NCBI GenBank assembly: GCA_020723325.1
Contig: DYJD01000004.1
Location: 1 to 64,000, forward strand
Direction of reading: 5' to 3'
DNA from: Desulfosudis oleivorans
GTDB taxonomy: Bacteria; Desulfobacterota; Desulfobacteria; Desulfobacterales; SURF-7
Length of the DNA stretch: 64,000 nucleotides
The translations under genes were made by a program, and so were the position numbers. This document shows positions 1 through 64,000 of this stretch, in pieces (positions within the stretch are counted from its first letter, which is position 1; each line of letters opens with the position of its first letter). The notes beneath the pieces were generated by a model. It was not told the origin of the DNA, made no database searches, and saw only the letters and a list, made by a program, of their open reading frames with translations.

Positions 1-540
1 CTTTTTTCAAGCCCATAGAACTATTTTATTTCAAGATCGTTTTTGGACAAGAGTGTCCAAATATTTCAAATCACGACTACAAGTTATTAAAAAATCTCAA
101 GGCTTATCCAAATAATTTCCTCAATATCAGCCTATAGCTCCGCCCCTTCGGTTCCAACCTCTTGAAAAGCACTCCACTACCGTCAAGAAATCATCTTCTG
201 AAAAGATAGTTAAGCCTTAGCCATGGATACATCATACAATTTCAATTAAAAATCAAGCTAAATATCTATTAAAATCAATAGGCAGGCCGCTGCTTGGTGA
301 GTGCAAAAATGGGACACGGGTGCAATTCGCGTAACTTGATATCAGCCGTTGTTCTGTAATTCGGCTTGATAATCTTGTCGAGCGATCAGGAGCCGGTAAT
401 CAGCGTTTCCGCCTTGCCGCTAATTCTGTTGGGCAAAGCACTTAGATCTATGTCCTGATTTCTTAGTCAGTTACGATTTTTACGCGTTCAGCTTTAATAT
501 TCCAATTGGTTTTTATTTATTTCATTATCCATATATTTTT
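1..540. other. Leader region with no recognisable gene
   Basis: No open frame of useful length and no RNA gene could be recognised here on either strand. The first 280 bases are AT-rich. From about 280 to 480 the base composition becomes more GC-rich, and short stretches look as if they could once have coded, but stops interrupt every frame. The region may hold decayed DNA. Nothing more specific can be supported. Confidence 0.5.
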
Positions 541-557
541 ATCTTGACAAATAAAAT

Positions 558-573
558 TGGCCTATTTGGTGCA
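558..573 (+). promoter_or_regulatory. Candidate sigma-54 (-24/-12) promoter of the VPLPA-CTERM gene
   Basis: The element reads TGGCCTATTTGGTGCA, with GG at 559-560 and GC at 571-572 exactly ten bases apart, as required for the -24/-12 class. It keeps TGGC and TGCA but misses the A and C of the ideal TGGCAC half. It lies about 130 bases upstream of the start at 701. Sigma-54 control of PEP-CTERM genes is known in other bacteria (the PrsK/PrsR system); applying it here is inference. A TTGACA at 544-549 has no matching -10. Confidence 0.35.
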
Positions 574-700
574 TACGTAGTATTTATAAACATCGTTTCC
601 ACCAGTTAACTGACTACCCCAAATTCGCAGTGTACTCTTTAAAATGGTTATGCCTGATAAGAAGGCAAGCCTTTTTTGTAAAATTAAAAAGGAGCAAGCC

Positions 701-1336
701 ATGAAAAACTTAAATTTTTTACTTATGGGCATAGCAATAACTACTATTATTGCTGCCGCACAAACACAGGTGGACGCAGCCCCTGTTATCATTTCAAGCA
801 CAAATGGAAACACGTATATAAATGAGAACGACGAAGTACATGGATTTTTTTCCAACCCCTTTTTCAATATTCCCTCGTATGCCATCACGCCGGGATCACT
901 TGTTTTTAATTTCGCGGACGACATGGATCCAATCACCAGAACGTATTCAGGAACATTGCCGGATATAACCCAAACAACAACCGATCGGACTGAGTCCGTA
1001 CGTGTTTCAGTAGGAAACCAGATGGTGGACGGCCCCACTCCCAATTCCTATACAGTCACCGGCCCTGTAGTTATTATACCCGGGGAGTTAAATATGACGT
1101 ATATCGACGACATCAGTACGGGGCTATTTACACTCAACCCGATCTTGGACACTACTGCTTGGAATGTCTTTAAAAACTCCGGGCAATTAGAGTTTACATT
1201 AACAGGCATTGACGGAGATCTTACTTTCGTGAGCGCGCAATTGTCATTTGATGCCGCACCAATTCCCATCCCTGCAGCATTTTGGCTTTTCAGCTCCGGA
1301 CTACTTGGCCTTGTCTGCATCCGGAAAAGAGCATAA
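701..1336 (+). CDS. VPLPA-CTERM (PEP-CTERM-like) sorting-domain protein
   Basis: A 211-residue secreted protein. The start at 701 is chosen over the in-frame ATG at 644 because AAAGGAG lies eight bases upstream and the protein then opens with a normal signal peptide (MKNLNF, hydrophobic stretch, cleavage near the Ala-rich VDAAP). The last 25 residues are the sorting signal: IPIPAAFWLF, then a short hydrophobic helix, then basic CIRKRA. This matches the VPLPA-type variant of PEP-CTERM domains, which exosortase-like enzymes process in organisms that make exopolysaccharide. The middle is a beta-rich region with no recognised domain. No exosortase gene lies in this window. A stem-loop follows at 1371-1395. 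Confidence 0.8.
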   Translation: MKNLNFLLMGIAITTIIAAAQTQVDAAPVIISSTNGNTYINENDEVHGFFSNPFFNIPSYAITPGSLVFNFADDMDPITRTYSGTLPDITQTTTDRTESVRVSVGNQMVDGPTPNSYTVTGPVVIIPGELNMTYIDDISTGLFTLNPILDTTAWNVFKNSGQLEFTLTGIDGDLTFVSAQLSFDAAPIPIPAAFWLFSSGLLGLVCIRKRA

Positions 1337-1370
1337 AAGCGAATCCACGCCCGCATGGCGAATGGTTTCA

Positions 1371-1395
1371 GAAAGCCCTCCTTTGGGGGGGCTTC
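1371..1395 (+). terminator. Stem-loop after the VPLPA-CTERM gene
   Basis: GAAAGCCCTCC and GGGGGGGCTTC pair around a TTT loop 35 bases after the stop codon. No T-run follows, so it is a weak intrinsic terminator or an mRNA-stabilising hairpin. Confidence 0.45.
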
Positions 1396-1583
1396 AATCT
1401 ACCAATGGATCTGTGCTTATCCATTATCGAATAAATGGGGATTGAAAAGATGGAATAAAGTACTCCTTGACACACCGCCCCCTCTTGCCCTAAGCTCATT
1501 TTAACATACCGACTTACCAAATTTTAATTTGATAAATCCAGCGGCGTTCTTTCATTGTGCATTTTCCTTGAGGGGATCTGAAA

Positions 1584-2468
1584 GTGAAAATTCTTATCAT
1601 TGCCAATCCAATTGCCAGTGGCGGCAATGCCGGCAAAAGATCTGCCTGCTTGGCAAACATTCTGGAAAAACGCGGACATAAGGTTGAAGCTTACCTAACC
1701 CGCTTTGCCGGCGACGGCAAGGACCGTGTCGCCCGCGTTGAGGATGATCTGGACCGGATCGTGGTGGTGGGTGGGGACGGCACCTTCAATGAAGTCCTGA
1801 ACGGAATTCCGGAGGATTGTTCCATTCCCATCCTCCAGTTACCCACGGGCAATGCCAACCTCCTGGGCCAGGATCTTTCCCTGCCGCAGAATCCTGAGGA
1901 AACAGCCGACCTCCTGGAAAACGGCCGGGTGATTTCAGCGGATTCGGGTACTATGAATGGTTTGAAATTCATCATGGTCACCAGCGCGGGATTTGACGCA
2001 CAGGTGACGGAGGAACTTAAAAAAGTGCGCACCGGAAAAACCAGCAATCTGGGTTATGTTCTTCCGGTATTGCGCACCCTTAAGGCCGGCTCCCGGGCTC
2101 TTTATACTGTTCTGGTGGATGAACAGGAGCAAGCCAGCGGTCCCTGGATCGTGGTCAGCAAGGTGCGTAGTTACGGCGGTATCTGTGAAATGGCCTATAA
2201 AGCTGGTGCGTCCACCGGCCTGCTGGATATCATCGTTCTGCCCAAGGCCGATGCCCTCTCTATTTTGTTTTATTTTCTCTGGTCTAAATTCAGCCGGATC
2301 GACAAATTAAAGGGGGTGCGCTATCTCCAAGGCAGACATATCAAAATCAGCGCGGATGCTCCGATTCCCATGCAAATCGACGGCGATTTTGCCGGCCGAC
2401 ATGCGGAAGTTGATATTCAAATCAAGCCTGCCGGCATTCCGTTGGTGGTACCGGCAGGCTCAAACTAA
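1584..2468 (+). CDS. Diacylglycerol kinase / lipid kinase family protein
   Basis: A 294-residue cytoplasmic or membrane-associated kinase of the DAGK catalytic superfamily (YegS, DgkB, LCB5 relatives), which phosphorylates a lipid hydroxyl using ATP. The nucleotide-binding motif VVGGDGTFNEVLNG is at about residues 60-73, and an early Rossmann-like strand holds IANPIASGG. The C-terminal half carries the beta-sandwich lipid-binding domain ending in MQIDGDF. Length fits the family. The start follows AGGGGATCTGAAAGTG; translation could also begin at a nearby GTG. A perfect nine-base stem (2426-2434 with 2451-2459) lies in the last codons. The substrate (diacylglycerol, sphingoid base or other) cannot be read from sequence. 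Confidence 0.85.
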   Translation: MKILIIANPIASGGNAGKRSACLANILEKRGHKVEAYLTRFAGDGKDRVARVEDDLDRIVVVGGDGTFNEVLNGIPEDCSIPILQLPTGNANLLGQDLSLPQNPEETADLLENGRVISADSGTMNGLKFIMVTSAGFDAQVTEELKKVRTGKTSNLGYVLPVLRTLKAGSRALYTVLVDEQEQASGPWIVVSKVRSYGGICEMAYKAGASTGLLDIIVLPKADALSILFYFLWSKFSRIDKLKGVRYLQGRHIKISADAPIPMQIDGDFAGRHAEVDIQIKPAGIPLVVPAGSN

Positions 2469-2663
2469 CAACATATAGGGAAGGTGGCAGCAATTCTGAT
2501 TTTTTGGTTTAAATGCAACGTCCATTCATAAAGCCGGAATCGGAGGGACGCCAATTTTTTTATAGGAAATGCCTGCGTATTTCCGCGTGTGTCCGCGGCC
2601 AAAATATATATGCCTGCCCCACCTCAATAAGAATGGACAACCTTAAAAAGGGCGAATGAATAG

Positions 2664-4403
2664 CTATAAAACCGCGCAGACACCGCAACGCTTGCAGCCC
2701 ATGTCCGTCATGACCGGGCAGGAAGGCGAGGATTTGCCGGATTGGGCCAGGCGGTATTCCTCAGCCAGGAATGACTTTTTAATGCCATGATCGATGAAAT
2801 CCCAAGGAAGCACCTCATCCATGGAACGTTGCCGCAGTGTATAAAAATCAGGATCCATTCCCCATGCTTTCAGGGCTGCGGTCCATTTCAATCCATGAAC
2901 GGCCATTGCTTCCAATAGATCCGCCACCCGGCGGTCACCCCTGGCCAATACCGCCTGGATAAAAGCCTGCCGGATGGATTCAACCTGGACAGTGAGGTTG
3001 GCGGTCCTGGCCAGCCGGCTTTGAATCAGCATGCTTTTGGCTTTTAAGGTCTTTTCATTATCCATGGCAGCCCATTGAAAGGGCGTAAACGGTTTGGGGA
3101 TAAACGGATTAATGCTTACCGTGATGGTACCGATACGCTTCATTTTACGGCTGGCAGATAGAAAAACCGCCTTGATCCTTTCACATAAGCCCACGATCTC
3201 TTCCACATCCCCATCGGTTTCAAAAGGGAGTCCAATCATGAAATAGAGTTTCAAATTGGGAATTCCGGCGGAAACGAGCATGTCAACCGCGGCATGAATC
3301 TGCTCCTCCCGGATGCCTTTGTTGATCACCCGGCGCAGATGTTCCGACCCGGCATCCGGCGCGATGGTGGCGGTTTTGACACCGCTTTTGCGCAGTACTT
3401 CCGCCAATGCAGGCGTCAAGGCATCCGCCCGCAGGGAACTGAATGAAACCGTCAGCCCTTTTTCAATTGCATATTCACAAAGGCGTTCAAGCTCGGGGTA
3501 ATCCGAAACCGCTGCGCCCACTAGGCCGATCTTCCGGGAAAGCTCTGCCCCCTTAGCCATGTCTTGCCGCAGCCGGTCAACCGGTCGGATCCGCGCCGGG
3601 CGATAAACAAAACCGGCAGCGCAAAATCGGCAACCATGGGCGCAGCCGCGACTGACTTCTATGAGAAAGGTATCACCAAAAGACGTTTGCGGGCTGAGAA
3701 CAGAACTGCAGGTGGCGCAATCGGCAAGCGCCGCAGGCCTGACGCGCATGATCCTTTCAGACAGACCCGGTACCGGCTCAATACCCCGCAGGCTCCCGTC
3801 CGCGTGATACGTTACCGGGTAGAAATCCGGAACATAGATACCCGGCACGCTGACCGCGATTCTCCGCAAGCATTCACGCCGATCCAACTCCGGCTTGTAA
3901 AACTGAAAAAAAAGGGGAAGCACCACCTCGGCTTCCCCAATGAAAAAGCAATCGATGAAGGGAGCCACCGGTTCCGGATTTAAAAAACAGGCGACTCCCC
4001 CTGCGATCACGAGGGGGTGGGGATCTCCTCGGGCAGCAGATCGCAGGGGGAGACCTGCTTGAAGAACGATGGCGGTGAGATTGAGGTAATCTGCTTCAAA
4101 TGAGATGGAGAAGGCGATAATGTCGAATTCAGCTATAGCTCTACCGGATTCCAGCGTGCGCAGAACACCATCGTTCGGGTTGGCACCCTGCTTGGGTGCA
4201 AGAAAGGCCCGCTCGCAAACCACATCATCGCGCTGGTTCAGCAACCGATACACGGCTTGAAAACCGAGATTGGTCATACCGATGCCGTAAGTATTCGGAT
4301 AAACCAACGCGATGCAGATGCGTCCTTGCCGGTGCTTGCGGATCACACCCGTTTCTTGGGCAGCAACATCGGCAAGGGCGGACTTGACTTTTCTTCTGGC
4401 CAT
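2664..4403 (-). CDS. B12-binding-type radical SAM protein (TIGR03960-like)
   Basis: A 579-residue radical SAM protein. An N-terminal Rossmann region of the cobalamin-binding type (about 1-190, with IGMTNLGFQA and IAGGVACFLNPEP) lacks a DxHxxG motif. The radical SAM core begins at about residue 245 with RGCAHGCRFC, giving the CxxxCxxC cluster ligands. The C-terminus ends in a second cysteine set (CPV, then CKRCGVC), which could bind another Fe-S cluster. It resembles the uncharacterised B12-type radical SAM family TIGR03960, often fused to or near tRNA or RNA-related genes. It lies 48 bases after ftsZ on the same strand and may be the last gene of the division operon. Substrate unknown. Confidence 0.75.
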   Translation of the reverse strand: MARRKVKSALADVAAQETGVIRKHRQGRICIALVYPNTYGIGMTNLGFQAVYRLLNQRDDVVCERAFLAPKQGANPNDGVLRTLESGRAIAEFDIIAFSISFEADYLNLTAIVLQAGLPLRSAARGDPHPLVIAGGVACFLNPEPVAPFIDCFFIGEAEVVLPLFFQFYKPELDRRECLRRIAVSVPGIYVPDFYPVTYHADGSLRGIEPVPGLSERIMRVRPAALADCATCSSVLSPQTSFGDTFLIEVSRGCAHGCRFCAAGFVYRPARIRPVDRLRQDMAKGAELSRKIGLVGAAVSDYPELERLCEYAIEKGLTVSFSSLRADALTPALAEVLRKSGVKTATIAPDAGSEHLRRVINKGIREEQIHAAVDMLVSAGIPNLKLYFMIGLPFETDGDVEEIVGLCERIKAVFLSASRKMKRIGTITVSINPFIPKPFTPFQWAAMDNEKTLKAKSMLIQSRLARTANLTVQVESIRQAFIQAVLARGDRRVADLLEAMAVHGLKWTAALKAWGMDPDFYTLRQRSMDEVLPWDFIDHGIKKSFLAEEYRLAQSGKSSPSCPVMTDMGCKRCGVCAVL

Positions 4404-4451
4404 AAATTCAGTTCATAATTTTAAATTTCAAATCTGAAATCTCAAATCCTC

Positions 4452-5639
4452 TTAATCCGCCTTTCTTCTCAAAAAAGTCGGCACATCCAAATCATCATTG
4501 TCCAGCACAATGCCTTTATAACCGCGATAGGTGGCTCCGCCGGAATCACCGACCGCACGTTGATGACGACGAATAAAGGTCGGCTCTTCATATCCGGCCG
4601 CATTTTGGAGATCATCCAGGGTAATGTCCCGTACGCGACCGCGCGGCATGATGGTTTCGGTGGCGGCATGACTTTTCTTGTGAGCGCTTTCGATGCCGGT
4701 GGCGATAACCGTCACACGAATTTCATCCCCCAGGGTCTCGTCAATGGCCTGGCCCCAGATGATCTCGGCTTCATCACCCACTTCTCTATAAATCCGATCC
4801 GAGGCTTCGGTCATTTCATCCAGGGTCATATCACTGGAACAGGTAATATTCATCAGCACACCCTTGGCCCCGGCAATGGAAATATCTTCCAATAGCGGGT
4901 GGCTGATGGCGCGTTCGGCTGCTTCCGTGGCCCGGTTTTCTCCGGAAGCGATGCCGATACCCATCAGGGCCATGCCGGCCTTGGACATGGTGGTGCGCAC
5001 ATCGGCAAAGTCTAGATTGACCAGACCGGGGACCATGATCAAATCGGTTATACCTTTGACCGAATGGTGCAGGATCTCATCCGCCTTTTTAAACATGTCC
5101 AGCATCTTGGCATGCTTGGGGGCAATCCCGCGCAGGCGGTCGTTGGGGATGGTGATCACCGTATCGGCCACATCCTTGAGCATTTGAATGCCCTCTTCGG
5201 CTTGTTTGGCGCGCTTTTTCCCTTCAAAAGAAAAGGGCTTCGAGACTACCGCCACAGTCAAGGCGCCTAGGTCTTTACAGATCTGGGCAATGACAGGGGT
5301 CGCGCCGGTGCCTGTGCCGCCGCCGAATCCGGCTGTAAGAAAAACCATGTGGGCGCCTTCCAAGGCCCGGCGGATGGCGTCGGCGGTTTCCAGGGCCGCA
5401 TCTCTTCCCACGCAAGGATTGGCCCCGGCCCCGAGTCCGGAAGTCAATCTTTCGCCGATCTGGATCCGGGTCGGCGCCGTGGAAATATCCAGCGCCTGGG
5501 CATCGGTATTGGCAGCGATGAACTCAACGCCTTTTAGATTGGCGTTCACCATGTTGTTGATGGCATTCCCGCCGGCGCCGCCGATGCCGATCACCTTGAT
5601 TCTTGCTGTTCTATCATTTTCCACGTAGCTGAAACTCAT
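4452..5639 (-). CDS. ftsZ: Cell division protein FtsZ
   Basis: A 395-residue tubulin-like GTPase that polymerises into the division ring. An in-frame Met at 5801 exists, but the start at 5639 is chosen because GGAGGTG precedes it and the protein then opens in the family manner before IKVIGIGGAGGNA. The tubulin signature GGGTGTGATP is present, followed by the T7-loop region. The last residues, DLDVPTFLRRKAD, are the conserved C-terminal peptide that binds FtsA and ZipA-like tethers. It follows ftsA, but unlike the other junctions of this cluster it is separated by 336 bases holding an inverted-repeat element and a hairpin, so ftsZ may have its own transcription or processing. Confidence 0.97.
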   Translation of the reverse strand: MSFSYVENDRTARIKVIGIGGAGGNAINNMVNANLKGVEFIAANTDAQALDISTAPTRIQIGERLTSGLGAGANPCVGRDAALETADAIRRALEGAHMVFLTAGFGGGTGTGATPVIAQICKDLGALTVAVVSKPFSFEGKKRAKQAEEGIQMLKDVADTVITIPNDRLRGIAPKHAKMLDMFKKADEILHHSVKGITDLIMVPGLVNLDFADVRTTMSKAGMALMGIGIASGENRATEAAERAISHPLLEDISIAGAKGVLMNITCSSDMTLDEMTEASDRIYREVGDEAEIIWGQAIDETLGDEIRVTVIATGIESAHKKSHAATETIMPRGRVRDITLDDLQNAAGYEEPTFIRRHQRAVGDSGGATYRGYKGIVLDNDDLDVPTFLRRKAD

Positions 5640-5694
5640 ATTCCCCACCTCCATTAGATAAATGATATTGGTAGTACAACGGGCCGGGACATAG

Positions 5695-5717
5695 GGCTTC
5701 CTTGCTGCAAGAAAGCC
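5695..5717 (-). promoter_or_regulatory. Hairpin in the ftsZ leader
   Basis: An 11-base inverted repeat with one G-U-type mismatch and a single central base (GGCTTCCTTGC and GCAAGAAAGCC on the plus strand) lies about 55 bases upstream of the ftsZ start. It could be an mRNA hairpin affecting stability or translation, or a cruciform-like operator. Function is not shown by sequence. Confidence 0.4.
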
Positions 5718-5760
5718 GGCCGCCCCGGCGTAAATTCCATTTGTCATGATCATACAATTT

Positions 5761-5949
5761 CTCAGGTGGTTGGGCTGAAGGCTGAAGACTAAAAACCGCA
5801 ACCGCTTTTCGCAAGAAGTCCGCTGAACCGTTGATAACCATTCCCGTCGACCTGTTGCCCTGCTTCTGCATGCGCCTCAATTCCCCTTGCGTCCCGCCAT
5901 CACTACTGCCGACCGAAAAGTCTTTCCGCCTCCAGCCCAACCACCTGAG
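5761..5949. mobile_element. 189-bp element with 17-bp perfect terminal inverted repeats (MITE-like)
   Basis: The segment begins with CTCAGGTGGTTGGGCTG (5761-5777) and ends with its exact reverse complement (5933-5949). The match continues inward to about 30 bases with a few mismatches. It fills most of the ftsA-ftsZ spacer, codes for nothing recognisable, and contains the phrase GAAGGCTGAAG that recurs near 46370. Size and structure fit a miniature inverted-repeat element. No clear target-site duplication was found, so a large-stem regulatory RNA structure is the alternative. Confidence 0.55.
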
Positions 5950-5975
5950 TTGTTTCTAACTATTCCCAAAACCTA

Positions 5976-7199
5976 TTATATAATTTCCTGAAACCATTTC
6001 TTCATGCGCGTCATGATCCGATTGAAAATATTGGCGTCCCGGATCCTGAATTTACGTTCGGACTGGTTGCGTGCGCCGAACAGCACCAAGCCTACACTGG
6101 TGGCATACATGGGATTATTGACCACATCCACCAGGCCGCTGATCCCGAGGGGCTTTCCCAGCCGGGTGGGCAGATTGAAAATTGCTTCAGCCACATCGGT
6201 GACGCCGTCCAGCAGGGCGGTTCCACCGGTAACCACCACACCGGAAGTAATCATATTCTCCATACCGGCCCGCTCGATTTCACGTTTGACCAAAGAAAAC
6301 ATTTCTTCCATGCGGGGTTCCAGGATTTCACCCAGGATCTGCCGCGGCAGGTTGCGCGCTTTTCTACCACCCATACCTGGTACTTCTATGGTATCGTCCG
6401 GGCTGATATGGGATGACAGGCAGGAGCCGTATTTCTTTTTCAACAGCTCGGCTTCTGCCATGGGCGCCCGCAGCCCCACCGATATGTCATTGGTCAAATT
6501 ATTGCCGCCCAGGGCCAGCACAAAAGTATGTTTAATGTTGTTTTTACAAAAAATGGCAAGATCCGTGGTGCCGCCGCCCAGATCGATCAAGGCTGTGCCG
6601 AGATCTTTTTCCTCCCGTGAAAGCACCGCCTCGCCCGAGGCCAGGGATTCCAATACAATGTCGCAAACATCCAGGCCGGCGCGATTGGCGCATTTCACGA
6701 TATTATGGGCCGAAGCCACGGCTCCGGTCACGATATGAATCTTGGTCTCCAGGCGAACGCCGGCCATGCCCACCGGATTCTGAATCCCGGGTTCATCGTC
6801 CACGATGAATTCTTGCGGCAGCACATGGATGACTTCCCGATCCATGGGAATGGCCACGGCTCTCGCCGCATCAATAACACGATCCACATCACTCTGGGTG
6901 ATCTCCGATCCTTTAACAGCAATAATGCCGTGGCTGTTGAAACCGGTGATATGGCCGCCGGCAATTCCGGCATAGACCGAAGAAATTTCACAGCCGGCCA
7001 TCAACTCCGCCTCCTCAACCGCTTTTTTGATGGACTCGACGGTGGCCTCGATATTGACAACGACACCTTTCCGCAACCCGATGGACGGATGCGTACCGAT
7101 ACCGATGATATTGATTTTATCACCGACCACTTCACCCACCACCGTGCAAATTTTGGTTGTGCCGATATCAAGGCCGACAATCAGGTCTTGTCCTTGCAC
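5976..7199 (-). CDS. ftsA: Cell division protein FtsA
   Basis: A 407-residue actin-like ATPase that anchors FtsZ to the membrane. The phosphate-1 motif LIVGLDIGTTKIC is at the N-terminus, phosphate-2 (LIDLGGGTTDLAIF) is at about residue 200, and the adenosine motif (VVVTGGTALLDG) is at about 318. The SHS2/1C insertion lies between. The C-terminus ends in the amphipathic membrane-targeting stretch rich in Met, Lys and Trp (MTRMKKWFQEII). It overlaps the end of ftsQ by 19 bases, so the two are translationally linked. Confidence 0.96.
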   Translation of the reverse strand: MQGQDLIVGLDIGTTKICTVVGEVVGDKINIIGIGTHPSIGLRKGVVVNIEATVESIKKAVEEAELMAGCEISSVYAGIAGGHITGFNSHGIIAVKGSEITQSDVDRVIDAARAVAIPMDREVIHVLPQEFIVDDEPGIQNPVGMAGVRLETKIHIVTGAVASAHNIVKCANRAGLDVCDIVLESLASGEAVLSREEKDLGTALIDLGGGTTDLAIFCKNNIKHTFVLALGGNNLTNDISVGLRAPMAEAELLKKKYGSCLSSHISPDDTIEVPGMGGRKARNLPRQILGEILEPRMEEMFSLVKREIERAGMENMITSGVVVTGGTALLDGVTDVAEAIFNLPTRLGKPLGISGLVDVVNNPMYATSVGLVLFGARNQSERKFRIRDANIFNRIMTRMKKWFQEII

Positions 7200-8056
7200 G
7201 ATAATCCTCCTTTTCCATTTCCGGACGATGACAACATCACCGCCGGCCTGATGACGATTCTGTTCAATGTGCTGATGTCGATGGCCTCGATGTCGGGAAA
7301 CTGTTTGTTCGTTTCAAGAAAAGCGAGCACTTCCTTCAGCTTTCTGTATTTATCCTCATATTCTTCGTAACCCATGAAAACAGACCTGACCGGGCCGGTC
7401 ACTGCAATTGTGAGCCCCAGATCCCGATCGACTTCGATTCGGCTGATGGGAAACGGCGTCATGCCGCGATGGTGCTTTTTCACAATGGCAATGAGATTGA
7501 ATATGGCTTTCAAGGCGACACTGTCATTCCTGCCGCTTGAATTGAGGTCGGAATAATCCAGACCCGTGATCACCGGCAAATCCATGGACTCCCCTGCGAC
7601 TTTTTCCTTGAAAATTTCGCCCTCCTCGTCGATCAACAGTTCCCGGCCGAGATCAATCACGGCCACAGCCTGATGCTCCCGAATGCGGATGGCGATGGTG
7701 GCCGGAAAATCCCTGCGGATGTCGGCCTCGGCTATCCAGGGGTGGGACAATAACCGTGCCCGGGCCATGGCCAGATTGATGGCAAGGATGTTGTCGGAAT
7801 TGCCGATCTGGGCCTGGGATAGAATTTCTCCCCGGGAAAGCCGGCGCTGCCCCTCTATCCGAATATCGCGGGCATTCAGATAATTCCATTGGGTTAAAAA
7901 ATCATGCACAAAAATCAGTCCCAGGCTGAACAGCAGGAGCAGGCCGCCCCCCATGCCGGTTTTCAACAAAAAGCCCAGCGGCAACCTTAGCGTATAGCGC
8001 TCTTTCAAGGGCTTTTTCTTGAACTTGTTTTTGCGTATGCGCGTATTACCCGACAA
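7181..8056 (-). CDS. ftsQ: Cell division protein FtsQ (POTRA domain)
   Basis: A 291-residue bitopic membrane protein of the divisome. A short basic cytoplasmic tail (KNKFKKKPLKER) precedes one transmembrane helix at about residues 28-52. A POTRA domain follows (ARDIRIEGQRRLSRGEI, about 62-130) and then the FtsQ beta domain (EHQAVAVIDLGRELLIDEEGEIF and beyond). This is the normal order for FtsQ/DivIB. It overlaps murB by 11 bases and ftsA by 19 bases. Sequence similarity within this family is low, so identification rests on topology, the POTRA motif and its place between murB and ftsA. Confidence 0.92.
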   Translation of the reverse strand: MSGNTRIRKNKFKKKPLKERYTLRLPLGFLLKTGMGGGLLLLFSLGLIFVHDFLTQWNYLNARDIRIEGQRRLSRGEILSQAQIGNSDNILAINLAMARARLLSHPWIAEADIRRDFPATIAIRIREHQAVAVIDLGRELLIDEEGEIFKEKVAGESMDLPVITGLDYSDLNSSGRNDSVALKAIFNLIAIVKKHHRGMTPFPISRIEVDRDLGLTIAVTGPVRSVFMGYEEYEDKYRKLKEVLAFLETNKQFPDIEAIDISTLNRIVIRPAVMLSSSGNGKGGLSCKDKT

Positions 8057-8996
8057 TCTTTACCTCCGGTTCCAGTCGGATATTGAATTCCTTCCAAACC
8101 GCCTCCTGGACAATTTCCATCAACTTCAGAATATCCGCTGCCGATGCCTTGCCGGTATTGACAATGAAATTGGCATGCTTGGGGGAAACCTGGGCTCCAC
8201 CCTGTTGCCGGCCTTTGAGGCCGGCCTTTTCAATCAGCATGCCGGCCGGCATGCCGGCCGGTGGATTCTGAAAAAAGCAGCCCGCACTGGGCTGATTTAG
8301 CGGCTGTTTGCGTTTGCGTTCAGTTAACAACACCTTTGCTTCGGCTTTGATGGCTGCCGGATCATCCGGATACAAGCGGAAGCGGCCGTCCAGAATAATC
8401 GGCTGGGAAGACGGCGGCCCCTGATTGAATTCCATCGGCCAAAGCAAGTTGCGGTAGCAGAAGCATAAATCTTTTGCAGCGATCTTCCGGATGGTTCCAT
8501 CGGTCAACAAGACCGTAACCTCCGTTAGAATGTCCACCATGGCCCCCGCGGCTGTGCCGGCATTCATGCGAATAGCGCCGCCCACCGTGCCGGGTATCCC
8601 CACGGCAAAATTGGCACCGGCAAGGCCGGCCGCCAGGGCCAGGCGGCATAGTCCGGCCAGATTGGCGCCGGCCATGGCATTCACCTGAATTTCATCGCTG
8701 TTTATCTTATGCGTCTCCATTGCTCCCATTGCTTTGGTCATGGCAATCACAAGACCCTTAATCCCTTCATCCTTTACCAATAAATTGGTGCCTGCGCCGA
8801 TGACAAGATACGGCAAGGCATTGTCGCGGCAAAAGGCCAGCAACTGCATCAGTTCCCGGACATCCGCCGGAGCGACAAAGGCTTCCGCCTCGCCGCCCAC
8901 CCGTAAAGAAGTATGCCGCTGCATGGGTTCGTTGAATTTCACCCGCCGGCCATGGGCTTTTGTCAGCCGCTTTATTTGAAGGGTGGTTAGGGTCAT
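8046..8996 (-). CDS. murB: UDP-N-acetylenolpyruvoylglucosamine reductase MurB
   Basis: A 316-residue FAD enzyme that reduces enolpyruvyl-UDP-GlcNAc with NADPH to UDP-MurNAc. The FAD-binding half contains VIGAGTNLLV (about 65-75) and GIPGTVGGAIRMNAG (about 133-147). The substrate half holds SAGCFFQNPP, in which Cys240 occupies the position of the serine proton donor (Ser229 of E. coli). The invariant late Glu region is present near the C-terminus (LEPEVKIVG). The PAGMPAGM stretch is encoded by a 12-base tandem repeat. It lies nine bases after murC. A ddl gene, often found here, is absent. Confidence 0.95.
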   Translation of the reverse strand: MTLTTLQIKRLTKAHGRRVKFNEPMQRHTSLRVGGEAEAFVAPADVRELMQLLAFCRDNALPYLVIGAGTNLLVKDEGIKGLVIAMTKAMGAMETHKINSDEIQVNAMAGANLAGLCRLALAAGLAGANFAVGIPGTVGGAIRMNAGTAAGAMVDILTEVTVLLTDGTIRKIAAKDLCFCYRNLLWPMEFNQGPPSSQPIILDGRFRLYPDDPAAIKAEAKVLLTERKRKQPLNQPSAGCFFQNPPAGMPAGMLIEKAGLKGRQQGGAQVSPKHANFIVNTGKASAADILKLMEIVQEAVWKEFNIRLEPEVKIVG

Positions 8997-9005
8997 GGTC
9001 GCGTT

Positions 9006-10388
9006 TCATTCATTCTCGCTCGGCAACTGCTGCAAAAGTTGTTCGCCTAGTTTCCAGACATCACCTGCTCCCAATGTCAGGAGAATATCCCCTTGCTTTA
9101 ATGTCTTTATCAAATAAACCACGGCGGCGGACGGTTCTTCAAAATAACTCACATCCTTATGCCCGTGATCCCGAATACTTTCAAAAAGACGGGCGGCCTC
9201 CACTCCCGGAATCGGTTCTTCACCTGCGGCATAAATGGGCAGGACCACCACGGCATCCGACTGGTAAAAGGCCCGGGTGAATTCATCAAAAAGCGCGGCT
9301 GTGCGTGTATGGCGATGGGGCTGGAAAACCACCACCAGCCGTTTGTGCGGCCAGCTTTGCCGAATGGCGTTTAAAGTGCTTTTAATCTCGGTGGGATGAT
9401 GGCCGTAGTCATCCATGATGGTAATGCCGGTTTTATCACCTTTGATTTCCATCCGGCGCCGCACACCGGTTACGGTTTCCAGGGCCGCCTTGATGATCGC
9501 AAAGGGAATATTAAGTTCCAGGCCTACAGCTATGCCAGCCAAGGCATTTTGCACATTATGGGTTCCCGGCAGGTTCAGGTTGATCTCGCCCACTGGTTGA
9601 CCGCGATGAATCACCGTAAAATGACTGGTAGGCCCTTTATGAACAACCTGCTGGGCTTGAAGATCGGCCTGGGAATTCAAGCCATAGGTGGTGAAACGTT
9701 TTTTCACTAGCGGCAGTAGATCCTGGATGGCTTCGTTGTCCAGACAGAGAACCGCCAGGCCATAGAAAGGAATCCGATGGATAAAGTCCAGGAAAACCTG
9801 CTTGATGGCATCAATATCCTTATAATAGTCCAGGTGCTCGCGATCGATGTTGGTCACCACGGCAATGGCCGGTGAAAATTTCAGAAAGGAGCCGTCGCTT
9901 TCATCCGCTTCGGCCACGATATATTCCCCGCTGCCCAGCACGGCATTGGTGTCAATGCTTTTCAGCTTTCCGCCGATTACCACCGTGGGGTCCAACCCGC
10001 CCTGGGCCAGAACCGCCGCCACAAGAGAAGTCGTGGTGGTCTTACCGTGGGCGCCGGCCACGGCAATGCTATACTTGATGCGCATCAACTCCGCCAGCAT
10101 TTCCGCCCTGGGAATCACCGGAATGGCCGCCTTTTTGGCGGCCGTTACTTCCGGATTGTTCGGACTGATGGCGGAAGAAGTCACGATCACGTCGGCGCCC
10201 ATGATCTGATGGGCCGCATGGCCGTTATAAATCGTGCCGCCCAGGCGCTCCAGCCGTCTGGTGATATCCGAAGTGCGGATATCCGAGCCGGAGACCTTAT
10301 AGCCCAAATTCAGCAGCAATTCAGCGATACCGCTCATCCCGATCCCGCCGATGCCGACAAAATAAATATGATAAGTCTTTAGATACAT
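9006..10388 (-). CDS. murC: UDP-N-acetylmuramate-L-alanine ligase MurC
   Basis: A 460-residue cytoplasmic ATP-dependent ligase that adds L-Ala to UDP-MurNAc. The N-terminal UDP-binding Rossmann motif is GIGGIGMSGIAELL. The ATP P-loop AGAHGKTTTTSLVA is at about residues 112-125. DDYGHHPTEI (about 330) is the MurC-typical signature of the C-terminal domain, and FQPHRHTRT follows. Length and domain order are standard. Gaps of six bases to murG and nine to murB indicate one transcript. Confidence 0.97.
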   Translation of the reverse strand: MYLKTYHIYFVGIGGIGMSGIAELLLNLGYKVSGSDIRTSDITRRLERLGGTIYNGHAAHQIMGADVIVTSSAISPNNPEVTAAKKAAIPVIPRAEMLAELMRIKYSIAVAGAHGKTTTTSLVAAVLAQGGLDPTVVIGGKLKSIDTNAVLGSGEYIVAEADESDGSFLKFSPAIAVVTNIDREHLDYYKDIDAIKQVFLDFIHRIPFYGLAVLCLDNEAIQDLLPLVKKRFTTYGLNSQADLQAQQVVHKGPTSHFTVIHRGQPVGEINLNLPGTHNVQNALAGIAVGLELNIPFAIIKAALETVTGVRRRMEIKGDKTGITIMDDYGHHPTEIKSTLNAIRQSWPHKRLVVVFQPHRHTRTAALFDEFTRAFYQSDAVVVLPIYAAGEEPIPGVEAARLFESIRDHGHKDVSYFEEPSAAVVYLIKTLKQGDILLTLGAGDVWKLGEQLLQQLPSENE

Positions 10389-10394
10389 TCCGCC

Positions 10395-11648
10395 TTATTC
10401 CGCAGCCGTGAGCATTTCATAACAATCTGCAACAATGTCCAGGGCGGCCTGGGGCCGCCCCATCTTCTTGGAACGTGCGGCCATGCCGGCCAGCCGCTCG
10501 GAATCCGCAGCATAGGTTTCAATTCTTTCCGCCAGCTTGGGTCCGCAAAGCTCGTTTTCAAAAACAATATCGGCGGCATTCTCGCCAGCCAATGCCCGGG
10601 CGTTGTGCACCTGGTGATTATCGGCGGCATATGGATAGGGGATGAAAACCGCTGGTTTTCCCACTGCCGTGATCTCCGCGATGGTGGTGGCTCCGGCCCG
10701 GCACAGAATCAAATCCGCTTTGCGATATTGAGCTGCCATTTGATGAAAAAAAGCCTGCACATCCGCAGCCAAACCGTGTCGCAGATAAGTTCCTTTTACA
10801 AGGGTTTCATCCGCTTCCCCGGTTTGATGGATGAAATAGTATTTTTGCGGTTTCCGCAGCAAACCCAGGGCTTCAATCATGGCCATGTTGATACTGTGGG
10901 CCCCCTGGCTTCCCCCCAGTACCAGGACCGTAAACCGTCTTTCCTTTTCCAGTATTGCCGACTCCTCAATTGGCTGGGCAACCTCTCCCTCTTCCAGGAT
11001 ATCACGGCGCACAGGATTGCCGGTCAATCTGATGCGCGTACTTTTTGCTTTTAACCTTGTATCTGGAAAGGATACATAGATGCGCTGGGCAAATCTTGCC
11101 AGTATCCGGTTTGTGATACCCGGCATCATATTCTGCTCATGCAGAACCACCCTCACACCCATCAGCCGCGCCGCAGCCACCACCGGCCCGGAAGAGAACC
11201 CGCCCATTCCGATGACCAGTTGGGGCTTACTTTCCCGGATGATCCCCGCCGATTCCAGGATGCTGCCGGGTATTTTCAACAGTGCCTTGATTTTCTGCAA
11301 AAACCCGCGTCCTTTAAAGCCTTCGATGCGGATCCAGCGACTTTCAAAACCGGTTTGTGGTAGTACTTTGCGCTCAAAAGCATTACCCACGCTGACAAAA
11401 ATGATCCGATTACCGGCATCAATGCAACGAAAGGCTTCGGCTATGGCAATACCCGGGAAAAGATGTCCGCCGGTGATGCCGCCGGCCACCAGGATGGTAT
11501 ACGGACCGGCCGCCGTCTTTTTTCCCAAATCCGCCGGGCAAGCCGCGGGGGTCTTAATGGACAAACCCTTTTCCGCGCCGCAGCCGTTTACACCTTTTGG
11601 AAAATGGCCTGTGGAAAGAAGCAAGCGCTGGGAGGAGAAGTTATTCAT
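10395..11648 (-). CDS. murG: UDP-GlcNAc:lipid I transferase MurG
   Basis: A 417-residue peripheral membrane GT28 glycosyltransferase that makes lipid II from lipid I. The start at 11648 gives an ATGA overlap with the ftsW stop; an upstream in-frame ATG at 11690 would lie inside ftsW. With this start, about 46 residues precede the usual first strand (YTILVAGGITGGHLFPGIAIAE), an unusually long N-terminal extension. Either the protein has a tail or translation starts later at a non-ATG codon. The glycine loops (GGHLFPG, GGFSSGP, GGSQGA) and the donor-site motif ILCRAGATTIAEI are present. Confidence 0.93.
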   Translation of the reverse strand: MNNFSSQRLLLSTGHFPKGVNGCGAEKGLSIKTPAACPADLGKKTAAGPYTILVAGGITGGHLFPGIAIAEAFRCIDAGNRIIFVSVGNAFERKVLPQTGFESRWIRIEGFKGRGFLQKIKALLKIPGSILESAGIIRESKPQLVIGMGGFSSGPVVAAARLMGVRVVLHEQNMMPGITNRILARFAQRIYVSFPDTRLKAKSTRIRLTGNPVRRDILEEGEVAQPIEESAILEKERRFTVLVLGGSQGAHSINMAMIEALGLLRKPQKYYFIHQTGEADETLVKGTYLRHGLAADVQAFFHQMAAQYRKADLILCRAGATTIAEITAVGKPAVFIPYPYAADNHQVHNARALAGENAADIVFENELCGPKLAERIETYAADSERLAGMAARSKKMGRPQAALDIVADCYEMLTAAE

Positions 11649-12760
11649 TTTGTTTTTATCGCCCCCACATTCATCAAAATTCCGATGCAAGCCATGTTGA
11701 CCAACAGCGAACTGCCGCCGTAGCTTAAGAACGGCAGGGTCAGCCCCTTGGTGGGCAACAGCCCCAAAGTAACCCCCATATTCACGCTGACTTGCAGCCC
11801 GATGGCAATGGTCAAGCCCAGCGCCAATAAAGAGCCGAACAGATCCTCAGTGTTCTTGGCAATGATGATCCCCCGCCAGAGCAACAACAGGTACAGCAAA
11901 AGAATAATCAAAACCCCCCAAAGTCCCAATTCTTCACCAATGACGGAAAAAATAAAATCCGTGTGCGGTTCGGGCAGATAAAACAATTTCTGATAGCCCT
12001 TGCCGATTCCGCTGCCCCAGATCCCGCCTGTGCCGAAAGCCATCAATGAATGGATGATCTGATACCCCTCATTGGCCGGGTATTGCCATGGATCCAGATA
12101 GCTCATCAGTCGTTTGATGCGGTATGCGGAGCTGAATAGAACATAATAACCTGCCGGCAGTATAACCAACAAACCGCTCAACAAATGCAGAAATTTCACC
12201 CCGCCCGCGAACAGCATGATCCAGGTGAGGGCGCAGAGAATGGCCACCGAGCCGAAATCCGGCTGCATCAGGATCAGAACCGCAAGCAGCGCAAGCACAA
12301 CCACATGGGGCATGAAACCGATGGAAAAAACCCGAATGTTGTCGCGCTTTTTCTGCAAGGAATAAGCGAGGTAAATAATCATGGCAAAACGGGCAAATTC
12401 CGATGGTTGAAAAGAAACGCCCATGACCCGCAACCACCGTTGGGCTCCGCCGGCGGAATAGGCGATGCCGGAAAACTGGACGGCAATAAGCAGGATGATC
12501 GCAAGAGATAGAAAAACATAGGCGAGGTAGTGATATACTCGGAAGGGGATGTAGCGACAGATGACAAGTGCGATGATGCCCGCCATTGCAAAGTATAACT
12601 GCTTTTCCAGAAAATAATAATCATTGCCGTATTTTTTCATGGCCAGGGCCGAGCTGGAACTGTACACCATGACAATACCGATGCCCACGAGAAAAAGGAC
12701 CGGAAACAAAAGGGTCACATCATAGGCAAAGGATATGGCTTTACGATTGTCCTGGCTCAT
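11645..12760 (-). CDS. ftsW: Septal peptidoglycan polymerase FtsW (SEDS family)
   Basis: A 371-residue polytopic membrane protein with about ten transmembrane helices. It polymerises lipid II at the septum together with FtsI. Features typical of SEDS proteins include the N-terminal IGIVMVYSSSS helix, the substrate-cavity region GAQRWLRV with SFQPSEFAR, and the C-terminal GLTLPFLSYGGSSLL. Four-base ATGA overlaps join it to murD upstream and murG downstream. FtsW rather than RodA is inferred from location inside the division cluster. Confidence 0.95.
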   Translation of the reverse strand: MSQDNRKAISFAYDVTLLFPVLFLVGIGIVMVYSSSSALAMKKYGNDYYFLEKQLYFAMAGIIALVICRYIPFRVYHYLAYVFLSLAIILLIAVQFSGIAYSAGGAQRWLRVMGVSFQPSEFARFAMIIYLAYSLQKKRDNIRVFSIGFMPHVVVLALLAVLILMQPDFGSVAILCALTWIMLFAGGVKFLHLLSGLLVILPAGYYVLFSSAYRIKRLMSYLDPWQYPANEGYQIIHSLMAFGTGGIWGSGIGKGYQKLFYLPEPHTDFIFSVIGEELGLWGVLIILLLYLLLLWRGIIIAKNTEDLFGSLLALGLTIAIGLQVSVNMGVTLGLLPTKGLTLPFLSYGGSSLLVNMACIGILMNVGAIKTK

Positions 12761-14121
12761 TCGGCCTTTTCCTTTTTTCCAATGACCGCTTGCTGAAATA
12801 CCGCACCCCGGTGTGCATAACTCTCAAACATGTCGAAGCTGGAACAGGCCGGTGACAGCAGCACCGTATCTCCCGGTGTTGCCGCTGCCTTGGCCAGGGC
12901 CACGGCAGCCTCCATGCTGTCTGCCCTTTGGACGGCCACGATGGGCGAAAGAGCCTTATGGATCTTGTCCGCCGCTTCGCCGATGAGGATCAGCATTTTG
13001 GCTTTTTCCCGAAGCAGGTCTGCCAAGGGATCGTAATCACCGCCCTTGTCCCGGCCGCCCATGATAATAATCAGACGACCTGGAAAACTTGCCACTGCCC
13101 GCACCACTGCATCCACATTGGTGGCTTTGGAATCATCATAATAATCAACGCCGCCTTCCCGGCTGACCAATTCCAGCCGATGGGGCAGCCCTTTAAATGC
13201 GTTCAGGGCCGCTTGGATACCCTGGATAGTGCCGCCGGCGGCAAGAACCGCCAAGGCGGCGGCGGCAATATTTTCATGGTTGTGGCGACCCATCAGGGGA
13301 ATACCCCGCAGGTCCACCAGCTCGGTGCGGCCCGGGCCCGTCTCCAGGCTTATACTTTCCCGGTTGATTACGGCTTTTTCCTTTGCCCCAGCCGGCGGGT
13401 TGAAAAACAACTTCCGGGCTTTGATATTGCCCGCGGCAGCCTGGATATATTCATCGGCACCGTTCAGCACGGCCACATCCGCCGGCCCCTGATTTTCAAA
13501 AATGCGGGCTTTTGAGGCAGCATAACCGGCCATGCCGTCATAGCGGTCCAGGTGATCGGCGGTGATATTCAACAGCACCGCCACATGCGGGCGAAAGCGC
13601 TGAATGGTATCCAGTTGAAAACTACTGATTTCCGCAACAACCACATCGGCCTTTTCCGGCTGCATCACATAATCCAGCAGCGGAGTGCCGATATTTCCAC
13701 CCACAAACGGCTTCAAGCCCGACCTGCTGAGCATTTCACCGATCAAGCGGGTGGTGGTGGTTTTGCCGTTAGTGCCGGTGATGGCAATGATGGGCTGTTC
13801 AATAAAGCGGCTCGCCAGCTCGATTTCCCCCCACACCGGAATCCCCTTTTGCATTGCCGCTTGAACCGGTTCAATCTGATGGGAAACCCCCGGGCTCAGC
13901 ACGATCAGATCCGCCCGGATAAAAGTTTCAAGCTGATGGCTGCCCAGCTCCAAGCGGGCACCCTGTTTTTGCAGGGCCAGCAAAACCGGATTCGGCTGGA
14001 TTTGAATTGACGAATCCGTCAAGGTCAACCGCGCACCCCGGGCATGCAGAAAAGCCGCCACTGCCGCACCGGATTTTCCCAGTCCAACCACCACAGCCTG
14101 TTTTCCCTTGAATTGGTCCAT
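12757..14121 (-). CDS. murD: UDP-N-acetylmuramoylalanine-D-glutamate ligase MurD
   Basis: A 454-residue ligase that adds D-Glu to UDP-MurNAc-L-Ala. The start at ATG 14121 (MDQFKGKQ) matches the family N-terminus, with AAGGTG upstream; a GTG four codons earlier (14133) is the alternative. The N-terminal motif VVVGLGKSGAAVA, P-loop ITGTNGKTTTTRL and C-terminal DDSKATNVDAV (typical of MurD, where a conserved Lys contacts the glutamate) are all visible. It lies 23 bases after mraY and overlaps ftsW by four bases. Confidence 0.96.
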   Translation of the reverse strand: MDQFKGKQAVVVGLGKSGAAVAAFLHARGARLTLTDSSIQIQPNPVLLALQKQGARLELGSHQLETFIRADLIVLSPGVSHQIEPVQAAMQKGIPVWGEIELASRFIEQPIIAITGTNGKTTTTRLIGEMLSRSGLKPFVGGNIGTPLLDYVMQPEKADVVVAEISSFQLDTIQRFRPHVAVLLNITADHLDRYDGMAGYAASKARIFENQGPADVAVLNGADEYIQAAAGNIKARKLFFNPPAGAKEKAVINRESISLETGPGRTELVDLRGIPLMGRHNHENIAAAALAVLAAGGTIQGIQAALNAFKGLPHRLELVSREGGVDYYDDSKATNVDAVVRAVASFPGRLIIIMGGRDKGGDYDPLADLLREKAKMLILIGEAADKIHKALSPIVAVQRADSMEAAVALAKAAATPGDTVLLSPACSSFDMFESYAHRGAVFQQAVIGKKEKAE

Positions 14122-14144
14122 ACCTTTATTCACACCTTATATCT

Positions 14145-15224
14145 CTATCTCAATTTCAAGGTGCTCATGGATATCAACGCCAGGGCTATGGCAATGATCC
14201 AGAAGCGCACAATGACTTTGGGTTCAGGCCAGCCCTTTAATTCAAAATGATGATGCAGCGGTGCCATCCTGAAAATCCGGCGTCCATTGGTCATTTTAAA
14301 AAAACCCACTTGGAAAATAACCGACAAAGCCTCCACCACGAACAGCCCCCCCACGATTACCAGCAGGATTTCCTGCTTGGTTATCACCGCCACTGTTCCC
14401 AAGATGGCGCCCAGGGGCAAGGAGCCCACATCCCCCATAAAAATCTGGGCCGGATATGTATTAAACCAGAGAAATCCTAGGGCGGCTCCGGCCAGTGCAC
14501 CGCAAAACACCGTGATTTCGCCGGACCCGGCCACATGGGTGATCTGCAGATAGTCGGCGATCTTGGCATGTCCGGCCAAATAAGCAAACACCATGTATGT
14601 GACAGCGGCGATCAATACCGGCCCGATGGCCAAGCCATCCAGACCGTCGGTGAGATTTACGGCATTGGATGTTCCCACAATCACAAATGCCGCAAACAAA
14701 ATATATCCCCAGCCCAAGTCAGGGGAGATGGTTTTAAAAAAGGGAACGGTAACCCGCGTACTGAATCCTGGATGGGCATAAAGTAGGGCCGCACACACCA
14801 AGGCCACCACCACCTGAAGGCTGAATTTGCCCTTGGCGCTCAATCCTTTGCTCTGCTTCTTGATTTGCATGAGATAATCATCAAAAAAACCAACGGCAGT
14901 GAAGCCCAGGGAAACAAGTAAAATGATCTGAATAAAAAAATTGGTAAGATCAGCCCACAACAAGGTGGAAATGATAACCGCCCCCATGATCAACAGCCCG
15001 CCCATGGTGGGTGTGCCGGCTTTATCAAAATGGGATTTAGGCCCGTCCGTGCGCACGTATTGTCCGATTTGCAGGCTGGCCAGGGAACGAATGACCCACG
15101 GTCCTAGAAAAAAACAGATCAGGAAAGCGGTCAAACTGGCATATATCGTTCGAAACGTAATATAACGAAAAACGTTGAATACGGTTATATACGTGTGTAG
15201 TGGATATAGAAAATGATAAATCAT
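14145..15224 (-). CDS. mraY: Phospho-MurNAc-pentapeptide translocase MraY
   Basis: A 359-residue integral membrane enzyme with about ten helices that transfers phospho-MurNAc-pentapeptide to undecaprenyl phosphate, giving lipid I. Signatures seen are [16 protein letters not shown] (about 60-75), [16 protein letters not shown] (Mg-binding Asp pair), [10 protein letters not shown], and [14 protein letters not shown] near the C-terminus. All are at normal positions. The spacer to murF upstream is 114 bases, the largest gap in the cluster apart from ftsA-ftsZ, so a secondary promoter there is possible, although none is clear. Confidence 0.97.
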
Positions 15225-15338
15225 CCCTTTGCCGTTCCTTGATCCGCCTGAAAAAATGAATGAATCAACCTATATTTAGTAGGCGAGTCTGCTTTCAACC
15301 CACCATATATTGTATGAGCCAAGTTGTCTACCAACTTT

Positions 15339-16748
15339 TTATAAAACCATCAACCCCTGAACAACGGTTTCCATCCTCATGGCCCTTGAGCCTTTTACCA
15401 AGACCCAGTCACCTTCCTGAAGATTCAATAACATATGGGTGATGATGGCGGTCTGGCTGCCGGTGAAAATTTTTTCCGGCAGCAGCTTTTCCGCAATGGC
15501 GCCTTGGGCAACTTCGGCCGCGAATTTTCCAGTGATATACAGCCGTTCAATCCCGGATCTGGCGGCCAGGGCGCCGATCTTACGGTGCAGTTCCGGAGCT
15601 TGCTCACCCAGTTCGAACATATCTCCCAGGACCAGAAATGCCCGGCCGCCACCCTTCAGATTCCCAAGGGTGATGATGGCGTGTTCCATGGAAGCAGGAT
15701 TGGCATTATAGGTGTCATCCAGGATATTGGCGCCCTTGCTGTTCTTCAGCAAATGCATGCGGCCCTTCACCGGTTTGAAATTTTCCAAACCCTTTTTGAT
15801 GGTTTCCAAATCAACACCGGCGGCATAACCTGCGGCTGCGGCTGCCAGGGCATTTGTGATCATGAATTGTCCCGGACTGTTAAGATGAACCTGGGTGCTT
15901 TCATCTCCTGGCAGGGTCAATATAAATGTTTGTCCCAGCCCCGCTGGACGCACATCCCTGGCTCTGACAGCCGCGGTGTCACTGAAGCCATAAAAAAGTA
16001 CACGGCTTATGGCCTTATCCGCCAATCGCAGGACCCGCGGATCATCCGCATTCAACACCGCCACGCCGGTCCGATGGATTTCCCCCAACAATTCCCCCTT
16101 GGCCTGCATGACTCCGTCCAGGGAGCCAAGACCTTCTAAATGAGCCGGACCGATGTTGGTGATGATACCGATATCGGGTTTACAAAGACGGGCCAAGGCC
16201 CGGATTTCTCCCAGCCGGTTCATGCCGAGTTCCAGGATGCCCCACTGGTGATGATACCCAAGCCGCAACAGGGTCAACGGCAGGCCGATTTCATTATTAA
16301 AATTTCCGGCAGTGGCCAGGCTTGGAAATTTTTGTTCAAAAACGGAAGTGGTCAATTCCTTGGTGCTGGTTTTGCCGTTGGATCCGGTAATGGCAATGAT
16401 GGCTGCCGACGAGCGTCGGCGCTGATAGGCGGCCAGATTACCAAGGGCCTGGGTGGTGTTGTTCACCGTCACACACATGCCGTGGCGGCGCAGGTCTTTG
16501 GGCAAGGACAGTTTTTCCGCCTCGGATTTTTCAATCACAAGACCCCGGCAGCCTTTGGCAATCACGGCTTCGATGAAACGGTGACCATCATGCACCTGTC
16601 CACGGATGGCCACAAATAGATCGTTGGCTGCCATGGTCCGGGAATCAATGGAAATCCCCTCAAAAAAACAAGAGCGATCCCCGGCCAGCAACTTGCCGGA
16701 AGTGGCCTCCAATACATCTGAAACAGTCCATGGAATCGGTTTATGCAT
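15339..16748 (-). CDS. murF: UDP-MurNAc-tripeptide-D-Ala-D-Ala ligase MurF
   Basis: A 469-residue cytoplasmic ligase that adds the D-Ala-D-Ala dipeptide. The N-terminal substrate domain has ISIDSRTMAANDLFVAIRG. The P-loop is ITGSNGKTSTKEL (about 120-132). The C-terminal domain has DDTYNANPASM, a MurF hallmark. It begins two bases after the murE stop. The dipeptide maker Ddl is not encoded in this cluster and must be elsewhere. Confidence 0.96.
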   Translation of the reverse strand: MHKPIPWTVSDVLEATSGKLLAGDRSCFFEGISIDSRTMAANDLFVAIRGQVHDGHRFIEAVIAKGCRGLVIEKSEAEKLSLPKDLRRHGMCVTVNNTTQALGNLAAYQRRRSSAAIIAITGSNGKTSTKELTTSVFEQKFPSLATAGNFNNEIGLPLTLLRLGYHHQWGILELGMNRLGEIRALARLCKPDIGIITNIGPAHLEGLGSLDGVMQAKGELLGEIHRTGVAVLNADDPRVLRLADKAISRVLFYGFSDTAAVRARDVRPAGLGQTFILTLPGDESTQVHLNSPGQFMITNALAAAAAGYAAGVDLETIKKGLENFKPVKGRMHLLKNSKGANILDDTYNANPASMEHAIITLGNLKGGGRAFLVLGDMFELGEQAPELHRKIGALAARSGIERLYITGKFAAEVAQGAIAEKLLPEKIFTGSQTAIITHMLLNLQEGDWVLVKGSRAMRMETVVQGLMVL

Positions 16749-16750
16749 CC

Positions 16751-18295
16751 TTAAGCCCCAAGCATTTGCATTGCTTCTGCGCGGTCATCAAAAGGCAATT
16801 TTTGCGACCCGATCAGTTGATATTTTTCATGCCCTTTACCGGCGATCACCACCGTATCACCGGGGGCGGCAAGCTGAATCCCGAGCCGGATGGCAGCCCG
16901 GCGATCGACCTCCACCAACACGCCTTTGCCGCCAAATGAATCTGTCAACATTTCCCGTCCATAAAAATGTATCCCCAGCGGCTGGATACCCTTCAGGATG
17001 TCGGCGATGATCTCCTTTGGATCTTCGGAGCGCGGATTGTCCGAGGTGACCACGACCAAATCCGCGTGGGTTGCGGCGATTTTGCCCATCAGGGGACGTT
17101 TGGTTTTATCCCGGTCGCCGCCGCAACCGAATATGCAGATAATTCTTCCCCTGGCAATGGCCCGTAAATTGGTCAGCACATTTTCCAGCGCATCCGGCGT
17201 ATGGGCGTAATCCACAAAGACAAACTTGCCTCTATTGTTGGGCACGGCCTCCAGTCGTCCGGGCACGGCGGTAAATTCACTGATACCGGTCTGGATTGCC
17301 TGCAACGGCAGGTTCAGGGCCGTGGCAGCCCCGACAGCACATAGAATGTTTTCGAGATTATATTTGCCGGCCAAGGGTGAGCGGAAATCAATCTTGCCCA
17401 GAGGAGTCTCGATCACTCCGGAAATTCCATCCAGACGAATATCTGCTTGAAGCGCTCGCAACTGGCCGACTTGATTGCCCACACCCAAAGGCGGCAAGAG
17501 GTCGGCTCGCCGGCAAAGCAACGCAAATAATTCACGACCATGTTCATTGTTGCAATTGACCACGGCAAGGGCATGGTCCTTTTTAAAACCTGCGGGTAAA
17601 AAGTCCGTGAAGAGCCGTTTTTTGGTTTCCCAATAGGAAGCCATATCCCCATGCAGATCCAGATGATCCTGAGTGAGGTTGGTGAACACCGCCACATCCA
17701 GGCGGCAGTTCTGCACCCGAAACAATTCAATGGCATGGGATGAGGCTTCCATGACCACATGGGTGACGCCATGGTCTAGCATGCATGCCAAGATGGCTTG
17801 CAAATCCATAGACTCGGGCGTGGTCATGGGATTATCAAAACTGCTTTCACCGTAGCGATAATAAACCGTGCTGATCAGACCGGTTTTGCATCCGGCTTTG
17901 ATCAAAATGTTTTCCACCAAAGAAGCCGTGGTGGTTTTGCCGTTGGTGCCGGTCACGGCGATCACAACCAGTTTTTTGGTGGGTTCATTGAAAAAACGAT
18001 CAGCGATTATGGCCATGGCTTTCCGTGAATTGCCCACTTCAACTTGGATCACCGGGGACAACACCTTGCGCTCGCAAATGATCGCCACAGCCCCCCGTGA
18101 AACCGCCTCGCCGATGAAATCATGTCCATCGGCCTTAAAACCGCGCACCGCCACAAATAGTCCGCCTGGTTTGACATCCGCGGCCCGATAATGGATGGAG
18201 CCGATCTTCGGATCCATTGACTCCGGCCCCTTGCCCGGCGGCAGGACCAGTTGCTTTTGCGGCAGGCTCTCGAGGAGACAGGATAATTTCATCAT
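16751..18295 (-). CDS. murE: UDP-MurNAc-L-Ala-D-Glu:meso-diaminopimelate ligase MurE
   Basis: A 514-residue ligase adding the third stem-peptide residue. The start at 18295 overlaps the ftsI stop; an in-frame ATG at 18343 would sit inside ftsI. The N-terminal domain has IHYRAADVKPGGLFVAVRG, the P-loop is VTGTNGKTTTASL, and the C-terminal domain has TSDNPRSEDP. The DNPR signature is known to indicate meso-diaminopimelate as substrate rather than lysine, so the wall is predicted to be the Gram-negative A1gamma type. Confidence 0.96.
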   Translation of the reverse strand: MMKLSCLLESLPQKQLVLPPGKGPESMDPKIGSIHYRAADVKPGGLFVAVRGFKADGHDFIGEAVSRGAVAIICERKVLSPVIQVEVGNSRKAMAIIADRFFNEPTKKLVVIAVTGTNGKTTTASLVENILIKAGCKTGLISTVYYRYGESSFDNPMTTPESMDLQAILACMLDHGVTHVVMEASSHAIELFRVQNCRLDVAVFTNLTQDHLDLHGDMASYWETKKRLFTDFLPAGFKKDHALAVVNCNNEHGRELFALLCRRADLLPPLGVGNQVGQLRALQADIRLDGISGVIETPLGKIDFRSPLAGKYNLENILCAVGAATALNLPLQAIQTGISEFTAVPGRLEAVPNNRGKFVFVDYAHTPDALENVLTNLRAIARGRIICIFGCGGDRDKTKRPLMGKIAATHADLVVVTSDNPRSEDPKEIIADILKGIQPLGIHFYGREMLTDSFGGKGVLVEVDRRAAIRLGIQLAAPGDTVVIAGKGHEKYQLIGSQKLPFDDRAEAMQMLGA

Positions 18296-20070
18296 TCCAT
18301 TTCCGCTTCCGTCATTTTGGCGATGGTCATGCGGCGATTCCAATCCGGCTGAAGTTTCTCCTCCGGGGTGATATTTAGATAATTCAAGGTTTCACTGGCG
18401 ATTTTACTGAAAGCCGGGGCGGCCACAAGCCCACCGTAATGATTGGTTTTGGGCTCATCCAGAATCACCAAAACAACGATTTCAGGATTGTCGCAGGGTG
18501 CCAGTCCGATAAAGGAGGATACATACTTGCCTTTGGCATAGGTGCCCGAGGCATCGATCTTTTGAGCCGTACCGGTCTTGCCGCAGACGGTATAGCCGTC
18601 AACAGCCGCTTTTTCACCAGTCCCGCCTTCTTCGGTCACGCTGCTCATGATGGTACGAATGGTGCGCGCTGTTTCCGGTGCAATGACGTCGCGGATCTTG
18701 CGCGGTTCAAAGGTTTGCAGCAAACTGCCGTTATTGTCGGTCAAAGCCTTGACAATGCGCGGCTGCATCAGTATCCCGTCATTGGCGATTGCAGCCGTGG
18801 CCATGACCATCTGAATGGCGGAGACGGATACGCCTTGGCCAAATGCAATTGTGCCCATATCGATCCTTGTCCAACGATTGGCCGCGGTTAATAGACCGCC
18901 GGTTTCCCCCGGGCATTCGATACCGGTTTTTTCACCGAAACCAAAGGTTTTCAAATTGGCATACAAGGCATTCCGCCCCATGGCCTCGGCTATCTTTAAA
19001 ATACCTATATTGCTTGAATATTTAACGATATCATTCAACGTCAATCGTCCATAGGGATGGGTGTCATGCACGACATTCCGGCCCACCCGATACCGCCCTT
19101 CTTCACAATAAAAAACAGTATTGGGTGTGCAGACTCCGGAATCAATCGCCCCTGCGGCAATGAAAATTTTCATGGTGGAGCCAGGTTCAAATGGATCGGT
19201 AATGGCCCGATTGCGCCACAAATCACGCTTATATTCACCGTGGGCATTGGGATTGAACAAAGGGAAATGGGCCATGGCCAGAATGGCGCCGGTTTTTGGG
19301 GCCATGACAATGGCCATGCCGGAATTGGCGCAATGGGTGGTGGCCGCTTCGGCTAAAGCGGTTTCGGCAATATACTGAATGCTCCGATCAATGGTGAGAA
19401 TGATATTGCCGCCGGAATAATCGGACAGGATTTTACGTTCAGCGTCAAACCCCCGGCCCAAGGCATCGGTCATTACGATCTGTTTAACTGCATGGCCTTT
19501 TAAATGATCGTTGTAAAAAAACTCAAGCCCTTCCAAGCCCTGACCATCGATCCCGGAAAAACCGATCACCTGGGCTGCCAGGGTGCGATTCGGATACACC
19601 CGGGCATGCTCCGGAATAAATCCGACCCCTGCCAAGGACAGGGCCTTGACTGCTTCCACATCCTTGGGCGGGACATTTCTTTTAATCCAAACAAAGGAAC
19701 GCTTGGCGGACAACTTCTTTTTCAAGCGGGTGGGATTCAGTTTTAAAATTTTGGCAAGGGCCTGGGCCGTTTCCTGGGGCGCGCTCACTGCCCCAGGGTA
19801 GGCGGCAATGGAGGTCGTGTCGATACTGACCGCCATTTCCTGCAAACGGGAATCATAGATTGTACCGCGTTTGCCCTGGGTCACCATGGATTTTTGATAT
19901 TGCCTGGCCGCTTTCTGAGACAACAAAGGACCTTGCACCACATGCAGGAATACGGCCTTGGTCCCCACAGCCAGGTACAAAGCGGTCAAAAAAAGTCCGG
20001 TCAGAACAATGCGCCATTTAATCCGCGGTGGTTCTTGCTCAAGCCTCTGTTGTTGTCTCATTCGCTTCAT
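18292..20070 (-). CDS. ftsI: Septal penicillin-binding protein FtsI (PBP3-type transpeptidase)
   Basis: A 592-residue class B PBP. A short basic cytoplasmic tail is followed by one membrane helix (about residues 20-42), the PBP dimerisation/pedestal domain (about 55-200) and the transpeptidase domain (about 240-570). Catalytic motifs are visible: SxxK in FEPGSTMKIF, SxN as SSN in VKYSSNIGI, and KTG in VCGKTGTAQK. There is no C-terminal PASTA domain. It overlaps ftsL by four bases (ATGA) and murE by four. It acts with FtsW and the FtsQ/FtsL complex in septal peptidoglycan cross-linking. Confidence 0.96.
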   Translation of the reverse strand: MKRMRQQQRLEQEPPRIKWRIVLTGLFLTALYLAVGTKAVFLHVVQGPLLSQKAARQYQKSMVTQGKRGTIYDSRLQEMAVSIDTTSIAAYPGAVSAPQETAQALAKILKLNPTRLKKKLSAKRSFVWIKRNVPPKDVEAVKALSLAGVGFIPEHARVYPNRTLAAQVIGFSGIDGQGLEGLEFFYNDHLKGHAVKQIVMTDALGRGFDAERKILSDYSGGNIILTIDRSIQYIAETALAEAATTHCANSGMAIVMAPKTGAILAMAHFPLFNPNAHGEYKRDLWRNRAITDPFEPGSTMKIFIAAGAIDSGVCTPNTVFYCEEGRYRVGRNVVHDTHPYGRLTLNDIVKYSSNIGILKIAEAMGRNALYANLKTFGFGEKTGIECPGETGGLLTAANRWTRIDMGTIAFGQGVSVSAIQMVMATAAIANDGILMQPRIVKALTDNNGSLLQTFEPRKIRDVIAPETARTIRTIMSSVTEEGGTGEKAAVDGYTVCGKTGTAQKIDASGTYAKGKYVSSFIGLAPCDNPEIVVLVILDEPKTNHYGGLVAAPAFSKIASETLNYLNITPEEKLQPDWNRRMTIAKMTEAEME

Positions 20071-20372
20071 TGGATCACAATGATCTGTTTCGGCTCAGGC
20101 ATTACCAAATTAAGCTTGGTTCTGGCAATGCGTACAATCCGATCCGGTGACTTCAATCTAGCCAATTCCACCATCAAATGTTTTTGCCACTTTAACAACT
20201 TCTGATGATTCTGGGTCTCGCCGGCAATTTCATAACCCATGCCGATGCATTGAACCCGGCACCAAGTGTATGCAAAAAGTTCCATGATACAGATCACCAT
20301 CAACAGAATCCATATCCAGATATGCCTTCGGGCTCGAATGTGACCCGCATGTCCGCCCGGCATGGTCCCCAT
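20067..20372 (-). CDS. ftsL: Cell division protein FtsL-like
   Basis: A 101-residue bitopic protein. The start at 20372 lies eight bases after the rsmH stop and keeps the frame out of rsmH. A short basic tail (HIRARRHIW) precedes one transmembrane helix (WIWILLMVICIMELFAYTW). The periplasmic segment of about 65 residues is helical (NHQKLLKWQKHLMVELARL) and is probably a coiled coil. FtsL is too divergent to recognise by sequence, so identity rests on size, topology and position between rsmH and ftsI. It would pair with an FtsB-like partner not seen here. Confidence 0.8.
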   Translation of the reverse strand: MGTMPGGHAGHIRARRHIWIWILLMVICIMELFAYTWCRVQCIGMGYEIAGETQNHQKLLKWQKHLMVELARLKSPDRIVRIARTKLNLVMPEPKQIIVIQ

Positions 20373-20379
20373 GGCACAC

Positions 20380-21318
20380 CTATAATTTCCCGGCAACACG
20401 CAGCTTGGCGCTGCGCGCCATGGGGTTGGCAATAATTTCTTGCTCCGAAGGTTTCAACGCTTTGCGCGTGATCATACGCAAAAGCGGTTTCCCTTGACAC
20501 TGACACTTGGGCCAAACTGGCGGACAGGTGCATGCTTTTGAAAATCTTTGAAAACCCTGCTTCACAATCCGGTCTTCAAGGGAATGAAACGTAAGCACGC
20601 AAATCCGCCCTTCCGGATTGAGCAAGCCGGGAACCACGCTTATGAATTCCTCCAAGCGCTCCAGTTCCTTATTTACGGCAATGCGCAGCGCCATAAAAAC
20701 CCGGGTGGCCGGATGGAGCTTACGGCCATAACGCATTTTAGGCGGCAAGGCCTCGCAAACAATATCCGCCAATCTTTTGCTGGAACGGATAGGATTGTGC
20801 TTGCGCGCCATAACGATTTTTCGCGCCAGGCGATATGCCATGGGCTCTTCCCCATAGGTTTTGAACAAATCCCCAAGGGCTGCTTCCGAAAAAGAATTGA
20901 TCATATCTTCCGCCCTGGTGCCAGCGCGCACATCCATACGCATATCTAGGGGTTCATCATGCTTAAAACTGAACCCGCGTCCGCTTTTCTCAAACTGATG
21001 AAGCGAGACACCCAAATCAAGGAGGATCCCATCCACCCCGGGCAATCCGAATTCCGATAAAACCGCCGGTAAAGTCGCAAAATTTCCGTGAACCAATCGA
21101 AAATTTGCTTCATGGGATTTGCATACGGCCCTGGCATTTTCCACCGCATCCATATCTTGATCCATACCGATCAAAAGGCCGTCCGGTAAAATCCTTTCCA
21201 GAATCAGGCGGGTATGCCCAGCCCCCCCCACTGTTCCATCCACATAGATTTTACCGGGTCGGCAATCTAAATATGCCATTGTTTCCGTGGGCATGACTGC
21301 GATATGATGATACGGCAT
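20380..21318 (-). CDS. rsmH: 16S rRNA (cytosine-1402-N4)-methyltransferase RsmH
   Basis: A 312-residue SAM-dependent enzyme (formerly MraW) that methylates N4 of C1402 in 16S rRNA. HHIAVMPTE at the N-terminus, DGTVGGAGHTR (SAM motif I) and LDLGVSLHQ (the family DLGVSS-type motif) are all clear, and VLTFHSLEDRIVK lies near the C-terminus. Length is standard. The gap to mraZ is four bases, in the canonical second position of the cluster. Confidence 0.97.
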   Translation of the reverse strand: MPYHHIAVMPTETMAYLDCRPGKIYVDGTVGGAGHTRLILERILPDGLLIGMDQDMDAVENARAVCKSHEANFRLVHGNFATLPAVLSEFGLPGVDGILLDLGVSLHQFEKSGRGFSFKHDEPLDMRMDVRAGTRAEDMINSFSEAALGDLFKTYGEEPMAYRLARKIVMARKHNPIRSSKRLADIVCEALPPKMRYGRKLHPATRVFMALRIAVNKELERLEEFISVVPGLLNPEGRICVLTFHSLEDRIVKQGFQRFSKACTCPPVWPKCQCQGKPLLRMITRKALKPSEQEIIANPMARSAKLRVAGKL

Positions 21319-21322
21319 TACA

Positions 21323-21787
21323 TCATAATCCTAGTTTGGCGATTTCGTTGCGGACCTCCTTATCATTCAGATCTGCTTCCATTTTCCGATTTTCTTCATC
21401 CCAGCGTTCCCGGGACCAGATTTCAAAATGATCTAAAATACCCACCAGTACGATTTCCTTATCCAGAGAGGCCTTTTCCCGCAAGGTCGGCGGCACAAGG
21501 ATGCGGCCTTGCTTGTCGCAATAACAATCCGCAGCACCACCGATAAACAAGCGCACGAATCGCCGCATGGCATCACTCTTTTCCCGCAGAGAAAGCACTT
21601 TGGCCTCGACTTGTTTCCATTCCTCAAAACTATAGGCGTATAGACTCGAATCCCGGGCAGTCAACATCACGCCGTCGCCGCCCCCGGTTTTAAGAACATC
21701 ACGGAACCGGGACGGAATCAGGATACGCCCCTTGGGGTCGATGTTATGAAATGAATGACCCCGAAACAATGCAACACTTGTCTCCAT
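21323..21787 (-). CDS. mraZ: Transcriptional regulator MraZ
   Basis: A 154-residue DNA-binding protein with two tandem SpoVT/AbrB-like MraZ domains. The first has FHNIDPKGRILIPSRFR and the second CYCDKQGRILVPPTLRE; both contain the DxxGR signature. MraZ represses its own division-cluster promoter in E. coli by binding TGGGN repeats spaced by five bases. TGG repeats with similar phasing flank the promoter here (see 21792-21828 and 21913-21941). This is the first gene of the cluster. Confidence 0.96.
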   Translation of the reverse strand: METSVALFRGHSFHNIDPKGRILIPSRFRDVLKTGGGDGVMLTARDSSLYAYSFEEWKQVEAKVLSLREKSDAMRRFVRLFIGGAADCYCDKQGRILVPPTLREKASLDKEIVLVGILDHFEIWSRERWDEENRKMEADLNDKEVRNEIAKLGL

Positions 21788-21791
21788 AATC

Positions 21792-21847
21792 CGCCACTTT
21801 TATCCATTATATGGGCCAAAATACCCCATAAAAGACAGACGTGTCAA
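21792..21847 (-). promoter_or_regulatory. Probable mraZ (division cluster) promoter with sense TGG repeats
   Basis: On the minus strand, TTGACA (21842-21847) and TATTTT (21818-21823) are separated by 18 bases, placing transcription start about 25 bases before mraZ. Overlapping the -10 and the start are four TGG pentamers read in the gene direction: TGGGG (21824-21828), TGGCC (21814-21818), TGGAT (21802-21806) and TGGCG (21792-21796), with spacers of five, seven and five bases. This resembles the MraZ operator (TGGGN repeats, five-base spacers) and is well placed for autorepression. Confidence 0.5.
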
Positions 21848-21912
21848 GCAAAAACTTTATTAAAAAAAAGATAATTTTTAATGATTATTAAAAGTTAAAT
21901 ATGAGTATAAAA

Positions 21913-21941
21913 TGGGTGGGGGAAAGTGGTGAAAAACGGTA
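21913..21941 (+). promoter_or_regulatory. Second TGG repeat array upstream of mraZ, opposite orientation
   Basis: On the plus strand, TGGGG (21917), TGGTG (21927) and CGGTA (21937) repeat every ten bases. This is the MraZ-box pattern, but it points away from mraZ and lies about 100 bases upstream of its promoter. It could be a distal MraZ site allowing looping, or the operator of a lost divergent gene. Binding is inference. Confidence 0.4.
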
Positions 21942-21982
21942 ATAGATCGAATTTGATGGGATTGTCTACCAAGGAAGAGTTG

Positions 21983-22372
21983 TCAGTTCTCTATCTGGAT
22001 TGTCAGCGGCACCACATGCAGACTGGAGGATATTTCCCGTGTGCTCCCGAGTCGCCAGTCGGCAAACCGCTCCTTATCACCCAGTAATGCTTCGATCCCT
22101 TTAACAAGCCCGTTGATATTAATCACCGGATGCCGGGAAAAGACCTCAGGCAAACCGTAGGTAAGATTGCATGCCAAGCACTTGCCGACCCGCTGCTTCA
22201 ATTGGAACTCAAAATGGAGTTTGTTGCCATTTGCCCTGCTGAAAACAAGACTGATATCATAAGCGCCCTCCTCCACATCACCGAACAAGGCTTCAAAAAA
22301 ACGGTCGGCATTGTGGGCCGGAAACAATTCCGCCAGAGCTTCTTCAGTAAAGATTGAATGATAATCAACCAT
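21983..22372 (-). CDS. Conserved-looking hypothetical protein, 129 aa
   Basis: I do not recognise a family for this protein. The start at 22372 is chosen because it overlaps the stop of the upstream flavin reductase gene by eight bases; a longer frame would run through that gene. The protein is soluble and mixed alpha/beta, opening VDYHSIFTEEALAELFP, with a beta-strand stretch KLHFEFQLKQR and cysteines in GKCLACNLTYG. Translational coupling to the reductase suggests a related role. An upstream, divergently oriented promoter array for mraZ follows it, so it belongs to a separate unit. Confidence 0.65.
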   Translation of the reverse strand: MVDYHSIFTEEALAELFPAHNADRFFEALFGDVEEGAYDISLVFSRANGNKLHFEFQLKQRVGKCLACNLTYGLPEVFSRHPVININGLVKGIEALLGDKERFADWRLGSTREISSSLHVVPLTIQIEN

Positions 22373-22967
22373 GGGACTCTTCCTTTGCAATGAATTCAAC
22401 CATAGCGCCCCCGGCTTCGTAAGCTTCTTGAAGATATTCAGGGTGCTTGAATATGTCGCCTTCAAAATCCAGCCCGCGGTACAACAGGGTCTTCCAAAGC
22501 CGGATATCCACAACATCAAAAAAATAACGCAGGCTGAGCAAACTACCCTCAAACAGTTTCTTTCCCTTTGTGGCACCCACTGCGATGAAGAGCCCCGGCC
22601 GCTTGGCGGTGGATTCATCCGGACCTTTTTTATCGATCCAATATTTTTTTACCCAAAAGGATTGGCATCGATCCATTAAAATTTTGGTATGGGCGCTCAC
22701 TGCATAAAAGAAAATCGGCGAAGCCAGCATTAATCCGCTGCAATCCGACAACATGTCATATACTTTCTGAAAATCATCCTGCATTACGCAACGCCCGGTT
22801 TTCAAGCAGCCGTAAATCTCCAGGCAAGGCGACATCTTTAAATCCCGCAGGAGCAATTCATCCACTTGAACACCCGCCTCCCTTGCGCCGCGCACCGCTT
22901 CCTTTAAAAGCGCGGCGGTGTTGCCGGCTCTGCGGGGGCTGCCGTATATGGCGATTATGCGCTTCAT
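22365..22967 (-). CDS. NADPH-dependent FMN reductase / flavodoxin-like protein
   Basis: A 200-residue flavoprotein of the NADPH-dependent FMN reductase or iron-sulfur flavoprotein type. The start at 22967 puts the first strand at once (MKRIIAIYGSPRRAGNTAALL), which is the FMN phosphate loop (GSPRxxGNT). LASPIFFYAVSAHTKILMDR is the usual second flavin motif. Three cysteines (SPCLEIYGCLKTGRC, about 50-65) are placed like the cluster-binding cysteines of iron-sulfur flavoproteins, but the spacing does not fully match. It is probably a cytoplasmic redox enzyme; the electron acceptor is unknown. An alternative start at 22994 adds nine residues. Confidence 0.8.
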   Translation of the reverse strand: MKRIIAIYGSPRRAGNTAALLKEAVRGAREAGVQVDELLLRDLKMSPCLEIYGCLKTGRCVMQDDFQKVYDMLSDCSGLMLASPIFFYAVSAHTKILMDRCQSFWVKKYWIDKKGPDESTAKRPGLFIAVGATKGKKLFEGSLLSLRYFFDVVDIRLWKTLLYRGLDFEGDIFKHPEYLQEAYEAGGAMVEFIAKEESHG

Positions 22968-23102
22968 GACCAATCTCACATATGGCAAGGTCATTCACAA
23001 GTCAAGATGAAAGGAATGGGGCTGATATTCATTGCTTTTTTAAAAATAAATGCTACTGTCTCTGCACTCTGCCCTGCAATATTACAAAATAAGGAGGTTG
23101 TC

Positions 23103-23810
23103 ATGCAATATCCGCAATTCATCCGGCTGTTGTTCTTTTTTTTGGGCTTGGGTCTTACGGCAGCCCCCCTCCATGCCGGCACTTCTGGTTGTCTGGAAGG
23201 CGATGGAAAAATAAAAAAAGAAATACGGGAACTACCCGCTTTCAGCGCTGTGGCCGTTGACGGTGCCTTTGACGTCCGAATCGTCTGTGGAAAAAAACAG
23301 TCGCTTGAAATCACGGCCGACGCCAATCTTTTGCCCGTGATCACCACAACGGTAAAGGCTAAAACCCTGTATATCGATACGAGTCGCTCCATCTGCACAA
23401 AATCGGATCTGCTAGTTACCATTGCCATACCGGATATTGGGCAAGCCGACCTTGGCGGTGCAGCGGACATGAATATCAGCGGCCTTTCCAACCCCAAATT
23501 TATCCTGAACTCAGATGGGGCCGGCGATATTACCCTCGGCGGGAAGACCAGCCTTTTCCATGCCACCCTTAAAGGCAGTACAGACCTTGAAGCCCGTCAA
23601 TTCATTGCCGATACGGTTCAAATCCGCGTTTACGACGCCGGTGAAGCCGTCGTCCAGGCAACTCAAAAACTGGATGCCGCCGTAACCGGAGCGGCAACCG
23701 TTACCTATTTCGGCAATCCCAAAACCGTGAACAAAAAAGCCGCCGACGCCGGTGAAATCGTATCCGGCGACAAGGCTGAAGCCGATGAGGAGGAAGAGGA
23801 AAACGATTAG
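23103..23810 (+). CDS. DUF2807 (head GIN domain) secreted or lipid-anchored protein
   Basis: A 235-residue exported protein. The start at 23103 follows AAGGAGGTTGTC, a strong ribosome site, and gives a signal peptide (QYPQFIRLLFFFLGLGLTAAPLHA). The mature part is the repetitive beta-helix of DUF2807, recognisable from LPAFSAVAVDGAFDVRI at its start and regular GAGDI/GSTDLEA/GAATV turns. The tail is very acidic (EADEEEEEND). Family members are putative periplasmic or surface auto-transporter-adhesin-like proteins of unknown function. It lies five bases before the YgiQ gene, so the two are probably cotranscribed. Confidence 0.8.
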   Translation: MQYPQFIRLLFFFLGLGLTAAPLHAGTSGCLEGDGKIKKEIRELPAFSAVAVDGAFDVRIVCGKKQSLEITADANLLPVITTTVKAKTLYIDTSRSICTKSDLLVTIAIPDIGQADLGGAADMNISGLSNPKFILNSDGAGDITLGGKTSLFHATLKGSTDLEARQFIADTVQIRVYDAGEAVVQATQKLDAAVTGAATVTYFGNPKTVNKKAADAGEIVSGDKAEADEEEEEND

Positions 23811-23815
23811 AAGAA

Positions 23816-25513
23816 ATGTTTTTGCCCACCACCCGCGAGGAATTAAATGCACTCGGCTGGCCGGTGTTGGATGTGATCCTGGTCACAGGGGATGCTTATA
23901 TTGACAGCCCGTATATCGGCATTGCCATCATCGGCAAGGTTCTGCTCAATGCCGGTTTGCGCGTGGGGATAATCGCCCAGCCGGATATCCATTCCGGCCG
24001 TGACATCTGCCGTCTAGGCGCGCCCCGGCTTTTCTGGGGCGTATCCGGCGGCTGTGTGGATTCCCTGGTGGCGAACTATACTGCTCTTAAGAAAATCAGA
24101 AATCAGGATGACTACACCCCCGGCGGCCTCAACGGAAAACGACCGGACAGAGCTGTCATCAGCTACACCAACCTGATCCGCAGATTCTATAAAAAGACCA
24201 AACCCATTGTCCTGGGGGGCATGGAAGCGAGTTTGCGGCGGGTTGCACATTATGATTTCTGGTCAAACAGTATCCGCAGATCCATTCTTTGCGATGCCAA
24301 AGCAGACTACCTGGTTTACGGTATGGGGGAGAAAACTATTCTGGCGCTGGCCACGGCCCTGCAAGCCGGTAAAGCCGTGCACGAACTTCCCGGCATTTGC
24401 TACCTATCCAATGCAGCGCGTACAGACTACCTGCAATTGCCTGCTTATGAACAGATCTGCCAAGCCAAGACAGCCTTCATTGAAATGTTCAAGACGTTTT
24501 ACACCAACAACGACCCCATAACCGCCAAGGGGCTTTGCCAGCAACAAAACCCGCGCTATCTGATTCAAAATCCGCCTTGCGCCTATTCCTCCCAATTGGA
24601 GCTTGATGCCATCCACGGTCTGGACTTTGAAAGAGATTTGCACCCGTTTTATAGACGCATGGGCCCGGTTCGGGCAGTTGAAACCCTGCGCTTCTCCATT
24701 CCCACCCACCACGGTTGCTATGGGGAATGCAATTTCTGTGCGATTTCCGTTCACCAAGGGCGAACCGTACGCTGGCGCAGCCGCGAATCCATTGTAGCCG
24801 AAGCGCGGCTGTTAGCCGCCTATCCTGACTTCAAGGGACAGATTCTTGATTTGGGCGGCCCCACCGCCAATATGTATGGCTTTGAATGCACCAAAAAATT
24901 GCGCCAAGGAAGTTGCCGAAAAAAAAGATGCCTTTTCCCCAATATTTGCCCTGATCTTGCCATCGACCACGGCCCGCAGATCCAACTGCTGAGGGAATTA
25001 CGGAAAATCAAAAATCTCAAACATGTTTTTATCGCCTCCGGCCTGCGCTATGATCTGATCATTTCCGATAAAATCCATGGAATGGAATATCTACGCGAAA
25101 TTATCCGGCATCATATTTCCGGTCAACTTAAAGTGGCTCCTGAGCATTCAGCAGACCACATCCTGAGACTCATGGGCAAGCCGGAAATTCAACAGCTCCT
25201 CCATTTCAAAGATGAATTTTATCGTCTGACAAATTCCATTGGTAAAAAACAATTTTTGACTTATTATATGATTGCCGCCCATCCGGGCTGTCACCAGTCC
25301 GATATGCAGCGGTTAAAACAGTTTTCTTCGCACCACTTAAAAACCTGCCCGGAACAAGTCCAGATCTTTACTCCAACGCCATCCACTTTTTCTAGCTTAA
25401 TGTATTATACGGAATCGAACCCTTTCAATGGCCGGTCCATTTTTGTTGAAAAAAACAAAGCCCAAAAACAGCACCAGAAAAACTGCCTCTTTCTAATACC
25501 ACCTCATTTTTAG
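23816..25513 (+). CDS. ygiQ: YgiQ family radical SAM protein (UPF0313)
   Basis: A 565-residue radical SAM protein of the YgiQ family. The N-terminal domain opens in the family manner (GWPVLDVILVTGDAYIDSP). The radical SAM cluster motif is HHGCYGECNFC (CxxxCxxC) at about residue 297. VAPEHSADHILRLMGKP and the C-terminal QIFTPTPSTFSSLMYYTE are family hallmarks. The substrate of YgiQ proteins is unknown. It is about 100 residues shorter at the C-terminus than the E. coli protein but seems complete at the core. It is cotranscribed with the DUF2807 gene. Confidence 0.9.
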   Translation: MFLPTTREELNALGWPVLDVILVTGDAYIDSPYIGIAIIGKVLLNAGLRVGIIAQPDIHSGRDICRLGAPRLFWGVSGGCVDSLVANYTALKKIRNQDDYTPGGLNGKRPDRAVISYTNLIRRFYKKTKPIVLGGMEASLRRVAHYDFWSNSIRRSILCDAKADYLVYGMGEKTILALATALQAGKAVHELPGICYLSNAARTDYLQLPAYEQICQAKTAFIEMFKTFYTNNDPITAKGLCQQQNPRYLIQNPPCAYSSQLELDAIHGLDFERDLHPFYRRMGPVRAVETLRFSIPTHHGCYGECNFCAISVHQGRTVRWRSRESIVAEARLLAAYPDFKGQILDLGGPTANMYGFECTKKLRQGSCRKKRCLFPNICPDLAIDHGPQIQLLRELRKIKNLKHVFIASGLRYDLIISDKIHGMEYLREIIRHHISGQLKVAPEHSADHILRLMGKPEIQQLLHFKDEFYRLTNSIGKKQFLTYYMIAAHPGCHQSDMQRLKQFSSHHLKTCPEQVQIFTPTPSTFSSLMYYTESNPFNGRSIFVEKNKAQKQHQKNCLFLIPPHF

Positions 25514-25859
25514 GTATTTAATTTCATAGTTACCATTTGGCAGTCTGTTTTATTATTATTGCAACATATTGTTTTATTTAAAATATAATTTTTTATACAC
25601 AGTTTGCATGCAATTTGCATTTTCCGAATAAAAGCGGATTCTTTCCCATTGACATAAGGGAAAAACCATACTACTAGTGCAACAATATATAGTGGTTTTA
25701 TTGACAATGTGCACCCCAGATTGTGGGACTAGGGAATGCAAACTGTTTTAGAAACATTTGTTTCGACTAATACTTTGAATTCCTATGGGTATGAACCGAG
25801 GATCAACAACCCTGTTTTTCAGCATGGCAAATTGAAATGGATCTCAGGGGGGGGCTGCC
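25514..25859. other. 346-bp AT-rich intergenic region upstream of the PilZ gene
   Basis: No gene is seen. TTGACA hexamers at 25649-25654 and 25701-25706 suggest promoters, but neither has a convincing -10 (the first is followed after 17 bases by TACTAG). A run of eight G residues (25847-25854) forms the ribosome-binding region just before the ATG at 25860. Confidence 0.5.
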
Positions 25860-27926
25860 ATGGACCATGTTGAGCGGAATCAAGAAAATAAACAGCCCGA
25901 CGATTCTTCCCCGGCCGATACCAGCAGCGATCTGGAAAAACGCATCACCAAGACCAAACTAATTAACCGACTTAATTTTATTAATTTTCAAAACGGCAAT
26001 GTCCTCATCAATTTCAAACACCGTAAATACAATCGTATCATAACCAAAACAGCCTGCCCCCAACCTTGCCGTGGCGATTTTCTTGTTTGCCTGTGGCAGA
26101 ATCCTGATGAACTGGAAGACCTTTTTGATACATATCAGTTTCAAGATCTGGTCGTCACCAACGGGCTAAAAATCATTTCCGTCAAAGCTGTCCCGCGCCA
26201 AATTAGTCGGAAAGGCATTTGCCTGCCCCTGCCGGAGGCAAGCGCCGAAATCAATGTGAGAAAGACCAAAAGGCATATTTGCGATGGCTTGAACGTAACT
26301 TTGATGCAAAACGGCGTTTCCTACAGCGGAAGGTTATTGGATTTTAACGCTGTTTCCCTCAAGCTGCTATTATCCTCAGAGCCGCCCCAGACTTTTCAAT
26401 GGATCAATCTGAAAGCCAAGGTCAATATCATCATCACTAATCAAAAGGGGCCCTTGTATACGGCTGAATGCCGCATCATCCGCCAATCTGTGGACGGCAA
26501 CCAGGGGGCCTTCATCCTTGAGCCGTTAAACCAGGTGATCCAGCGCTATAAACCAAAAGAATATCGCAGTAGAAGATTTACGCTGTCACCATCGCCGAAT
26601 TTAATTTTTCTGCATCCTTTTACCCACAAGACCGTTTCCATGAAAGTCCTTGATCTGTCAGGATCGGGTTTTTCCGTGGAAGACGACCGAAAAAATTCCA
26701 TTTTACCTGCCGGTATGATCCTGCCGGAATTGGAGCTGAACTTTGCAAACAGCTTTACAATCAAAGGCAAAGCACAGGTTGTTTACCGAAAAAACATCAT
26801 CCTTGAGGGAAAAAAAGCTGAAGCAGTCAAATGCGGTTTGGCTCTGCTGGATATGGGTTTTGAAGACCACCTGAAATTGCTGGCAGTACTTCATCAGGTG
26901 GAGAATCGCAATGCTTACATTTGCAATAAAGTCGACCTGGACGATCTGTGGCGCTTTTTTTTCGAAACGGGCTTTCTCTATCCCAAGAAATACATCTTTC
27001 TGCAACAGGAAAAAGAAAAAATAAAAGCAGTCTACCAGAAACTATACACAGGCAATCCCAGCATTGCACGCCATTTTATTTACCAGGAAAACGGCGCCAT
27101 TCGCGGCCACATGGCCATGCTCCGTTTTTATAATAAAACCTGGTTGATTCATCATCATGCCGCCCGCAGCACTTCGCTGTTGCGAGCAGGGCTAGTGGTG
27201 CTCGACCAGGTGGGCCAGTATACCTACGAGTCCCATCGTCTCTATTCCAGCCACATGGATTATCTCATGTGCTATTATCGACCGAACAATTCATTTCCGG
27301 AGCATGTCTTTGGCGGAGCTGCCCGCCACATCAACAACCCCGACGGCTGTTCCCTGGACTTATTCACTTACAGCCATATTCGCAAACCGGTTCGCAACCG
27401 GAAACAACTACCGAGCCCATGGAAGCTGGTCGACACAGAGCAGGAAGATCTTTTGGAGTTGGAAAGCTATTACCAGGCAATTTCCGGCGGTCTTATGGTG
27501 CGCGGTCTTGATCTGAGCCACGGCATCAAACCGAATCCGGATTTGTCCACAGCCTATCAAGCAGCCGGGCTCAAACGCGAAAGAAAATTGTTCTCCGTAA
27601 AAGCGGGGAATCAATTAAAGGCGGTCGCCATTGTCAGCATCGCCGATGTGGCCCTAAATTTATCGGATTTGACAAGCTGCATCAAAGTCATTGTAATCGA
27701 TCCGCAAGATCTGCCCAAGGACATTTTGGAATCCGTAGTCGCCCGTTTGGCGGATTTGTTTGAACAAAGCCGCATCCCCCTGCTGCTCTTTCCAGCAAGC
27801 TATGCGGATGATCAAACCATTCCCTATGAAAAGCAATATAATCTTTGGCTGCTGAACACTGACTATTCGGATGATTACTTCAAATTTATAGACGAATTAA
27901 ACAAGCTCCGGAATACCCAGAGTTGA
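25860..27926 (+). CDS. PilZ-domain protein with acyltransferase-like C-terminal half
   Basis: A 688-residue protein with no signal peptide or membrane helix. Residues 140-225 look like a degenerate PilZ/YcgR-N type barrel. Residues 235-345 are a PilZ domain with the c-di-GMP motif YRSRRFTL (RxxxR type) followed by VLDLSGSGFSVE (DxSxxG). From about 360 onward the protein has GNAT-like features (AIRGHMAMLRFYNKTWLIHHHAA, then helices and LKAVAIVSIADVAL), though no definite acyl-CoA signature is visible. I infer a c-di-GMP-controlled acyltransferase or structural relative. The neighbouring HD-GYP gene would degrade the same messenger. Ribosome site AGGGGGGGG contains a homopolymer. Confidence 0.65.
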   Translation: MDHVERNQENKQPDDSSPADTSSDLEKRITKTKLINRLNFINFQNGNVLINFKHRKYNRIITKTACPQPCRGDFLVCLWQNPDELEDLFDTYQFQDLVVTNGLKIISVKAVPRQISRKGICLPLPEASAEINVRKTKRHICDGLNVTLMQNGVSYSGRLLDFNAVSLKLLLSSEPPQTFQWINLKAKVNIIITNQKGPLYTAECRIIRQSVDGNQGAFILEPLNQVIQRYKPKEYRSRRFTLSPSPNLIFLHPFTHKTVSMKVLDLSGSGFSVEDDRKNSILPAGMILPELELNFANSFTIKGKAQVVYRKNIILEGKKAEAVKCGLALLDMGFEDHLKLLAVLHQVENRNAYICNKVDLDDLWRFFFETGFLYPKKYIFLQQEKEKIKAVYQKLYTGNPSIARHFIYQENGAIRGHMAMLRFYNKTWLIHHHAARSTSLLRAGLVVLDQVGQYTYESHRLYSSHMDYLMCYYRPNNSFPEHVFGGAARHINNPDGCSLDLFTYSHIRKPVRNRKQLPSPWKLVDTEQEDLLELESYYQAISGGLMVRGLDLSHGIKPNPDLSTAYQAAGLKRERKLFSVKAGNQLKAVAIVSIADVALNLSDLTSCIKVIVIDPQDLPKDILESVVARLADLFEQSRIPLLLFPASYADDQTIPYEKQYNLWLLNTDYSDDYFKFIDELNKLRNTQS

Positions 27927-27988
27927 TGCCGTTTTTTCAATCGGATTGGGATGGGCGGATTGGGCTGGGAAAAAACATAAGCCGCCGG

Positions 27989-28423
27989 TCAAGCCACTTT
28001 TAAAAACTGAATATCGCTGTCCTGACCGTTGAAAGTAATGGCTTCACAAAGATAGGCAAGATTGTCTTCTAAGGCCTTTATTTTATATTCGCCTTCCAAG
28101 CGATCCTCGGCAATGGCCCGGGCCATGACGCATAACAAGTGGACACGTTGGTGAAACAGATGGGACTTATCCATCTCCTTGCTTTCGCGGGCAACCGCTG
28201 CGGCCTTTTGGCCGGTTTCCATTCCTGCATCTCTATTCATATGCAGGGATGCATAAAAAACCGCTTCGGAATTTTCAATTATGGCCTCCCTTCTGAATTT
28301 TCCCAATGGGAAACCCTTGAGAAACGCCTTGGCCATAATGATCAGCAACTGCAGCCGGGCAAGGAAAATAGCACATTCATCCATATCTTTACCGTCAGGG
28401 GTTGGGGAACCGAAGCGAAGCAT
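27989..28423 (-). CDS. Hypothetical protein, about 144 aa
   Basis: I do not recognise a family. The frame extends to 28507, but the first 28 residues are hydrophobic/basic without a good start; the Met at 28423 is preferred, tentatively. The protein is largely helical, with two similar segments (ARLQLLIIMAKAFLKG and QRVHLLCVMARAIAED), suggesting an internal duplication of a helical hairpin. It is convergent with the PilZ gene. Codon use looks normal for the region, which favours a real gene. Confidence 0.5.
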   Translation of the reverse strand: MLRFGSPTPDGKDMDECAIFLARLQLLIIMAKAFLKGFPLGKFRREAIIENSEAVFYASLHMNRDAGMETGQKAAAVARESKEMDKSHLFHQRVHLLCVMARAIAEDRLEGEYKIKALEDNLAYLCEAITFNGQDSDIQFLKVA

Positions 28424-28580
28424 TATCTTGCCTTTAGCAGCCGTTTTTAATGAATATACTATACTAAATAAAAATTTATTTAAGACTACCATTTTCTGCC
28501 GGAGCAAGTCAAGGCATGTTTTCCTCCATCCCGGGACAACCGTATGTATGAATATGTCCCATTTTCGGGGTCAGGGCCGC

Positions 28581-28604
28581 TATCGGTATCAGTATCGGTA
28601 TCGA
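28581..28604. repeat. Two tandem copies of a 12-base TATCGGTATCRR unit
   Basis: TATCGGTATCAG is followed directly by TATCGGTATCGA in the divergent spacer upstream of the methyltransferase gene. The short phrase repeats look like members of a dispersed simple-phrase family; similar short-phrase sequences of other types occur at 41541-41638 and 46350-46405. Confidence 0.5.
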
Positions 28605-28678
28605 ATTATTTTTTTCGATTTTAATACCAATCCCGAAAAAACCTACATGCAATACCCCTGATCCGCGCCAAATGAACA

Positions 28679-28707
28679 TTGACTTAAGCACAACGCTTTG
28701 ATATACG
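28679..28707 (+). promoter_or_regulatory. Probable sigma-70 promoter of the methyltransferase gene
   Basis: TTGACT (28679-28684), a 17-base spacer and TATACG (28702-28707) give a start of transcription near 28714, about 53 bases before the ATG at 28767, which has GAGGA as ribosome site. Confidence 0.5.
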
Positions 28708-28766
28708 CGCATCTACGGTTTTTGCGGTTGCCATGTTCCCCATCACACGGATTTAGAGGATAGTAT

Positions 28767-29570
28767 ATGTCTCGCCGAAAGTATTTGATGGAAAACGAAG
28801 AAGAAGCCTTGCGCTTGGATCTGAAAACCGATGAACAAACAACCGCGTCACAAGCCCGCTGGGCCGGGCTTAAGCCCGGAATGCGGGTGGCCGACATCGG
28901 CTGCGGACCGGGAAAAACAACTTTTATCCTGAACCAAATTGCCCAGCCTGGCGGTGCCGCCATGGGTGTGGACAGCTCATTTCAGCGGATCGAATCCGCA
29001 CGGCAAAACTACCACCATGAAACCATCCGATTCGTCTGCCGGGACATTCATGATCCCCTGGACGATCTTGGTGAATTCGATTTCATCTGGGTTCGCTTCG
29101 TACTGGAATACTTCCGCTCAACCAGCGCCCAAATCGTTCAAAATATATCAAAAATACTGAAAAGCGGCGGGATACTATGCCTCATTGACCTTGATTATAA
29201 TTGCCTGAATCATTTTGGTTTATCCGACCGCCTGAAGCGCTCCCTCTGGGGTGTCATGAACTGCCTGCAGGAAAATGCTGATTTTGATCCCCATGTGGGC
29301 ATCAAGCTTTACTCATTCCTGTATGATATGGATTTTAAAAATATTGATGTCAACCTCGGCTCCCACCATTTGATTTACGGTGAACTGAACCACGTGGACG
29401 CCTTCAATTGGACCAAAAAGGTGGAGGTTGCCGGTAGGTTTTCCGGTTATGACTTTACTGAATATGAAGGCGGGTATGACGATTTTTTCGAAGAGTTTAA
29501 AAATTTCTTTCATGACCCGCGGCGGTTCACTTACACGCCCATTATTTCCTGCCGGGGGGAGAAGCCGTAA
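28767..29570 (+). CDS. Class I SAM-dependent methyltransferase
   Basis: A 267-residue Rossmann-fold methyltransferase. SAM motif I is VADIGCGPGKTTF (about residues 38-50), the acidic end of strand 2 is MGVDSSF, and motif IV is FDFIWVRFVLEYF. This matches the Methyltransf_11/25 pattern. The C-terminal third is specific and rich in aromatic and acidic residues. It stands alone, with its own promoter and a convergent HD-GYP gene 49 bases away, so context does not suggest a substrate. A small molecule or lipid substrate is more likely than nucleic acid because no RNA-binding domain is seen. Confidence 0.8.
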   Translation: MSRRKYLMENEEEALRLDLKTDEQTTASQARWAGLKPGMRVADIGCGPGKTTFILNQIAQPGGAAMGVDSSFQRIESARQNYHHETIRFVCRDIHDPLDDLGEFDFIWVRFVLEYFRSTSAQIVQNISKILKSGGILCLIDLDYNCLNHFGLSDRLKRSLWGVMNCLQENADFDPHVGIKLYSFLYDMDFKNIDVNLGSHHLIYGELNHVDAFNWTKKVEVAGRFSGYDFTEYEGGYDDFFEEFKNFFHDPRRFTYTPIISCRGEKP

Positions 29571-29619
29571 TGGCTTGGCTGTATACCTTATTGAATTGAA
29601 TTGTTCAAAATCCCTTTTT

Positions 29620-31578
29620 CTACAATGAAGATACCAGGCGCAAGCGTTTCTCGTTTTTTTCCTTTATATAGTATCGGATAAAAGCATCCACGATTTTCTC
29701 TTTAAAATGATGGCCGGCCTCTTTCTTCAGCATGGCAAAGGCTTCATCCATTTTCATGGGTGCCCGATAATGACGATTGGAAGTGATGGCTTCAAAAAAA
29801 TCAGCCACAGCGATTATTTGAGCCCCCAGGGGGATTTCTTCGCCTTTCAATCCGTACGGATAGCCGCTACCGTCCAGTTTTTCATGGTGGCAACCGGCAA
29901 TATCCGGGACTTGACGCAGCATTCCCTCAAAATTAATACGCGCCAGTATTTCTCGGGTTTTGGCGGCATGGGTTTTTACGACCTCATATTCCTCATCTGT
30001 CAGTCTGCCTTGTTTTTTCAATAGGGAATCCGGAACGCCGATTTTTCCATAGTCGTGCAATGAGGCTGCCACGCCCACGACTTCGGTATAGTCCTTGGAG
30101 AGTCCCAATTCATTGCAAATGCCGATGGCATATTCGGTGACCTTCTCCGAATGACCGGCTGTCATGGGGTCACGGGCGTCAATGCTGGCTGCCATAACAT
30201 GCAGAATCGAACGCATCTGTTTTACCCGGGCATCCAGCAGATCAGCATTGCGGATGCTGATGCCGATCATGGGCGCGATTCCCATCAATAAATTCATGTC
30301 GCTCTGAACCAGGGGCCGCTTGGTCTTGATATTATCCACGGCCAGAATGCCCAACGGCTCCCCATCACAAATAATCGGGCAGCAAATGAAGGACTGGCTG
30401 CCCAGTTTCTTGGCAAAGGCCAGGCTGCGCAATGAGAGATTTTTTCCGATTGAATTGATATCGTTGATCAAATACGGCTTTTGCTCCCGGAAACTGACCA
30501 CAAAAACCCCCTTGGATTCAGGACGATCCAGATGAAAATTGGTCTTTTTCAGGAACTCAAGCTGATCATCGGAATAGCCAAAGCCGGCTCGAAATGTCAG
30601 CAGGGTCTTTTCTTTGTTGGCCATCAGAATCAAGCCCCGATCATAATCGAGTCTCTTTTCGGAAATTTGAATTACATTGGCAAGTACATCCTCGATATTG
30701 GTCTGCTTGCTGATGGCTTGGCCGACCTCATTGATTAGCCTGGCATGATTGTAGTTGATTTCGATCTGCTCCAGCAATTTGTCCGTTGAATCGTTCAAAC
30801 TGCTGATGCTTTTTTTTAATTCGTTTTTTTCCAAACGCTCGCCCAAAAGGGCCAGCAGCGCCAAAACCAATACACCGATAAGCGCCACTGGATAAAGGGA
30901 TAGCAGTTTTGCCGAAGAAGAGAAAAAAGATGAAATAATGCAGGCCCCAAAAAAACCTGTTGCCGTGATGTTGACGGCCTTGCGCCAGGAGGCTGAAAAA
31001 GGATTGTCCCAGGTAATGATATATCGGCAAATCCGACTGCCGCGGAACATGCATTCCGGATGCTCTATTCTCGGCCACTTATTGTTGAAAGCCATGGCCA
31101 TGGCCTCGAAAAAACCCATCCGATTTTCACATTGGAAGGGTTTTTCAGTCACCCCCTCATTAGGGGTAACACTGATCTCCACTTTGTTCGCAGATAATTT
31201 GCAGGATGAATAAATCGAAGAGCGGGTTAGATTGCGGGAGGCCTTGCCGATCATTTCATAGGCCTTGGACAGGCCGATCATCCCGAGAATATATTGTCGC
31301 ATAACCCCGATGGCATCCGGTGAAACCGCAAATCGACCAGCTTCCCTGGCTACGCCTTCCGTACCGGTCAATTTCACAAGACGCTCATAAAAAAGGTTGA
31401 CCTGTTCCTGAGTGAACCAATGCCCCTGGTCTTCGATTTCATGCGGCTCCATCTGGGCATAGTCCAGCAGATCGGAAATATTGATATAGCTATATTTCCG
31501 TTTAATCAATTTGATATAGGTATCGATGATCCGACTGTTATAAAGGGGCCGCTTTCCTTGATCTAAATACGCTAACAT
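29620..31578 (-). CDS. HD-GYP domain c-di-GMP phosphodiesterase with N-terminal sensor, two membrane helices and GAF domain
   Basis: A 652-residue membrane signalling protein. Residues 1-190 resemble the V4R/heme-NO-binding-like sensory fold preceded by a helical region; ECMFRGSRICRY gives the late-cysteine pattern. Two hydrophobic helices lie at about 200-245, then a coiled linker, a GAF domain (about 285-440) and an HD-GYP domain (about 465-640). The catalytic motifs are intact: HSEKVTEYA, HDYGKIGVPD and HHEKLDGSGYP. It would hydrolyse c-di-GMP on the cytoplasmic side. It is divergent from the chemosensory operon and close to a PilZ gene. A palindrome inside its promoter suggests dedicated regulation. 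Confidence 0.85.
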   Translation of the reverse strand: MLAYLDQGKRPLYNSRIIDTYIKLIKRKYSYINISDLLDYAQMEPHEIEDQGHWFTQEQVNLFYERLVKLTGTEGVAREAGRFAVSPDAIGVMRQYILGMIGLSKAYEMIGKASRNLTRSSIYSSCKLSANKVEISVTPNEGVTEKPFQCENRMGFFEAMAMAFNNKWPRIEHPECMFRGSRICRYIITWDNPFSASWRKAVNITATGFFGACIISSFFSSSAKLLSLYPVALIGVLVLALLALLGERLEKNELKKSISSLNDSTDKLLEQIEINYNHARLINEVGQAISKQTNIEDVLANVIQISEKRLDYDRGLILMANKEKTLLTFRAGFGYSDDQLEFLKKTNFHLDRPESKGVFVVSFREQKPYLINDINSIGKNLSLRSLAFAKKLGSQSFICCPIICDGEPLGILAVDNIKTKRPLVQSDMNLLMGIAPMIGISIRNADLLDARVKQMRSILHVMAASIDARDPMTAGHSEKVTEYAIGICNELGLSKDYTEVVGVAASLHDYGKIGVPDSLLKKQGRLTDEEYEVVKTHAAKTREILARINFEGMLRQVPDIAGCHHEKLDGSGYPYGLKGEEIPLGAQIIAVADFFEAITSNRHYRAPMKMDEAFAMLKKEAGHHFKEKIVDAFIRYYIKEKNEKRLRLVSSL

Positions 31579-31654
31579 CTCACCACCTGCCTAACTAGCC
31601 TTGCCCTGAGCACAAACATTGCCTGCTGATATCTCTGATCCTTTGGGCCTACCT

Positions 31655-31684
31655 ATAAAAGAATGTAAATATTTACAAGTGCAA
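31655..31684 (-). promoter_or_regulatory. HD-GYP gene promoter with 14-bp palindrome in the spacer
   Basis: On the minus strand, TTGCAC (31679-31684) and TTTTAT (31655-31660) are 18 bases apart, about 80 bases before the gene start. The spacer is almost filled by the perfect palindrome TGTAAATATTTACA (31664-31677). A repressor dimer bound there would block RNA polymerase. The regulator is unknown. Confidence 0.45.
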
Positions 31685-32008
31685 ACAATGTTCGCGATGA
31701 TAAATTTATTAAAATAACAAAATTTTTCACCGCGGAAAGATTACCCGCTCCTCTGATAAAAATCAGACCAGAATGGTCATCCTAGCCAAAGCTGTAAAAT
31801 TTTCTTTTGAAACAGATAAAATTATGTTATATTGTTGCAGTATCATTCGTTGAAGCCCGGAAGAAGGCATCATCACGAAAATCTTCTTATTAGCATCATT
31901 CATTTATAAAGCAAGCTACGAAAAATCCAATACAATTATTGAAACAGCATCATTTTTTCTCGTTTGTTGACATGTAAGCAGGCGTCCGACCGCAAAAGGA
32001 GTTCAACG
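31685..32008. other. Divergent spacer upstream of cheA
   Basis: This AT-rich stretch has no gene. TTGAAA near 31807 followed by TATATT-like bases is a possible but poorly spaced promoter for the chemosensory operon. The ribosome site of cheA is AAAGGAG at 31995-32001. No flagellar sigma-28 or sigma-54 element was recognised. Confidence 0.4.
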
Positions 32009-34279
32009 GTGTCTACTATGAGTTCAATCATCGACGAAAACATCCTGTCTTTTATTACCGAAAGCCGCGAAATGATCGACGAAGTCGAGCCTCATCTCAT
32101 CGAAATGAGCAAAATGTCCTCCCCCGGCAGCTCGGCAGATATGGAAACCACCAATCTAATCTTTCGGCTTTTTCATTCCATTAAAGGCACTGCCGGCTTT
32201 CTTCAATTCAATGAAGTCGTCAAGGTGACCCATGAGGCCGAAACCCTACTGGATTTGATCCGAAACGGCCAAGTTGAAACAGATCAACGAAATACCGATG
32301 TGCTTTGTCGAACTTGTGATATTGTCAATTCCTTATTAAATCAGATTGAATCCACCGGTTCGGATAAAGGCTTTGAAAGCGAAGCCCAAGCCATTATTTC
32401 CGAATTAAGCGAATGCATCCATCCAACCACGGCAGGCCGGGAAAACGCTGCTTCAGAATTGCCCCCTCTGAATGCAAAAGACCTTTCTGCGGAAAATGCC
32501 CTGGAAGCCGCCGCTATCCCGGATGCAATGGATCAATTGCTGCTTACACCGGAGATGCTCCAGCGTTTCATTGAAGAAGCGGTTGAGCAACTTGAAGTGG
32601 TTGAAGAATCCATGCTGAAGCTCCAGGAAGATCCGAACAACATGGAAACCATCCAGGAAGCCTACCGATCCCTGCATAGTTTTAAGGGTAACTGTGGTTT
32701 TTCCGGTTATGCCGACCTGGAAAAACTGGCACACAAGACCGAAACCGCCATGGACGCTCTCAAGGCCGGAACCCTGGCAGCCGACCCCTCCACCATTCAA
32801 ACCATGCTCTATATGGTGGATATTTTTAATCAGGCAATTGCAGATATCTCCAAGGGCGGCCCCGGCTCCATCCCCAACCGCTCTGTATTGATCGACCTTC
32901 TGGATGATATTCTGCCCACTGCAGAAACAGATGCGGAATCCCAAGCACCTGCGCCCGACCCCAGACCGGAAATTCAACAACCAGAAGCCCTCTTTTTACT
33001 TCGGGAAAAACAAGACCTTCCCAAACCGGTAGAGCCCACGGACAAGGATAGGGGCAGGGATGAATTAATGGATACGAGCAGTTCCAAGAGCCGCTCCATT
33101 GCCAGACAGGACATCCGTGTAAACCTTGCCAAGCTGGACCAGTTGATCAATCTGGTGGGCGAGCTGGTCATTGCCGAGGCCATGGTAACCCGCAACCCGG
33201 ATCTGAAAGGCTATGAATTTGAAAATTTTGAACGCTCCTCAGCCCATCTCAATAAAATCGTACGGGATTTACAGGACATCACCCTGTCCGTGCGCATGAT
33301 TCCGGTTTCAGGCGTTTTTCGGAAAATGATCCGATTGGTTCATGACCTATCGGCCCGTGCCCAAAAAAAGGTGAATCTGGAATTGCTTGGTGAGGAAACC
33401 GAGATCGACAAAACCGTGTCTGAATTGATCGCCGATCCCCTGGTGCACCTTGTCCGCAATGCCATTGACCATGGCCTGGAATCCCCAAAGGAAAGACTGG
33501 CCCAGGGCAAAAGCGAGACCGGCGCGGTAGTGCTGGAAGCCAAGCATGAAGGCGGCGAAATCTGGATTACCATCAAGGACGACGGCCGGGGGCTGGATCG
33601 AAAAAAAATCATCAACAAAGCCATTGAAAAGGGCTTGATCAAGGATGACGGCAGTCACCTGACGGATTCCCAGGTTTATGATTTTATCTTTCACCCAGGT
33701 TTTTCAACTGCGGAAAAGGTGACCGACGTCTCCGGGCGGGGGGTCGGTATGGATGTGGTCAAAAAAAATATTGAAAAAATAAAAGGCCATATCGACATCC
33801 GCAGCCAAACCGGATTCGGCACGGTTGTCGCACTGCGCATTCCTCTTACTCTGGCCATCATTGATGGAATGCTGGTACGGGTGGGCAAAGCGCGTTACAC
33901 CGTGCCGTTGCTCTCCATCCGTGAGTCCATCCAGGTTGAAAAAGACAAAATCACCATCACCATGGATGGCCAGGAACTGGTAAAAGTTCGCAACGAACTG
34001 GTACCAGTGGTGCGACTGCACGAGATGCATCGCATCGAACCGGATCGCAAAGAGCTGGAAGGCGGTTTGGTTGTGATTGTCGAGCACCGTGGCGAAGCCG
34101 CGGCCTTGTTGATCGATGAAATCATCGGCGAACAACAGGCGGTCATTAAAGGCCTGTCAAATTACGTGGGCAATGTTAAAGGGCTTTCCGGATGTACTAT
34201 TTTAGGCGACGGCGAGATCAGCCTGATTTTAGATATAGGCGGACTGGTTGCCCGTGCCCAAGATGCCGTTGCCGCTTGA
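32009..34279 (+). CDS. cheA: Chemotaxis histidine kinase CheA with two Hpt domains
   Basis: A 756-residue hybrid-free CheA. The GTG at 32009 is chosen because AAAGGAG lies seven bases upstream; the ATG at 32018 and one at 31964 are less well placed. Domain order: Hpt1 with His56 in LFHSIKGTAGFL, Hpt2 with His223 in LHSFKGNCGFSGY, a linker with no recognisable P2, dimerisation helices (LDQLINLVGELVIAEA), the ATPase domain (LVRNAIDHGLE N-box, DDGRGLD, GRGVGMDVV) and a CheW-like P5 domain. Two phosphorylatable histidines in one kinase suggest phosphate flow to more than one receiver, which fits the CheB and two CheY genes downstream. Confidence 0.95.
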   Translation: MSTMSSIIDENILSFITESREMIDEVEPHLIEMSKMSSPGSSADMETTNLIFRLFHSIKGTAGFLQFNEVVKVTHEAETLLDLIRNGQVETDQRNTDVLCRTCDIVNSLLNQIESTGSDKGFESEAQAIISELSECIHPTTAGRENAASELPPLNAKDLSAENALEAAAIPDAMDQLLLTPEMLQRFIEEAVEQLEVVEESMLKLQEDPNNMETIQEAYRSLHSFKGNCGFSGYADLEKLAHKTETAMDALKAGTLAADPSTIQTMLYMVDIFNQAIADISKGGPGSIPNRSVLIDLLDDILPTAETDAESQAPAPDPRPEIQQPEALFLLREKQDLPKPVEPTDKDRGRDELMDTSSSKSRSIARQDIRVNLAKLDQLINLVGELVIAEAMVTRNPDLKGYEFENFERSSAHLNKIVRDLQDITLSVRMIPVSGVFRKMIRLVHDLSARAQKKVNLELLGEETEIDKTVSELIADPLVHLVRNAIDHGLESPKERLAQGKSETGAVVLEAKHEGGEIWITIKDDGRGLDRKKIINKAIEKGLIKDDGSHLTDSQVYDFIFHPGFSTAEKVTDVSGRGVGMDVVKKNIEKIKGHIDIRSQTGFGTVVALRIPLTLAIIDGMLVRVGKARYTVPLLSIRESIQVEKDKITITMDGQELVKVRNELVPVVRLHEMHRIEPDRKELEGGLVVIVEHRGEAAALLIDEIIGEQQAVIKGLSNYVGNVKGLSGCTILGDGEISLILDIGGLVARAQDAVAA

Positions 34280-34325
34280 CTGCCTTAGCGCATATAACTT
34301 CAATAGAAAAGAGAGGAGGAACTAT

Positions 34326-34838
34326 ATGGCAAAAGATATCACCTCCATTGAAGACGATCTCTATGATGAGGATGATGAAGATACCCAGAAAAACCGATAC
34401 TTCACTTTTCAGGTAGGGGACGAGGAGTATGGCCTTGAAATCATACATGTCATCGAAGTTATCGGCATGCAAAAAATCACGGAAGTTCCGGACATGCCGG
34501 ATTTTGTCAAAGGGGTCATCAACCTGCGCGGCCAGGTGATTCCGGTCATGGATGTACGCACGCGTTTTAAAATGGCACCCCGTGAATATGACGACCGGAC
34601 TTGCATCGTGGTCATCAATATCCGGGACACCGCCATCGGCATGGTGGTGGATAAAGTCAGCGATGTCATCGACATCCCGGAAGACCAGGTGGACCCCCCG
34701 CCGAAAATCAGCCGCAGCGTGGGAAGTCGATATATAAAAGGCATGGGCAAGGCCGACGACAAGGTGAAAATTCTGTTGGATGCCGGCAAGCTGCTCTATG
34801 ATGAAGAGTTGCAACAAATGGAGTCCAAGGTGGATTAG
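34326..34838 (+). CDS. cheW: Chemotaxis coupling protein CheW
   Basis: A 170-residue adaptor between receptors and CheA. The start at 34326 follows GAGGAGGAACTAT. After an acidic N-terminal tail (DDLYDEDDEDTQ), the CheW fold runs from RYFTFQVGDEEYGLEI through VKGVINLRGQVIPVMDVR, the conserved receptor/kinase-binding loop, to the C-terminal strands. The length is normal apart from the tail of about 25 residues. It lies between cheA and the first receptor gene with short gaps. Confidence 0.95.
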   Translation: MAKDITSIEDDLYDEDDEDTQKNRYFTFQVGDEEYGLEIIHVIEVIGMQKITEVPDMPDFVKGVINLRGQVIPVMDVRTRFKMAPREYDDRTCIVVINIRDTAIGMVVDKVSDVIDIPEDQVDPPPKISRSVGSRYIKGMGKADDKVKILLDAGKLLYDEELQQMESKVD

Positions 34839-34852
34839 AAGGAGAACCGTAG

Positions 34853-36961
34853 ATGAAACTGCCGTCCTTGACGGTTAAAAAAAAGCTGATCGGCTTCATG
34901 CTCCTTGCGGTCATCATGTTGCTTTCCGTTGCCGGGACCGGTGTATTCTTCGACCGTCGTAACAAATCCGTAAATCAGGTCAAAGAGGGTCTGTTACTCT
35001 TTCTGCAAAAAATCTTTGAAGTCCGTGTCGCTGAAAAAACCTATCTGCAATTCCGCACAGAGACGGACAAAAATAATTTCAATGCTAGCATTCAATCCAT
35101 GCAGCAAATGCTGACCGGCCTCAGGCAGAAAGAAGTCCTGCCGGGATGGCAGGAACAATTGGCCCGTATCAGCCCTGAATTTGTTTCTTATCAAACCCTG
35201 TCCAAGGAACTCTTGGATCATGAAGGACAGAAACGGGATCTGGAAAAGGAAATGGCATTGCCCCTTGAGCAAGCGGAAACCATGCTGGATGAAATCATCA
35301 AAGCTATCAACGAGCGCCAGGCCATACTCCAGATGCAAGGCGCAGACCTCAGCGGACCTGAGCGGGATCTCAAAATCGTGGTCAAAGACACCCGCATTAT
35401 TTTTCTCCAACTACAAAAAATTCAATACCAATATATCGGCAGCGGCGAGGAACAGCTTATACAGAAATTCAAATCCCTGGCCTCGGCAAATACCGCGAGC
35501 AGCATTCGCGCCCTGGAGGACTATGCCAAGGCCCTTGACAACCCGCTCTGCATTGAAAAGGCAAAAAAAATAAACCAAGCCTACGGGACTTTTCTTGGAC
35601 TTGTGGATCAGTTGCTGAAAATCGAGGAAGAAAAGCGCAAAAAGGTTGAAATACTGGATTCAAACGGCGGAAAACTTGTTAAAACATGTGAGGAACTCAG
35701 CATCCAAACCAACCAGCACCTTCTTCATCAACAAAAAACAGCCGCCATGGTGTTGACCATTATTGTGTTCAGCGGGCTCGTGGGATTTGCCGTCATCGCC
35801 GTCACCATGATTTATTCCATCACCAGGGCAGTGGACCGGATAATGGGCTTTGCCGGCAAACTGACCATGGGGGATCTATCGGCCGATCTTCAAACCGGCG
35901 CAGATGAATTCGGTAAAATCGGCCTGGCCCTCAACACTGTGGTGGAAGCCTTGAAGGAAAAGGTTGTCATTGCCGCCGCCATCTCCGAAGGAAATCTGCG
36001 CCGGAAGGTGCGGGTGGCTTCCGAGGACGACAGCCTGGGCAAGGCCCTTGATAAAATGTTGCACAGCCTGAACAACATGGTGGCGCAACTTCTGACCGCT
36101 GCCGAGCAAGTGGATGTAGGTTCCAATCAGGTGGCCTCCTCCAGCCAGACCCTTTCCCAGGGTGCTGTTGAACAGATTTCCTCCTTGGAAGAGATTGTGA
36201 GTTCCATATCCGACATTAGTTCCCGTACCAAGACCAATGCGGAAAATGCCGGTCAAGCCAATCGGTTGGTTGCCCAGGCCCGGGAAGCGGCCCGGGAAGG
36301 AGTCGATCAAATGACCGCCATGACGGCGGCCATGACGGCCATCAATTCATCCAGCCAGGAAATTTCTAAGATCATCAAGTCCATCGACGCCATTGCCTTT
36401 CAAACCAATCTGTTGGCTTTGAACGCGGCGGTTGAAGCAGCCCGGGCCGGCAAACACGGCAAAGGCTTTGCCGTGGTGGCCCAGGAAGTCCGCAACCTGG
36501 CCGCCAGAAGCGCCAAGGCAGCCCAGGAAACCACTGAACTGATTGAAGCGGCGGTGAAAAAGGCCCAGGACGGAAATATGATCGTGGATAAAACCGGTGA
36601 AGTCCTGCAAAAAATCAACCAGGGGATAACAAAAGTGGCGGATTTGATGGAAAAAATTGCGGACGCCAGCAATGAACAGGCCCAGGGGCTATCCCAGGTA
36701 AGCCAGGGGATATCCCAAATCGATGGAGTCTCCCAGCAAAATTCAGCCAATGCCCAGGAAACCTCCGCGTCGGCAGAAGAGCTTTCCTCCCAGGCCGCCC
36801 GGATGCGAGCCATCTTAAATGCTTTTCACATCAACCGACAGGCAGATGTACAAGCATCCCCAGCCCCTTTGTTCGCTGCCGACAGTCCAAACCGCCCGAA
36901 ACTTGCCATCGGCCCGGGAAAAGCACAAAATTCATTATTTGGGAGTTCATATAACCCATGA
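34853..36961 (+). CDS. Methyl-accepting chemotaxis protein (helical periplasmic sensor)
   Basis: A 702-residue transmembrane receptor. The N-terminal helix is at about 11-30; the periplasmic region of about 260 residues is almost wholly helical (four-helix or HBM-type bundle, inferred); the second membrane helix is at about 298-320; then a HAMP domain and a signalling domain. The hairpin tip reads [19 protein letters not shown], the core CheA/CheW contact. Glu/Gln-rich methylation helices flank it. There is no NWETF-type CheR-binding tail. An 86-bp block (36446-36531) is nearly identical to the two receptors that follow. Its stop overlaps the next start by four bases. Confidence 0.93.
36446..36531 (+). 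repeat. 86-bp near-identical block in the first receptor gene
   Basis: It starts GCCGGCAAACACGGC and ends CCCAGGAAAC. It differs from the block at 40421-40506 by one base and from that at 38650-38735 by two. It encodes the segment just after the hairpin tip. Identity at synonymous sites suggests recent duplication or gene conversion. Confidence 0.85.
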
Positions 36962-39207
36962 AGCTTAAGAATAAAATCATGTTCAATGCCGCGGCCATGC
37001 TGTTCGTGGTGTGCATCCTGTCCACCGTCGGCGTTGCCTATCTGATCCGCCAGCAGAGTCGCGAAGCTTCCCGGGAACATTTGAACCGCTCCTTTAAAAT
37101 CATCCGGGAGCGCATCAAATCCGTGGAAACCAAACTGGCTGCCGATACTCGTCAAATGGCCTTCATGGATGACATGGGCGCCAAAATCCAATTGGTGACA
37201 GACGGGAAAAAAAGCGGCAATGCCATGCTTTCTGAAAATGCCTACATTGAAATCACCAACACCCTTTACAATATCGGTCTTTCCAGCAATGTTCAGCGGA
37301 TCCGTGCCTATGATCTTGAGAATGATCTGGTTGCCTTTGTTCTCATAAAAGGCAAGGAATGCCAATTGGGCTTTCCCAAATACGATTCCAAGAAGATTTC
37401 CTTCCGGACCGTCCAAGTCGCTGCCGGTGCCAAACCAGAAATCAGTTCCTGGAAAAACAGCGATGCAGCAACCGGGATCGAACTGAAATTAACATCCCAA
37501 TCCGCTGACGTGAACCAGGTGCGCTTTGAGATTGTCGACAACTTTCTGACCCTGGCCGCTGCCGCTCCCTCCACAGCTATGGAATTCAGTCAGAAAACCG
37601 GCAACCTGGAACCCACGAAAGTGGGCTTGATCATTGCCGAGCTGCGCATCAACAATGATTTTGTTCAGCAATTGTCCAATCTCACCGAGACCTCCATCAA
37701 TATTTTCACCAAAGCCGGGCTGAGCTGCGGAGCCATAGCCGAATACAAAAACATGAACCTGGATATGTTCCCGGCTGGAGAAGCCGCCTGGCAGTTGGAC
37801 CAGCAGGCCCTCACCTATCAAGATATGACCGTGGGTGTGGAAAGATATTTTCAAGCGCTTCTGCCTCTTTATGCCGATTCCCGTTGTGTCGCCGCCATGG
37901 CCTCCCTGTATTCCCAAAAATTTGCCGAAACCAACACCAAAGAGATGGTGATCCTGCTCATCGGAATAGCAGGCGTGTGCATTGCTCTTCTATTGCCCTT
38001 GGCCTATCTTTTTGCGGGTTCCCTAGCCCGGCCCATTTTACAAGTGAAGGAATTCGCAGGAAAATTAAAGGAAGGGGACCTGTCGGAAAAGCTTCCCACC
38101 GGCAAAAATGAAATCGGTGAAATGGGCGCAGCCCTCAATGCCTTTGTGGAGGAGCTAAGGAAAAAGGCCGATATCGCCATCGCCATTTCCAATGGGGACT
38201 TGCAGAGATCCATCAATGTAAGCTCGGGCAAAGACATGCTCGGCAAAGCGTTGGAGACCATGCTCGTGCGGTTGAACGACACCATCATCAATATTCAAAT
38301 GGCCGCCGATCAGGTGGATTCCGGCGCTGTTCAGATTTCCGATTCCAGCCAATCCCTGTCCCAGGGCGCCACCCAACAGGCCGCCTCTTTGGAAGAAATA
38401 ACCAGTTCCATGACCGAAATCGGCTCCCAGACCAAAACCAATGCGGAAAACGCGGCCCAGGCCAATCAATTAGCCGGCAATGCCAAAACCGACTCCGTTC
38501 AAGGCGTGGAACAAATGCAGGCCATGTCCACTGCCATGGCTGCCATCAGCGCTTCCAGCCAGGAAATTTCCAAGATCATCAAAACCATCGACGGCATCGC
38601 CTTTCAAACCAACTTGTTGGCCTTGAATGCGGCCGTGGAGGCGGCCCGCGCCGGCAAACACGGCAAAGGCTTTGCCGTGGTGGCCCAGGAAGTCCGCAGC
38701 CTGGCCGCCAGAAGCGCCAAGGCGGCCCAGGAAACAACCCAGCTTATCGAGGACTCCGCTAAAAAAGTGGCGGACGGCAACGTTATTGTCCAAAAAACCG
38801 GTGCGGCTTTGACCAAAATCAACAACGGCATTACCAAAGTGGCGGATCTAGTAAGTGAAATCGCGACCGCCAGCAATGAACAAGCCCTGGGCATTTCCCA
38901 AGTTTCCCAAGGCCTTTCCCAGATCGACAATGTTACCCAGCGCAATACCGCCAGTGCCGAGGAAACATCGGCGGCAGCGGAAGAACTTTCTTCCCAGGCC
39001 GCCAAAGTTCGCGGGCTGTTGAGCATCTTCAAGGTAAAAAATGCCGCTACGGGCATGCATTTATCCCCGCTCAGGCCGAGGCCGACGCAACCGTTGCCCT
39101 CCCTGGATTCAGGCTGGGGCCGGGCACCTGCGGCAGCGGAAAAAAAACTAGCCGGATTTGCACCACCACTCATCTCCCTGGATAATGATGAAGCAGACCG
39201 TAAATGA
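36958..39207 (+). CDS. Methyl-accepting chemotaxis protein (Cache-like periplasmic sensor)
   Basis: A 749-residue receptor. The first membrane helix is at about 10-30, followed by a mixed alpha/beta periplasmic region of about 290 residues that looks like a double-Cache-type ligand-binding domain (a long N-terminal helix, then strands such as [18 protein letters not shown]). The second membrane helix is at about 325-350, then HAMP and the signalling domain with [19 protein letters not shown]. The C-terminal tail is Pro-rich and ends without a CheR pentapeptide. ATGA overlap with the previous receptor indicates coupled translation. Ligand unknown. Confidence 0.93.
38650..38735 (+). repeat. 86-bp near-identical block in the second receptor gene
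   Basis: This is the second copy of the receptor block. It has AGC where the other two copies have AAC, changing one codon, and otherwise matches the third copy exactly. Confidence 0.85.
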
Positions 39208-39238
39208 TATTTCACCTATCATGGGATAGCGAGGCAGT

Positions 39239-40990
39239 ATGAAACGGAACAATTTTATCGGCAACCTCCTTCGAAAAAGCATTCAAGTAAAAATCTGTCT
39301 TATCCTGATCATCGCCTCCACCTTAATCCTTTCCGGATTTGCCTTTTTCAATTATTTTTTGACCAAAAGTAAAATGAATGCCGAACTTGAGACCATTTCC
39401 GATATGGCCGCACAACGCCTTTCCATCAGCCTGGTTTCACCGATTTATGAAATGGACGACAAGGCCATCGGGCAATTGATGAAATCGGAAATGCTGGAAA
39501 AACGTCTTTACGCCGTCCTGATTAAAGAGAGCGACGGCAAGACCGTTTTGCACGGTCTGGGTCGAAATGAAAAATGGGAAACCATCAACTCCAAGGAGAT
39601 TGCTTCCCAAAATTGTGTGGTGCGCAAAGCGGAAATCACCAAAGGCAAGGAAAAGCTGGGTCTGCTGGAAGTTTATTTTACCGACCGTTTCACCGAGGAA
39701 GCCCTGCACCAGCTTGTCCTGCGCATCATCGGCGAAGTGTGCGTGCTCAATCTGCTGTTGGTGTTGATTCTGTTCTTCAGCATCAAACGCATTCTGATCC
39801 GGCCGATTCGCAATGCAGCCCGGAATGCCGATGAACTCAGAATCGGAAATCTTGCGGTGGCCTTCGACATCGGCGCTGATGAAATCGGAAAAATGGGAAT
39901 CGCCCTGAATGATTTGGTGGAAGAACTGAAACATAAATCCAGGGCTGCGGATGAAATTGCCAAGGGCAATCTCCGCCACGAAGTTCACATTGCCTCGGGA
40001 AAAGACATGCTGGGCAGATCCCTGCAAAGCATGCTGGAAAACTTGAATACCATCGTGAGCGAGCTGTTTGCCGCTGCCGAGCAGGTGGACGCCGGTTCCA
40101 GCCAGGTTTCCGACTCCAGCCATTCCCTTTCCCAGGGAGCCACGGAACAGGCCGCGGCTTTGGAGGAGATAACCAGCTCCATGACCGAAATCGGCTCCCA
40201 GACCAAAACCAATGCGGAAAACTCTTCCCAGGCCAATCAACTGGCCATGACCGCCCGGGACGCTGCTCAAAACGGCGTCAATCAGGTGCGGGATATGGTA
40301 AGTGCCATGGAAGCCATCAGTCAGTCCGCCCGGGAAGTTGCCAAAATCATCAAGGCCATTGACGACATCGCTTTCCAGACCAATCTCCTGGCTCTCAATG
40401 CCGCTGTGGAGGCGGCCCGGGCCGGCAAACACGGCAAAGGCTTTGCCGTGGTGGCCCAGGAAGTCCGCAACCTGGCCGCCAGAAGCGCCAAGGCGGCCCA
40501 GGAAACCGCCCTGCTTATAGAGGGCTCGGTCGGCAAGGTGGAAGTCGGCAGCAAGATCGCCGAAAAGACCAGCAGCGCCCTGACGGAAATCAACGACGGT
40601 ATCACCAAGGTTGCGGATCTGGTAGGCGAAATCGCCGCCGCCAGCAATGAACAGGCCCAAGGCATATCCCAAGTAAATAAAGGACTCGGCCAGATCGACA
40701 GTGTCACCCAGCAAAACACGGCCAATGCCGAGGAAACATCCGCCGCGGCCCAGGAACTGTCATCCCAGGCCGCCAATGTACGGCGGCTTCTATCTCGATT
40801 TAAACTAAAAGAAACTCAAACCGGTCCATCCCGAACAGCCGTGCCCGCCGCCCCGCCGCCTGCCGGGCGGTTGCCGGCCGCTGCCGGGCCTGGGGCTTGG
40901 GGAACACCGCAAAAGGCGACACATCCGGATCGGGAAATCAAACCGGCAGATGTAATCGCGCTGGATGACAAGGAATTCGGAAAATATTAA
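39239..40990 (+). CDS. Methyl-accepting chemotaxis protein (short periplasmic sensor)
   Basis: A 583-residue receptor. The first membrane helix is at about 18-40, the periplasmic domain has about 130 residues (single-Cache-like: a long helix, then [19 protein letters not shown] and [12 protein letters not shown] strands), and the second helix is at about 170-190 ([16 protein letters not shown]). HAMP and the signalling domain with [19 protein letters not shown] follow, then a Pro/Ala-rich tail ending KEFGKY. The signalling half is very close to the two upstream receptors while the sensor halves differ, so the three genes probably arose by duplication with sensor exchange. Confidence 0.93.
40421..40506 (+). 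repeat. 86-bp near-identical block in the third receptor gene
   Basis: This is the third copy of the receptor block, with one base difference from each of the other two copies. Confidence 0.85.
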
Positions 40991-41011
40991 GCTGTTGGGA
41001 ATACTTCTCAA

Positions 41012-41509
41012 ATGGAAAACGGGATCACTCCTCGCGACTACTTCATCAAACCCGGTTATGTTTACGTGCCGGCGGAACAGACCCATCTCCGCACCGTGGT
41101 CGCTTCGGGCATCGGCGTAACCCTGTTTGATCGCAGCCGCAAAATCGGCGGTATGAGCCACTATATCCGGCCATTTCGGGAAAAGGGCAGTTCGACCGCG
41201 GTTTTCGCAGCTCCGGCCTTGACCGCCCTTGCACGCATGCTCATGGATACTGGATCGATCCGCTCGGATTTGGAAGCCCATTTTTACGGCGGAGCCGTCA
41301 ACCCCCAGGCTGCCGGCTATGAGCCGGGCATCAGTGAGGACAATATCCGCATCGGACTTGAAATCCTAGGAAAACTGGGTATCGCCGTTGTCGGTCAGGA
41401 TGTGGGCGGGGAGCGCGCCCGAAAAATTGTCTTCCACACCGGCACCGGTGAAATCATGATGGCCAAGGTCGAGGCGGTACGGGCCACGGATTGGTATCCG
41501 GAGGTATAG
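41012..41509 (+). CDS. CheD-like protein lacking the catalytic cysteine (CheD1)
   Basis: A 165-residue member of the CheD receptor-glutamine deamidase family, judged by overall pattern (VYVPAEQTHLRTVVASGIGV, IGGMSHYIRP, AHFYGGA, and the C-terminal ARKIVFHTGTGEIM). In CheD the catalytic triad is Cys-His-Thr, with His 17 residues after Cys and Thr six before it. Here His50 is present, but the Cys position is Gly33 and the Thr position is Arg27. The enzyme is therefore predicted inactive, perhaps a regulatory decoy that binds receptors or CheX. It follows the third receptor by 21 bases. An intact paralogue lies at 43600. Confidence 0.85.
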   Translation: MENGITPRDYFIKPGYVYVPAEQTHLRTVVASGIGVTLFDRSRKIGGMSHYIRPFREKGSSTAVFAAPALTALARMLMDTGSIRSDLEAHFYGGAVNPQAAGYEPGISEDNIRIGLEILGKLGIAVVGQDVGGERARKIVFHTGTGEIMMAKVEAVRATDWYPEV

Positions 41510-41547
41510 GTGCGAATCAAAATAATAAATATTCCGACTGTTCTTGA

Positions 41548-41628
41548 TCTTGCTCTTAATCTTGCTTTTAATCTCAATTTGTATATTTCAAAAATAAGAG
41601 AGTAGAAGAAGTAAGATTAAGAGCAAGA
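41548..41628. repeat. Inverted pair of AGATTAAGAGCAAGA-type phrase repeats
   Basis: TCTTGCTCTTAATCTT (41548-41563) and AAGATTAAGAGCAAGA (41613-41628) are perfect 16-base inverted repeats, each embedded in more degenerate copies of the same phrase. They form a large possible stem between cheD1 and cheR. This looks like a dispersed intergenic repeat inserted inside the operon. Confidence 0.6.
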
Positions 41629-41657
41629 GTAAGAGCATACTAAATCCGGTGAACATA

Positions 41658-42545
41658 ATGACAACCAACATTCCCGACATTATCATACCCCAGCCAGTTG
41701 AAAGCGCTTTCAGCTCCGTCAGCATCAGCGATGCCGAATTCAATGCCATTCGAAAGCTGGTATATGAAAATTTCGGCATCAACCTGACGGAACAAAAGCG
41801 CTCCCTGGTTGTCGGCCGCTTGCAGAAATTCCTCAGGCTGAAAAAATTCAACACCTTTGAGCAGTATTTCAATTATGTCCGCAACGATGCCAGCGGCCAA
41901 GCCCTGGGCGAGCTGATCAATCGGATCTCCACCAACCACACTTTCTTTTTTCGGGAGCAGGATCATTTTGATTTTTTACGCAAGGTTATTTTACCGGAGC
42001 TGGAAACCCGGCTGAAAAAAGAGCGTGCCAATGACCTGCGCCTTTGGTGCGCAGGTTGCTCCTTTGGTGATGAGCCCTATACATTTGTGATTTCCATGCT
42101 GGAGCATTTCGGCCTGAATTACAAAAATTACAATGCCGGCTTGCTGGCCACGGATATTTCCGCCGCCGCCTTGAGCGCGGCCCAAACCGGCGTTTATCCG
42201 GAAGAGCGCCTGAAAATGGTCCCGCCGGCATTGAAGCAAAAATATTTCCGGGATTTGAACGACGGCACTTTTCAAGTGACCGATATTTTGAAAAAGGAAA
42301 TCACCTTTCGCAGACTGAATTTAATGAAGCAACAATTACCGTTCAGCAAGCCTTTTCACCTGATTTCCTGCCGCAATGTCATGATTTATTTTGACCAGCC
42401 CACACGCAACGCCCTGGTCAAACGTTTTTTCGATATTACCGTGCCTGGGGGGTACTTGTTTATCGGACATTCCGAAACCCTTCGGAACGACAGCTGCCCG
42501 TACGCTTATGTCCGGCCGGCGATTTACCGCAAAGGAGAGCTGTAA
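41658..42545 (+). CDS. cheR: Chemotaxis protein methyltransferase CheR
   Basis: A 295-residue enzyme that methylates glutamates on receptors using SAM. The ATG at 41658 follows GGTGA with a five-base spacer; the GTG at 41649 lacks a ribosome site. The N-terminal helical CheR domain (FNAIRKLVYENFGINL) is followed by the SAM domain. The NHTFFFRE motif is present. SAM motif I reads CAGCSFGDEPYT, where most CheR proteins have CSTGEEPY; Phe and Asp are conservative but unusual. CRNVMIYFD and GYLFIGHSE are standard. The stop overlaps the cheB start by one base. Confidence 0.95.
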   Translation: MTTNIPDIIIPQPVESAFSSVSISDAEFNAIRKLVYENFGINLTEQKRSLVVGRLQKFLRLKKFNTFEQYFNYVRNDASGQALGELINRISTNHTFFFREQDHFDFLRKVILPELETRLKKERANDLRLWCAGCSFGDEPYTFVISMLEHFGLNYKNYNAGLLATDISAAALSAAQTGVYPEERLKMVPPALKQKYFRDLNDGTFQVTDILKKEITFRRLNLMKQQLPFSKPFHLISCRNVMIYFDQPTRNALVKRFFDITVPGGYLFIGHSETLRNDSCPYAYVRPAIYRKGEL

Positions 42546-43594
42546 TGCCCAAACCCATCCGTGTCCTGGTGGTGGATGATTCCGCCCTGGTACGCGATAT
42601 TTTGTCAAAAGGTCTGGCCATGGACCCCGGCATTGAAGTGGTGGGAACCGCTTCCGACCCCTATATCGCCCGGGATAAAATCGTGGCCCTCAAGCCCGAT
42701 GTCCTGACCCTTGACGTGGAAATGCCGCGCATGGACGGAGTGGATTTTCTGCGGCGGCTCATGCCTCAGTATCCGCTTCCGGTGGTCATGGTCAGCGCTC
42801 TTACGGAAAAGGGCGCCCGCATCACCCTGGACGCCCTGGATGCCGGTGCCGTGGATTTTGTCACCAAGCCGTCGGCGGATGTGGCCCGGGGATTGAATGC
42901 CATGCTGATGGAGCTGCGCACCAAGGTTAAAATCGCTTCCACGGCCAACGTCTCCCATTGGAAGCGCAAACGTTTTCCTGCCGGCAAGCAGGTTCTGACC
43001 GCTGGCAAGGCCCTGGAAAAATCCACGGATAAAATCATCGTTATCGGGGCTTCCACCGGCGGTACCGAAGCGATTCGGGAAGTCATCACCAAATTCCCGG
43101 TAGCCGCACCCGGAGTGGTCATCGTGCAACACATGCCCCCCGGCTTTACAAGAATGTTTTCAGAAAGGATGAACAGTTTGTGTCAAATGGATGTCAAAGA
43201 GGCCGAAGACGGCGACCGGATTATGCCGGGCCGGGTATTGATTGCTCCGGGCGCATTGCAAATGAGCCTAAAGCGTTCCGGTGGAATCTATGAAGTTTTG
43301 GTCAAACCAGGCGCGCCGGTTTGCGGGCATTGCCCCTCCGTGGAAGTGCTGATGCAATCGGCCGCTGAATATGCCGGCGCCAATGCGGTGGGTGTCATGC
43401 TTACGGGCATGGGACATGACGGTGCCGACGGCATGGTGGCCATGCGTAAGGCCGGCGCCCGGACCATTGCCCAGGATGAAGCCACTTGCGTTGTTTTTGG
43501 AATGCCCATGGAAGCCCACAAGCGCGGCGGCGCGGAAAAATTGGTGCCCTTGGGAGAAATTGCTTCAACCGTATTGGAACTGCTCGCAGGATAA
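42545..43594 (+). CDS. cheB: Chemotaxis response regulator protein-glutamate methylesterase CheB
   Basis: A 349-residue two-domain enzyme that removes receptor methyl groups and may deamidate glutamines. The receiver domain has VVDDSALVRD and phospho-acceptor Asp57 (TLDVEMPRMDG). The methylesterase domain carries the catalytic triad Ser170 (GASTGGTEAI), His196 (VQHMPPGFT) and Asp292 (GMGHDGADGM). CheA is the expected phosphodonor. Translation is coupled to cheR. Confidence 0.96.
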   Translation: MPKPIRVLVVDDSALVRDILSKGLAMDPGIEVVGTASDPYIARDKIVALKPDVLTLDVEMPRMDGVDFLRRLMPQYPLPVVMVSALTEKGARITLDALDAGAVDFVTKPSADVARGLNAMLMELRTKVKIASTANVSHWKRKRFPAGKQVLTAGKALEKSTDKIIVIGASTGGTEAIREVITKFPVAAPGVVIVQHMPPGFTRMFSERMNSLCQMDVKEAEDGDRIMPGRVLIAPGALQMSLKRSGGIYEVLVKPGAPVCGHCPSVEVLMQSAAEYAGANAVGVMLTGMGHDGADGMVAMRKAGARTIAQDEATCVVFGMPMEAHKRGGAEKLVPLGEIASTVLELLAG

Positions 43595-43599
43595 TAAAT

Positions 43600-44088
43600 A
43601 TGAAAACAATTATGATCGGTGTTGGGGAATTCGGCGCTAGCAAAACCGCGGGTGAGGCCGTGAAAACCATGGCCCTTGGCTCCTGTGTGGGGGTAATTCT
43701 GTTACATCCGCCCACGCGAACCGTGGGGATGGTCCATGTGGCCCTGCCGGAATCAAAAACCAATCCGGACCGCGCCAAGGAAAGGCCGGGCTATTTTGCC
43801 GATACGGGCATCCCGGCTTTGCTCAATCTCATGAATAAAATCAGCGGCAACGCCGGCGGGAAAGGCTATCTCGTCAAACTCACCGGCGGCGCCAAAGTCA
43901 TGGATCCCAACAACCTCTTCAATATCGGCGACCGCAATGTGCTGGCCATTAAAAAAACCCTCTGGCAACAAGGAATGGGCCCCCTGGCGGAAGATACGGG
44001 CGGACAAATCAGCCGCACAGTGGCCGTCTTTGTGGATACCGGTAAAATCATCATTTCATCCCCAGGCAGAAAAGACTGGGAAATATAG
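43600..44088 (+). CDS. cheD: Chemoreceptor glutamine deamidase CheD (CheD2)
   Basis: A 162-residue CheD. The start at 43600 lies five bases after cheB; a longer frame runs back into cheB. The triad is complete with the family spacing: Thr23, Cys29 (LGSCVGV) and His46 (VGMVHVALP). LTGGAKVMD is also conserved. It deamidates receptor glutamines and, in other bacteria, is controlled by CheC-type phosphatases; here the CheX-like gene at the end of the operon is the likely partner. Two CheD paralogues in one operon, one inactive, are unusual. Confidence 0.93.
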   Translation: MKTIMIGVGEFGASKTAGEAVKTMALGSCVGVILLHPPTRTVGMVHVALPESKTNPDRAKERPGYFADTGIPALLNLMNKISGNAGGKGYLVKLTGGAKVMDPNNLFNIGDRNVLAIKKTLWQQGMGPLAEDTGGQISRTVAVFVDTGKIIISSPGRKDWEI

Positions 44089-44107
44089 TCAATCGGGAGA
44101 AAGGCTC

Positions 44108-44479
44108 ATGAAAAAAATTCTCATTGCAGAAGACGACCTGATCACACAGAAATTGGTTACCGCCATTATTTCCAAGATGGGGCATGTTTCCTTTGTCAGT
44201 CCCAACGGCCGCCACGCCTATGAGACCCTGTTGTCCAATTTCGATTTCGATCTGCTGATCACGGATATCATGATGCCGGAAATGGATGGGAAGCAGCTCA
44301 TTCAAGCCGTACGCAAGGACAACCACTACCGGGACATACCCATAATCATCATGTCGGCCTTTGTGGGGGTCAAGGAAATAGCGACTTTCCTGGAAACCGG
44401 CGCAACCTTTTTTCAACCCAAACCAATTGATAAGAAAAAATTTGAAGAACATATAACCAAATGTCTTGAACGCGCATAA
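44108..44479 (+). CDS. CheY-like single-domain response regulator
   Basis: A 123-residue receiver domain. The start at 44108 follows GGGAGAAAGG. The acid pair is Glu8-Asp9-Asp10, the phospho-acceptor is Asp53 (ITDIMMPEMDG), the switch residue is Ser83 (IMSAF) and the conserved Lys is Lys105 (QPKPID). It has no output domain, so it acts by protein binding, for example on the flagellar motor, a pilus motor, or the HDOD protein next to it. A seven-base stem-loop lies in the following spacer. Confidence 0.93.
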   Translation: MKKILIAEDDLITQKLVTAIISKMGHVSFVSPNGRHAYETLLSNFDFDLLITDIMMPEMDGKQLIQAVRKDNHYRDIPIIIMSAFVGVKEIATFLETGATFFQPKPIDKKKFEEHITKCLERA

Positions 44480-44567
44480 TTATCATTCGCGAGGACGACG
44501 AAGGGTTGCCGCATCTTCGTCCTTACGCTAAGATCAATTTCAACCCGGGCAGACAGAGGTACCCATT

Positions 44568-45443
44568 ATGTCCAGACTGAATGAAATAATCGAAAAGGCT
44601 CGCCAGATGCCGTTGCTGTCATCAAGCGCCACCCGTCTTCTTGAGATCATAGGTGATCCCGGACACAGTATCCAGGATGTGGCAAAAATCGTCATCAACG
44701 ATTCGGCCCTGACCGTAAAAATCCTAGAACTGGTGAATTCCGCGGCATTTGGTTTGCGCCAGCCGATTTCCACAGTTACCCATGCCCTGCCCTATGTGGG
44801 TGAAAAAGCCGTGGTGGCCCTGGCCATGAACCTTGCTTCGCCCCAGGTATTCAACCGCCCTTTGCTCGGTTATGAAAGCAAAAAGGGCGAGCTTTGGGCC
44901 CATGGCCTCAGGACAGCCATCGCCGCCAATGAATTGTCCCGTTTTGCAAATGAGAAAATATCCGCCGGCGTGGCCTACACCGCCGGTATTTTGCATGATA
45001 TCGGCAAATCGGTACTATCCAAATTTCTGACCGGGATGCCTGCTGAAATGATTAAAAAGCTGGAAAACGAAGAGGTCAAGGACTATCTGGAAGCAGAAGA
45101 GGCCATGGTGGGGGCCAACCATTGCGTGGTCGGCGCGGAATTGGCCAAACATTGGAATCTCCCTGGGGACCTGCAGGCCGCCATTCGGTATCACCATAAA
45201 CCGGCTGATGCCGATGCCGGCAATCGCACACTGGCTTATGTGATTCATCTGGCCGACATGATTGCCATGATGGGCGGAACCGGTACGGGCGCAGATACCC
45301 TTAGCTACAAACTGGACCAAAATTATACCCGATTTATCGGCATCACAACCGCCGGGTTGGACAATGTCATGATGACCGTGATGATTGAATTTGAAAAAAC
45401 CCAGGCAGCCCTGTTCGGTTCTGGAAAGGATGGTGAAGCATGA
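44568..45443 (+). CDS. HDOD domain protein
   Basis: A 291-residue protein made mostly of an HDOD domain, a non-catalytic relative of HD phosphohydrolases found in signalling networks. The N-terminus reads LPLLSSSATRLLEII, followed by typical VNSAAFGLRQPISTV and a central AYTAGILHDIGKSVL. The latter keeps an HD dipeptide and could still bind metal. Then HHKPADAD and C-terminal helices follow. It is preceded by AGAGGT and overlaps the next cheY by four bases (ATGA). HDOD proteins next to chemosensory genes are thought to be output or scaffold components. Confidence 0.88.
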   Translation: MSRLNEIIEKARQMPLLSSSATRLLEIIGDPGHSIQDVAKIVINDSALTVKILELVNSAAFGLRQPISTVTHALPYVGEKAVVALAMNLASPQVFNRPLLGYESKKGELWAHGLRTAIAANELSRFANEKISAGVAYTAGILHDIGKSVLSKFLTGMPAEMIKKLENEEVKDYLEAEEAMVGANHCVVGAELAKHWNLPGDLQAAIRYHHKPADADAGNRTLAYVIHLADMIAMMGGTGTGADTLSYKLDQNYTRFIGITTAGLDNVMMTVMIEFEKTQAALFGSGKDGEA

Positions 45444-45829
45444 AACGCATTCTGATTGCGGACGACTCCAGTATGGCACGCATGTTCATCAAGCGCTGCC
45501 TTGAAATCTCCGGTTTTCAGGATTGTGAATTTGTGGAGGCCCCCAACGGTCGCGTGGCGATTGAGCTATTGAAGGAAAAACCCGTTGATCTGGTGGTGTC
45601 GGATCTCAATATGCCGGAAATGAACGGCGAGGAGCTTCTGAAACGCATCAAATCGTCTCCCCGGCTGCATGAAATTCCGGTCATGATCATCACCAGCGTG
45701 GCCAATCCCAAAAAAGTGGAAGAACTTCGCGCCTTGAAAGCCTTTGCGGTCTTGGGCAAACCTATATCACCTGCTACGATTTCAGCCACCCTGTCCGCCC
45801 TTCAAAATCCACCGGAGGAAAAACCATGA
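45440..45829 (+). CDS. CheY-like single-domain response regulator
   Basis: A 129-residue receiver. It has the Asp8-Asp9 acid pair (IADDSSMAR), phospho-acceptor Asp55 (VVSDLNMPEMNG), Thr85/Ser86 switch region (IITSV) and Lys107 (LGKPIS). MNG in place of MDG after the phospho site is common in CheY types. Four-base overlaps on both sides (HDOD before, CheX-like after) make a tightly coupled trio, which suggests this receiver is the substrate of the adjacent phosphatase. Confidence 0.93.
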   Translation: MKRILIADDSSMARMFIKRCLEISGFQDCEFVEAPNGRVAIELLKEKPVDLVVSDLNMPEMNGEELLKRIKSSPRLHEIPVMIITSVANPKKVEELRALKAFAVLGKPISPATISATLSALQNPPEEKP

Positions 45830-46371
45830 CAACAGCATCCGCCTCCATTTGCAAGACTGTCTTGAAAGCGGTTTCAGAGACCTTTGAAACCATGATTTTT
45901 ACCCAGGTGGCACCCCTGGGTCCGGCCGGAAATGAATTGCCGGCTGATGATAAGGGCGCATTCGCGGCCATCCCGGAACAATCCGCTCCTGGGTCCCTGC
46001 AAAAAAACTATTGGACCGCCATTCCCATATTATCACCCCTAAAGGGAAGTATGCTGATGGAAATTCCGGATCCTTTGGCCATCGAGCTCACTAAAAACCT
46101 GTATGGCTGGGTGGATGATTCGCAGATAACGGAAAAAGTCAAGCAGGACGCCCTGACGGAATTGATCAATACCATCTCCGGCCGGCTGATGCGGCTGTTG
46201 CTGCCCGAGGATCAAACCTTTGAGCTGGGACTGCCTGAATTAAAAGACGGGCCGCGGGAATTGTGCCCAGAAGATGTGGTTTGCAGATTTGCCGCCGCAG
46301 AACAGAATTTCTCTTTCATCCTCACCGATGAACTGGGCGCCATGGATACAAGACTGAAGACCAAAGACTGA
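45826..46371 (+). CDS. CheX/CheC-like chemotaxis phosphatase-domain protein
   Basis: A 181-residue protein with a CheX-like fold. The central stretch GSMLMEIPDPLAIELTKNLYG is followed by the helix DALTELINTISGR with Glu112 and Asn115 in the ExxN pattern used by CheC/CheX/FliY to dephosphorylate CheY-P. Only one ExxN is seen, as in CheX. An N-terminal segment of about 60 residues is less conserved. The last seven residues are encoded by a dispersed repeat phrase (gactgaagaccaaagactga), so the natural C-terminus may have been changed by its insertion. The family identification is moderately sure. Confidence 0.75.
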   Translation: MTTASASICKTVLKAVSETFETMIFTQVAPLGPAGNELPADDKGAFAAIPEQSAPGSLQKNYWTAIPILSPLKGSMLMEIPDPLAIELTKNLYGWVDDSQITEKVKQDALTELINTISGRLMRLLLPEDQTFELGLPELKDGPRELCPEDVVCRFAAAEQNFSFILTDELGAMDTRLKTKD

Positions 46372-46405
46372 AGGCTGAAGGAAAAAAAACCGGCCTTCAG
46401 CCTTC
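46370..46405. terminator. Bidirectional terminator built from a repeat phrase
   Basis: GAAGGCTGAAGG (46370-46381) and CCTTCAGCCTTC (46394-46405) form a 12-bp stem between the convergent cheX-like gene and etfA. A-rich sequence lies in the loop. The stem reuses the same GAAGGCTGAAG phrase found inside the ftsA-ftsZ element. Confidence 0.6.
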
Positions 46406-46427
46406 GGTCCATTCACCTTTTGTTTAT

Positions 46428-47396
46428 TTACATTTCCTTGATCTTCTCGGTCAATTCCGGCATGAATTCCAGAATATTGGCCACCACACCCACGTCGGCC
46501 ACCTGAAAAATCGGGGCTTTGGGATTCTTGTTCACGGCCACGATAAAGGGGTTGCCCTTAATGCCGCCCAGATGTTGGAAGGAGCCGCTGATGCCCATGG
46601 CCATGTAGACTTTGGGCTTGACGGTCTGGCCGGAAGTACCCACCTGGCGGGATTTCTCCATCCATTTGGCATCCACAATGGGGCGTGAGCAGGAAACCAC
46701 CGCGCCCATGGCCTCGGCCAGTTCCTGGGCCACTCCGATATTTTCAACATCCTCAATGCCGCGGCCGATGGATACCAGTACTTCGGCCTTGGTGATATCC
46801 ACATCACCGACTTCCGCCGCCACCACTTCCAAAAATTTACGACCCACTGTGAGATCGCCGGCATTGGCGGATTTGTCCACCACCTGGCCGCCGGCGGATT
46901 TGCTCTCGTCGGCCTGGAATGAACCAGGACGCAAGGTGATCACGGCGCCGCCTGAAATATCACAAGTCACATGGGTGCTGACCTGGCCGCCGAATTCCTG
47001 GCGTACCAGTTTTAGGGCATTGGCGTCCACGCCTTCAATACCGACAACATCCGAGGCAAAACCAGCATTCATTTTAATGGAAAGACCGGGTCCCAGATCC
47101 ATGCCGAAGGTGTCATGGGGCATAAGGACGATGCTGCCGGCCGGCAGAATGTTCACCAGGGCCTTGCGAATGACTTCGGCATTGGGATAGGCCATGGCGG
47201 CATTGTCGATTTTCCAAACTTCATTGTAGGAAGCGGCCATGGCAGTGCAGACCGCGTTCAAATCCGCGCCGCTGCCGGCAACTACAGCATTAATTTTCGC
47301 CGCGGCATCGATCTTCTTGGCAGCGGCAAGCAATTCCAAGGCAGAATCATCGGCCACGGAGCCTTTATAGGTGATATATGCGAATATTTGAGCCAT
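46428..47396 (-). CDS. etfA: Electron transfer flavoprotein alpha subunit EtfA
   Basis: A 322-residue FAD-binding subunit. The C-terminal FAD domain has the hallmark run VGTSGQTVKPKVYMAMGISG and then FQHLGGIKGNPFIVAVNKN. The N-terminal half is the ETF alpha/beta domain. It starts at the last base of the etfB stop (TAATG). The heterodimer takes electrons from acyl-CoA dehydrogenases. Since the oxidoreductase gene precedes etfB in the same operon, delivery to menaquinone through that protein is likely. Confidence 0.96.
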   Translation of the reverse strand: MAQIFAYITYKGSVADDSALELLAAAKKIDAAAKINAVVAGSGADLNAVCTAMAASYNEVWKIDNAAMAYPNAEVIRKALVNILPAGSIVLMPHDTFGMDLGPGLSIKMNAGFASDVVGIEGVDANALKLVRQEFGGQVSTHVTCDISGGAVITLRPGSFQADESKSAGGQVVDKSANAGDLTVGRKFLEVVAAEVGDVDITKAEVLVSIGRGIEDVENIGVAQELAEAMGAVVSCSRPIVDAKWMEKSRQVGTSGQTVKPKVYMAMGISGSFQHLGGIKGNPFIVAVNKNPKAPIFQVADVGVVANILEFMPELTEKIKEM

Positions 47397-48187
47397 TATT
47401 TCAGCCCTCCTTTGGCTTTTAAGAGTTCAATCAGTTTGGCAATGATCTCTTCGTTGCTGCCCTCCAGCATTTCCGCTCCATCGCCCAAAACAGGCACGAA
47501 ATAATCGATTTTCTTGACCTTGGCACCGGCAACGCCCACCGCGCTTGCGGCCAGACCCAGATCACCGGCTCCATAGGTGGGAATTTCCACGGAAGCCACC
47601 TTGCGGATGCCGCGGATGCCCACATAACGGGGCTCGTTGATGCCGGTCTGGATGGAAAGCACGCAGGGCAGATTGATCTCATTCATCTCCTGATTGCCAC
47701 CTTCGATTTCCCGGCCGATTTTCAATTTCTTGTCATCAATGATTTCAATTTTGTTCACCAGGGAGGCATAGGGCAGATCCATCATGGCCGCCAGCATGCC
47801 GCCCACCTGGGCCGCACCGGCATCTGCCTGGGCCCCGGTGAGAATCAGATCATATTTGCTTTTTTGGGCCACGGCCTTCAGGATCGTGGCAATCCCCTTG
47901 CCGTCGGAGCCTTCAAAGGCGTCATCCTTAAGCAGGATGCCGTTGTTGGCGCCCATGGCCATTTCCCGCCGCAGAATCTCTTCCGAATCGTCGCCGCCCA
48001 CGGTGACAACCGTGACGTTGCCGCCTGCGCGGTCCACGATCTGAATGGCTTCTTCCACGGCGTAGTTGTCCCATTCATTGACCGAGTAAACCAGATCATC
48101 CCGTTGGATGTCCTTGCCGTCACCGGCAACCGAGATCTCATTTTCCGAGGTGTCGGGCACCCGCTTGACACATACCAAAATTTCCAT
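47396..48187 (-). CDS. etfB: Electron transfer flavoprotein beta subunit EtfB
   Basis: A 263-residue subunit. The ATG at 48187 is chosen because GGGAGG lies six bases before it; an ATG two codons earlier sits directly on the ribosome site. The protein opens MEILVCVKRVPDTSENEI, typical of EtfB, and has ILTGAQADAGAAQVGGMLAA for AMP/nucleotide binding and LPCVLSIQTGINEPRYV. No second FAD or FixB-type extension is seen. It belongs with etfA and the FeS oxidoreductase in one transcript. Confidence 0.96.
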   Translation of the reverse strand: MEILVCVKRVPDTSENEISVAGDGKDIQRDDLVYSVNEWDNYAVEEAIQIVDRAGGNVTVVTVGGDDSEEILRREMAMGANNGILLKDDAFEGSDGKGIATILKAVAQKSKYDLILTGAQADAGAAQVGGMLAAMMDLPYASLVNKIEIIDDKKLKIGREIEGGNQEMNEINLPCVLSIQTGINEPRYVGIRGIRKVASVEIPTYGAGDLGLAASAVGVAGAKVKKIDYFVPVLGDGAEMLEGSNEEIIAKLIELLKAKGGLK

Positions 48188-48280
48188 GTTCATCCTCCCA
48201 GCTATTGTTATTTGGATACCGATTGGACGGGCCTTTTCAGGCGCTCCCCACAAGGCCCGCGGAATTGGTGCTCTCTAATT

Positions 48281-50353
48281 CTATTGAACCAAATGTTTTG
48301 CGATCAACTCCGAAAAATCTATGGCTTCCATCTTGCCTTCCAGACCGGCGACCTTGATGGCATCTTCCATGTTCACCAGGCAGAAAGGACAGGCGGTAAC
48401 AATCACATTGGCGCCGGCTTCAGCCGCCATTTTCACCCGCAGCACGCCCATGCGCTCTTCTTCCTCCGGCTCATAGAACAGCATCAAGCCGCCGCCGCCG
48501 CAGCAGAACGAGCGATCCCGGCTGCGCAGCATTTCCACCCGCCGCAAGCCCTCGATGGCATCCAAAGCCTGGCGAGGATCTTCATAGACGCCGCTGTGCC
48601 GGCCGAGATAACATGGGTCATGGTAGGCGTACACCTTGGATTCGTCTTCCACCTTGCCGAGACGCAGTTTCCCGGCTTCAAGCCCCTTGGCCACCACCTG
48701 GCTGATATGCTCGACCTGGGGCAGGCCGCTGTAATCCTTGTTCAGCACGTTCAAGGCATGGGGATCGGCGGTGACGATACGACTGGCACCGCACTCCTTG
48801 ATCATTTCCGTATTGTGGTTTTTCAGATCCTGGAAAAGCATTTCCTCACCGAAACGGCGCACTTCGTTGCCGCTGTCTTTTTCACTCTTGCCCAACACGC
48901 CGAAGTCAATATTCGCAGCCTTCAGGATTTTGGCCGTGGCCTGGGCGATTTTCTGCATACGGTCGTCAAAGGAGCTGATGCTGTCCACAAAATACAGGGT
49001 ATCGGCCTGGTCGCCCTCATCCAACATCTTGACCGCACATTGGGCGGCAAATTCCTTGTCCAGTGCCCATTCGGCCCGTTTCTTCTCCATCTTGCCCCAG
49101 GGATTGCCGCGTTTGCCGATGGCCCCCAAGGGTTTTTGCAGGGATTGGGGCACCATGCCGTCATCCACCATGCCGCGCCGCAGATCCACGATCTTGTCGA
49201 TATATTCGATGCCGATGGGGCATTCCTGCTCACAGGCCCCACAGGTCGTGCAGGACCAGATCTCATCCTCTTCATAAATATCGCCGATCAGGGGTTGGCT
49301 CTTGAGGAAAGGCCCGCGCAGGGGATAGTTCTTGAAAATCTTGTCGCGGCCCTTGATGGAAATGAAGCGCGGCGACAGCGGTCGGCCCACGGCATTGGCC
49401 GGGCAGTTGTCGGAACAGCGACCGCAATCGGCACAGGTATAGAAATCCAGCAAATGTTTCCAGGTGAAATCTTCCAGCTTTTTCACGCCAAAGGATTCCA
49501 GCTTGTCCAACTCATCTTCGTTGATGCCGTATTTGACCGGTTTGATGTTGCCGGTCTTGACCCGCATGAAGAACACATTGAAAAGCGAGGTGATGACGTG
49601 AAAATGCTTGCCCATGGGCAGAAAGCAGAGAAAGAAGAAGAAGGCCAGGTCATGAATATAATAGGCGATGATATGCAGGGCCTGCAACGTCGGCTGGGAG
49701 GCGTTCACCAGTATGACCTTGAAAAACCAGGCCAGTGTCAGCGGCATTATGAATTCCGCGTGAGCCCCGGCTTGAACCTGGGCCGCCACGGCCGCCGCCT
49801 CAAAAAGGCTTTCGGAAAGCATGAGGGTTGAAATCACCCCCAGGACAAAAACCGCCTCGGCCGTGTGGTCATGACCGTATTTGGCCGGCACGGCATAACG
49901 CGCGGGCTTATAAATTCCACGCCGCACAGCGGCAATGATACAGGCAATGAGTACCCAGGTGGCGGCCAAATCCTTTAGAATGGAATAGGCCTGGCCGAGC
50001 AGGCCGTCCATCCCGGGAAAAACAAAACCTTCTTTCAGACCGATGATGACAAGCTGGGAAGAACGCAGCCCCAGGGACAAAAAGCCGGCGAAGATCAAAA
50101 TATGCAGAACACCGGCCAGCATATATCGGGGCTGGCGCCATTGGGCCAGCCAGATTTTGGCCACATTGAGCATTCGTTCCGGAATACGGTCAAAACGCTG
50201 GTCCGGAGCTGCCTTGACCAGCGGAGCAATGCGCTTGGCCATGATGTAAGTAAACAATCCCACTCCGATCACCGGGATCAGAAACGAGAAAAACCAAGTG
50301 GGGAAAAAGCCCAGTAGCAGATAACTGGATGGGGAAATTAATACGGGTTGCAT
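48281..50353 (-). CDS. Membrane FeS oxidoreductase, ETF:(mena)quinone oxidoreductase type (EMO-like, HdrD-related)
   Basis: A 690-residue protein. The N-terminal half has about six membrane helices of the NarI type that could hold heme b (about 5-270). Two 4Fe-4S motifs follow (CADCGRCSDNCP and CTTCGACEQECP, about 310-390). Then come two cysteine-rich CCG domains of the heterodisulfide-reductase D type (HDPCYLGRHSG and SFCCGGGGL among them). This architecture matches the DUF224-related ETF:methylmenaquinone oxidoreductase described from syntrophs and Geobacter. It precedes etfBA by 93 bases. A FadR-like operator precedes it. Confidence 0.88.
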   Translation of the reverse strand: MQPVLISPSSYLLLGFFPTWFFSFLIPVIGVGLFTYIMAKRIAPLVKAAPDQRFDRIPERMLNVAKIWLAQWRQPRYMLAGVLHILIFAGFLSLGLRSSQLVIIGLKEGFVFPGMDGLLGQAYSILKDLAATWVLIACIIAAVRRGIYKPARYAVPAKYGHDHTAEAVFVLGVISTLMLSESLFEAAAVAAQVQAGAHAEFIMPLTLAWFFKVILVNASQPTLQALHIIAYYIHDLAFFFFLCFLPMGKHFHVITSLFNVFFMRVKTGNIKPVKYGINEDELDKLESFGVKKLEDFTWKHLLDFYTCADCGRCSDNCPANAVGRPLSPRFISIKGRDKIFKNYPLRGPFLKSQPLIGDIYEEDEIWSCTTCGACEQECPIGIEYIDKIVDLRRGMVDDGMVPQSLQKPLGAIGKRGNPWGKMEKKRAEWALDKEFAAQCAVKMLDEGDQADTLYFVDSISSFDDRMQKIAQATAKILKAANIDFGVLGKSEKDSGNEVRRFGEEMLFQDLKNHNTEMIKECGASRIVTADPHALNVLNKDYSGLPQVEHISQVVAKGLEAGKLRLGKVEDESKVYAYHDPCYLGRHSGVYEDPRQALDAIEGLRRVEMLRSRDRSFCCGGGGLMLFYEPEEEERMGVLRVKMAAEAGANVIVTACPFCLVNMEDAIKVAGLEGKMEAIDFSELIAKHLVQ

Positions 50354-50445
50354 CTTTCTCTTCCTTTTTTAGCAATGGATTGTATTTGCGAATATCCTCA
50401 GCCGGCCTGGCCGGTATTATTTATTATTCAAGCACGTTATATAAA

Positions 50446-50463
50446 TGAATGAATCTTCATTCA
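50446..50463 (-). promoter_or_regulatory. FadR-like operator upstream of the FeS oxidoreductase-etfBA operon
   Basis: TGAATGAATCTTCATTCA is an 8-bp perfect inverted repeat with a two-base centre. It matches the TetR-type FadR box TGAATGANTANTCATTCA at all but one defined position. It lies just downstream of a TATAAT-like -10 (50481-50486, minus strand), where a repressor would block transcription. A near-identical site precedes the tetR gene. Confidence 0.7.
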
Positions 50464-50520
50464 CTGATTATGAATAAAGAATTATATCTATTAAAGTAAA
50501 CTCGGTCCGTCAAGAAAAAA

Positions 50521-50551
50521 ACAGGGTCCGGTTTTTCCACCAGGACCCTGT
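50521..50551 (-). terminator. Bidirectional intrinsic terminator after acyl-CoA dehydrogenase gene
   Basis: ACAGGGTCC (50521-50529) and GGACCCTGT (50543-50551) form a perfect nine-base stem with a T-run on each strand (A-run 50515-50520 and T-run 50551-50557). On the minus strand it ends the tetR-acyl-CoA dehydrogenase transcript and insulates the next operon. Confidence 0.8.
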
Positions 50552-50680
50552 TTTTTTATTCGGCCTTGCTCATTTCATAAAGGGTTACCGAGTTTTTTCC
50601 CCATTGGGGGAGCGTTTTCCAGCCGCGACATGGCCGAAAAAATGTTCAAGACCTTCCCCCATGAATAGGCCCCACATGCC

Positions 50681-52489
50681 TTATCCGCCGAAAGAGGCGT
50701 CATCGATCTCAACAGCAGCCCCGTTGGTGCTCATAATTGCGTTGATCTTGCCGAGGGTTATGGGCAAGACGGCATTGGCAAAATATTCCAGGGATTTGAC
50801 CTGTCCGTTGTAAAAGGCGGCATCCTTGGGTTTCTTTTCCTGATTGGCCTTGGCAGCCACCGCCCGCCACAGGAGCATCCAGGCCATGACCACATCGCCG
50901 GTGGCTTCCAGAAAGGGATGGGCAAAGGCAAAGGCAGTCAGCACTTTGGCCGACATGGCGGTTTTGCCCATGTGCATGGCGGTTTCCCCCAGCTTGTTGA
51001 CGGCGGTTTCAACCATTTCCGCCAGGGCTTCAAGACCGGCGGTCTTCTTGGCTGCGGCCAGGGTCTTTTGAATTTCGCCGAACAAATCCATTACGTATTT
51101 ACCGTTTTTCATACCCAGCTTGCGGCCGAGGAGATCCATGGCCTGGATCCCGTTGGTGCCTTCATAAATCATGGTGATGCGGCAATCCCGTAAAAGCTGT
51201 TCCATGGGGTATTCCTTGATGTAACCATAGCCGCCGTATACTTGCATGCCGGTGCTGCAGACATCAAAGGAGCGATCGGTGACATAACCCTTGGCCACCG
51301 GGGTTAAAACTTCCACCAGACCATGCCATTTTTCTTTTTCAGCCGGATCCGTGCTGGTTTTGGCCCGGTCTTCACAATAGGCCACATAATAGAGCAGGCT
51401 GCGCATACCTTCTACATAGGCTTTCATATTAATCAGCATGCGCCGCACATCCGGATGATTGATGATGGCCACCGGCGGGGCGTCCTTATCCATCATCTTG
51501 AGCAAATGTCTGCCCTGCAGGCGCTCCCGGGCGTAATTGAGGGCGTACAGGTAGGAATTGGAAGCACAGGTGAAGCCCTGGAGCCCCACCAGCAAACGGG
51601 CCTCATTCATCATCAGAAACATGGCGCGCATGCCTTTGTTTTCTTCCCCCAGGAGGGTGCCGATGCAGTTGCCCTTGCCGCCCAGGGTCAGGGAGCAGGT
51701 GGCATTGCCGTGAATGCCCATTTTTTCTTCAACACCGGTGCAGACCACATCGTTGAATTCTCCGATACTGCCGTCCGGGTTGACCCGAAATTTGGGCACC
51801 AGGAAGAGGGAAATTCCGGCTGTGCCGGCCGGTGCGCCTTCGATGCGCGCCAATACCGGATGGATGATGTTTTCCGACAGGTCATGGTCGCCGCCGGAAA
51901 TAAAAATTTTATTGCCGCTGATGGAATAGGTGCCGTCGCTGTTCTTGACCGCCGTGGTGGACAGATTCCCCACATCCGAGCCGGCTTCGGGCTCGGTCAG
52001 CAACATGGTGCCGGTCCACTGGCCGGTGAACATCTTTTTCAGATAAATGCGTTTCTGCTCGGCGGTGCCGAAGGCCTCCACCAGTTTGCCGGCGCCGTGG
52101 GTAAGCCCCGGATACATCATGAAGGCATAATTGGCGCCCACCAGATAATCACTGGCCGCCATATGCACACTGCGCGGCATGCCCTGGCCGCCGAATTCCA
52201 GATCCTCGGGCATGGCCAGCCATTCCCCTTCCTTGAACAAGTCCCACACCCGATGAAAGGCTTCCGGCACAGTGACCTGGCCGTTTTCAAACTTGACGCC
52301 CTCCTCATCCCCGATCTTCTGGGTGGGCAGGACTTCCTTGATGGCCAGATTCCGTGCTTCTGAAACGATCAAATCAATTGTTTTTTTGTTGAACTCCCCA
52401 AAGATATCCTGCTTGCTCAATTCATCGACTTGGAATTGTTCATACAAGACAAAGTCGACATCCCTGCGATCTGCAATAAGCTGTGCCAT
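50681..52489 (-). CDS. Acyl-CoA dehydrogenase (about 600-aa type with C-terminal extension)
   Basis: A 602-residue FAD enzyme that forms the trans-2 double bond in acyl-CoA and passes electrons to ETF. Domains: N-terminal helical (about 35-150), beta domain with TMLLTEPEAGSDVG, and C-terminal helical domain with GYGYIKEYPMEQLLRDCRI and IYEGTNGIQAMDLLGRK, whose Glu is the catalytic base position. An extra C-terminal domain of about 120 residues is typical of this long class. Chain-length preference cannot be read. It is 43 bases after the tetR gene in the same transcript. Confidence 0.93.
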   Translation of the reverse strand: MAQLIADRRDVDFVLYEQFQVDELSKQDIFGEFNKKTIDLIVSEARNLAIKEVLPTQKIGDEEGVKFENGQVTVPEAFHRVWDLFKEGEWLAMPEDLEFGGQGMPRSVHMAASDYLVGANYAFMMYPGLTHGAGKLVEAFGTAEQKRIYLKKMFTGQWTGTMLLTEPEAGSDVGNLSTTAVKNSDGTYSISGNKIFISGGDHDLSENIIHPVLARIEGAPAGTAGISLFLVPKFRVNPDGSIGEFNDVVCTGVEEKMGIHGNATCSLTLGGKGNCIGTLLGEENKGMRAMFLMMNEARLLVGLQGFTCASNSYLYALNYARERLQGRHLLKMMDKDAPPVAIINHPDVRRMLINMKAYVEGMRSLLYYVAYCEDRAKTSTDPAEKEKWHGLVEVLTPVAKGYVTDRSFDVCSTGMQVYGGYGYIKEYPMEQLLRDCRITMIYEGTNGIQAMDLLGRKLGMKNGKYVMDLFGEIQKTLAAAKKTAGLEALAEMVETAVNKLGETAMHMGKTAMSAKVLTAFAFAHPFLEATGDVVMAWMLLWRAVAAKANQEKKPKDAAFYNGQVKSLEYFANAVLPITLGKINAIMSTNGAAVEIDDASFGG

Positions 52490-52532
52490 TTTTTCATTCT
52501 CCTTTTATTTTATTTGTCACCCTGACGAATTT

Positions 52533-53159
52533 TTATACTGTTCTGGAGCCGTTGCTGCCGATTCCCCGTAAAAATAGTTCCACCAGCGGGTCGGCCATGG
52601 AAACCAAATCATATGACCCGCCGGCGCTTACCCAGGTATTGATCACCTCGTCCACTGCCCCAAGGATAAAGCGCTTGACCAGGCTGAGATACAATTCCTT
52701 GCGCATGGCCCCTTCCTCTTGTCCCATTTCCACCACCTCGCCGATCAGGTCCAAATACATTTTGCTCAATTCCTTGATGTATTTTTCAAACTGCCGGCCC
52801 TGGCGCGCTTCAGCCTGGAAGACCACCGCCATATTGCGATCCCGCTGAAATTCCCTCAAATGACACCGGATCAAATTACGCAACTTGTCCTTGGCATTGT
52901 CGGCCCGGTTCACGGCCTCGCGAAACTGGCTGAAAACCTGCTTGGTCTTGTAATTGAAAAATTGCAATAAAATATCATCTTTATTCTTGAAATAAAGATA
53001 GATGGTGCCGTCGGCGACACCGGCTTCCTTGGCGATCTGGGAAACGGTGGAGTGAAAAAAGCCCTGTTCGGCAAAAACCTTGATGGCTGCTTCAAGAATG
53101 CGATGATATTTATCGGATTTCGCCTTGCTGTAATTAATCTTGTCCGCACTTGCCGTCAT
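52533..53159 (-). CDS. TetR/AcrR family regulator, FadR-like
   Basis: A 208-residue repressor. The N-terminal TetR DNA-binding domain is clear (RILEAAIKVFAEQGFFHSTV, then IAKEAGVADGTIYLYFKNKDDIL). The C-terminal helices resemble those of the TetR-type FadR, which binds long-chain acyl-CoA. A perfect FadR-box palindrome overlaps its own promoter, and a second one lies before the FeS oxidoreductase-etfBA operon. The inferred role is to repress beta-oxidation and electron-transfer genes until acyl-CoA accumulates. The acyl-CoA ligand is inferred from family and context. Confidence 0.85.
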   Translation of the reverse strand: MTASADKINYSKAKSDKYHRILEAAIKVFAEQGFFHSTVSQIAKEAGVADGTIYLYFKNKDDILLQFFNYKTKQVFSQFREAVNRADNAKDKLRNLIRCHLREFQRDRNMAVVFQAEARQGRQFEKYIKELSKMYLDLIGEVVEMGQEEGAMRKELYLSLVKRFILGAVDEVINTWVSAGGSYDLVSMADPLVELFLRGIGSNGSRTV

Positions 53160-53178
53160 AATGGGAGCATACCTCGAA

Positions 53179-53224
53179 TGAATGAATACTCATTCAATTA
53201 ACTACGACGGCTTTATGAAGTCAA
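53179..53224 (-). promoter_or_regulatory. tetR promoter with overlapping FadR-like operator
   Basis: On the minus strand, TTGACT (53219-53224), 17 bases and TTAATT (53196-53201) make a promoter about 45 bases before the gene. TGAATGAATACTCATTCA-type palindrome at 53179-53196 fits the FadR box at every defined position and abuts the -10, indicating autoregulation. Confidence 0.7.
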
Positions 53225-53354
53225 GAAAAAATTTCCGCTAAGGCCCAGGAGGATAATATCGCGATTTAATTTCTTGTATTTGTTTGTTTATAATAATATT
53301 TGACAATTGATTTCAAACGGCAAACCCAGCGCGAACCAGCAAATGAGCGATCAT

Positions 53355-55043
53355 TCAATGTTGCGGACCATCTAGATGAACCCGGATCTGGTGCAGGGGC
53401 GGCCGCCAATGATGCCGTTTACAGATCTCCATACAAATTCCGGCCATCTTGCCCGGCAGGGTATCATAATTACAGGCGGCAAGTCCTTTGAAATCAGCCA
53501 GTATTTCAAGCTCCAAAGAACTCCGGCGGGCGCTTTTGAAAAGCACCTGGATGCTGCGCAAGGCCTCTTCATAACCCAGTTGGATCAACATGGGCGGCAT
53601 TTCCGTTTCAAAAACCCGCAAGATGTCGCCGCTGATCCTTGCAAAATTTTCATGCCCCAGGGGCAGATTGATCACCAGCCGAAACCCCCGGGAAAGATTC
53701 ATGGGACAAAAGGATAAATAATCACTGGTTTTAAAAAAGACCACGGCCCCGCCGTTTTTTTGCAGCATCACGGTTTCAGGGGTTTGGTTGACGACCCGGC
53801 CGTGGGTGCCGTCCTTTAATTTCACCCACTCGCCCAGGCGATTGGGGAACCAGGGTTCATCCTTGATTTTTGGTCGGGAACGGAAGGCGATCAAATCCTT
53901 GATGGGCAGCCGCAGCAAGCCGCCCTGCAAGGCATTGTTCTCCAGCAGGGAATAAAAATTCAATGAACGCACCTCATAGGGCACCCCATGGTAGTTGATC
54001 ACTTCGCCCTCCCGCACCGGGCCGATGTTGAGGATCATTCTGGCCTGAAGCCACAGATAAGGAACGGCCTGCTTGGAAGCCCAGGCCATCCCCATCAGAA
54101 AGAGCACGATGATGGACAGCAGCACCCAGTCATGGAAAAAATACAGCACTGCCAGCAAACCCCATACTGCCAAGAGACCGGAAAAGAGAAAATAGGTCAG
54201 ATCAAAAAGGCGGATGTAAACCGAACGTTCCTTGGTATGCAGCGGGCTGTATTTTCGAATGGGTTTGTAAAGAAAATAAAGCCCGCACCAGATCAGCAGA
54301 AAAACGAAAATCGATGAAATGAGATTGCGGCCCCGGCTCTTGAAGAACAAACGAAAAAAATCCCGCAATGATTCGGAAATGGGTTTTTGCTGACTCAAAA
54401 GCCGGTCCAACTCGCGGTCGGCGATATTCAAACGCGTGCGGATTTCATCGCGCCGTCCCTGCCAGTCCTGCAACTGTTCTTCAAGCTTGCTGCGCAAAGA
54501 TGAATTCTCGGTGTTCAGAATCAGCCGGTCGATATTTTTCAAGGCTTTTTCAGCCTGCAACAATTCAGCTTGATACAATTCAATTTTGGCGCGCAGGTCT
54601 TCAATTTGCCGGGGCCGTTCCGTGATTTGATTGATCTCCTGGATCAGGGGCCCAAGGAGCCGGACCATTTCCTTTTGCCATTCAAAACTCTTTTCTTTCT
54701 GCCCTTTACCGGCCTCGGTATCAGCCACGTCCGCCGCCAGTCTCTGAAAATTGGCCTCCAATGAGCGCTGCTTGGCGCCGAGATCCATGATCTGATTGCG
54801 CAATTCCTGCTCACGACCGATCCCGGCCTCGCTTTGCATGATTTTTTGGGTTGCTTCAATCTCCATGCTTACCTGAGCGATGGCCCGCCGGACCATCTCC
54901 AGATTTTGCAGCCGATATTGCAAATCCTTTTCGGGTGTCGCCTCCTTGGAAGTGTTTTCAGCAATTGCATTACAAACAACCAAGCATAAAATCACAATGG
55001 CGCCTATAAAGCGCATCCAGACTGAAGATCCCGTGATATTCAC
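53355..55043 (-). CDS. MscS-like mechanosensitive channel family protein with periplasmic coiled coil
   Basis: A 562-residue membrane protein. A signal peptide or first helix (FIGAIVILCLVVCNAIAE) is followed by a long coiled-coil periplasmic region (about 35-215), then three to four membrane helices (about 245-350) and a cytoplasmic part. After the helices the MscS-type beta domain is suggested by NIGPVREGEVINYHGVPYEV and VKLKDGTHGRVVNQTPETVML. The pore-lining Gly/Ala pattern of MscS is not clear, so ion-channel activity is uncertain. It is single-gene and separated from tetR by 195 bases. Confidence 0.7.
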   Translation of the reverse strand: MNITGSSVWMRFIGAIVILCLVVCNAIAENTSKEATPEKDLQYRLQNLEMVRRAIAQVSMEIEATQKIMQSEAGIGREQELRNQIMDLGAKQRSLEANFQRLAADVADTEAGKGQKEKSFEWQKEMVRLLGPLIQEINQITERPRQIEDLRAKIELYQAELLQAEKALKNIDRLILNTENSSLRSKLEEQLQDWQGRRDEIRTRLNIADRELDRLLSQQKPISESLRDFFRLFFKSRGRNLISSIFVFLLIWCGLYFLYKPIRKYSPLHTKERSVYIRLFDLTYFLFSGLLAVWGLLAVLYFFHDWVLLSIIVLFLMGMAWASKQAVPYLWLQARMILNIGPVREGEVINYHGVPYEVRSLNFYSLLENNALQGGLLRLPIKDLIAFRSRPKIKDEPWFPNRLGEWVKLKDGTHGRVVNQTPETVMLQKNGGAVVFFKTSDYLSFCPMNLSRGFRLVINLPLGHENFARISGDILRVFETEMPPMLIQLGYEEALRSIQVLFKSARRSSLELEILADFKGLAACNYDTLPGKMAGICMEICKRHHWRPPLHQIRVHLDGPQH

Positions 55044-55144
55044 TGTATCAGCTCCTGATTTGCCGGGTTGAGGAAAGGATGTTTTGATTTAATGCGGATT
55101 TCAAGGCAGGAAAGCAAGCAAAATAAGCTGAAACAAGGAAGCGC

Positions 55145-55333
55145 TCAAATAATGTCCGCCAAATTACGGCGCTCGACCTCATAGAGGTGTTCATAGCGAT
55201 TCTTTCTTCGGTCCATGCCGCTTCTTCTGTCATGCTTGCACCTTCGTTCAGGGACATAGGCATGAAAAATAATGGTTCGTCGCTCCATGTTGGAACGCCT
55301 GCCCCCATTATCCGAAACCGCTTTTTTACCCAT
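55145..55333 (-). CDS. Small Arg/Asp-rich protein with repeated xRR motifs
   Basis: A 62-residue protein with GGAAG as ribosome site. It contains repeated basic dipeptide motifs (GGRRSNMERR, PERRCKHDRRSGMDRRKNR, EVERRNL) in which ERR and DRR recur every few residues. No membrane helix or signal peptide is seen. I do not recognise a named family, although the RRSGxDRR phrase feels common in small proteins from related bacteria. It could be RNA- or nucleotide-binding; this is a guess from charge. Confidence 0.6.
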   Translation of the reverse strand: MGKKAVSDNGGRRSNMERRTIIFHAYVPERRCKHDRRSGMDRRKNRYEHLYEVERRNLADII

Positions 55334-55519
55334 GAAACATGCTTCCTTTTTTCAATAATATACTTATATTGCTCATATTTCTTTCATATTGTCAAGTTCT
55401 TTTCATTTCAATGCATACCCCTTTCCACAGGTATATTTTGTTTTTGCATGCATGCGCCTTCTTTGTTATAGGGAAAAAAACGGGTTGCTGGGTACGACTT
55501 TTATTCGGAAGGAAAAAAA

Positions 55520-55696
55520 ATGACCATCAGCAAAGAATTGCTTGATATTATTGCTTGCCCGAAATGCAAAGGCGACATTCATTTGAATGAAGCCGGCAAC
55601 GGGCTGATCTGCGAAACCTGCCGCTTGATTTATGAAATCCGGGATGGCATCCCGATCATGCTCATGGACGAGGCCAAACCGATTTCAACATCTTGA
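55520..55696 (+). CDS. Trm112-family small zinc-binding protein
   Basis: A 58-residue protein (MTISKELLDIIACPKCKGDI onward). It has two CxxC pairs, CPKC at about residue 13 and CETC at about 31, that bind zinc, and the family ending RDGIPIMLMDEA. Trm112-like proteins activate methyltransferases in eukaryotes and archaea; in bacteria the role is unclear. The ribosome site GGAAGG lies before the ATG at 55520. It is the first gene of the trm112-DUF4416-yicC-remA-gmk-rlmB run. Confidence 0.9.
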   Translation: MTISKELLDIIACPKCKGDIHLNEAGNGLICETCRLIYEIRDGIPIMLMDEAKPISTS

Positions 55697-55748
55697 TAAA
55701 TCGCTAACAAGATTTATAATATAAATTTTTCCAAACAGCCCATTCGCC

Positions 55749-56315
55749 ATGAGCCAACCGACCCTGCCCAGCCCTGCCAAACTCGTCATCAGCCTGCTGA
55801 CGGCAGATAAGGCTTTGTATGCCGTGGTCGGCCAAAGGCTTATTGATCAATTCGGGCCCCTGGATCTGGTAAGCGCATGGCTGCCTTTTCAGTATACCGA
55901 ATATTACACCCCGGAAATGGGCAGCCCGCTTTGGCGGCGCATGCTTGCATTTAAGAAGCTGATTCAGCAGGAAGAACTACCATCCATCAAATCCATCGCC
56001 AACCAATTGGAAGAACAATTGAGCACCCACGGAAAACGTACCGTCAACCTGGACCCGGGCTATCTTCTGCTGGAAAGGTTTGTCCTGGCCACCGGCAAAA
56101 ATTACACCCACCGGATTTATATCAGCCAAGGAATCTATGCTGACCTGACCCTGCTCTACCAAAAAAAAGCCTTTCAAAAATTGCCCTGGACCTACCCGGA
56201 TTACGCGGCGGAGGATATGCTCGCGTTCCTCACGGCGGTCCGTAAAAAATACCGCTTTGATCTGAACCAGGCCGCTGGCCGGGAATTTACGCAAAAGGAT
56301 CCGGAACAATCATGA
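55749..56315 (+). CDS. DUF4416 family protein
   Basis: A 188-residue protein of unknown function, recognised by PAKLVISLLTADKALY at the N-terminus, FQYTEYYTPEMGSPLWRRML and VNLDPGYLLLERFVLATGKNY. Typical members are found next to yicC and gmk in Desulfobacterota, as here. It is probably cytoplasmic; no membrane segment is seen. The stop overlaps yicC by four bases (ATGA), so it is translated with that gene. Confidence 0.85.
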   Translation: MSQPTLPSPAKLVISLLTADKALYAVVGQRLIDQFGPLDLVSAWLPFQYTEYYTPEMGSPLWRRMLAFKKLIQQEELPSIKSIANQLEEQLSTHGKRTVNLDPGYLLLERFVLATGKNYTHRIYISQGIYADLTLLYQKKAFQKLPWTYPDYAAEDMLAFLTAVRKKYRFDLNQAAGREFTQKDPEQS

Positions 56316-57193
56316 TTAACAGCATGACAGCTTATGCCAAAACTGAAAAAACCGCTGGTTGCATATGCATATCAACGGAAATTCGTTCCTATAACAGCAA
56401 AAATCTTGACCTGATATTGCGCCTCCCCCATGGCTATGAAACCTTGGAAGAGGCGGTGCGCGCCCTTGTTTCCGCCGCCATTACCCGGGGCCGGGTGGAA
56501 ATCCGTTTTCGAATTGAAGATGAGGCTGATGACCGCACCGCTTTTTCAGTGGATCAAACCCAGGCAAAAGCCTATTGGGAGGCCCTGCAGGATTTGAAAT
56601 CCGTCCTGGGTATTGATGGTGATGTCACCCTGGACCATCTGATCGCCTGCTCCGGTTTATTCAAACCCACGGAAGCGGAAAAAAACCTGGAGGCTGTCTG
56701 GCCGATCCTGAAAACAGGTCTGGCGGAAGCCCTGGTCAGCCTGACGGAAATGCGCAAAAAAGAAGGCGCCTATATTTACAAAGATTTTACCAGGCGACTG
56801 CTGGAGATCGAAAACAGTCTGGAAAATGTCGCCCAAAGCGCAACCGTGCTCTTGCCCCTTTATCAGGAAAAACTGCTGGAGCGCATCAAGGCCCTTACCC
56901 AGGGGGTCATTGAAATCGATCCGGTGCGTATTGCCCAGGAAGCTGCTTTTCTGGCAGATCGCAGCGATATTTCAGAAGAAATCGTTCGGGCCAGAAGTCA
57001 CATGATTCAATTCCGGCACCTGATGGATGCGGCTGAACCCGCCGGCCGGAAACTCAACTTCCTGCTCCAGGAATTAAACCGCGAATTCAATACCATGGGC
57101 TCTAAAAGCAGCAGTGCGGAAATCTCCCATGCCATTGTGGCGCTCAAGTCCGAACTTGAAAAAATTCGCGAACAGGTGCAAAACGTGGAATAA
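56312..57193 (+). CDS. yicC: YicC family endoribonuclease
   Basis: A 293-residue protein of the YicC family. The N-terminal YicC_N domain opens NSMTAYAKTEKT, includes EIRSYNSKNLDLILRLP, and the C-terminal domain (DUF1732) ends with LNFLLQELNREFNTMGSKSS, all family hallmarks. E. coli YicC is reported as an endoribonuclease acting on a small RNA and its targets; here the same activity is inferred. It overlaps DUF4416 and precedes remA by 15 bases. Confidence 0.92.
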   Translation: MINSMTAYAKTEKTAGCICISTEIRSYNSKNLDLILRLPHGYETLEEAVRALVSAAITRGRVEIRFRIEDEADDRTAFSVDQTQAKAYWEALQDLKSVLGIDGDVTLDHLIACSGLFKPTEAEKNLEAVWPILKTGLAEALVSLTEMRKKEGAYIYKDFTRRLLEIENSLENVAQSATVLLPLYQEKLLERIKALTQGVIEIDPVRIAQEAAFLADRSDISEEIVRARSHMIQFRHLMDAAEPAGRKLNFLLQELNREFNTMGSKSSSAEISHAIVALKSELEKIREQVQNVE

Positions 57194-57208
57194 CCAGAAA
57201 GTGATCCT

Positions 57209-57484
57209 ATGGAACAAAACCTATTGAACATCGGCTTTGGGAGCACGGTGGTGGCCGAACGGGTGATTGCCATTGTCTCGCCCAATTCCGCCCCCATGAA
57301 ACGCCTGAAAGATGAGGCCAAGGAAAAAAACTTCCTCATCGACGCCACCCATGGCCGGCGCACGCGCTCCATCATTATCATGGACAGCAACCATGTGGTT
57401 CTGTCCGCCATTCAGGCGGAAACCATGTCCCAACGCCTTGCCACCGCCAAGGAGCCGAAAGAAGAGCCCCATGAACGCCGCTGA
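57209..57484 (+). CDS. remA: RemA-like regulator (DUF370)
   Basis: A 91-residue protein. [23 protein letters not shown] and [23 protein letters not shown] are the DUF370 signatures. In Bacillus RemA activates extracellular matrix genes by binding DNA as a ring. In Desulfobacterota the gene stands next to gmk and its targets are unknown. The last 14 bases overlap gmk in another frame, giving the tail PKEEPHERR. Confidence 0.9.
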
Positions 57485-58061
57485 CACCGTCGCTTGCCCA
57501 GGCCGCATCTTCATTGTTTCAGCACCCTCCGGGGCCGGCAAGACCACCCTCTGCCGGGAAGTGCGCCGGCGTCTGCCGGAACTGCGCTACTCCGTGTCCC
57601 ACACCACCCGGCCGGCCCGTGCGGGTGAAATCCACGGCCGGGATTATTTCTTTGTCACCGTTGCCGAATTTCAAGCCGGTATTGCCGCCGGAGAGTGGGC
57701 CGAGTGGGCCGAAGTCCACGGCAATTACTACGGCACCTCCGCCCTCTTTATCGACCGGGAACTGGCCGCCGGCCACGATCTGCTCCTGGATATCGACACC
57801 CAGGGCGCGGCTCAGATGCGCAAACGCTACCCCCACAGCATCACCATCTTTATCATGCCCCCCTCTGTTGAAGAGCTGGCCCGCCGGCTCACCGGGCGCG
57901 GAACCGACTCGGCGGAAGTCATTGCCAAACGCCTGCGCAACGCGGAACAAGAAATGGCCCAAAACGCTTTCTACGATCACATTGTGATCAACGATAAGAT
58001 TGAAACCGCTGTTCAGGAGCTGCTGAACATCATCGCGCCCAAATCCCATCCATCACCATGA
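57471..58061 (+). CDS. gmk: Guanylate kinase Gmk
   Basis: A 196-residue enzyme that phosphorylates GMP to GDP. The P-loop is [12 protein letters not shown]. The GMP-binding region has [22 protein letters not shown], with the lid region and [14 protein letters not shown] following. The start at 57471 lies within remA (14-base overlap); a longer upstream frame in remA is rejected because the family begins just before the P-loop. It supplies GDP for GTP and nucleotide second messengers, including c-di-GMP. Confidence 0.96.
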
Positions 58062-58094
58062 ACCCTTTCGCGACTTCTTATCCGAGGTGTTGAT

Positions 58095-58847
58095 ATGGAA
58101 ATACTGTACGGCCTGCACCCGGTATTGGAAGCCTTAAGGGCCGGTAAAAGAAATATCCGGGAAATCTATCTTGCCGGTAAAAATCCGGAGCAGCGCTTTC
58201 AAGCCGTGCTGGATCTGGCGGCGGCAAGGGGCATCCCCTTTCGCTCCGCTGCCCCGGATTTCATTCAAAAAAAATCCGGCACGGACAAGCATCAAGGCCT
58301 TGCGGCCCTGGTTGAACCCTTACCGCTGAGCGATGAACTGACCATCATTGAACACTATCTTGCGAATCCAGGCCCAAGCTTCATTCTACTCATCGACAGT
58401 GTTCAGGATCCCCACAACCTGGGCGCCCTGATCCGTACCGCTGTCTGCCTGGGGGCTTCCGGCGTGATAATTCCCAAAGACCGGGCCGCCAACCCAAGCC
58501 CCACCGTATCCAAAGCCTCTGCCGGCGCCCTGGAACATGTGCGCCTGGCCCGTGCCACCAATCTCGCAGCCTGCATGGGCACCTTGCGCAAGCGCTCCAT
58601 CTGGCTCATCGGCGCCGACGCCCGGGCCGACAAAGCCCTGTTCCAATGCGATCTCACCGGCCCCCTGGCCCTGGTCATCGGCGGCGAGGAAAAAGGCCTG
58701 CGGCCCCTGGTCCAAAAGAACTGCGACCTCCTCGTGTCCATTCCCCAATCCGGCCCCATCAATTCCCTCAACGCCTCCGTGGCCGGGGCCGTGGTCATGT
58801 ACGAGGCAATCCGGCAGCGTTTTCAAAAATTGGTTGCGATTTTTTAA
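58095..58847 (+). CDS. rlmB: 23S rRNA (guanosine-2'-O)-methyltransferase RlmB (TrmH family)
   Basis: A 250-residue SPOUT methyltransferase. The N-terminal L30e-like RNA-binding domain opens ILYGLHPVLEALRAGKRNI. The catalytic SpoU domain has DSVQDPHNLGALIRTA, a motif 1 with the conserved Asn and Arg, then VIGGEEKGLRPLV (motif 2) and ISIPQSGPINSLNASVAGA-type motif 3 (here VSIPQSGPINSLN). It methylates G2251 in E. coli. It is the last gene of the gmk run; the next genes differ in composition. Confidence 0.93.
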   Translation: MEILYGLHPVLEALRAGKRNIREIYLAGKNPEQRFQAVLDLAAARGIPFRSAAPDFIQKKSGTDKHQGLAALVEPLPLSDELTIIEHYLANPGPSFILLIDSVQDPHNLGALIRTAVCLGASGVIIPKDRAANPSPTVSKASAGALEHVRLARATNLAACMGTLRKRSIWLIGADARADKALFQCDLTGPLALVIGGEEKGLRPLVQKNCDLLVSIPQSGPINSLNASVAGAVVMYEAIRQRFQKLVAIF

Positions 58848-58906
58848 CCGATGATATAGCTTTAATTAAAAATTTGTTATTATTACTTATGGATGGAACA
58901 CACACC

Positions 58907-60031
58907 ATGAATATGGCAGCCGCACCGGAACTCGACTATATCTCAGTGCGAGGCTTTAAAAGCATTGCCGCGGTGGAAAAACTACCCCTTGGCCCCATCA
59001 ACCTGATTATAGGTCCGAATGGATCTGGCAAGTCTAATTTCATAGAGGTTTTTTCCTTCTTGCATGAAGTCCGGGAAGGCCGCCTAACCGATTATGTTCG
59101 GAGGTCAGGTGGCGCCGAACAACTGCTGCATTTTGGTTCAAAAACGACAAGCCAAATTCGAATAAAGATTTCTTTTCGCGAAGAAGTAAACCAATACGAG
59201 CTGATACTGAAACCGACCACAGATGACAGCTTCTATCCTGAGAATGAATGGGTTTATTTTTGGGATAAACAATATTCCAAACCAATCAACCAATCATTGA
59301 CTGCAAGTGGAAATGGTAAGGAAGCCGGGATCAGCAATCAAAAAGCAAAACGAATAGCGGGTTGGGTTCGACTCCACATAGGTAGTTGGCGCCTTTACCA
59401 TGTCCATGACACCAGCGCCTCATCACCATTGAGAAAAACCGCCAAGCTCAATGACAACAGTTTTTTACGGGCTGATGGATCAAATCTGGCTGCGTTTCTA
59501 TATTTACTGCTCAAGAAACATCAGAATGAATACAGTTTGATTCGCCGCACGATCCAGCAAGTGGCCCCGTTTTTCGATGACTTTCAACTGAATCCCGATC
59601 CGTTGAACGAAGAAACAATCCGTCTATCCTGGAAGCATAAAAATTCAGATCAATATTTCGGCGTTTCCAGCCTATCGGACGGAACCCTGCGTTTTATTGC
59701 CCTGACAACATTATTCCTTCAACCCAAGGACTTTCGCCCATCCGTTATCCTGGTGGACGAACCGGAATTGGGCCTTCATCCCCATGCGATAACGCTTCTG
59801 GCATCAGTCATCAAGCAAGTTTCCCAACAGACCCAGGTGATTTTATCAACCCAATCATCGCTTTTATTAGATCATTTTGAGCCTAAAGATGTGCTTGTGG
59901 CCGAACGATTTAACGGCAAGACCAAATTTTCACGTCTTGATTCGGCTCGTTTGGCAACCTGGCTTGAAGAGTACAGCCTCGGCCAGCTCTGGGAAAAAAA
60001 TGAATTGGGCGGGCGCCCGACAAGGGAGTAA
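58907..60031 (+). CDS. AAA family ATPase (SMC/OLD-like), first gene of a putative defence pair
   Basis: A 374-residue ABC/SMC-type ATPase of the AAA_21 kind. ATG 58907 is taken with GGATGG upstream; ATG 58889 is possible. The Walker A motif is IIGPNGSGKSN (about 35-45). A signature-like helix reads SSLSDGTLRFIAL. Walker B is VILVDEPELGLHP. A His/Gln switch (LSTQS) follows. Between them lies a helical insert. There is no nuclease domain, so the partner four bases downstream (DUF4276) would supply it. The gene is more AT-rich than rlmB and stands alone among housekeeping genes, which suggests acquisition by transfer. Confidence 0.85.
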   Translation: MNMAAAPELDYISVRGFKSIAAVEKLPLGPINLIIGPNGSGKSNFIEVFSFLHEVREGRLTDYVRRSGGAEQLLHFGSKTTSQIRIKISFREEVNQYELILKPTTDDSFYPENEWVYFWDKQYSKPINQSLTASGNGKEAGISNQKAKRIAGWVRLHIGSWRLYHVHDTSASSPLRKTAKLNDNSFLRADGSNLAAFLYLLLKKHQNEYSLIRRTIQQVAPFFDDFQLNPDPLNEETIRLSWKHKNSDQYFGVSSLSDGTLRFIALTTLFLQPKDFRPSVILVDEPELGLHPHAITLLASVIKQVSQQTQVILSTQSSLLLDHFEPKDVLVAERFNGKTKFSRLDSARLATWLEEYSLGQLWEKNELGGRPTRE

Positions 60032-60035
60032 CACT

Positions 60036-60746
60036 TTGGATAGACTGCTGATCCTTGTGGAAGGGCAAACCGAGGAAACGTTTGTAAACGAAATCCTTGG
60101 CCCCCATCTTTACAATCAGGGATATACGCAGGTGGGTGCGCGCCTCATGGGAAACGCCCGCCAGCGTGATCGGCGCGGTGGCATTCGGGCCTGGTTCAGC
60201 GTGCGGGGTGATATTATTCGCCATTTAAAAGAAGACATCGGATGTCTGGTTACCACCATGATCGATTACTATGGTCTGCCACAAACCGGCGCAAAGGCTT
60301 GGCCCGGCCGCGGAGAAGCGGCAGTTTTGCCGTTCGCTCAAAAGGCTGCCACTGTCGAAAATGCGCTAACCAAGGATATTCACCGGGAAATGGGTTCGGC
60401 GCTTCACCCTGGTCGCTTCCTGCCCTTTGTGATGATGCACGAATTCGAGGGCTTACTTTTCAGTGATTGCGATGGATTCAGCCGGGGCATAGGCCGGCCG
60501 GATCTGGCAGAGGCCTTTCGAAAGATCCGGGAGCAATTTTCCTCACCGGAAGAAATTAACGACTCTCCAGTCACGGCTCCATCCAAACGCGTGATACAAT
60601 TGGTGCAAGCCTACCAGAAACCGCTGCTGGGAACTCTAGCGATTCTTGAAATAGGCTTGGACGCCATACGCCGTGAGTGTCCGCATTTTCGTTCCTGGCT
60701 ATCCAAATTGGAAGAATGGCCGAAAAAAAAGAAAATAAAGACTTAA
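60036..60746 (+). CDS. DUF4276 family protein (TOPRIM-like partner of the ATPase)
   Basis: A 236-residue protein. No ATG lies near, so TTG 60036 is taken, with GGGAG seven bases upstream; this begins just before the conserved first strand LLILVEGQTEETFV. Further DUF4276 marks are CLVTTMIDYYGLP and FVMMHEFEGLLFSD, which place acidic residues (Glu in VEGQTE, Asp in MIDYYG, Glu/Asp in HEFEGLLFSD) like a TOPRIM nuclease core. The C-terminus is Lys-rich. Its position four bases after the ATPase makes a two-gene module like the ATPase-TOPRIM pairs proposed in anti-phage or plasmid conflict. Activity has not been shown for this pair. Confidence 0.8.
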   Translation: MDRLLILVEGQTEETFVNEILGPHLYNQGYTQVGARLMGNARQRDRRGGIRAWFSVRGDIIRHLKEDIGCLVTTMIDYYGLPQTGAKAWPGRGEAAVLPFAQKAATVENALTKDIHREMGSALHPGRFLPFVMMHEFEGLLFSDCDGFSRGIGRPDLAEAFRKIREQFSSPEEINDSPVTAPSKRVIQLVQAYQKPLLGTLAILEIGLDAIRRECPHFRSWLSKLEEWPKKKKIKT

Positions 60747-60805
60747 TCCTTCAGGATGCATGCTTTGAGTCTCCAAACAAAACATCGAGCCGGGGCCTCT
60801 ACCAT

Positions 60806-62017
60806 TCAATTGGAGTTTGAGCTCAGGAAATCGCTAGCCAAGCGCCCGGCGGCCTCGCCGGTGGCCAGGCAGCAGCCGATCACCCGGGCTGAAGCCACGG
60901 CGTCATCGTCGGCACTTAAGCATTTGCCGGCCATGAAAAGGTTGTCGACATCCCTGGCCTGGAGGGCGCCTTTGGGAATGGAGTAACATGTGCCCGCCGG
61001 CGGATGGCGCAGGCTCTGGCGGCCTTCCTGATCCCATTTTTCAATGGGCCAACAGCCCTGACTCGCCGGGTCCAAGCAGGGGCCGGGCTGCAAAATGTCA
61101 GCGCCTTTCAGCATTTCTTTACCCACTATTCTGGCGCTGCTGCGATGTAAAAGCGGGAAGCGTTTGTTCTCGGTGCGGCAATGGGCGAATTCCGCCACAT
61201 GCTTTTGCAGAAATGCGAGCAAGGCCCGGGCCAATTCTTCGGCTTGTTCGGCCAGGCGCAAAGGGGATGTCTCCCGCCGGTCGGCACCCAGGCCCAGGTT
61301 CAGCTTCAGGACCACGGCATCCTGCACCAGGGTGGGCATGAACACCACTGCCCCGGCGGCTTTGGGTAATCGGCCCGCGGTCACGGCGCGCTGCAAGGCC
61401 AGTAAAATCTGAATACGCCTGGCCGCCGGGCCCAGTCCGCCGGTCACGTTCCGCACCGGGATCAGTACGGCCGGAGCCTGGGAAAAGTCATCGGCTTCCA
61501 GCAGTGCATGCCCGGCCAGACGGGCCGCTGCTGCATTGCCGCTGCAATCGATGACGGCGCCGACTTCCACGGCTTCAACCCGCCCGCGGAGTCTGATCCG
61601 CAGGCTTTCAATCCGGCTATGGGCCTGGTCAACGCCGATGAGCCCAGCCGCGAAAACTGCTTGCAGGCCTTGCTGGCGGCCCAGCAGATCCATGGCCAGC
61701 GCTTGAAAGGATTCCGGCCGGAATGGCAGGACATACAGCTTGCCCATGCGCAGGGGGCTGCCCACCCGGTCCATTTTCATCAGGTCCCACGCAAATTCGG
61801 CCGGGAAACCTGTATATATCAGGCGTGGAGCAGCCGGCCCGGTACTTGTATAAAGGCCGCACAGGGTGGTAATGGCGCCTTTCACCACCGTGCCGCCGGG
61901 GAATTTGCCCGCCTCGATCAAGAGAGTGCTTTGGCCTGAACGGGCTGAAGTCATGGCGGCCGCAATCCCGGCGGCGCCGGCCCCCACCACGACCACATCA
62001 TAGCGCTGTTTCAGCAT
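60806..62017 (-). CDS. FAD-dependent oxidoreductase
   Basis: A 403-residue flavoprotein of the FAD_oxidored (PF12831) type. The dinucleotide motif YDVVVVGAGAAGIAAAM is at the N-terminus and the second FAD contact DVDNLFMAGKCLSADDDAVASAR lies near the C-terminus, before GCCLATGEAAGRLA. A cysteine-containing loop (FPGGTVVKGAITTLCGLY) is placed where redox-active or substrate residues occur. The start overlaps the upstream radical SAM gene by seven bases, so they act together. The substrate is unknown. Confidence 0.85.
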   Translation of the reverse strand: MLKQRYDVVVVGAGAAGIAAAMTSARSGQSTLLIEAGKFPGGTVVKGAITTLCGLYTSTGPAAPRLIYTGFPAEFAWDLMKMDRVGSPLRMGKLYVLPFRPESFQALAMDLLGRQQGLQAVFAAGLIGVDQAHSRIESLRIRLRGRVEAVEVGAVIDCSGNAAAARLAGHALLEADDFSQAPAVLIPVRNVTGGLGPAARRIQILLALQRAVTAGRLPKAAGAVVFMPTLVQDAVVLKLNLGLGADRRETSPLRLAEQAEELARALLAFLQKHVAEFAHCRTENKRFPLLHRSSARIVGKEMLKGADILQPGPCLDPASQGCWPIEKWDQEGRQSLRHPPAGTCYSIPKGALQARDVDNLFMAGKCLSADDDAVASARVIGCCLATGEAAGRLASDFLSSNSN

Positions 62018-63414
62018 TGTCTTCTCAAATAAGCCCCATAGGCTTCGATGTCTTTCCAGTTGGGAATGACCCGCATGCGTCCCAGAAAGCGCTGCACCAG
62101 ATTCACGATCAAGGAATTCCAGTCCGCGGGCGTGCTCCAGGTGGCCTCCCGGCGGGCCAAACGATCAAGCCCGGCAAGGGCGTCCGCTTCCAGGGCTGTG
62201 GAAAGGTAGTAAACCGGCTGCAACAGTTCTTCCTGCACGGACAGACGACCTTCCTGGAGAGCCGTCTGATAAATGGGCGCATCCGGATAAATGCGGATTC
62301 CCAGGGAGGCGAAAACCGCATTGGCTTTGCCGAATTCCTTGAGCAGCCGCTGACTTTCCTGCATGTTCCCAAAAGAATCACCCGGGCCGCCAAAGAGGAG
62401 AAAAACCGCAAAGGGCAGACCGGCATTGTTCAAGGCCCGATAGGTCCGGGCAATATCATTACGGGTGAAGCCCTTGCCCATGTTCCTCAGCATTTCATCG
62501 GTGACCGCATCCAGCCCCAGCTCCACGCCCACACAACCGGCGCCTTTAAAAGCCGCGGCCATGTCCGCATCCAAATCCAAAGGATTGCAATAGGCCACCC
62601 AGCGGATTCCAAGACGCCTGCGGATCAATTCCTCGCAAATGGCCATGGCATGGGAAGTGGGCCAGTTGAACACACTATCCGTGAAAAAAAAGTCCCGCAG
62701 GCCCGTATCCTTGACCATCCGCTCCATGTCATCCACGCATTGCCGGGGGGAGCGGAGGCGGATGCGGCGGCCTTCCAGGGTGGGATAGTTGCAGTAAATG
62801 CAGTGAAAAGCGCAGCCCCGCTTGGTCTGCAAGCCGATATAACCGCCGCGCCTGAAATACCGTTTATAGTCAATGCGGTCATAGGCATAGAGGGGCAGGC
62901 GGTCCGGTTCCACGGCAAAGGACGGTGGCTGCATACATAAGCCCTGGGCACTGCGGACCAGCAGCCCCGGAATGACGGCCGGATTGCTCTGGTTTTCCAG
63001 AGCGCGGATAAAGGCCGGCAAGAGGTTTTCCCCCTCCCCCACGGCGGCATAGTTGACGCCGAGGTATTCGGCAAGTTCCCCGGGCAGCACCGACACGGCG
63101 CCGCCGCCGATAATGATGGGCGCCTCGGTCTCCGCCTTGATGATGTCCACGATCCGGCGGGCTTGCTGGTGATAAGTGCAGGGCCGGGCGTATTGGCAGT
63201 TGTCCAGGTTGCGGATGGACAGGCCGATCAACCGGGGCTGAAAACGCCCGATGACCTCCCGGATTCGGCTCCGCAGGCGGGTGACAAAACCAAGATCCAG
63301 AAATTCCACCGTATGCCCTTCTGCCTCAAGAACACTCAATAACTGTGCAGCCCCCAGGGGCGCCACGGCATATGGGGCTTTCTCTTGATTGACGGCTATC
63401 AGCAATACCCGCAT
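62011..63414 (-). CDS. Radical SAM protein with cobalamin-type N-terminal domain
   Basis: A 467-residue radical SAM enzyme. Residues 1-150 form a Rossmann domain of the B12-binding kind (VAPLGAAQLLSVLEAEGH, IIIGGGAVSVLPGELAEYLG, GEGENLLP), but the DxHxxG histidine motif is absent, so base-off cobalamin binding is doubtful. The radical SAM cluster motif is GCAFHCIYCNYP (CxxxCxxC) at about residue 200. The C-terminal part continues the barrel and a helical tail. It lies three bases after the acyltransferase-like gene and overlaps the FAD oxidoreductase gene. Confidence 0.85.
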   Translation of the reverse strand: MRVLLIAVNQEKAPYAVAPLGAAQLLSVLEAEGHTVEFLDLGFVTRLRSRIREVIGRFQPRLIGLSIRNLDNCQYARPCTYHQQARRIVDIIKAETEAPIIIGGGAVSVLPGELAEYLGVNYAAVGEGENLLPAFIRALENQSNPAVIPGLLVRSAQGLCMQPPSFAVEPDRLPLYAYDRIDYKRYFRRGGYIGLQTKRGCAFHCIYCNYPTLEGRRIRLRSPRQCVDDMERMVKDTGLRDFFFTDSVFNWPTSHAMAICEELIRRRLGIRWVAYCNPLDLDADMAAAFKGAGCVGVELGLDAVTDEMLRNMGKGFTRNDIARTYRALNNAGLPFAVFLLFGGPGDSFGNMQESQRLLKEFGKANAVFASLGIRIYPDAPIYQTALQEGRLSVQEELLQPVYYLSTALEADALAGLDRLARREATWSTPADWNSLIVNLVQRFLGRMRVIPNWKDIEAYGAYLRRQC

Positions 63415-63417
63415 GGA

Positions 63418-64000
63418 TCAACCGCCTCCCAACAAGCGCCTGCGGATGCTCCCCAAGAACCCGCGGGCTTCCTCGGTGGATAAAAGCCCCTCCACATACA
63501 CCAGGGTGATCTGCAAGCGGCCGCGGAAGAAATAGTACACCACCCCCAGGCCCGGGGGGGCAACCACCGCCGGCACATGATATTGGGAGTGCACCGGCAG
63601 GCCCATGAAATCGGAAAGGCCTTGGAATGTCGCGCCCGGATTGGCAAAAACCATGGAGGCGATTTCACCGCGCAGGGACTTCTTGATCTTGCGGACATAG
63701 AACCAGGTGGGCAAAAAACGCGACAGATCCATGGTGCAGAAATTGGCGAACAGCAGGTCCTGGGCCACGGCATGGTGGGTCTGGCTGCGGAACAGCCTGG
63801 TCACGGTTTTCAGATCCGTTATTTCCCCGGCCTTGAACTCGTACAACAATGTCCCGGCCTGGTTGGTAAAAACCGGCAGGCGTGTGCCGATTTTGCGCAG
63901 ATCCACAGGAAAGGAGACGATATAACTGCGGGTATCCATCCCTTTTCTGTGATAGGTTTCAACCAGCGCAAGCAGGGCCGCAGCCATAAAATAGGCGGAA
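63418..64000 (-). CDS. Condensation/acyltransferase-like protein (C-terminal part, cut by window edge)
   Basis: The reading frame stays open to the right edge, so only the C-terminal 190 or so residues are present. They resemble the second half of the chloramphenicol acetyltransferase-like fold used by condensation domains and wax-ester/PapA acyltransferases: TRSYIVSFPVDLRKIG, then the bridging strands, and a C-terminal GRLQITLVYVEGLLSTEEARGFL. The catalytic HHxxxD would lie in the missing N-terminal half. The Met-containing MAAALLALVE is probably internal. It forms a compact unit with the radical SAM and FAD genes. Confidence 0.6.
   Translation of the reverse strand, partial: SAYFMAAALLALVETYHRKGMDTRSYIVSFPVDLRKIGTRLPVFTNQAGTLLYEFKAGEITDLKTVTRLFRSQTHHAVAQDLLFANFCTMDLSRFLPTWFYVRKIKKSLRGEIASMVFANPGATFQGLSDFMGLPVHSQYHVPAVVAPPGLGVVYYFFRGRLQITLVYVEGLLSTEEARGFLGSIRRRLLGGG

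Follow-up and report, generated by a model that had tools for sequence, protein, structure and literature searches.

A candidate HEC-01 phage-defence pair in Desulfosudis oleivorans, with a TOPRIM-like partner in which tyrosine replaces the second aspartate of DxD

PARIS splits an OLD-type ATPase, AriA, from its TOPRIM partner, AriB, a DUF4435 protein. PARIS is triggered by Ocr, AriB is freed from an ATPase cage, and the target is tRNA-Lys. In OLD and in GajA of Gabija, the ATPase and the TOPRIM domain form one chain. HEC-04, also called IbfA, has the same two functions, again with the ATPase fused to the TOPRIM part; we compare it by its description only. HEC-04 is reported to defend against phages T4 and T5 (PMC12111858).

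A two-gene candidate, HEC-01, is also listed in PADLOC. HEC is said to stand for 'Hma-embedded candidate', a name that reportedly originates with Payne et al. 2024 (bioRxiv). In the literature searched, one paper that names HEC-01 concerns phage defence, as judged by titles, and it has HEC-01 as a list entry. The literature searched, which did not take in the source preprint, yielded no anti-phage test of HEC-01, and the passages that cite HEC work name HEC-04, HEC-05 and HEC-06 and give no result on HEC-01. The word DUF4276 is absent from the same literature, which fits the remark of the first-pass annotation of this DNA that a split pair with DUF4276 is little studied.

The DNA analyzed here, termed the window, is a stretch of 64,000 nucleotides from Desulfosudis oleivorans (assembly GCA_020723325.1, contig DYJD01000004.1, positions 1–64,000, forward strand). 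Gene A (58889..60031, + strand) encodes an SMC/OLD-type ABC ATPase of 380 residues, counted from the ATG at 58889. Gene B (60036..60746, + strand) encodes a 236-residue DUF4276 protein, a putative TOPRIM-like nuclease. By ORF reading, the gene A stop codon ends at 60031 and gene B begins with a TTG at 60036, a spacing of 4 bases; both reading frames, the spacing and the TTG start are as first annotated. Conservation of gene A runs only from about residue 15 onward, so a second in-frame ATG, at 58907, is a possible alternative start. The likely ribosome-binding site for the TTG is AAGGGAG (60022..60028, + strand), read directly from the DNA. It lies within the 3′ end of gene A, which hints that translation of the two genes is coupled.

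Upstream of the pair lies yicC-remA-gmk-rlmB, and downstream is a reverse-strand run of FAD oxidoreductase, radical SAM, condensation-like and AMP-ligase genes. Thus, the description of the pair as inserted between housekeeping genes holds for the upstream side and fails for the downstream side. The GC content is 46.2% for gene A (GC3 0.467) and 52.6% for gene B (GC3 0.544), versus 59.1% for rlmB. In a reference of 62 ORFs drawn from the window plus the 20 kb beyond it, the gene A ORF itself among them, 3 of 61 other ORFs have a lower GC3 than gene A, and 8 of 61 a lower GC3 than gene B. The pair is indeed richer in AT than rlmB, as first noted, but by these ranks only gene A is clearly AT-rich.

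The profile search of defence models that had been proposed placed both proteins in HEC-01. When PADLOC-DB models were scanned with hmmscan, gene A matched the HEC-01A model PDLC04175 (E 4.7e-139, residues 13–377), and gene B matched the HEC-01B model PDLC04188 (E 3.4e-71, residues 2–228), that is, over near full length in both cases. The genes also show the adjacency expected of HEC-01, being on one strand with the 4-base gap. Read from these model matches, rather than from PADLOC's own rules, the pair is a member of HEC-01, a candidate phage-defence system that is already listed. Given these matches, the claim of an undescribed system does not stand. The window copy differs from what the HEC name implies, as it is not within an Hma operon and has rlmB and the FAD oxidoreductase gene as neighbours; Hma embedding is taken here as not required for membership. 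A homologue on plasmid pMC64A does lie within a run of WYL, SNF2, the pair and a methyltransferase, as the name would suggest. All ten of ten divergent DUF4276 proteins match HEC-01B models, and for one of these the best model is labelled HEC-01A.

Other described systems fit less well. Gene A matches a PADLOC AriA model (1e-31) whose length equals that of the general Pfam AAA_21 profile, and the HEC-01 models fit the window proteins far better. Gene B is only DUF4276, with no AriB model matching at E 0.1, and so lacks the DUF4435 assignment of the PARIS effector. Gene A also matches PADLOC AbiLi at 2.7e-23, but RloA/RloB and AbiL have an RloB-family partner, and gene B has no Pfam match to that family at E 0.1. 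Unlike the single chains of OLD and GajA, the window has two separate ORFs, and no GajB-type helicase is among the neighbours of the pair.

The assignment of gene A as an SMC/OLD-type ATPase, made in the first-pass annotation, is supported by its motifs and its predicted fold. Pfam places the protein in AAA_21 (E 6.8e-32). The Walker A motif GPNGSGKS (residues 42–49; 59012..59035, + strand) is invariant in the 62 rows of alignment A3. In the wide alignment, G42, N44, G47 and K48 are each present in 135/139 rows, the other four being gaps. The ABC signature SDGTLR, of the LSDGT motif (residues 263–268; 59675..59692, + strand), is conserved, with G265 in all 139 rows, as is the Walker B motif VILVDE (residues 286–291; 59744..59761, + strand), which is followed by PELGLHP and has E291 in 138/139 rows. 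The predicted model (pLDDT 94.1) resembles SMC and Rad50 heads, the retron/Septu protein PtuA, OLD and GajA.

For gene B, the only Pfam match at E 0.1 is DUF4276 (PF14103; E 1.9e-47, 162.4 bits against a curated cut-off of 30.2, full profile), RloB being among the families that did not match. A sequence search of solved structures gave no meaningful match. The AlphaFold model (pLDDT 91.4) points to a TOPRIM-type fold with modest margins. The top three Foldseek matches are OLD TOPRIM structures, with probabilities of 0.99–1.00 and weak E-values (0.003–0.008). VIA-align ranks BpOLD first (Z 9.0, rmsd 4.5, 175 aligned), followed by XccOLD (Z 8.5–8.6), and gives Z 7.5 both to GajA and to a PARIS chain (8ux9, 180 aligned) that is taken to be AriB from its length. 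These scores of 7.5–9.0 are only slightly above the 7.2 of unrelated Rossmann-like rows. Profile comparisons of the wide alignment by hhalign are weak for RloB (probability 16%), DUF4435 (1%) and OLD TOPRIM (29%); the RloB (PF13707) match nonetheless lines up both the TOPRIM Glu and the first Asp. A fold search of BFVD gave no match at E 0.001, the best probability being 0.47.

The motifs VEGQTEE, MIDYYG and HEFEGLLFSD, noticed at first reading, are all present, and the proposed metal-site positions in them are mostly conserved. Residue counts come from alignment A2, which holds 64 of the 80 loci of a genome scan (see below) plus the window; A3 holds 61 plus the window, and broken, partial and redundant copies were omitted from both. 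The equivalences with Burkholderia pseudomallei OLD are based on the residue roles given in PMC6755086. In VEGQTE (60057..60074, + strand), E9 and E13 are present in 65/65 rows, E9 being the invariant Glu expected near strand 1 of a TOPRIM domain; by motif register, the two would correspond to E400 and E404. In E-F-E (60441..60449, + strand), E136 and E138 are each 65/65. In the wide set, E138 is 121/121, and position 136 is Glu in 116 rows and Asp in 5. We propose T506 and E508, of the metal B site, as their counterparts. The invariant lysine K195 (60618..60620, + strand; 65/65) is a candidate equivalent of K562. OLD and gene B would thus have E, E, D, E and K positions in common.

The exception is the DxD of strand 3, which reads D77-Y78-Y79 (60264..60272, + strand). 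D77, the first Asp, is in 62/65 rows of A2 and absent from 3, whereas Y79, at the place of the second Asp found in OLD and GajA, is in 65/65, a substitution overlooked at first reading. Among 117 filled rows of the wide set, position 79 is Tyr in 109, Phe in 7 and His in 1. RloB relatives, unlike gene B, have the DxD pattern in 12 of 14 cases. It follows that gene B is ruled out as a canonical TOPRIM protein and that MIDYYG, first read as part of a TOPRIM nuclease core, departs from the canonical form; we therefore use the term TOPRIM-like. The acidic residues are otherwise kept across the family as expected at first reading. A further 39 more divergent DUF4276 proteins, read by eye, have DxD in 21, DxE in 7, DxN in 2 and DxY in 9, with 5 of the DxY proteins also eligible for the wide set. 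The predicted fold, together with the divergent members that keep DxD or DxE, supports the view of gene B as a TOPRIM-like partner.

The change from DxD to DxY raises the alternative that gene B in the window clade is catalytically dead, or a binding or scaffold subunit instead of a nuclease. The second Asp is replaced by Tyr or Phe in 116/117 rows, whereas 28/39 of the more divergent proteins retain Asp or Glu there, which would suit that alternative. We hold it very doubtful, as E9, E13, E136, E138 and K195 are invariant in A2 and D77 is nearly so. Further, PMC6755086 states that the second Asp of B. pseudomallei OLD contacts metal A only through waters, and that six metal-site mutations, that of the second Asp among them, were each without visible effect when made singly. 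A bolder reading, unlikely in our estimate, treats the window clade as a separate class of TOPRIM effectors with its own chemistry, within a widespread two-gene immune system. In that case, the invariant Tyr in place of the second Asp, with the added E-x-E and the Lys kept, would give an altered reaction. Cleavage might use one metal, the Tyr might touch the cut strand or hold it covalently, or nucleotidyl groups might be transferred to host RNA.

The two genes form a constant pair. The order-level sample consists of 146 genomes out of a larger group, with 124 DUF4276 matches, 68 of which, including that of the window, were fetched. The ATPase gene precedes DUF4276 on the same strand at 40/40 loci (window counted; 34 were settled first and six afterwards) and at 28/28 weaker ones, i.e., at 68/68. 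In the wider genome scan, the same order is found at 80/80 loci, the best 80 of at least 566 confirmed. Of these, 77 passed a gap rule, which counts some copies with a broken gene B as paired. The three failures, resolved separately, comprise one gene with an interruption of about 2.1 kb and two copies with frameshifts; each lies directly behind an ATPase gene. Single-gene homologues, held at first reading to tell against a two-gene system, were not seen: no DUF4276 homologue among the 148 loci examined is without its partner. Pairwise identities of gene A and gene B are correlated over 53 loci (r 0.85; 0 of 1000 permutations as high). No third gene recurs in the 117 of 148 loci where gene B was recognised; with divergent DUF4276 set aside, the commonest other family near the pair is at 5/117.

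Spacing across loci is overlapping or tight, as in a toxin-antitoxin or plasmid-stabilising module, in which gene B would be a nuclease toxin, gene A its antidote and defence incidental. Plasmid copies, such as that on an 11-kb mobilizable plasmid beside vapBC, lend this some weight. Still, just 12 of 72,556 plasmid records have the pair, and gene A is large and has all the ABC motifs, which typical antidotes do not resemble. We judge such a role improbable. A toxin-antitoxin arrangement overlaps with a PARIS-like mechanism.

Occurrence is patchy. Some DUF4276 gene is found in 46/146 genomes of the order, and a gene B relative in 2/12 of the family, with the genome itself counted. No copy of the pair was seen behind rlmB in 11 relatives from the family, one of which covers only about 0.3 kb past rlmB. 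Restriction to the core genomes of the lineage, another finding that would have told against the original proposal, is thus not what is seen, and the pair as a core gene of the lineage is ruled out by the patchiness and by these rlmB sites. In a quick tree, with many weak forks and with bins that may contain foreign contigs, members are scattered over phyla, and a locus of the same order falls inside the window's group. Phylum labels cluster more strongly than when shuffled, and vertical descent may therefore account for part of the pair's history. These data support transfer of the pair between unrelated bacteria, with the partners travelling together.

The closest folds to the gene A model, the SMC, cohesin and Rad50 heads, would also fit a role in chromosomal DNA repair or maintenance, with a RecF/SMC-like ATPase loading a nuclease onto damaged DNA, a function useful without phage. 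The core genes that adjoin the window pair, the lack of known defence genes among its neighbours checked, and the mostly ordinary neighbours of close relatives are in keeping with that role. The patchy occurrence, the relatives' rlmB sites, the scatter over phyla and the plasmid copies argue against it, and we regard it as very unlikely.

Phage-borne cargo was likewise considered and rejected. The pair is in 0 of 50,697 phage records, and IMG/VR gave no match to the gene B protein, the A2 alignment yielding one weak, short match of 29% identity. A search for a mobile-element boundary found no tRNA gene in the window and no direct repeats flanking the pair, the sole direct repeat found (12 nt) lying elsewhere. 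A weak inverted repeat (19 nt, 79%, imperfect), with arms in rlmB and in the FAD gene, does enclose the pair. Promoter and terminator patterns at the locus show no excess over shuffles, and Rfam has no match in 55000–64000.

Defence genes are not clearly enriched next to close relatives of the pair (36 loci). At a PADLOC threshold of E 1e-20, near proteins hit 51 families, none above 2/128 (of 140), and far proteins nine, with at most 3/135 per family. The 25 families listed for near proteins are chiefly models of methyltransferases and of PglX. Homologues of nine R-M, Mod or Hma-like seeds occur at 21/148 loci, a count that is descriptive only, since six seeds were drawn from the same loci and there is no control. 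The same genome has a second, divergent ATPase-DUF4276 pair, 126 bases behind an HsdR-type restriction gene.

The best reading of the pair is a PARIS- or OLD-like module, in which the ATPase would sense infection and unleash a TOPRIM-like putative nuclease. In full, we propose, with a probability of about 0.63, that it is a horizontally acquired conflict module of HEC-01 type that came to lie beside rlmB by transfer. Gene A, in an ATP-bound assembly, would hold and silence gene B. On sensing a cue derived from a phage or plasmid, gene A would release or activate gene B. With a two-metal site of E9, E13, D77, E136 and E138 plus K195, gene B may then cut nucleic acid, either host tRNA, like AriB of PARIS, or DNA, like OLD and GajA. 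Infection would be stopped, probably through abortive infection.

When 96 genomes of the order were scored for three split TOPRIM-type families, DUF4276 proved the commonest of the three (33 genomes, versus 13 for RloB and 9 for DUF4435), and a mechanism for it is absent from the literature found. The conserved residues of gene B and the unexpected Tyr in its DxD define exact mutants for a comparison of mechanisms. At stake is whether split ATPase-TOPRIM systems share the PARIS mechanism, in which the effector leaves an ATPase cage and then cuts tRNA, or whether another substrate and another chemistry are used.

The pair consists of gene A, an SMC/OLD-type ABC ATPase (58889–60031, + strand), and gene B, a DUF4276 TOPRIM-like putative nuclease (60036–60746, + strand). 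Read from the sequence, both ORFs lie where the first-pass annotation had placed them, with four bases between the stop of A and the TTG start of B, and Walker A, signature (LSDGT) and Walker B motifs are all found in gene A. An AAGGGAG sequence lies on the + strand within the end of gene A, ahead of the gene B TTG. In Pfam, A is AAA_21 (6.8e-32), with weaker matches to SMC_N and AAA_15, and B is DUF4276 (1.9e-47). The proposal that the pair is AT-rich holds for A, the GC3 of which is low (0.467; only 3 of 61 other ORFs are below); B is just slightly low (0.544; 8 of 61 below).

The pair had also been put forward as the best candidate for an undescribed system. It is not, as it matches a listed PADLOC candidate defence system, HEC-01: gene A matches HEC-01A at 4.7e-139 and gene B matches HEC-01B at 3.4e-71. 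All ten of the divergent DUF4276 proteins tested match HEC-01B models, which are the best match in nine; for the tenth, the best model is labelled HEC-01A. HEC, according to the source excerpts, denotes Hma-embedded candidate. In the passages covering HEC-04, HEC-05 and HEC-06, activity is reported for HEC-04 and HEC-06, HEC-05 and HEC-06 are described as GmrSD-like systems in their own right, and no result is given for HEC-01. The one paper on bacteria found to mention HEC-01 does so in a listing for strains of Desulfovibrio piger. The pair adds one more member to a candidate system already on the list and does not represent a new kind.

Of the 146 genomes sampled from the order, 46 contain DUF4276 (124 matches in all, of which 68 were retrieved, the window's own among them), and a gene B relative is found in 2 of the 12 family genomes, own genome counted. 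An A-type ATPase lies directly upstream on the same strand at 40/40 order loci (34 in the first count and six settled later), plus 28/28 further. When one genome was scanned for each of 84,980 species, at least 566 relatives were confirmed; among the best 80 of these, 77 are paired by the gap rule, and the remaining three are broken copies that still have the ATPase in place. No third gene is shared: gene B was recognised by the script in 117 of the 148 loci, and among these the commonest other family near the pair, divergent DUF4276 excluded, occurs in 5. The pairwise identities of A and B are correlated (r 0.85, 53 loci, 0/1000 permutations), and the nearest neighbour by A agreed with that by B in just 27 of the 53 loci. 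The two-gene module is real and constant wherever examined, and its distribution is patchy.

Broken DUF4276 copies adjoin the ATPase gene at four loci (L133, 1857–4739; L114, 7784–8482; L139; L148). One is interrupted by ~2.1 kb, one has an in-frame stop and two are frameshifted, reflecting either decay or assembly errors; other gap-rule loci with odd gaps may also be broken. Three loci have an extra A-like ATPase immediately 5′ of the pair (L109, 6958–8151 +; L132, 7001–8101 +; L116, 7568–8734 +); it scores 74–78 bits against the A profile and may represent a second OLD-type system arranged in tandem.

In the window, the pair follows yicC-remA-gmk-rlmB. The order remA-gmk-rlmB is common to all 11 other family genomes, and yicC is present in 10, the contig of the eleventh starting too late to show it. 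The pair did not turn up after rlmB in any of these 11 genomes, one of which (G011) covers only ~0.3 kb past that gene. By eye, with gene names checked in one genome, an icd-like and/or ComF-like gene lies within two genes after rlmB in 10 of 11. On the opposite strand, 3′ of the pair, lies what is probably a small biosynthetic cluster (60806–63987, − strand, on to 67915 of the same contig; locus L034), encoding an FAD oxidoreductase, a B12-radical SAM protein, a condensation-like protein and two AMP-binding ligases. In the family genomes, neither its first two genes nor the start of its third was found behind rlmB. A search of the 147 other loci for ten of the window's genes around the pair yielded, at E 1e-10, just two radical SAM proteins, both distant (25%). 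The window neighbours that were checked include no known defence gene. A 562-aa membrane-like protein (53355–55043, − strand) is without a Pfam match at E 1e-5.

A tree of 89 B proteins requires 28 phylum changes, where the minimum possible is 15 and the shuffle mean 42.5; the phylum labels are therefore clustered, yet far from clean. The window protein belongs to a group of 20 rows (SH-aLRT 90) that carries nine phylum labels. Among the 24 other rows from its order, one (L056) is within this group; the remaining 23, the sole row of its own family among them, are elsewhere. Bin contamination may add to the mixing. Relatives occur on 12 of 72,556 plasmid records and in none of the phage records. 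Aeromonas pMC64A has the pair flanked by WYL-SNF2 genes on one side and a methyltransferase on the other; on an 11-kb mobilizable Acinetobacter plasmid it adjoins vapBC; and two Piscirickettsia plasmids carry a relative, the pair being near trfA in the one examined.

The window's genome holds a second HEC-01-type pair (L035, G000:C89:104000-118000, 27–7485 +), with a DSE motif in its DUF4276 protein. It is directly downstream of HsdM-, HsdS- and HsdR-like genes, of which HsdR is confirmed over its cut-off, the HsdM portion matches below its cut-off and HsdS is without an NCBIfam match. A 538-aa frame of this genome also has a 28.3-bit match to DUF4435, the AriB family (L225, G000:C10:1955-2233).

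The gene A model (alignment of 62 proteins; pLDDT 94.1) has SMC, cohesin and Rad50 heads as its closest folds (Z up to 21.5), closely followed by PtuA from retrons and Septu (Z up to 19.2); OLD and GajA are also among its Foldseek matches. As the ABC motifs are conserved, gene A is expected to bind and hydrolyse ATP.

For gene B (AlphaFold2, alignment of 65 proteins; pLDDT 91.4, pTM 0.88), the top three Foldseek PDB matches all fall on the TOPRIM region at the C terminus of Xanthomonas OLD (prob 0.99–1.00, E 0.003–0.008), the next rows shown having prob ≤0.47. VIA-align places B. pseudomallei OLD first (Z 9.0, rmsd 4.5, 175 aligned), then Xanthomonas OLD (Z 8.5–8.6), GajA (Z 7.5) and a chain of PARIS, presumed to be AriB (Z 7.5, 180 aligned). 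Unrelated folds begin at Z 7.2 (114–133 aligned), so the TOPRIM assignment rests jointly on fold, motif register and sister proteins, with no single strong score. Profile comparisons of B to RloB, DUF4435 and OLD are weak, yet in register at the TOPRIM Glu.

According to excerpts of PMC6755086, OLD holds metal A by E400 and D455, with D457 acting via waters, and metal B by E508 with E404 and T506, K562 assisting. Gene B has E9, E13, D77, E136-x-E138 and K195 in matching places; D77 is conserved in 62 of the 65 aligned proteins and each of the others in 65/65. The D457 position, in contrast, is Tyr in 65/65; in the wider set, 116 of the 117 filled rows have Tyr or Phe there. Among 39 more divergent DUF4276 proteins, read by eye, there are 21 DxD, 7 DxE, 2 DxN and 9 DxY, so that most retain an acid at the second DxD position. 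With the pattern sought anywhere in the protein, DxD or DxE occurs in 12/14 RloB, 7/7 DUF4435 (one by DxE only) and 11/11 OLD relatives.

Beside 36 close-relative loci there is no clear excess of defence genes, and the Pfam families shown there are mostly ordinary. The case for a defence role therefore leans on HEC-01 being listed in PADLOC, on some homologues lying on plasmids or beside restriction genes, on the patchy distribution, and on analogy with PARIS and OLD. The likeliest scheme, drawn from the parts of the pair and from excerpts on PARIS and OLD (PMC12409363, PMC12839542, PMC6755086), is that an ATP-bound assembly of the gene A ATPase would restrain the TOPRIM-like nuclease, a phage cue would free it, and the freed gene B protein would cleave host tRNA, or DNA, and so might confer protection. 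What is sharply new is the replacement of Asp by Tyr in the TOPRIM motif throughout the clade.
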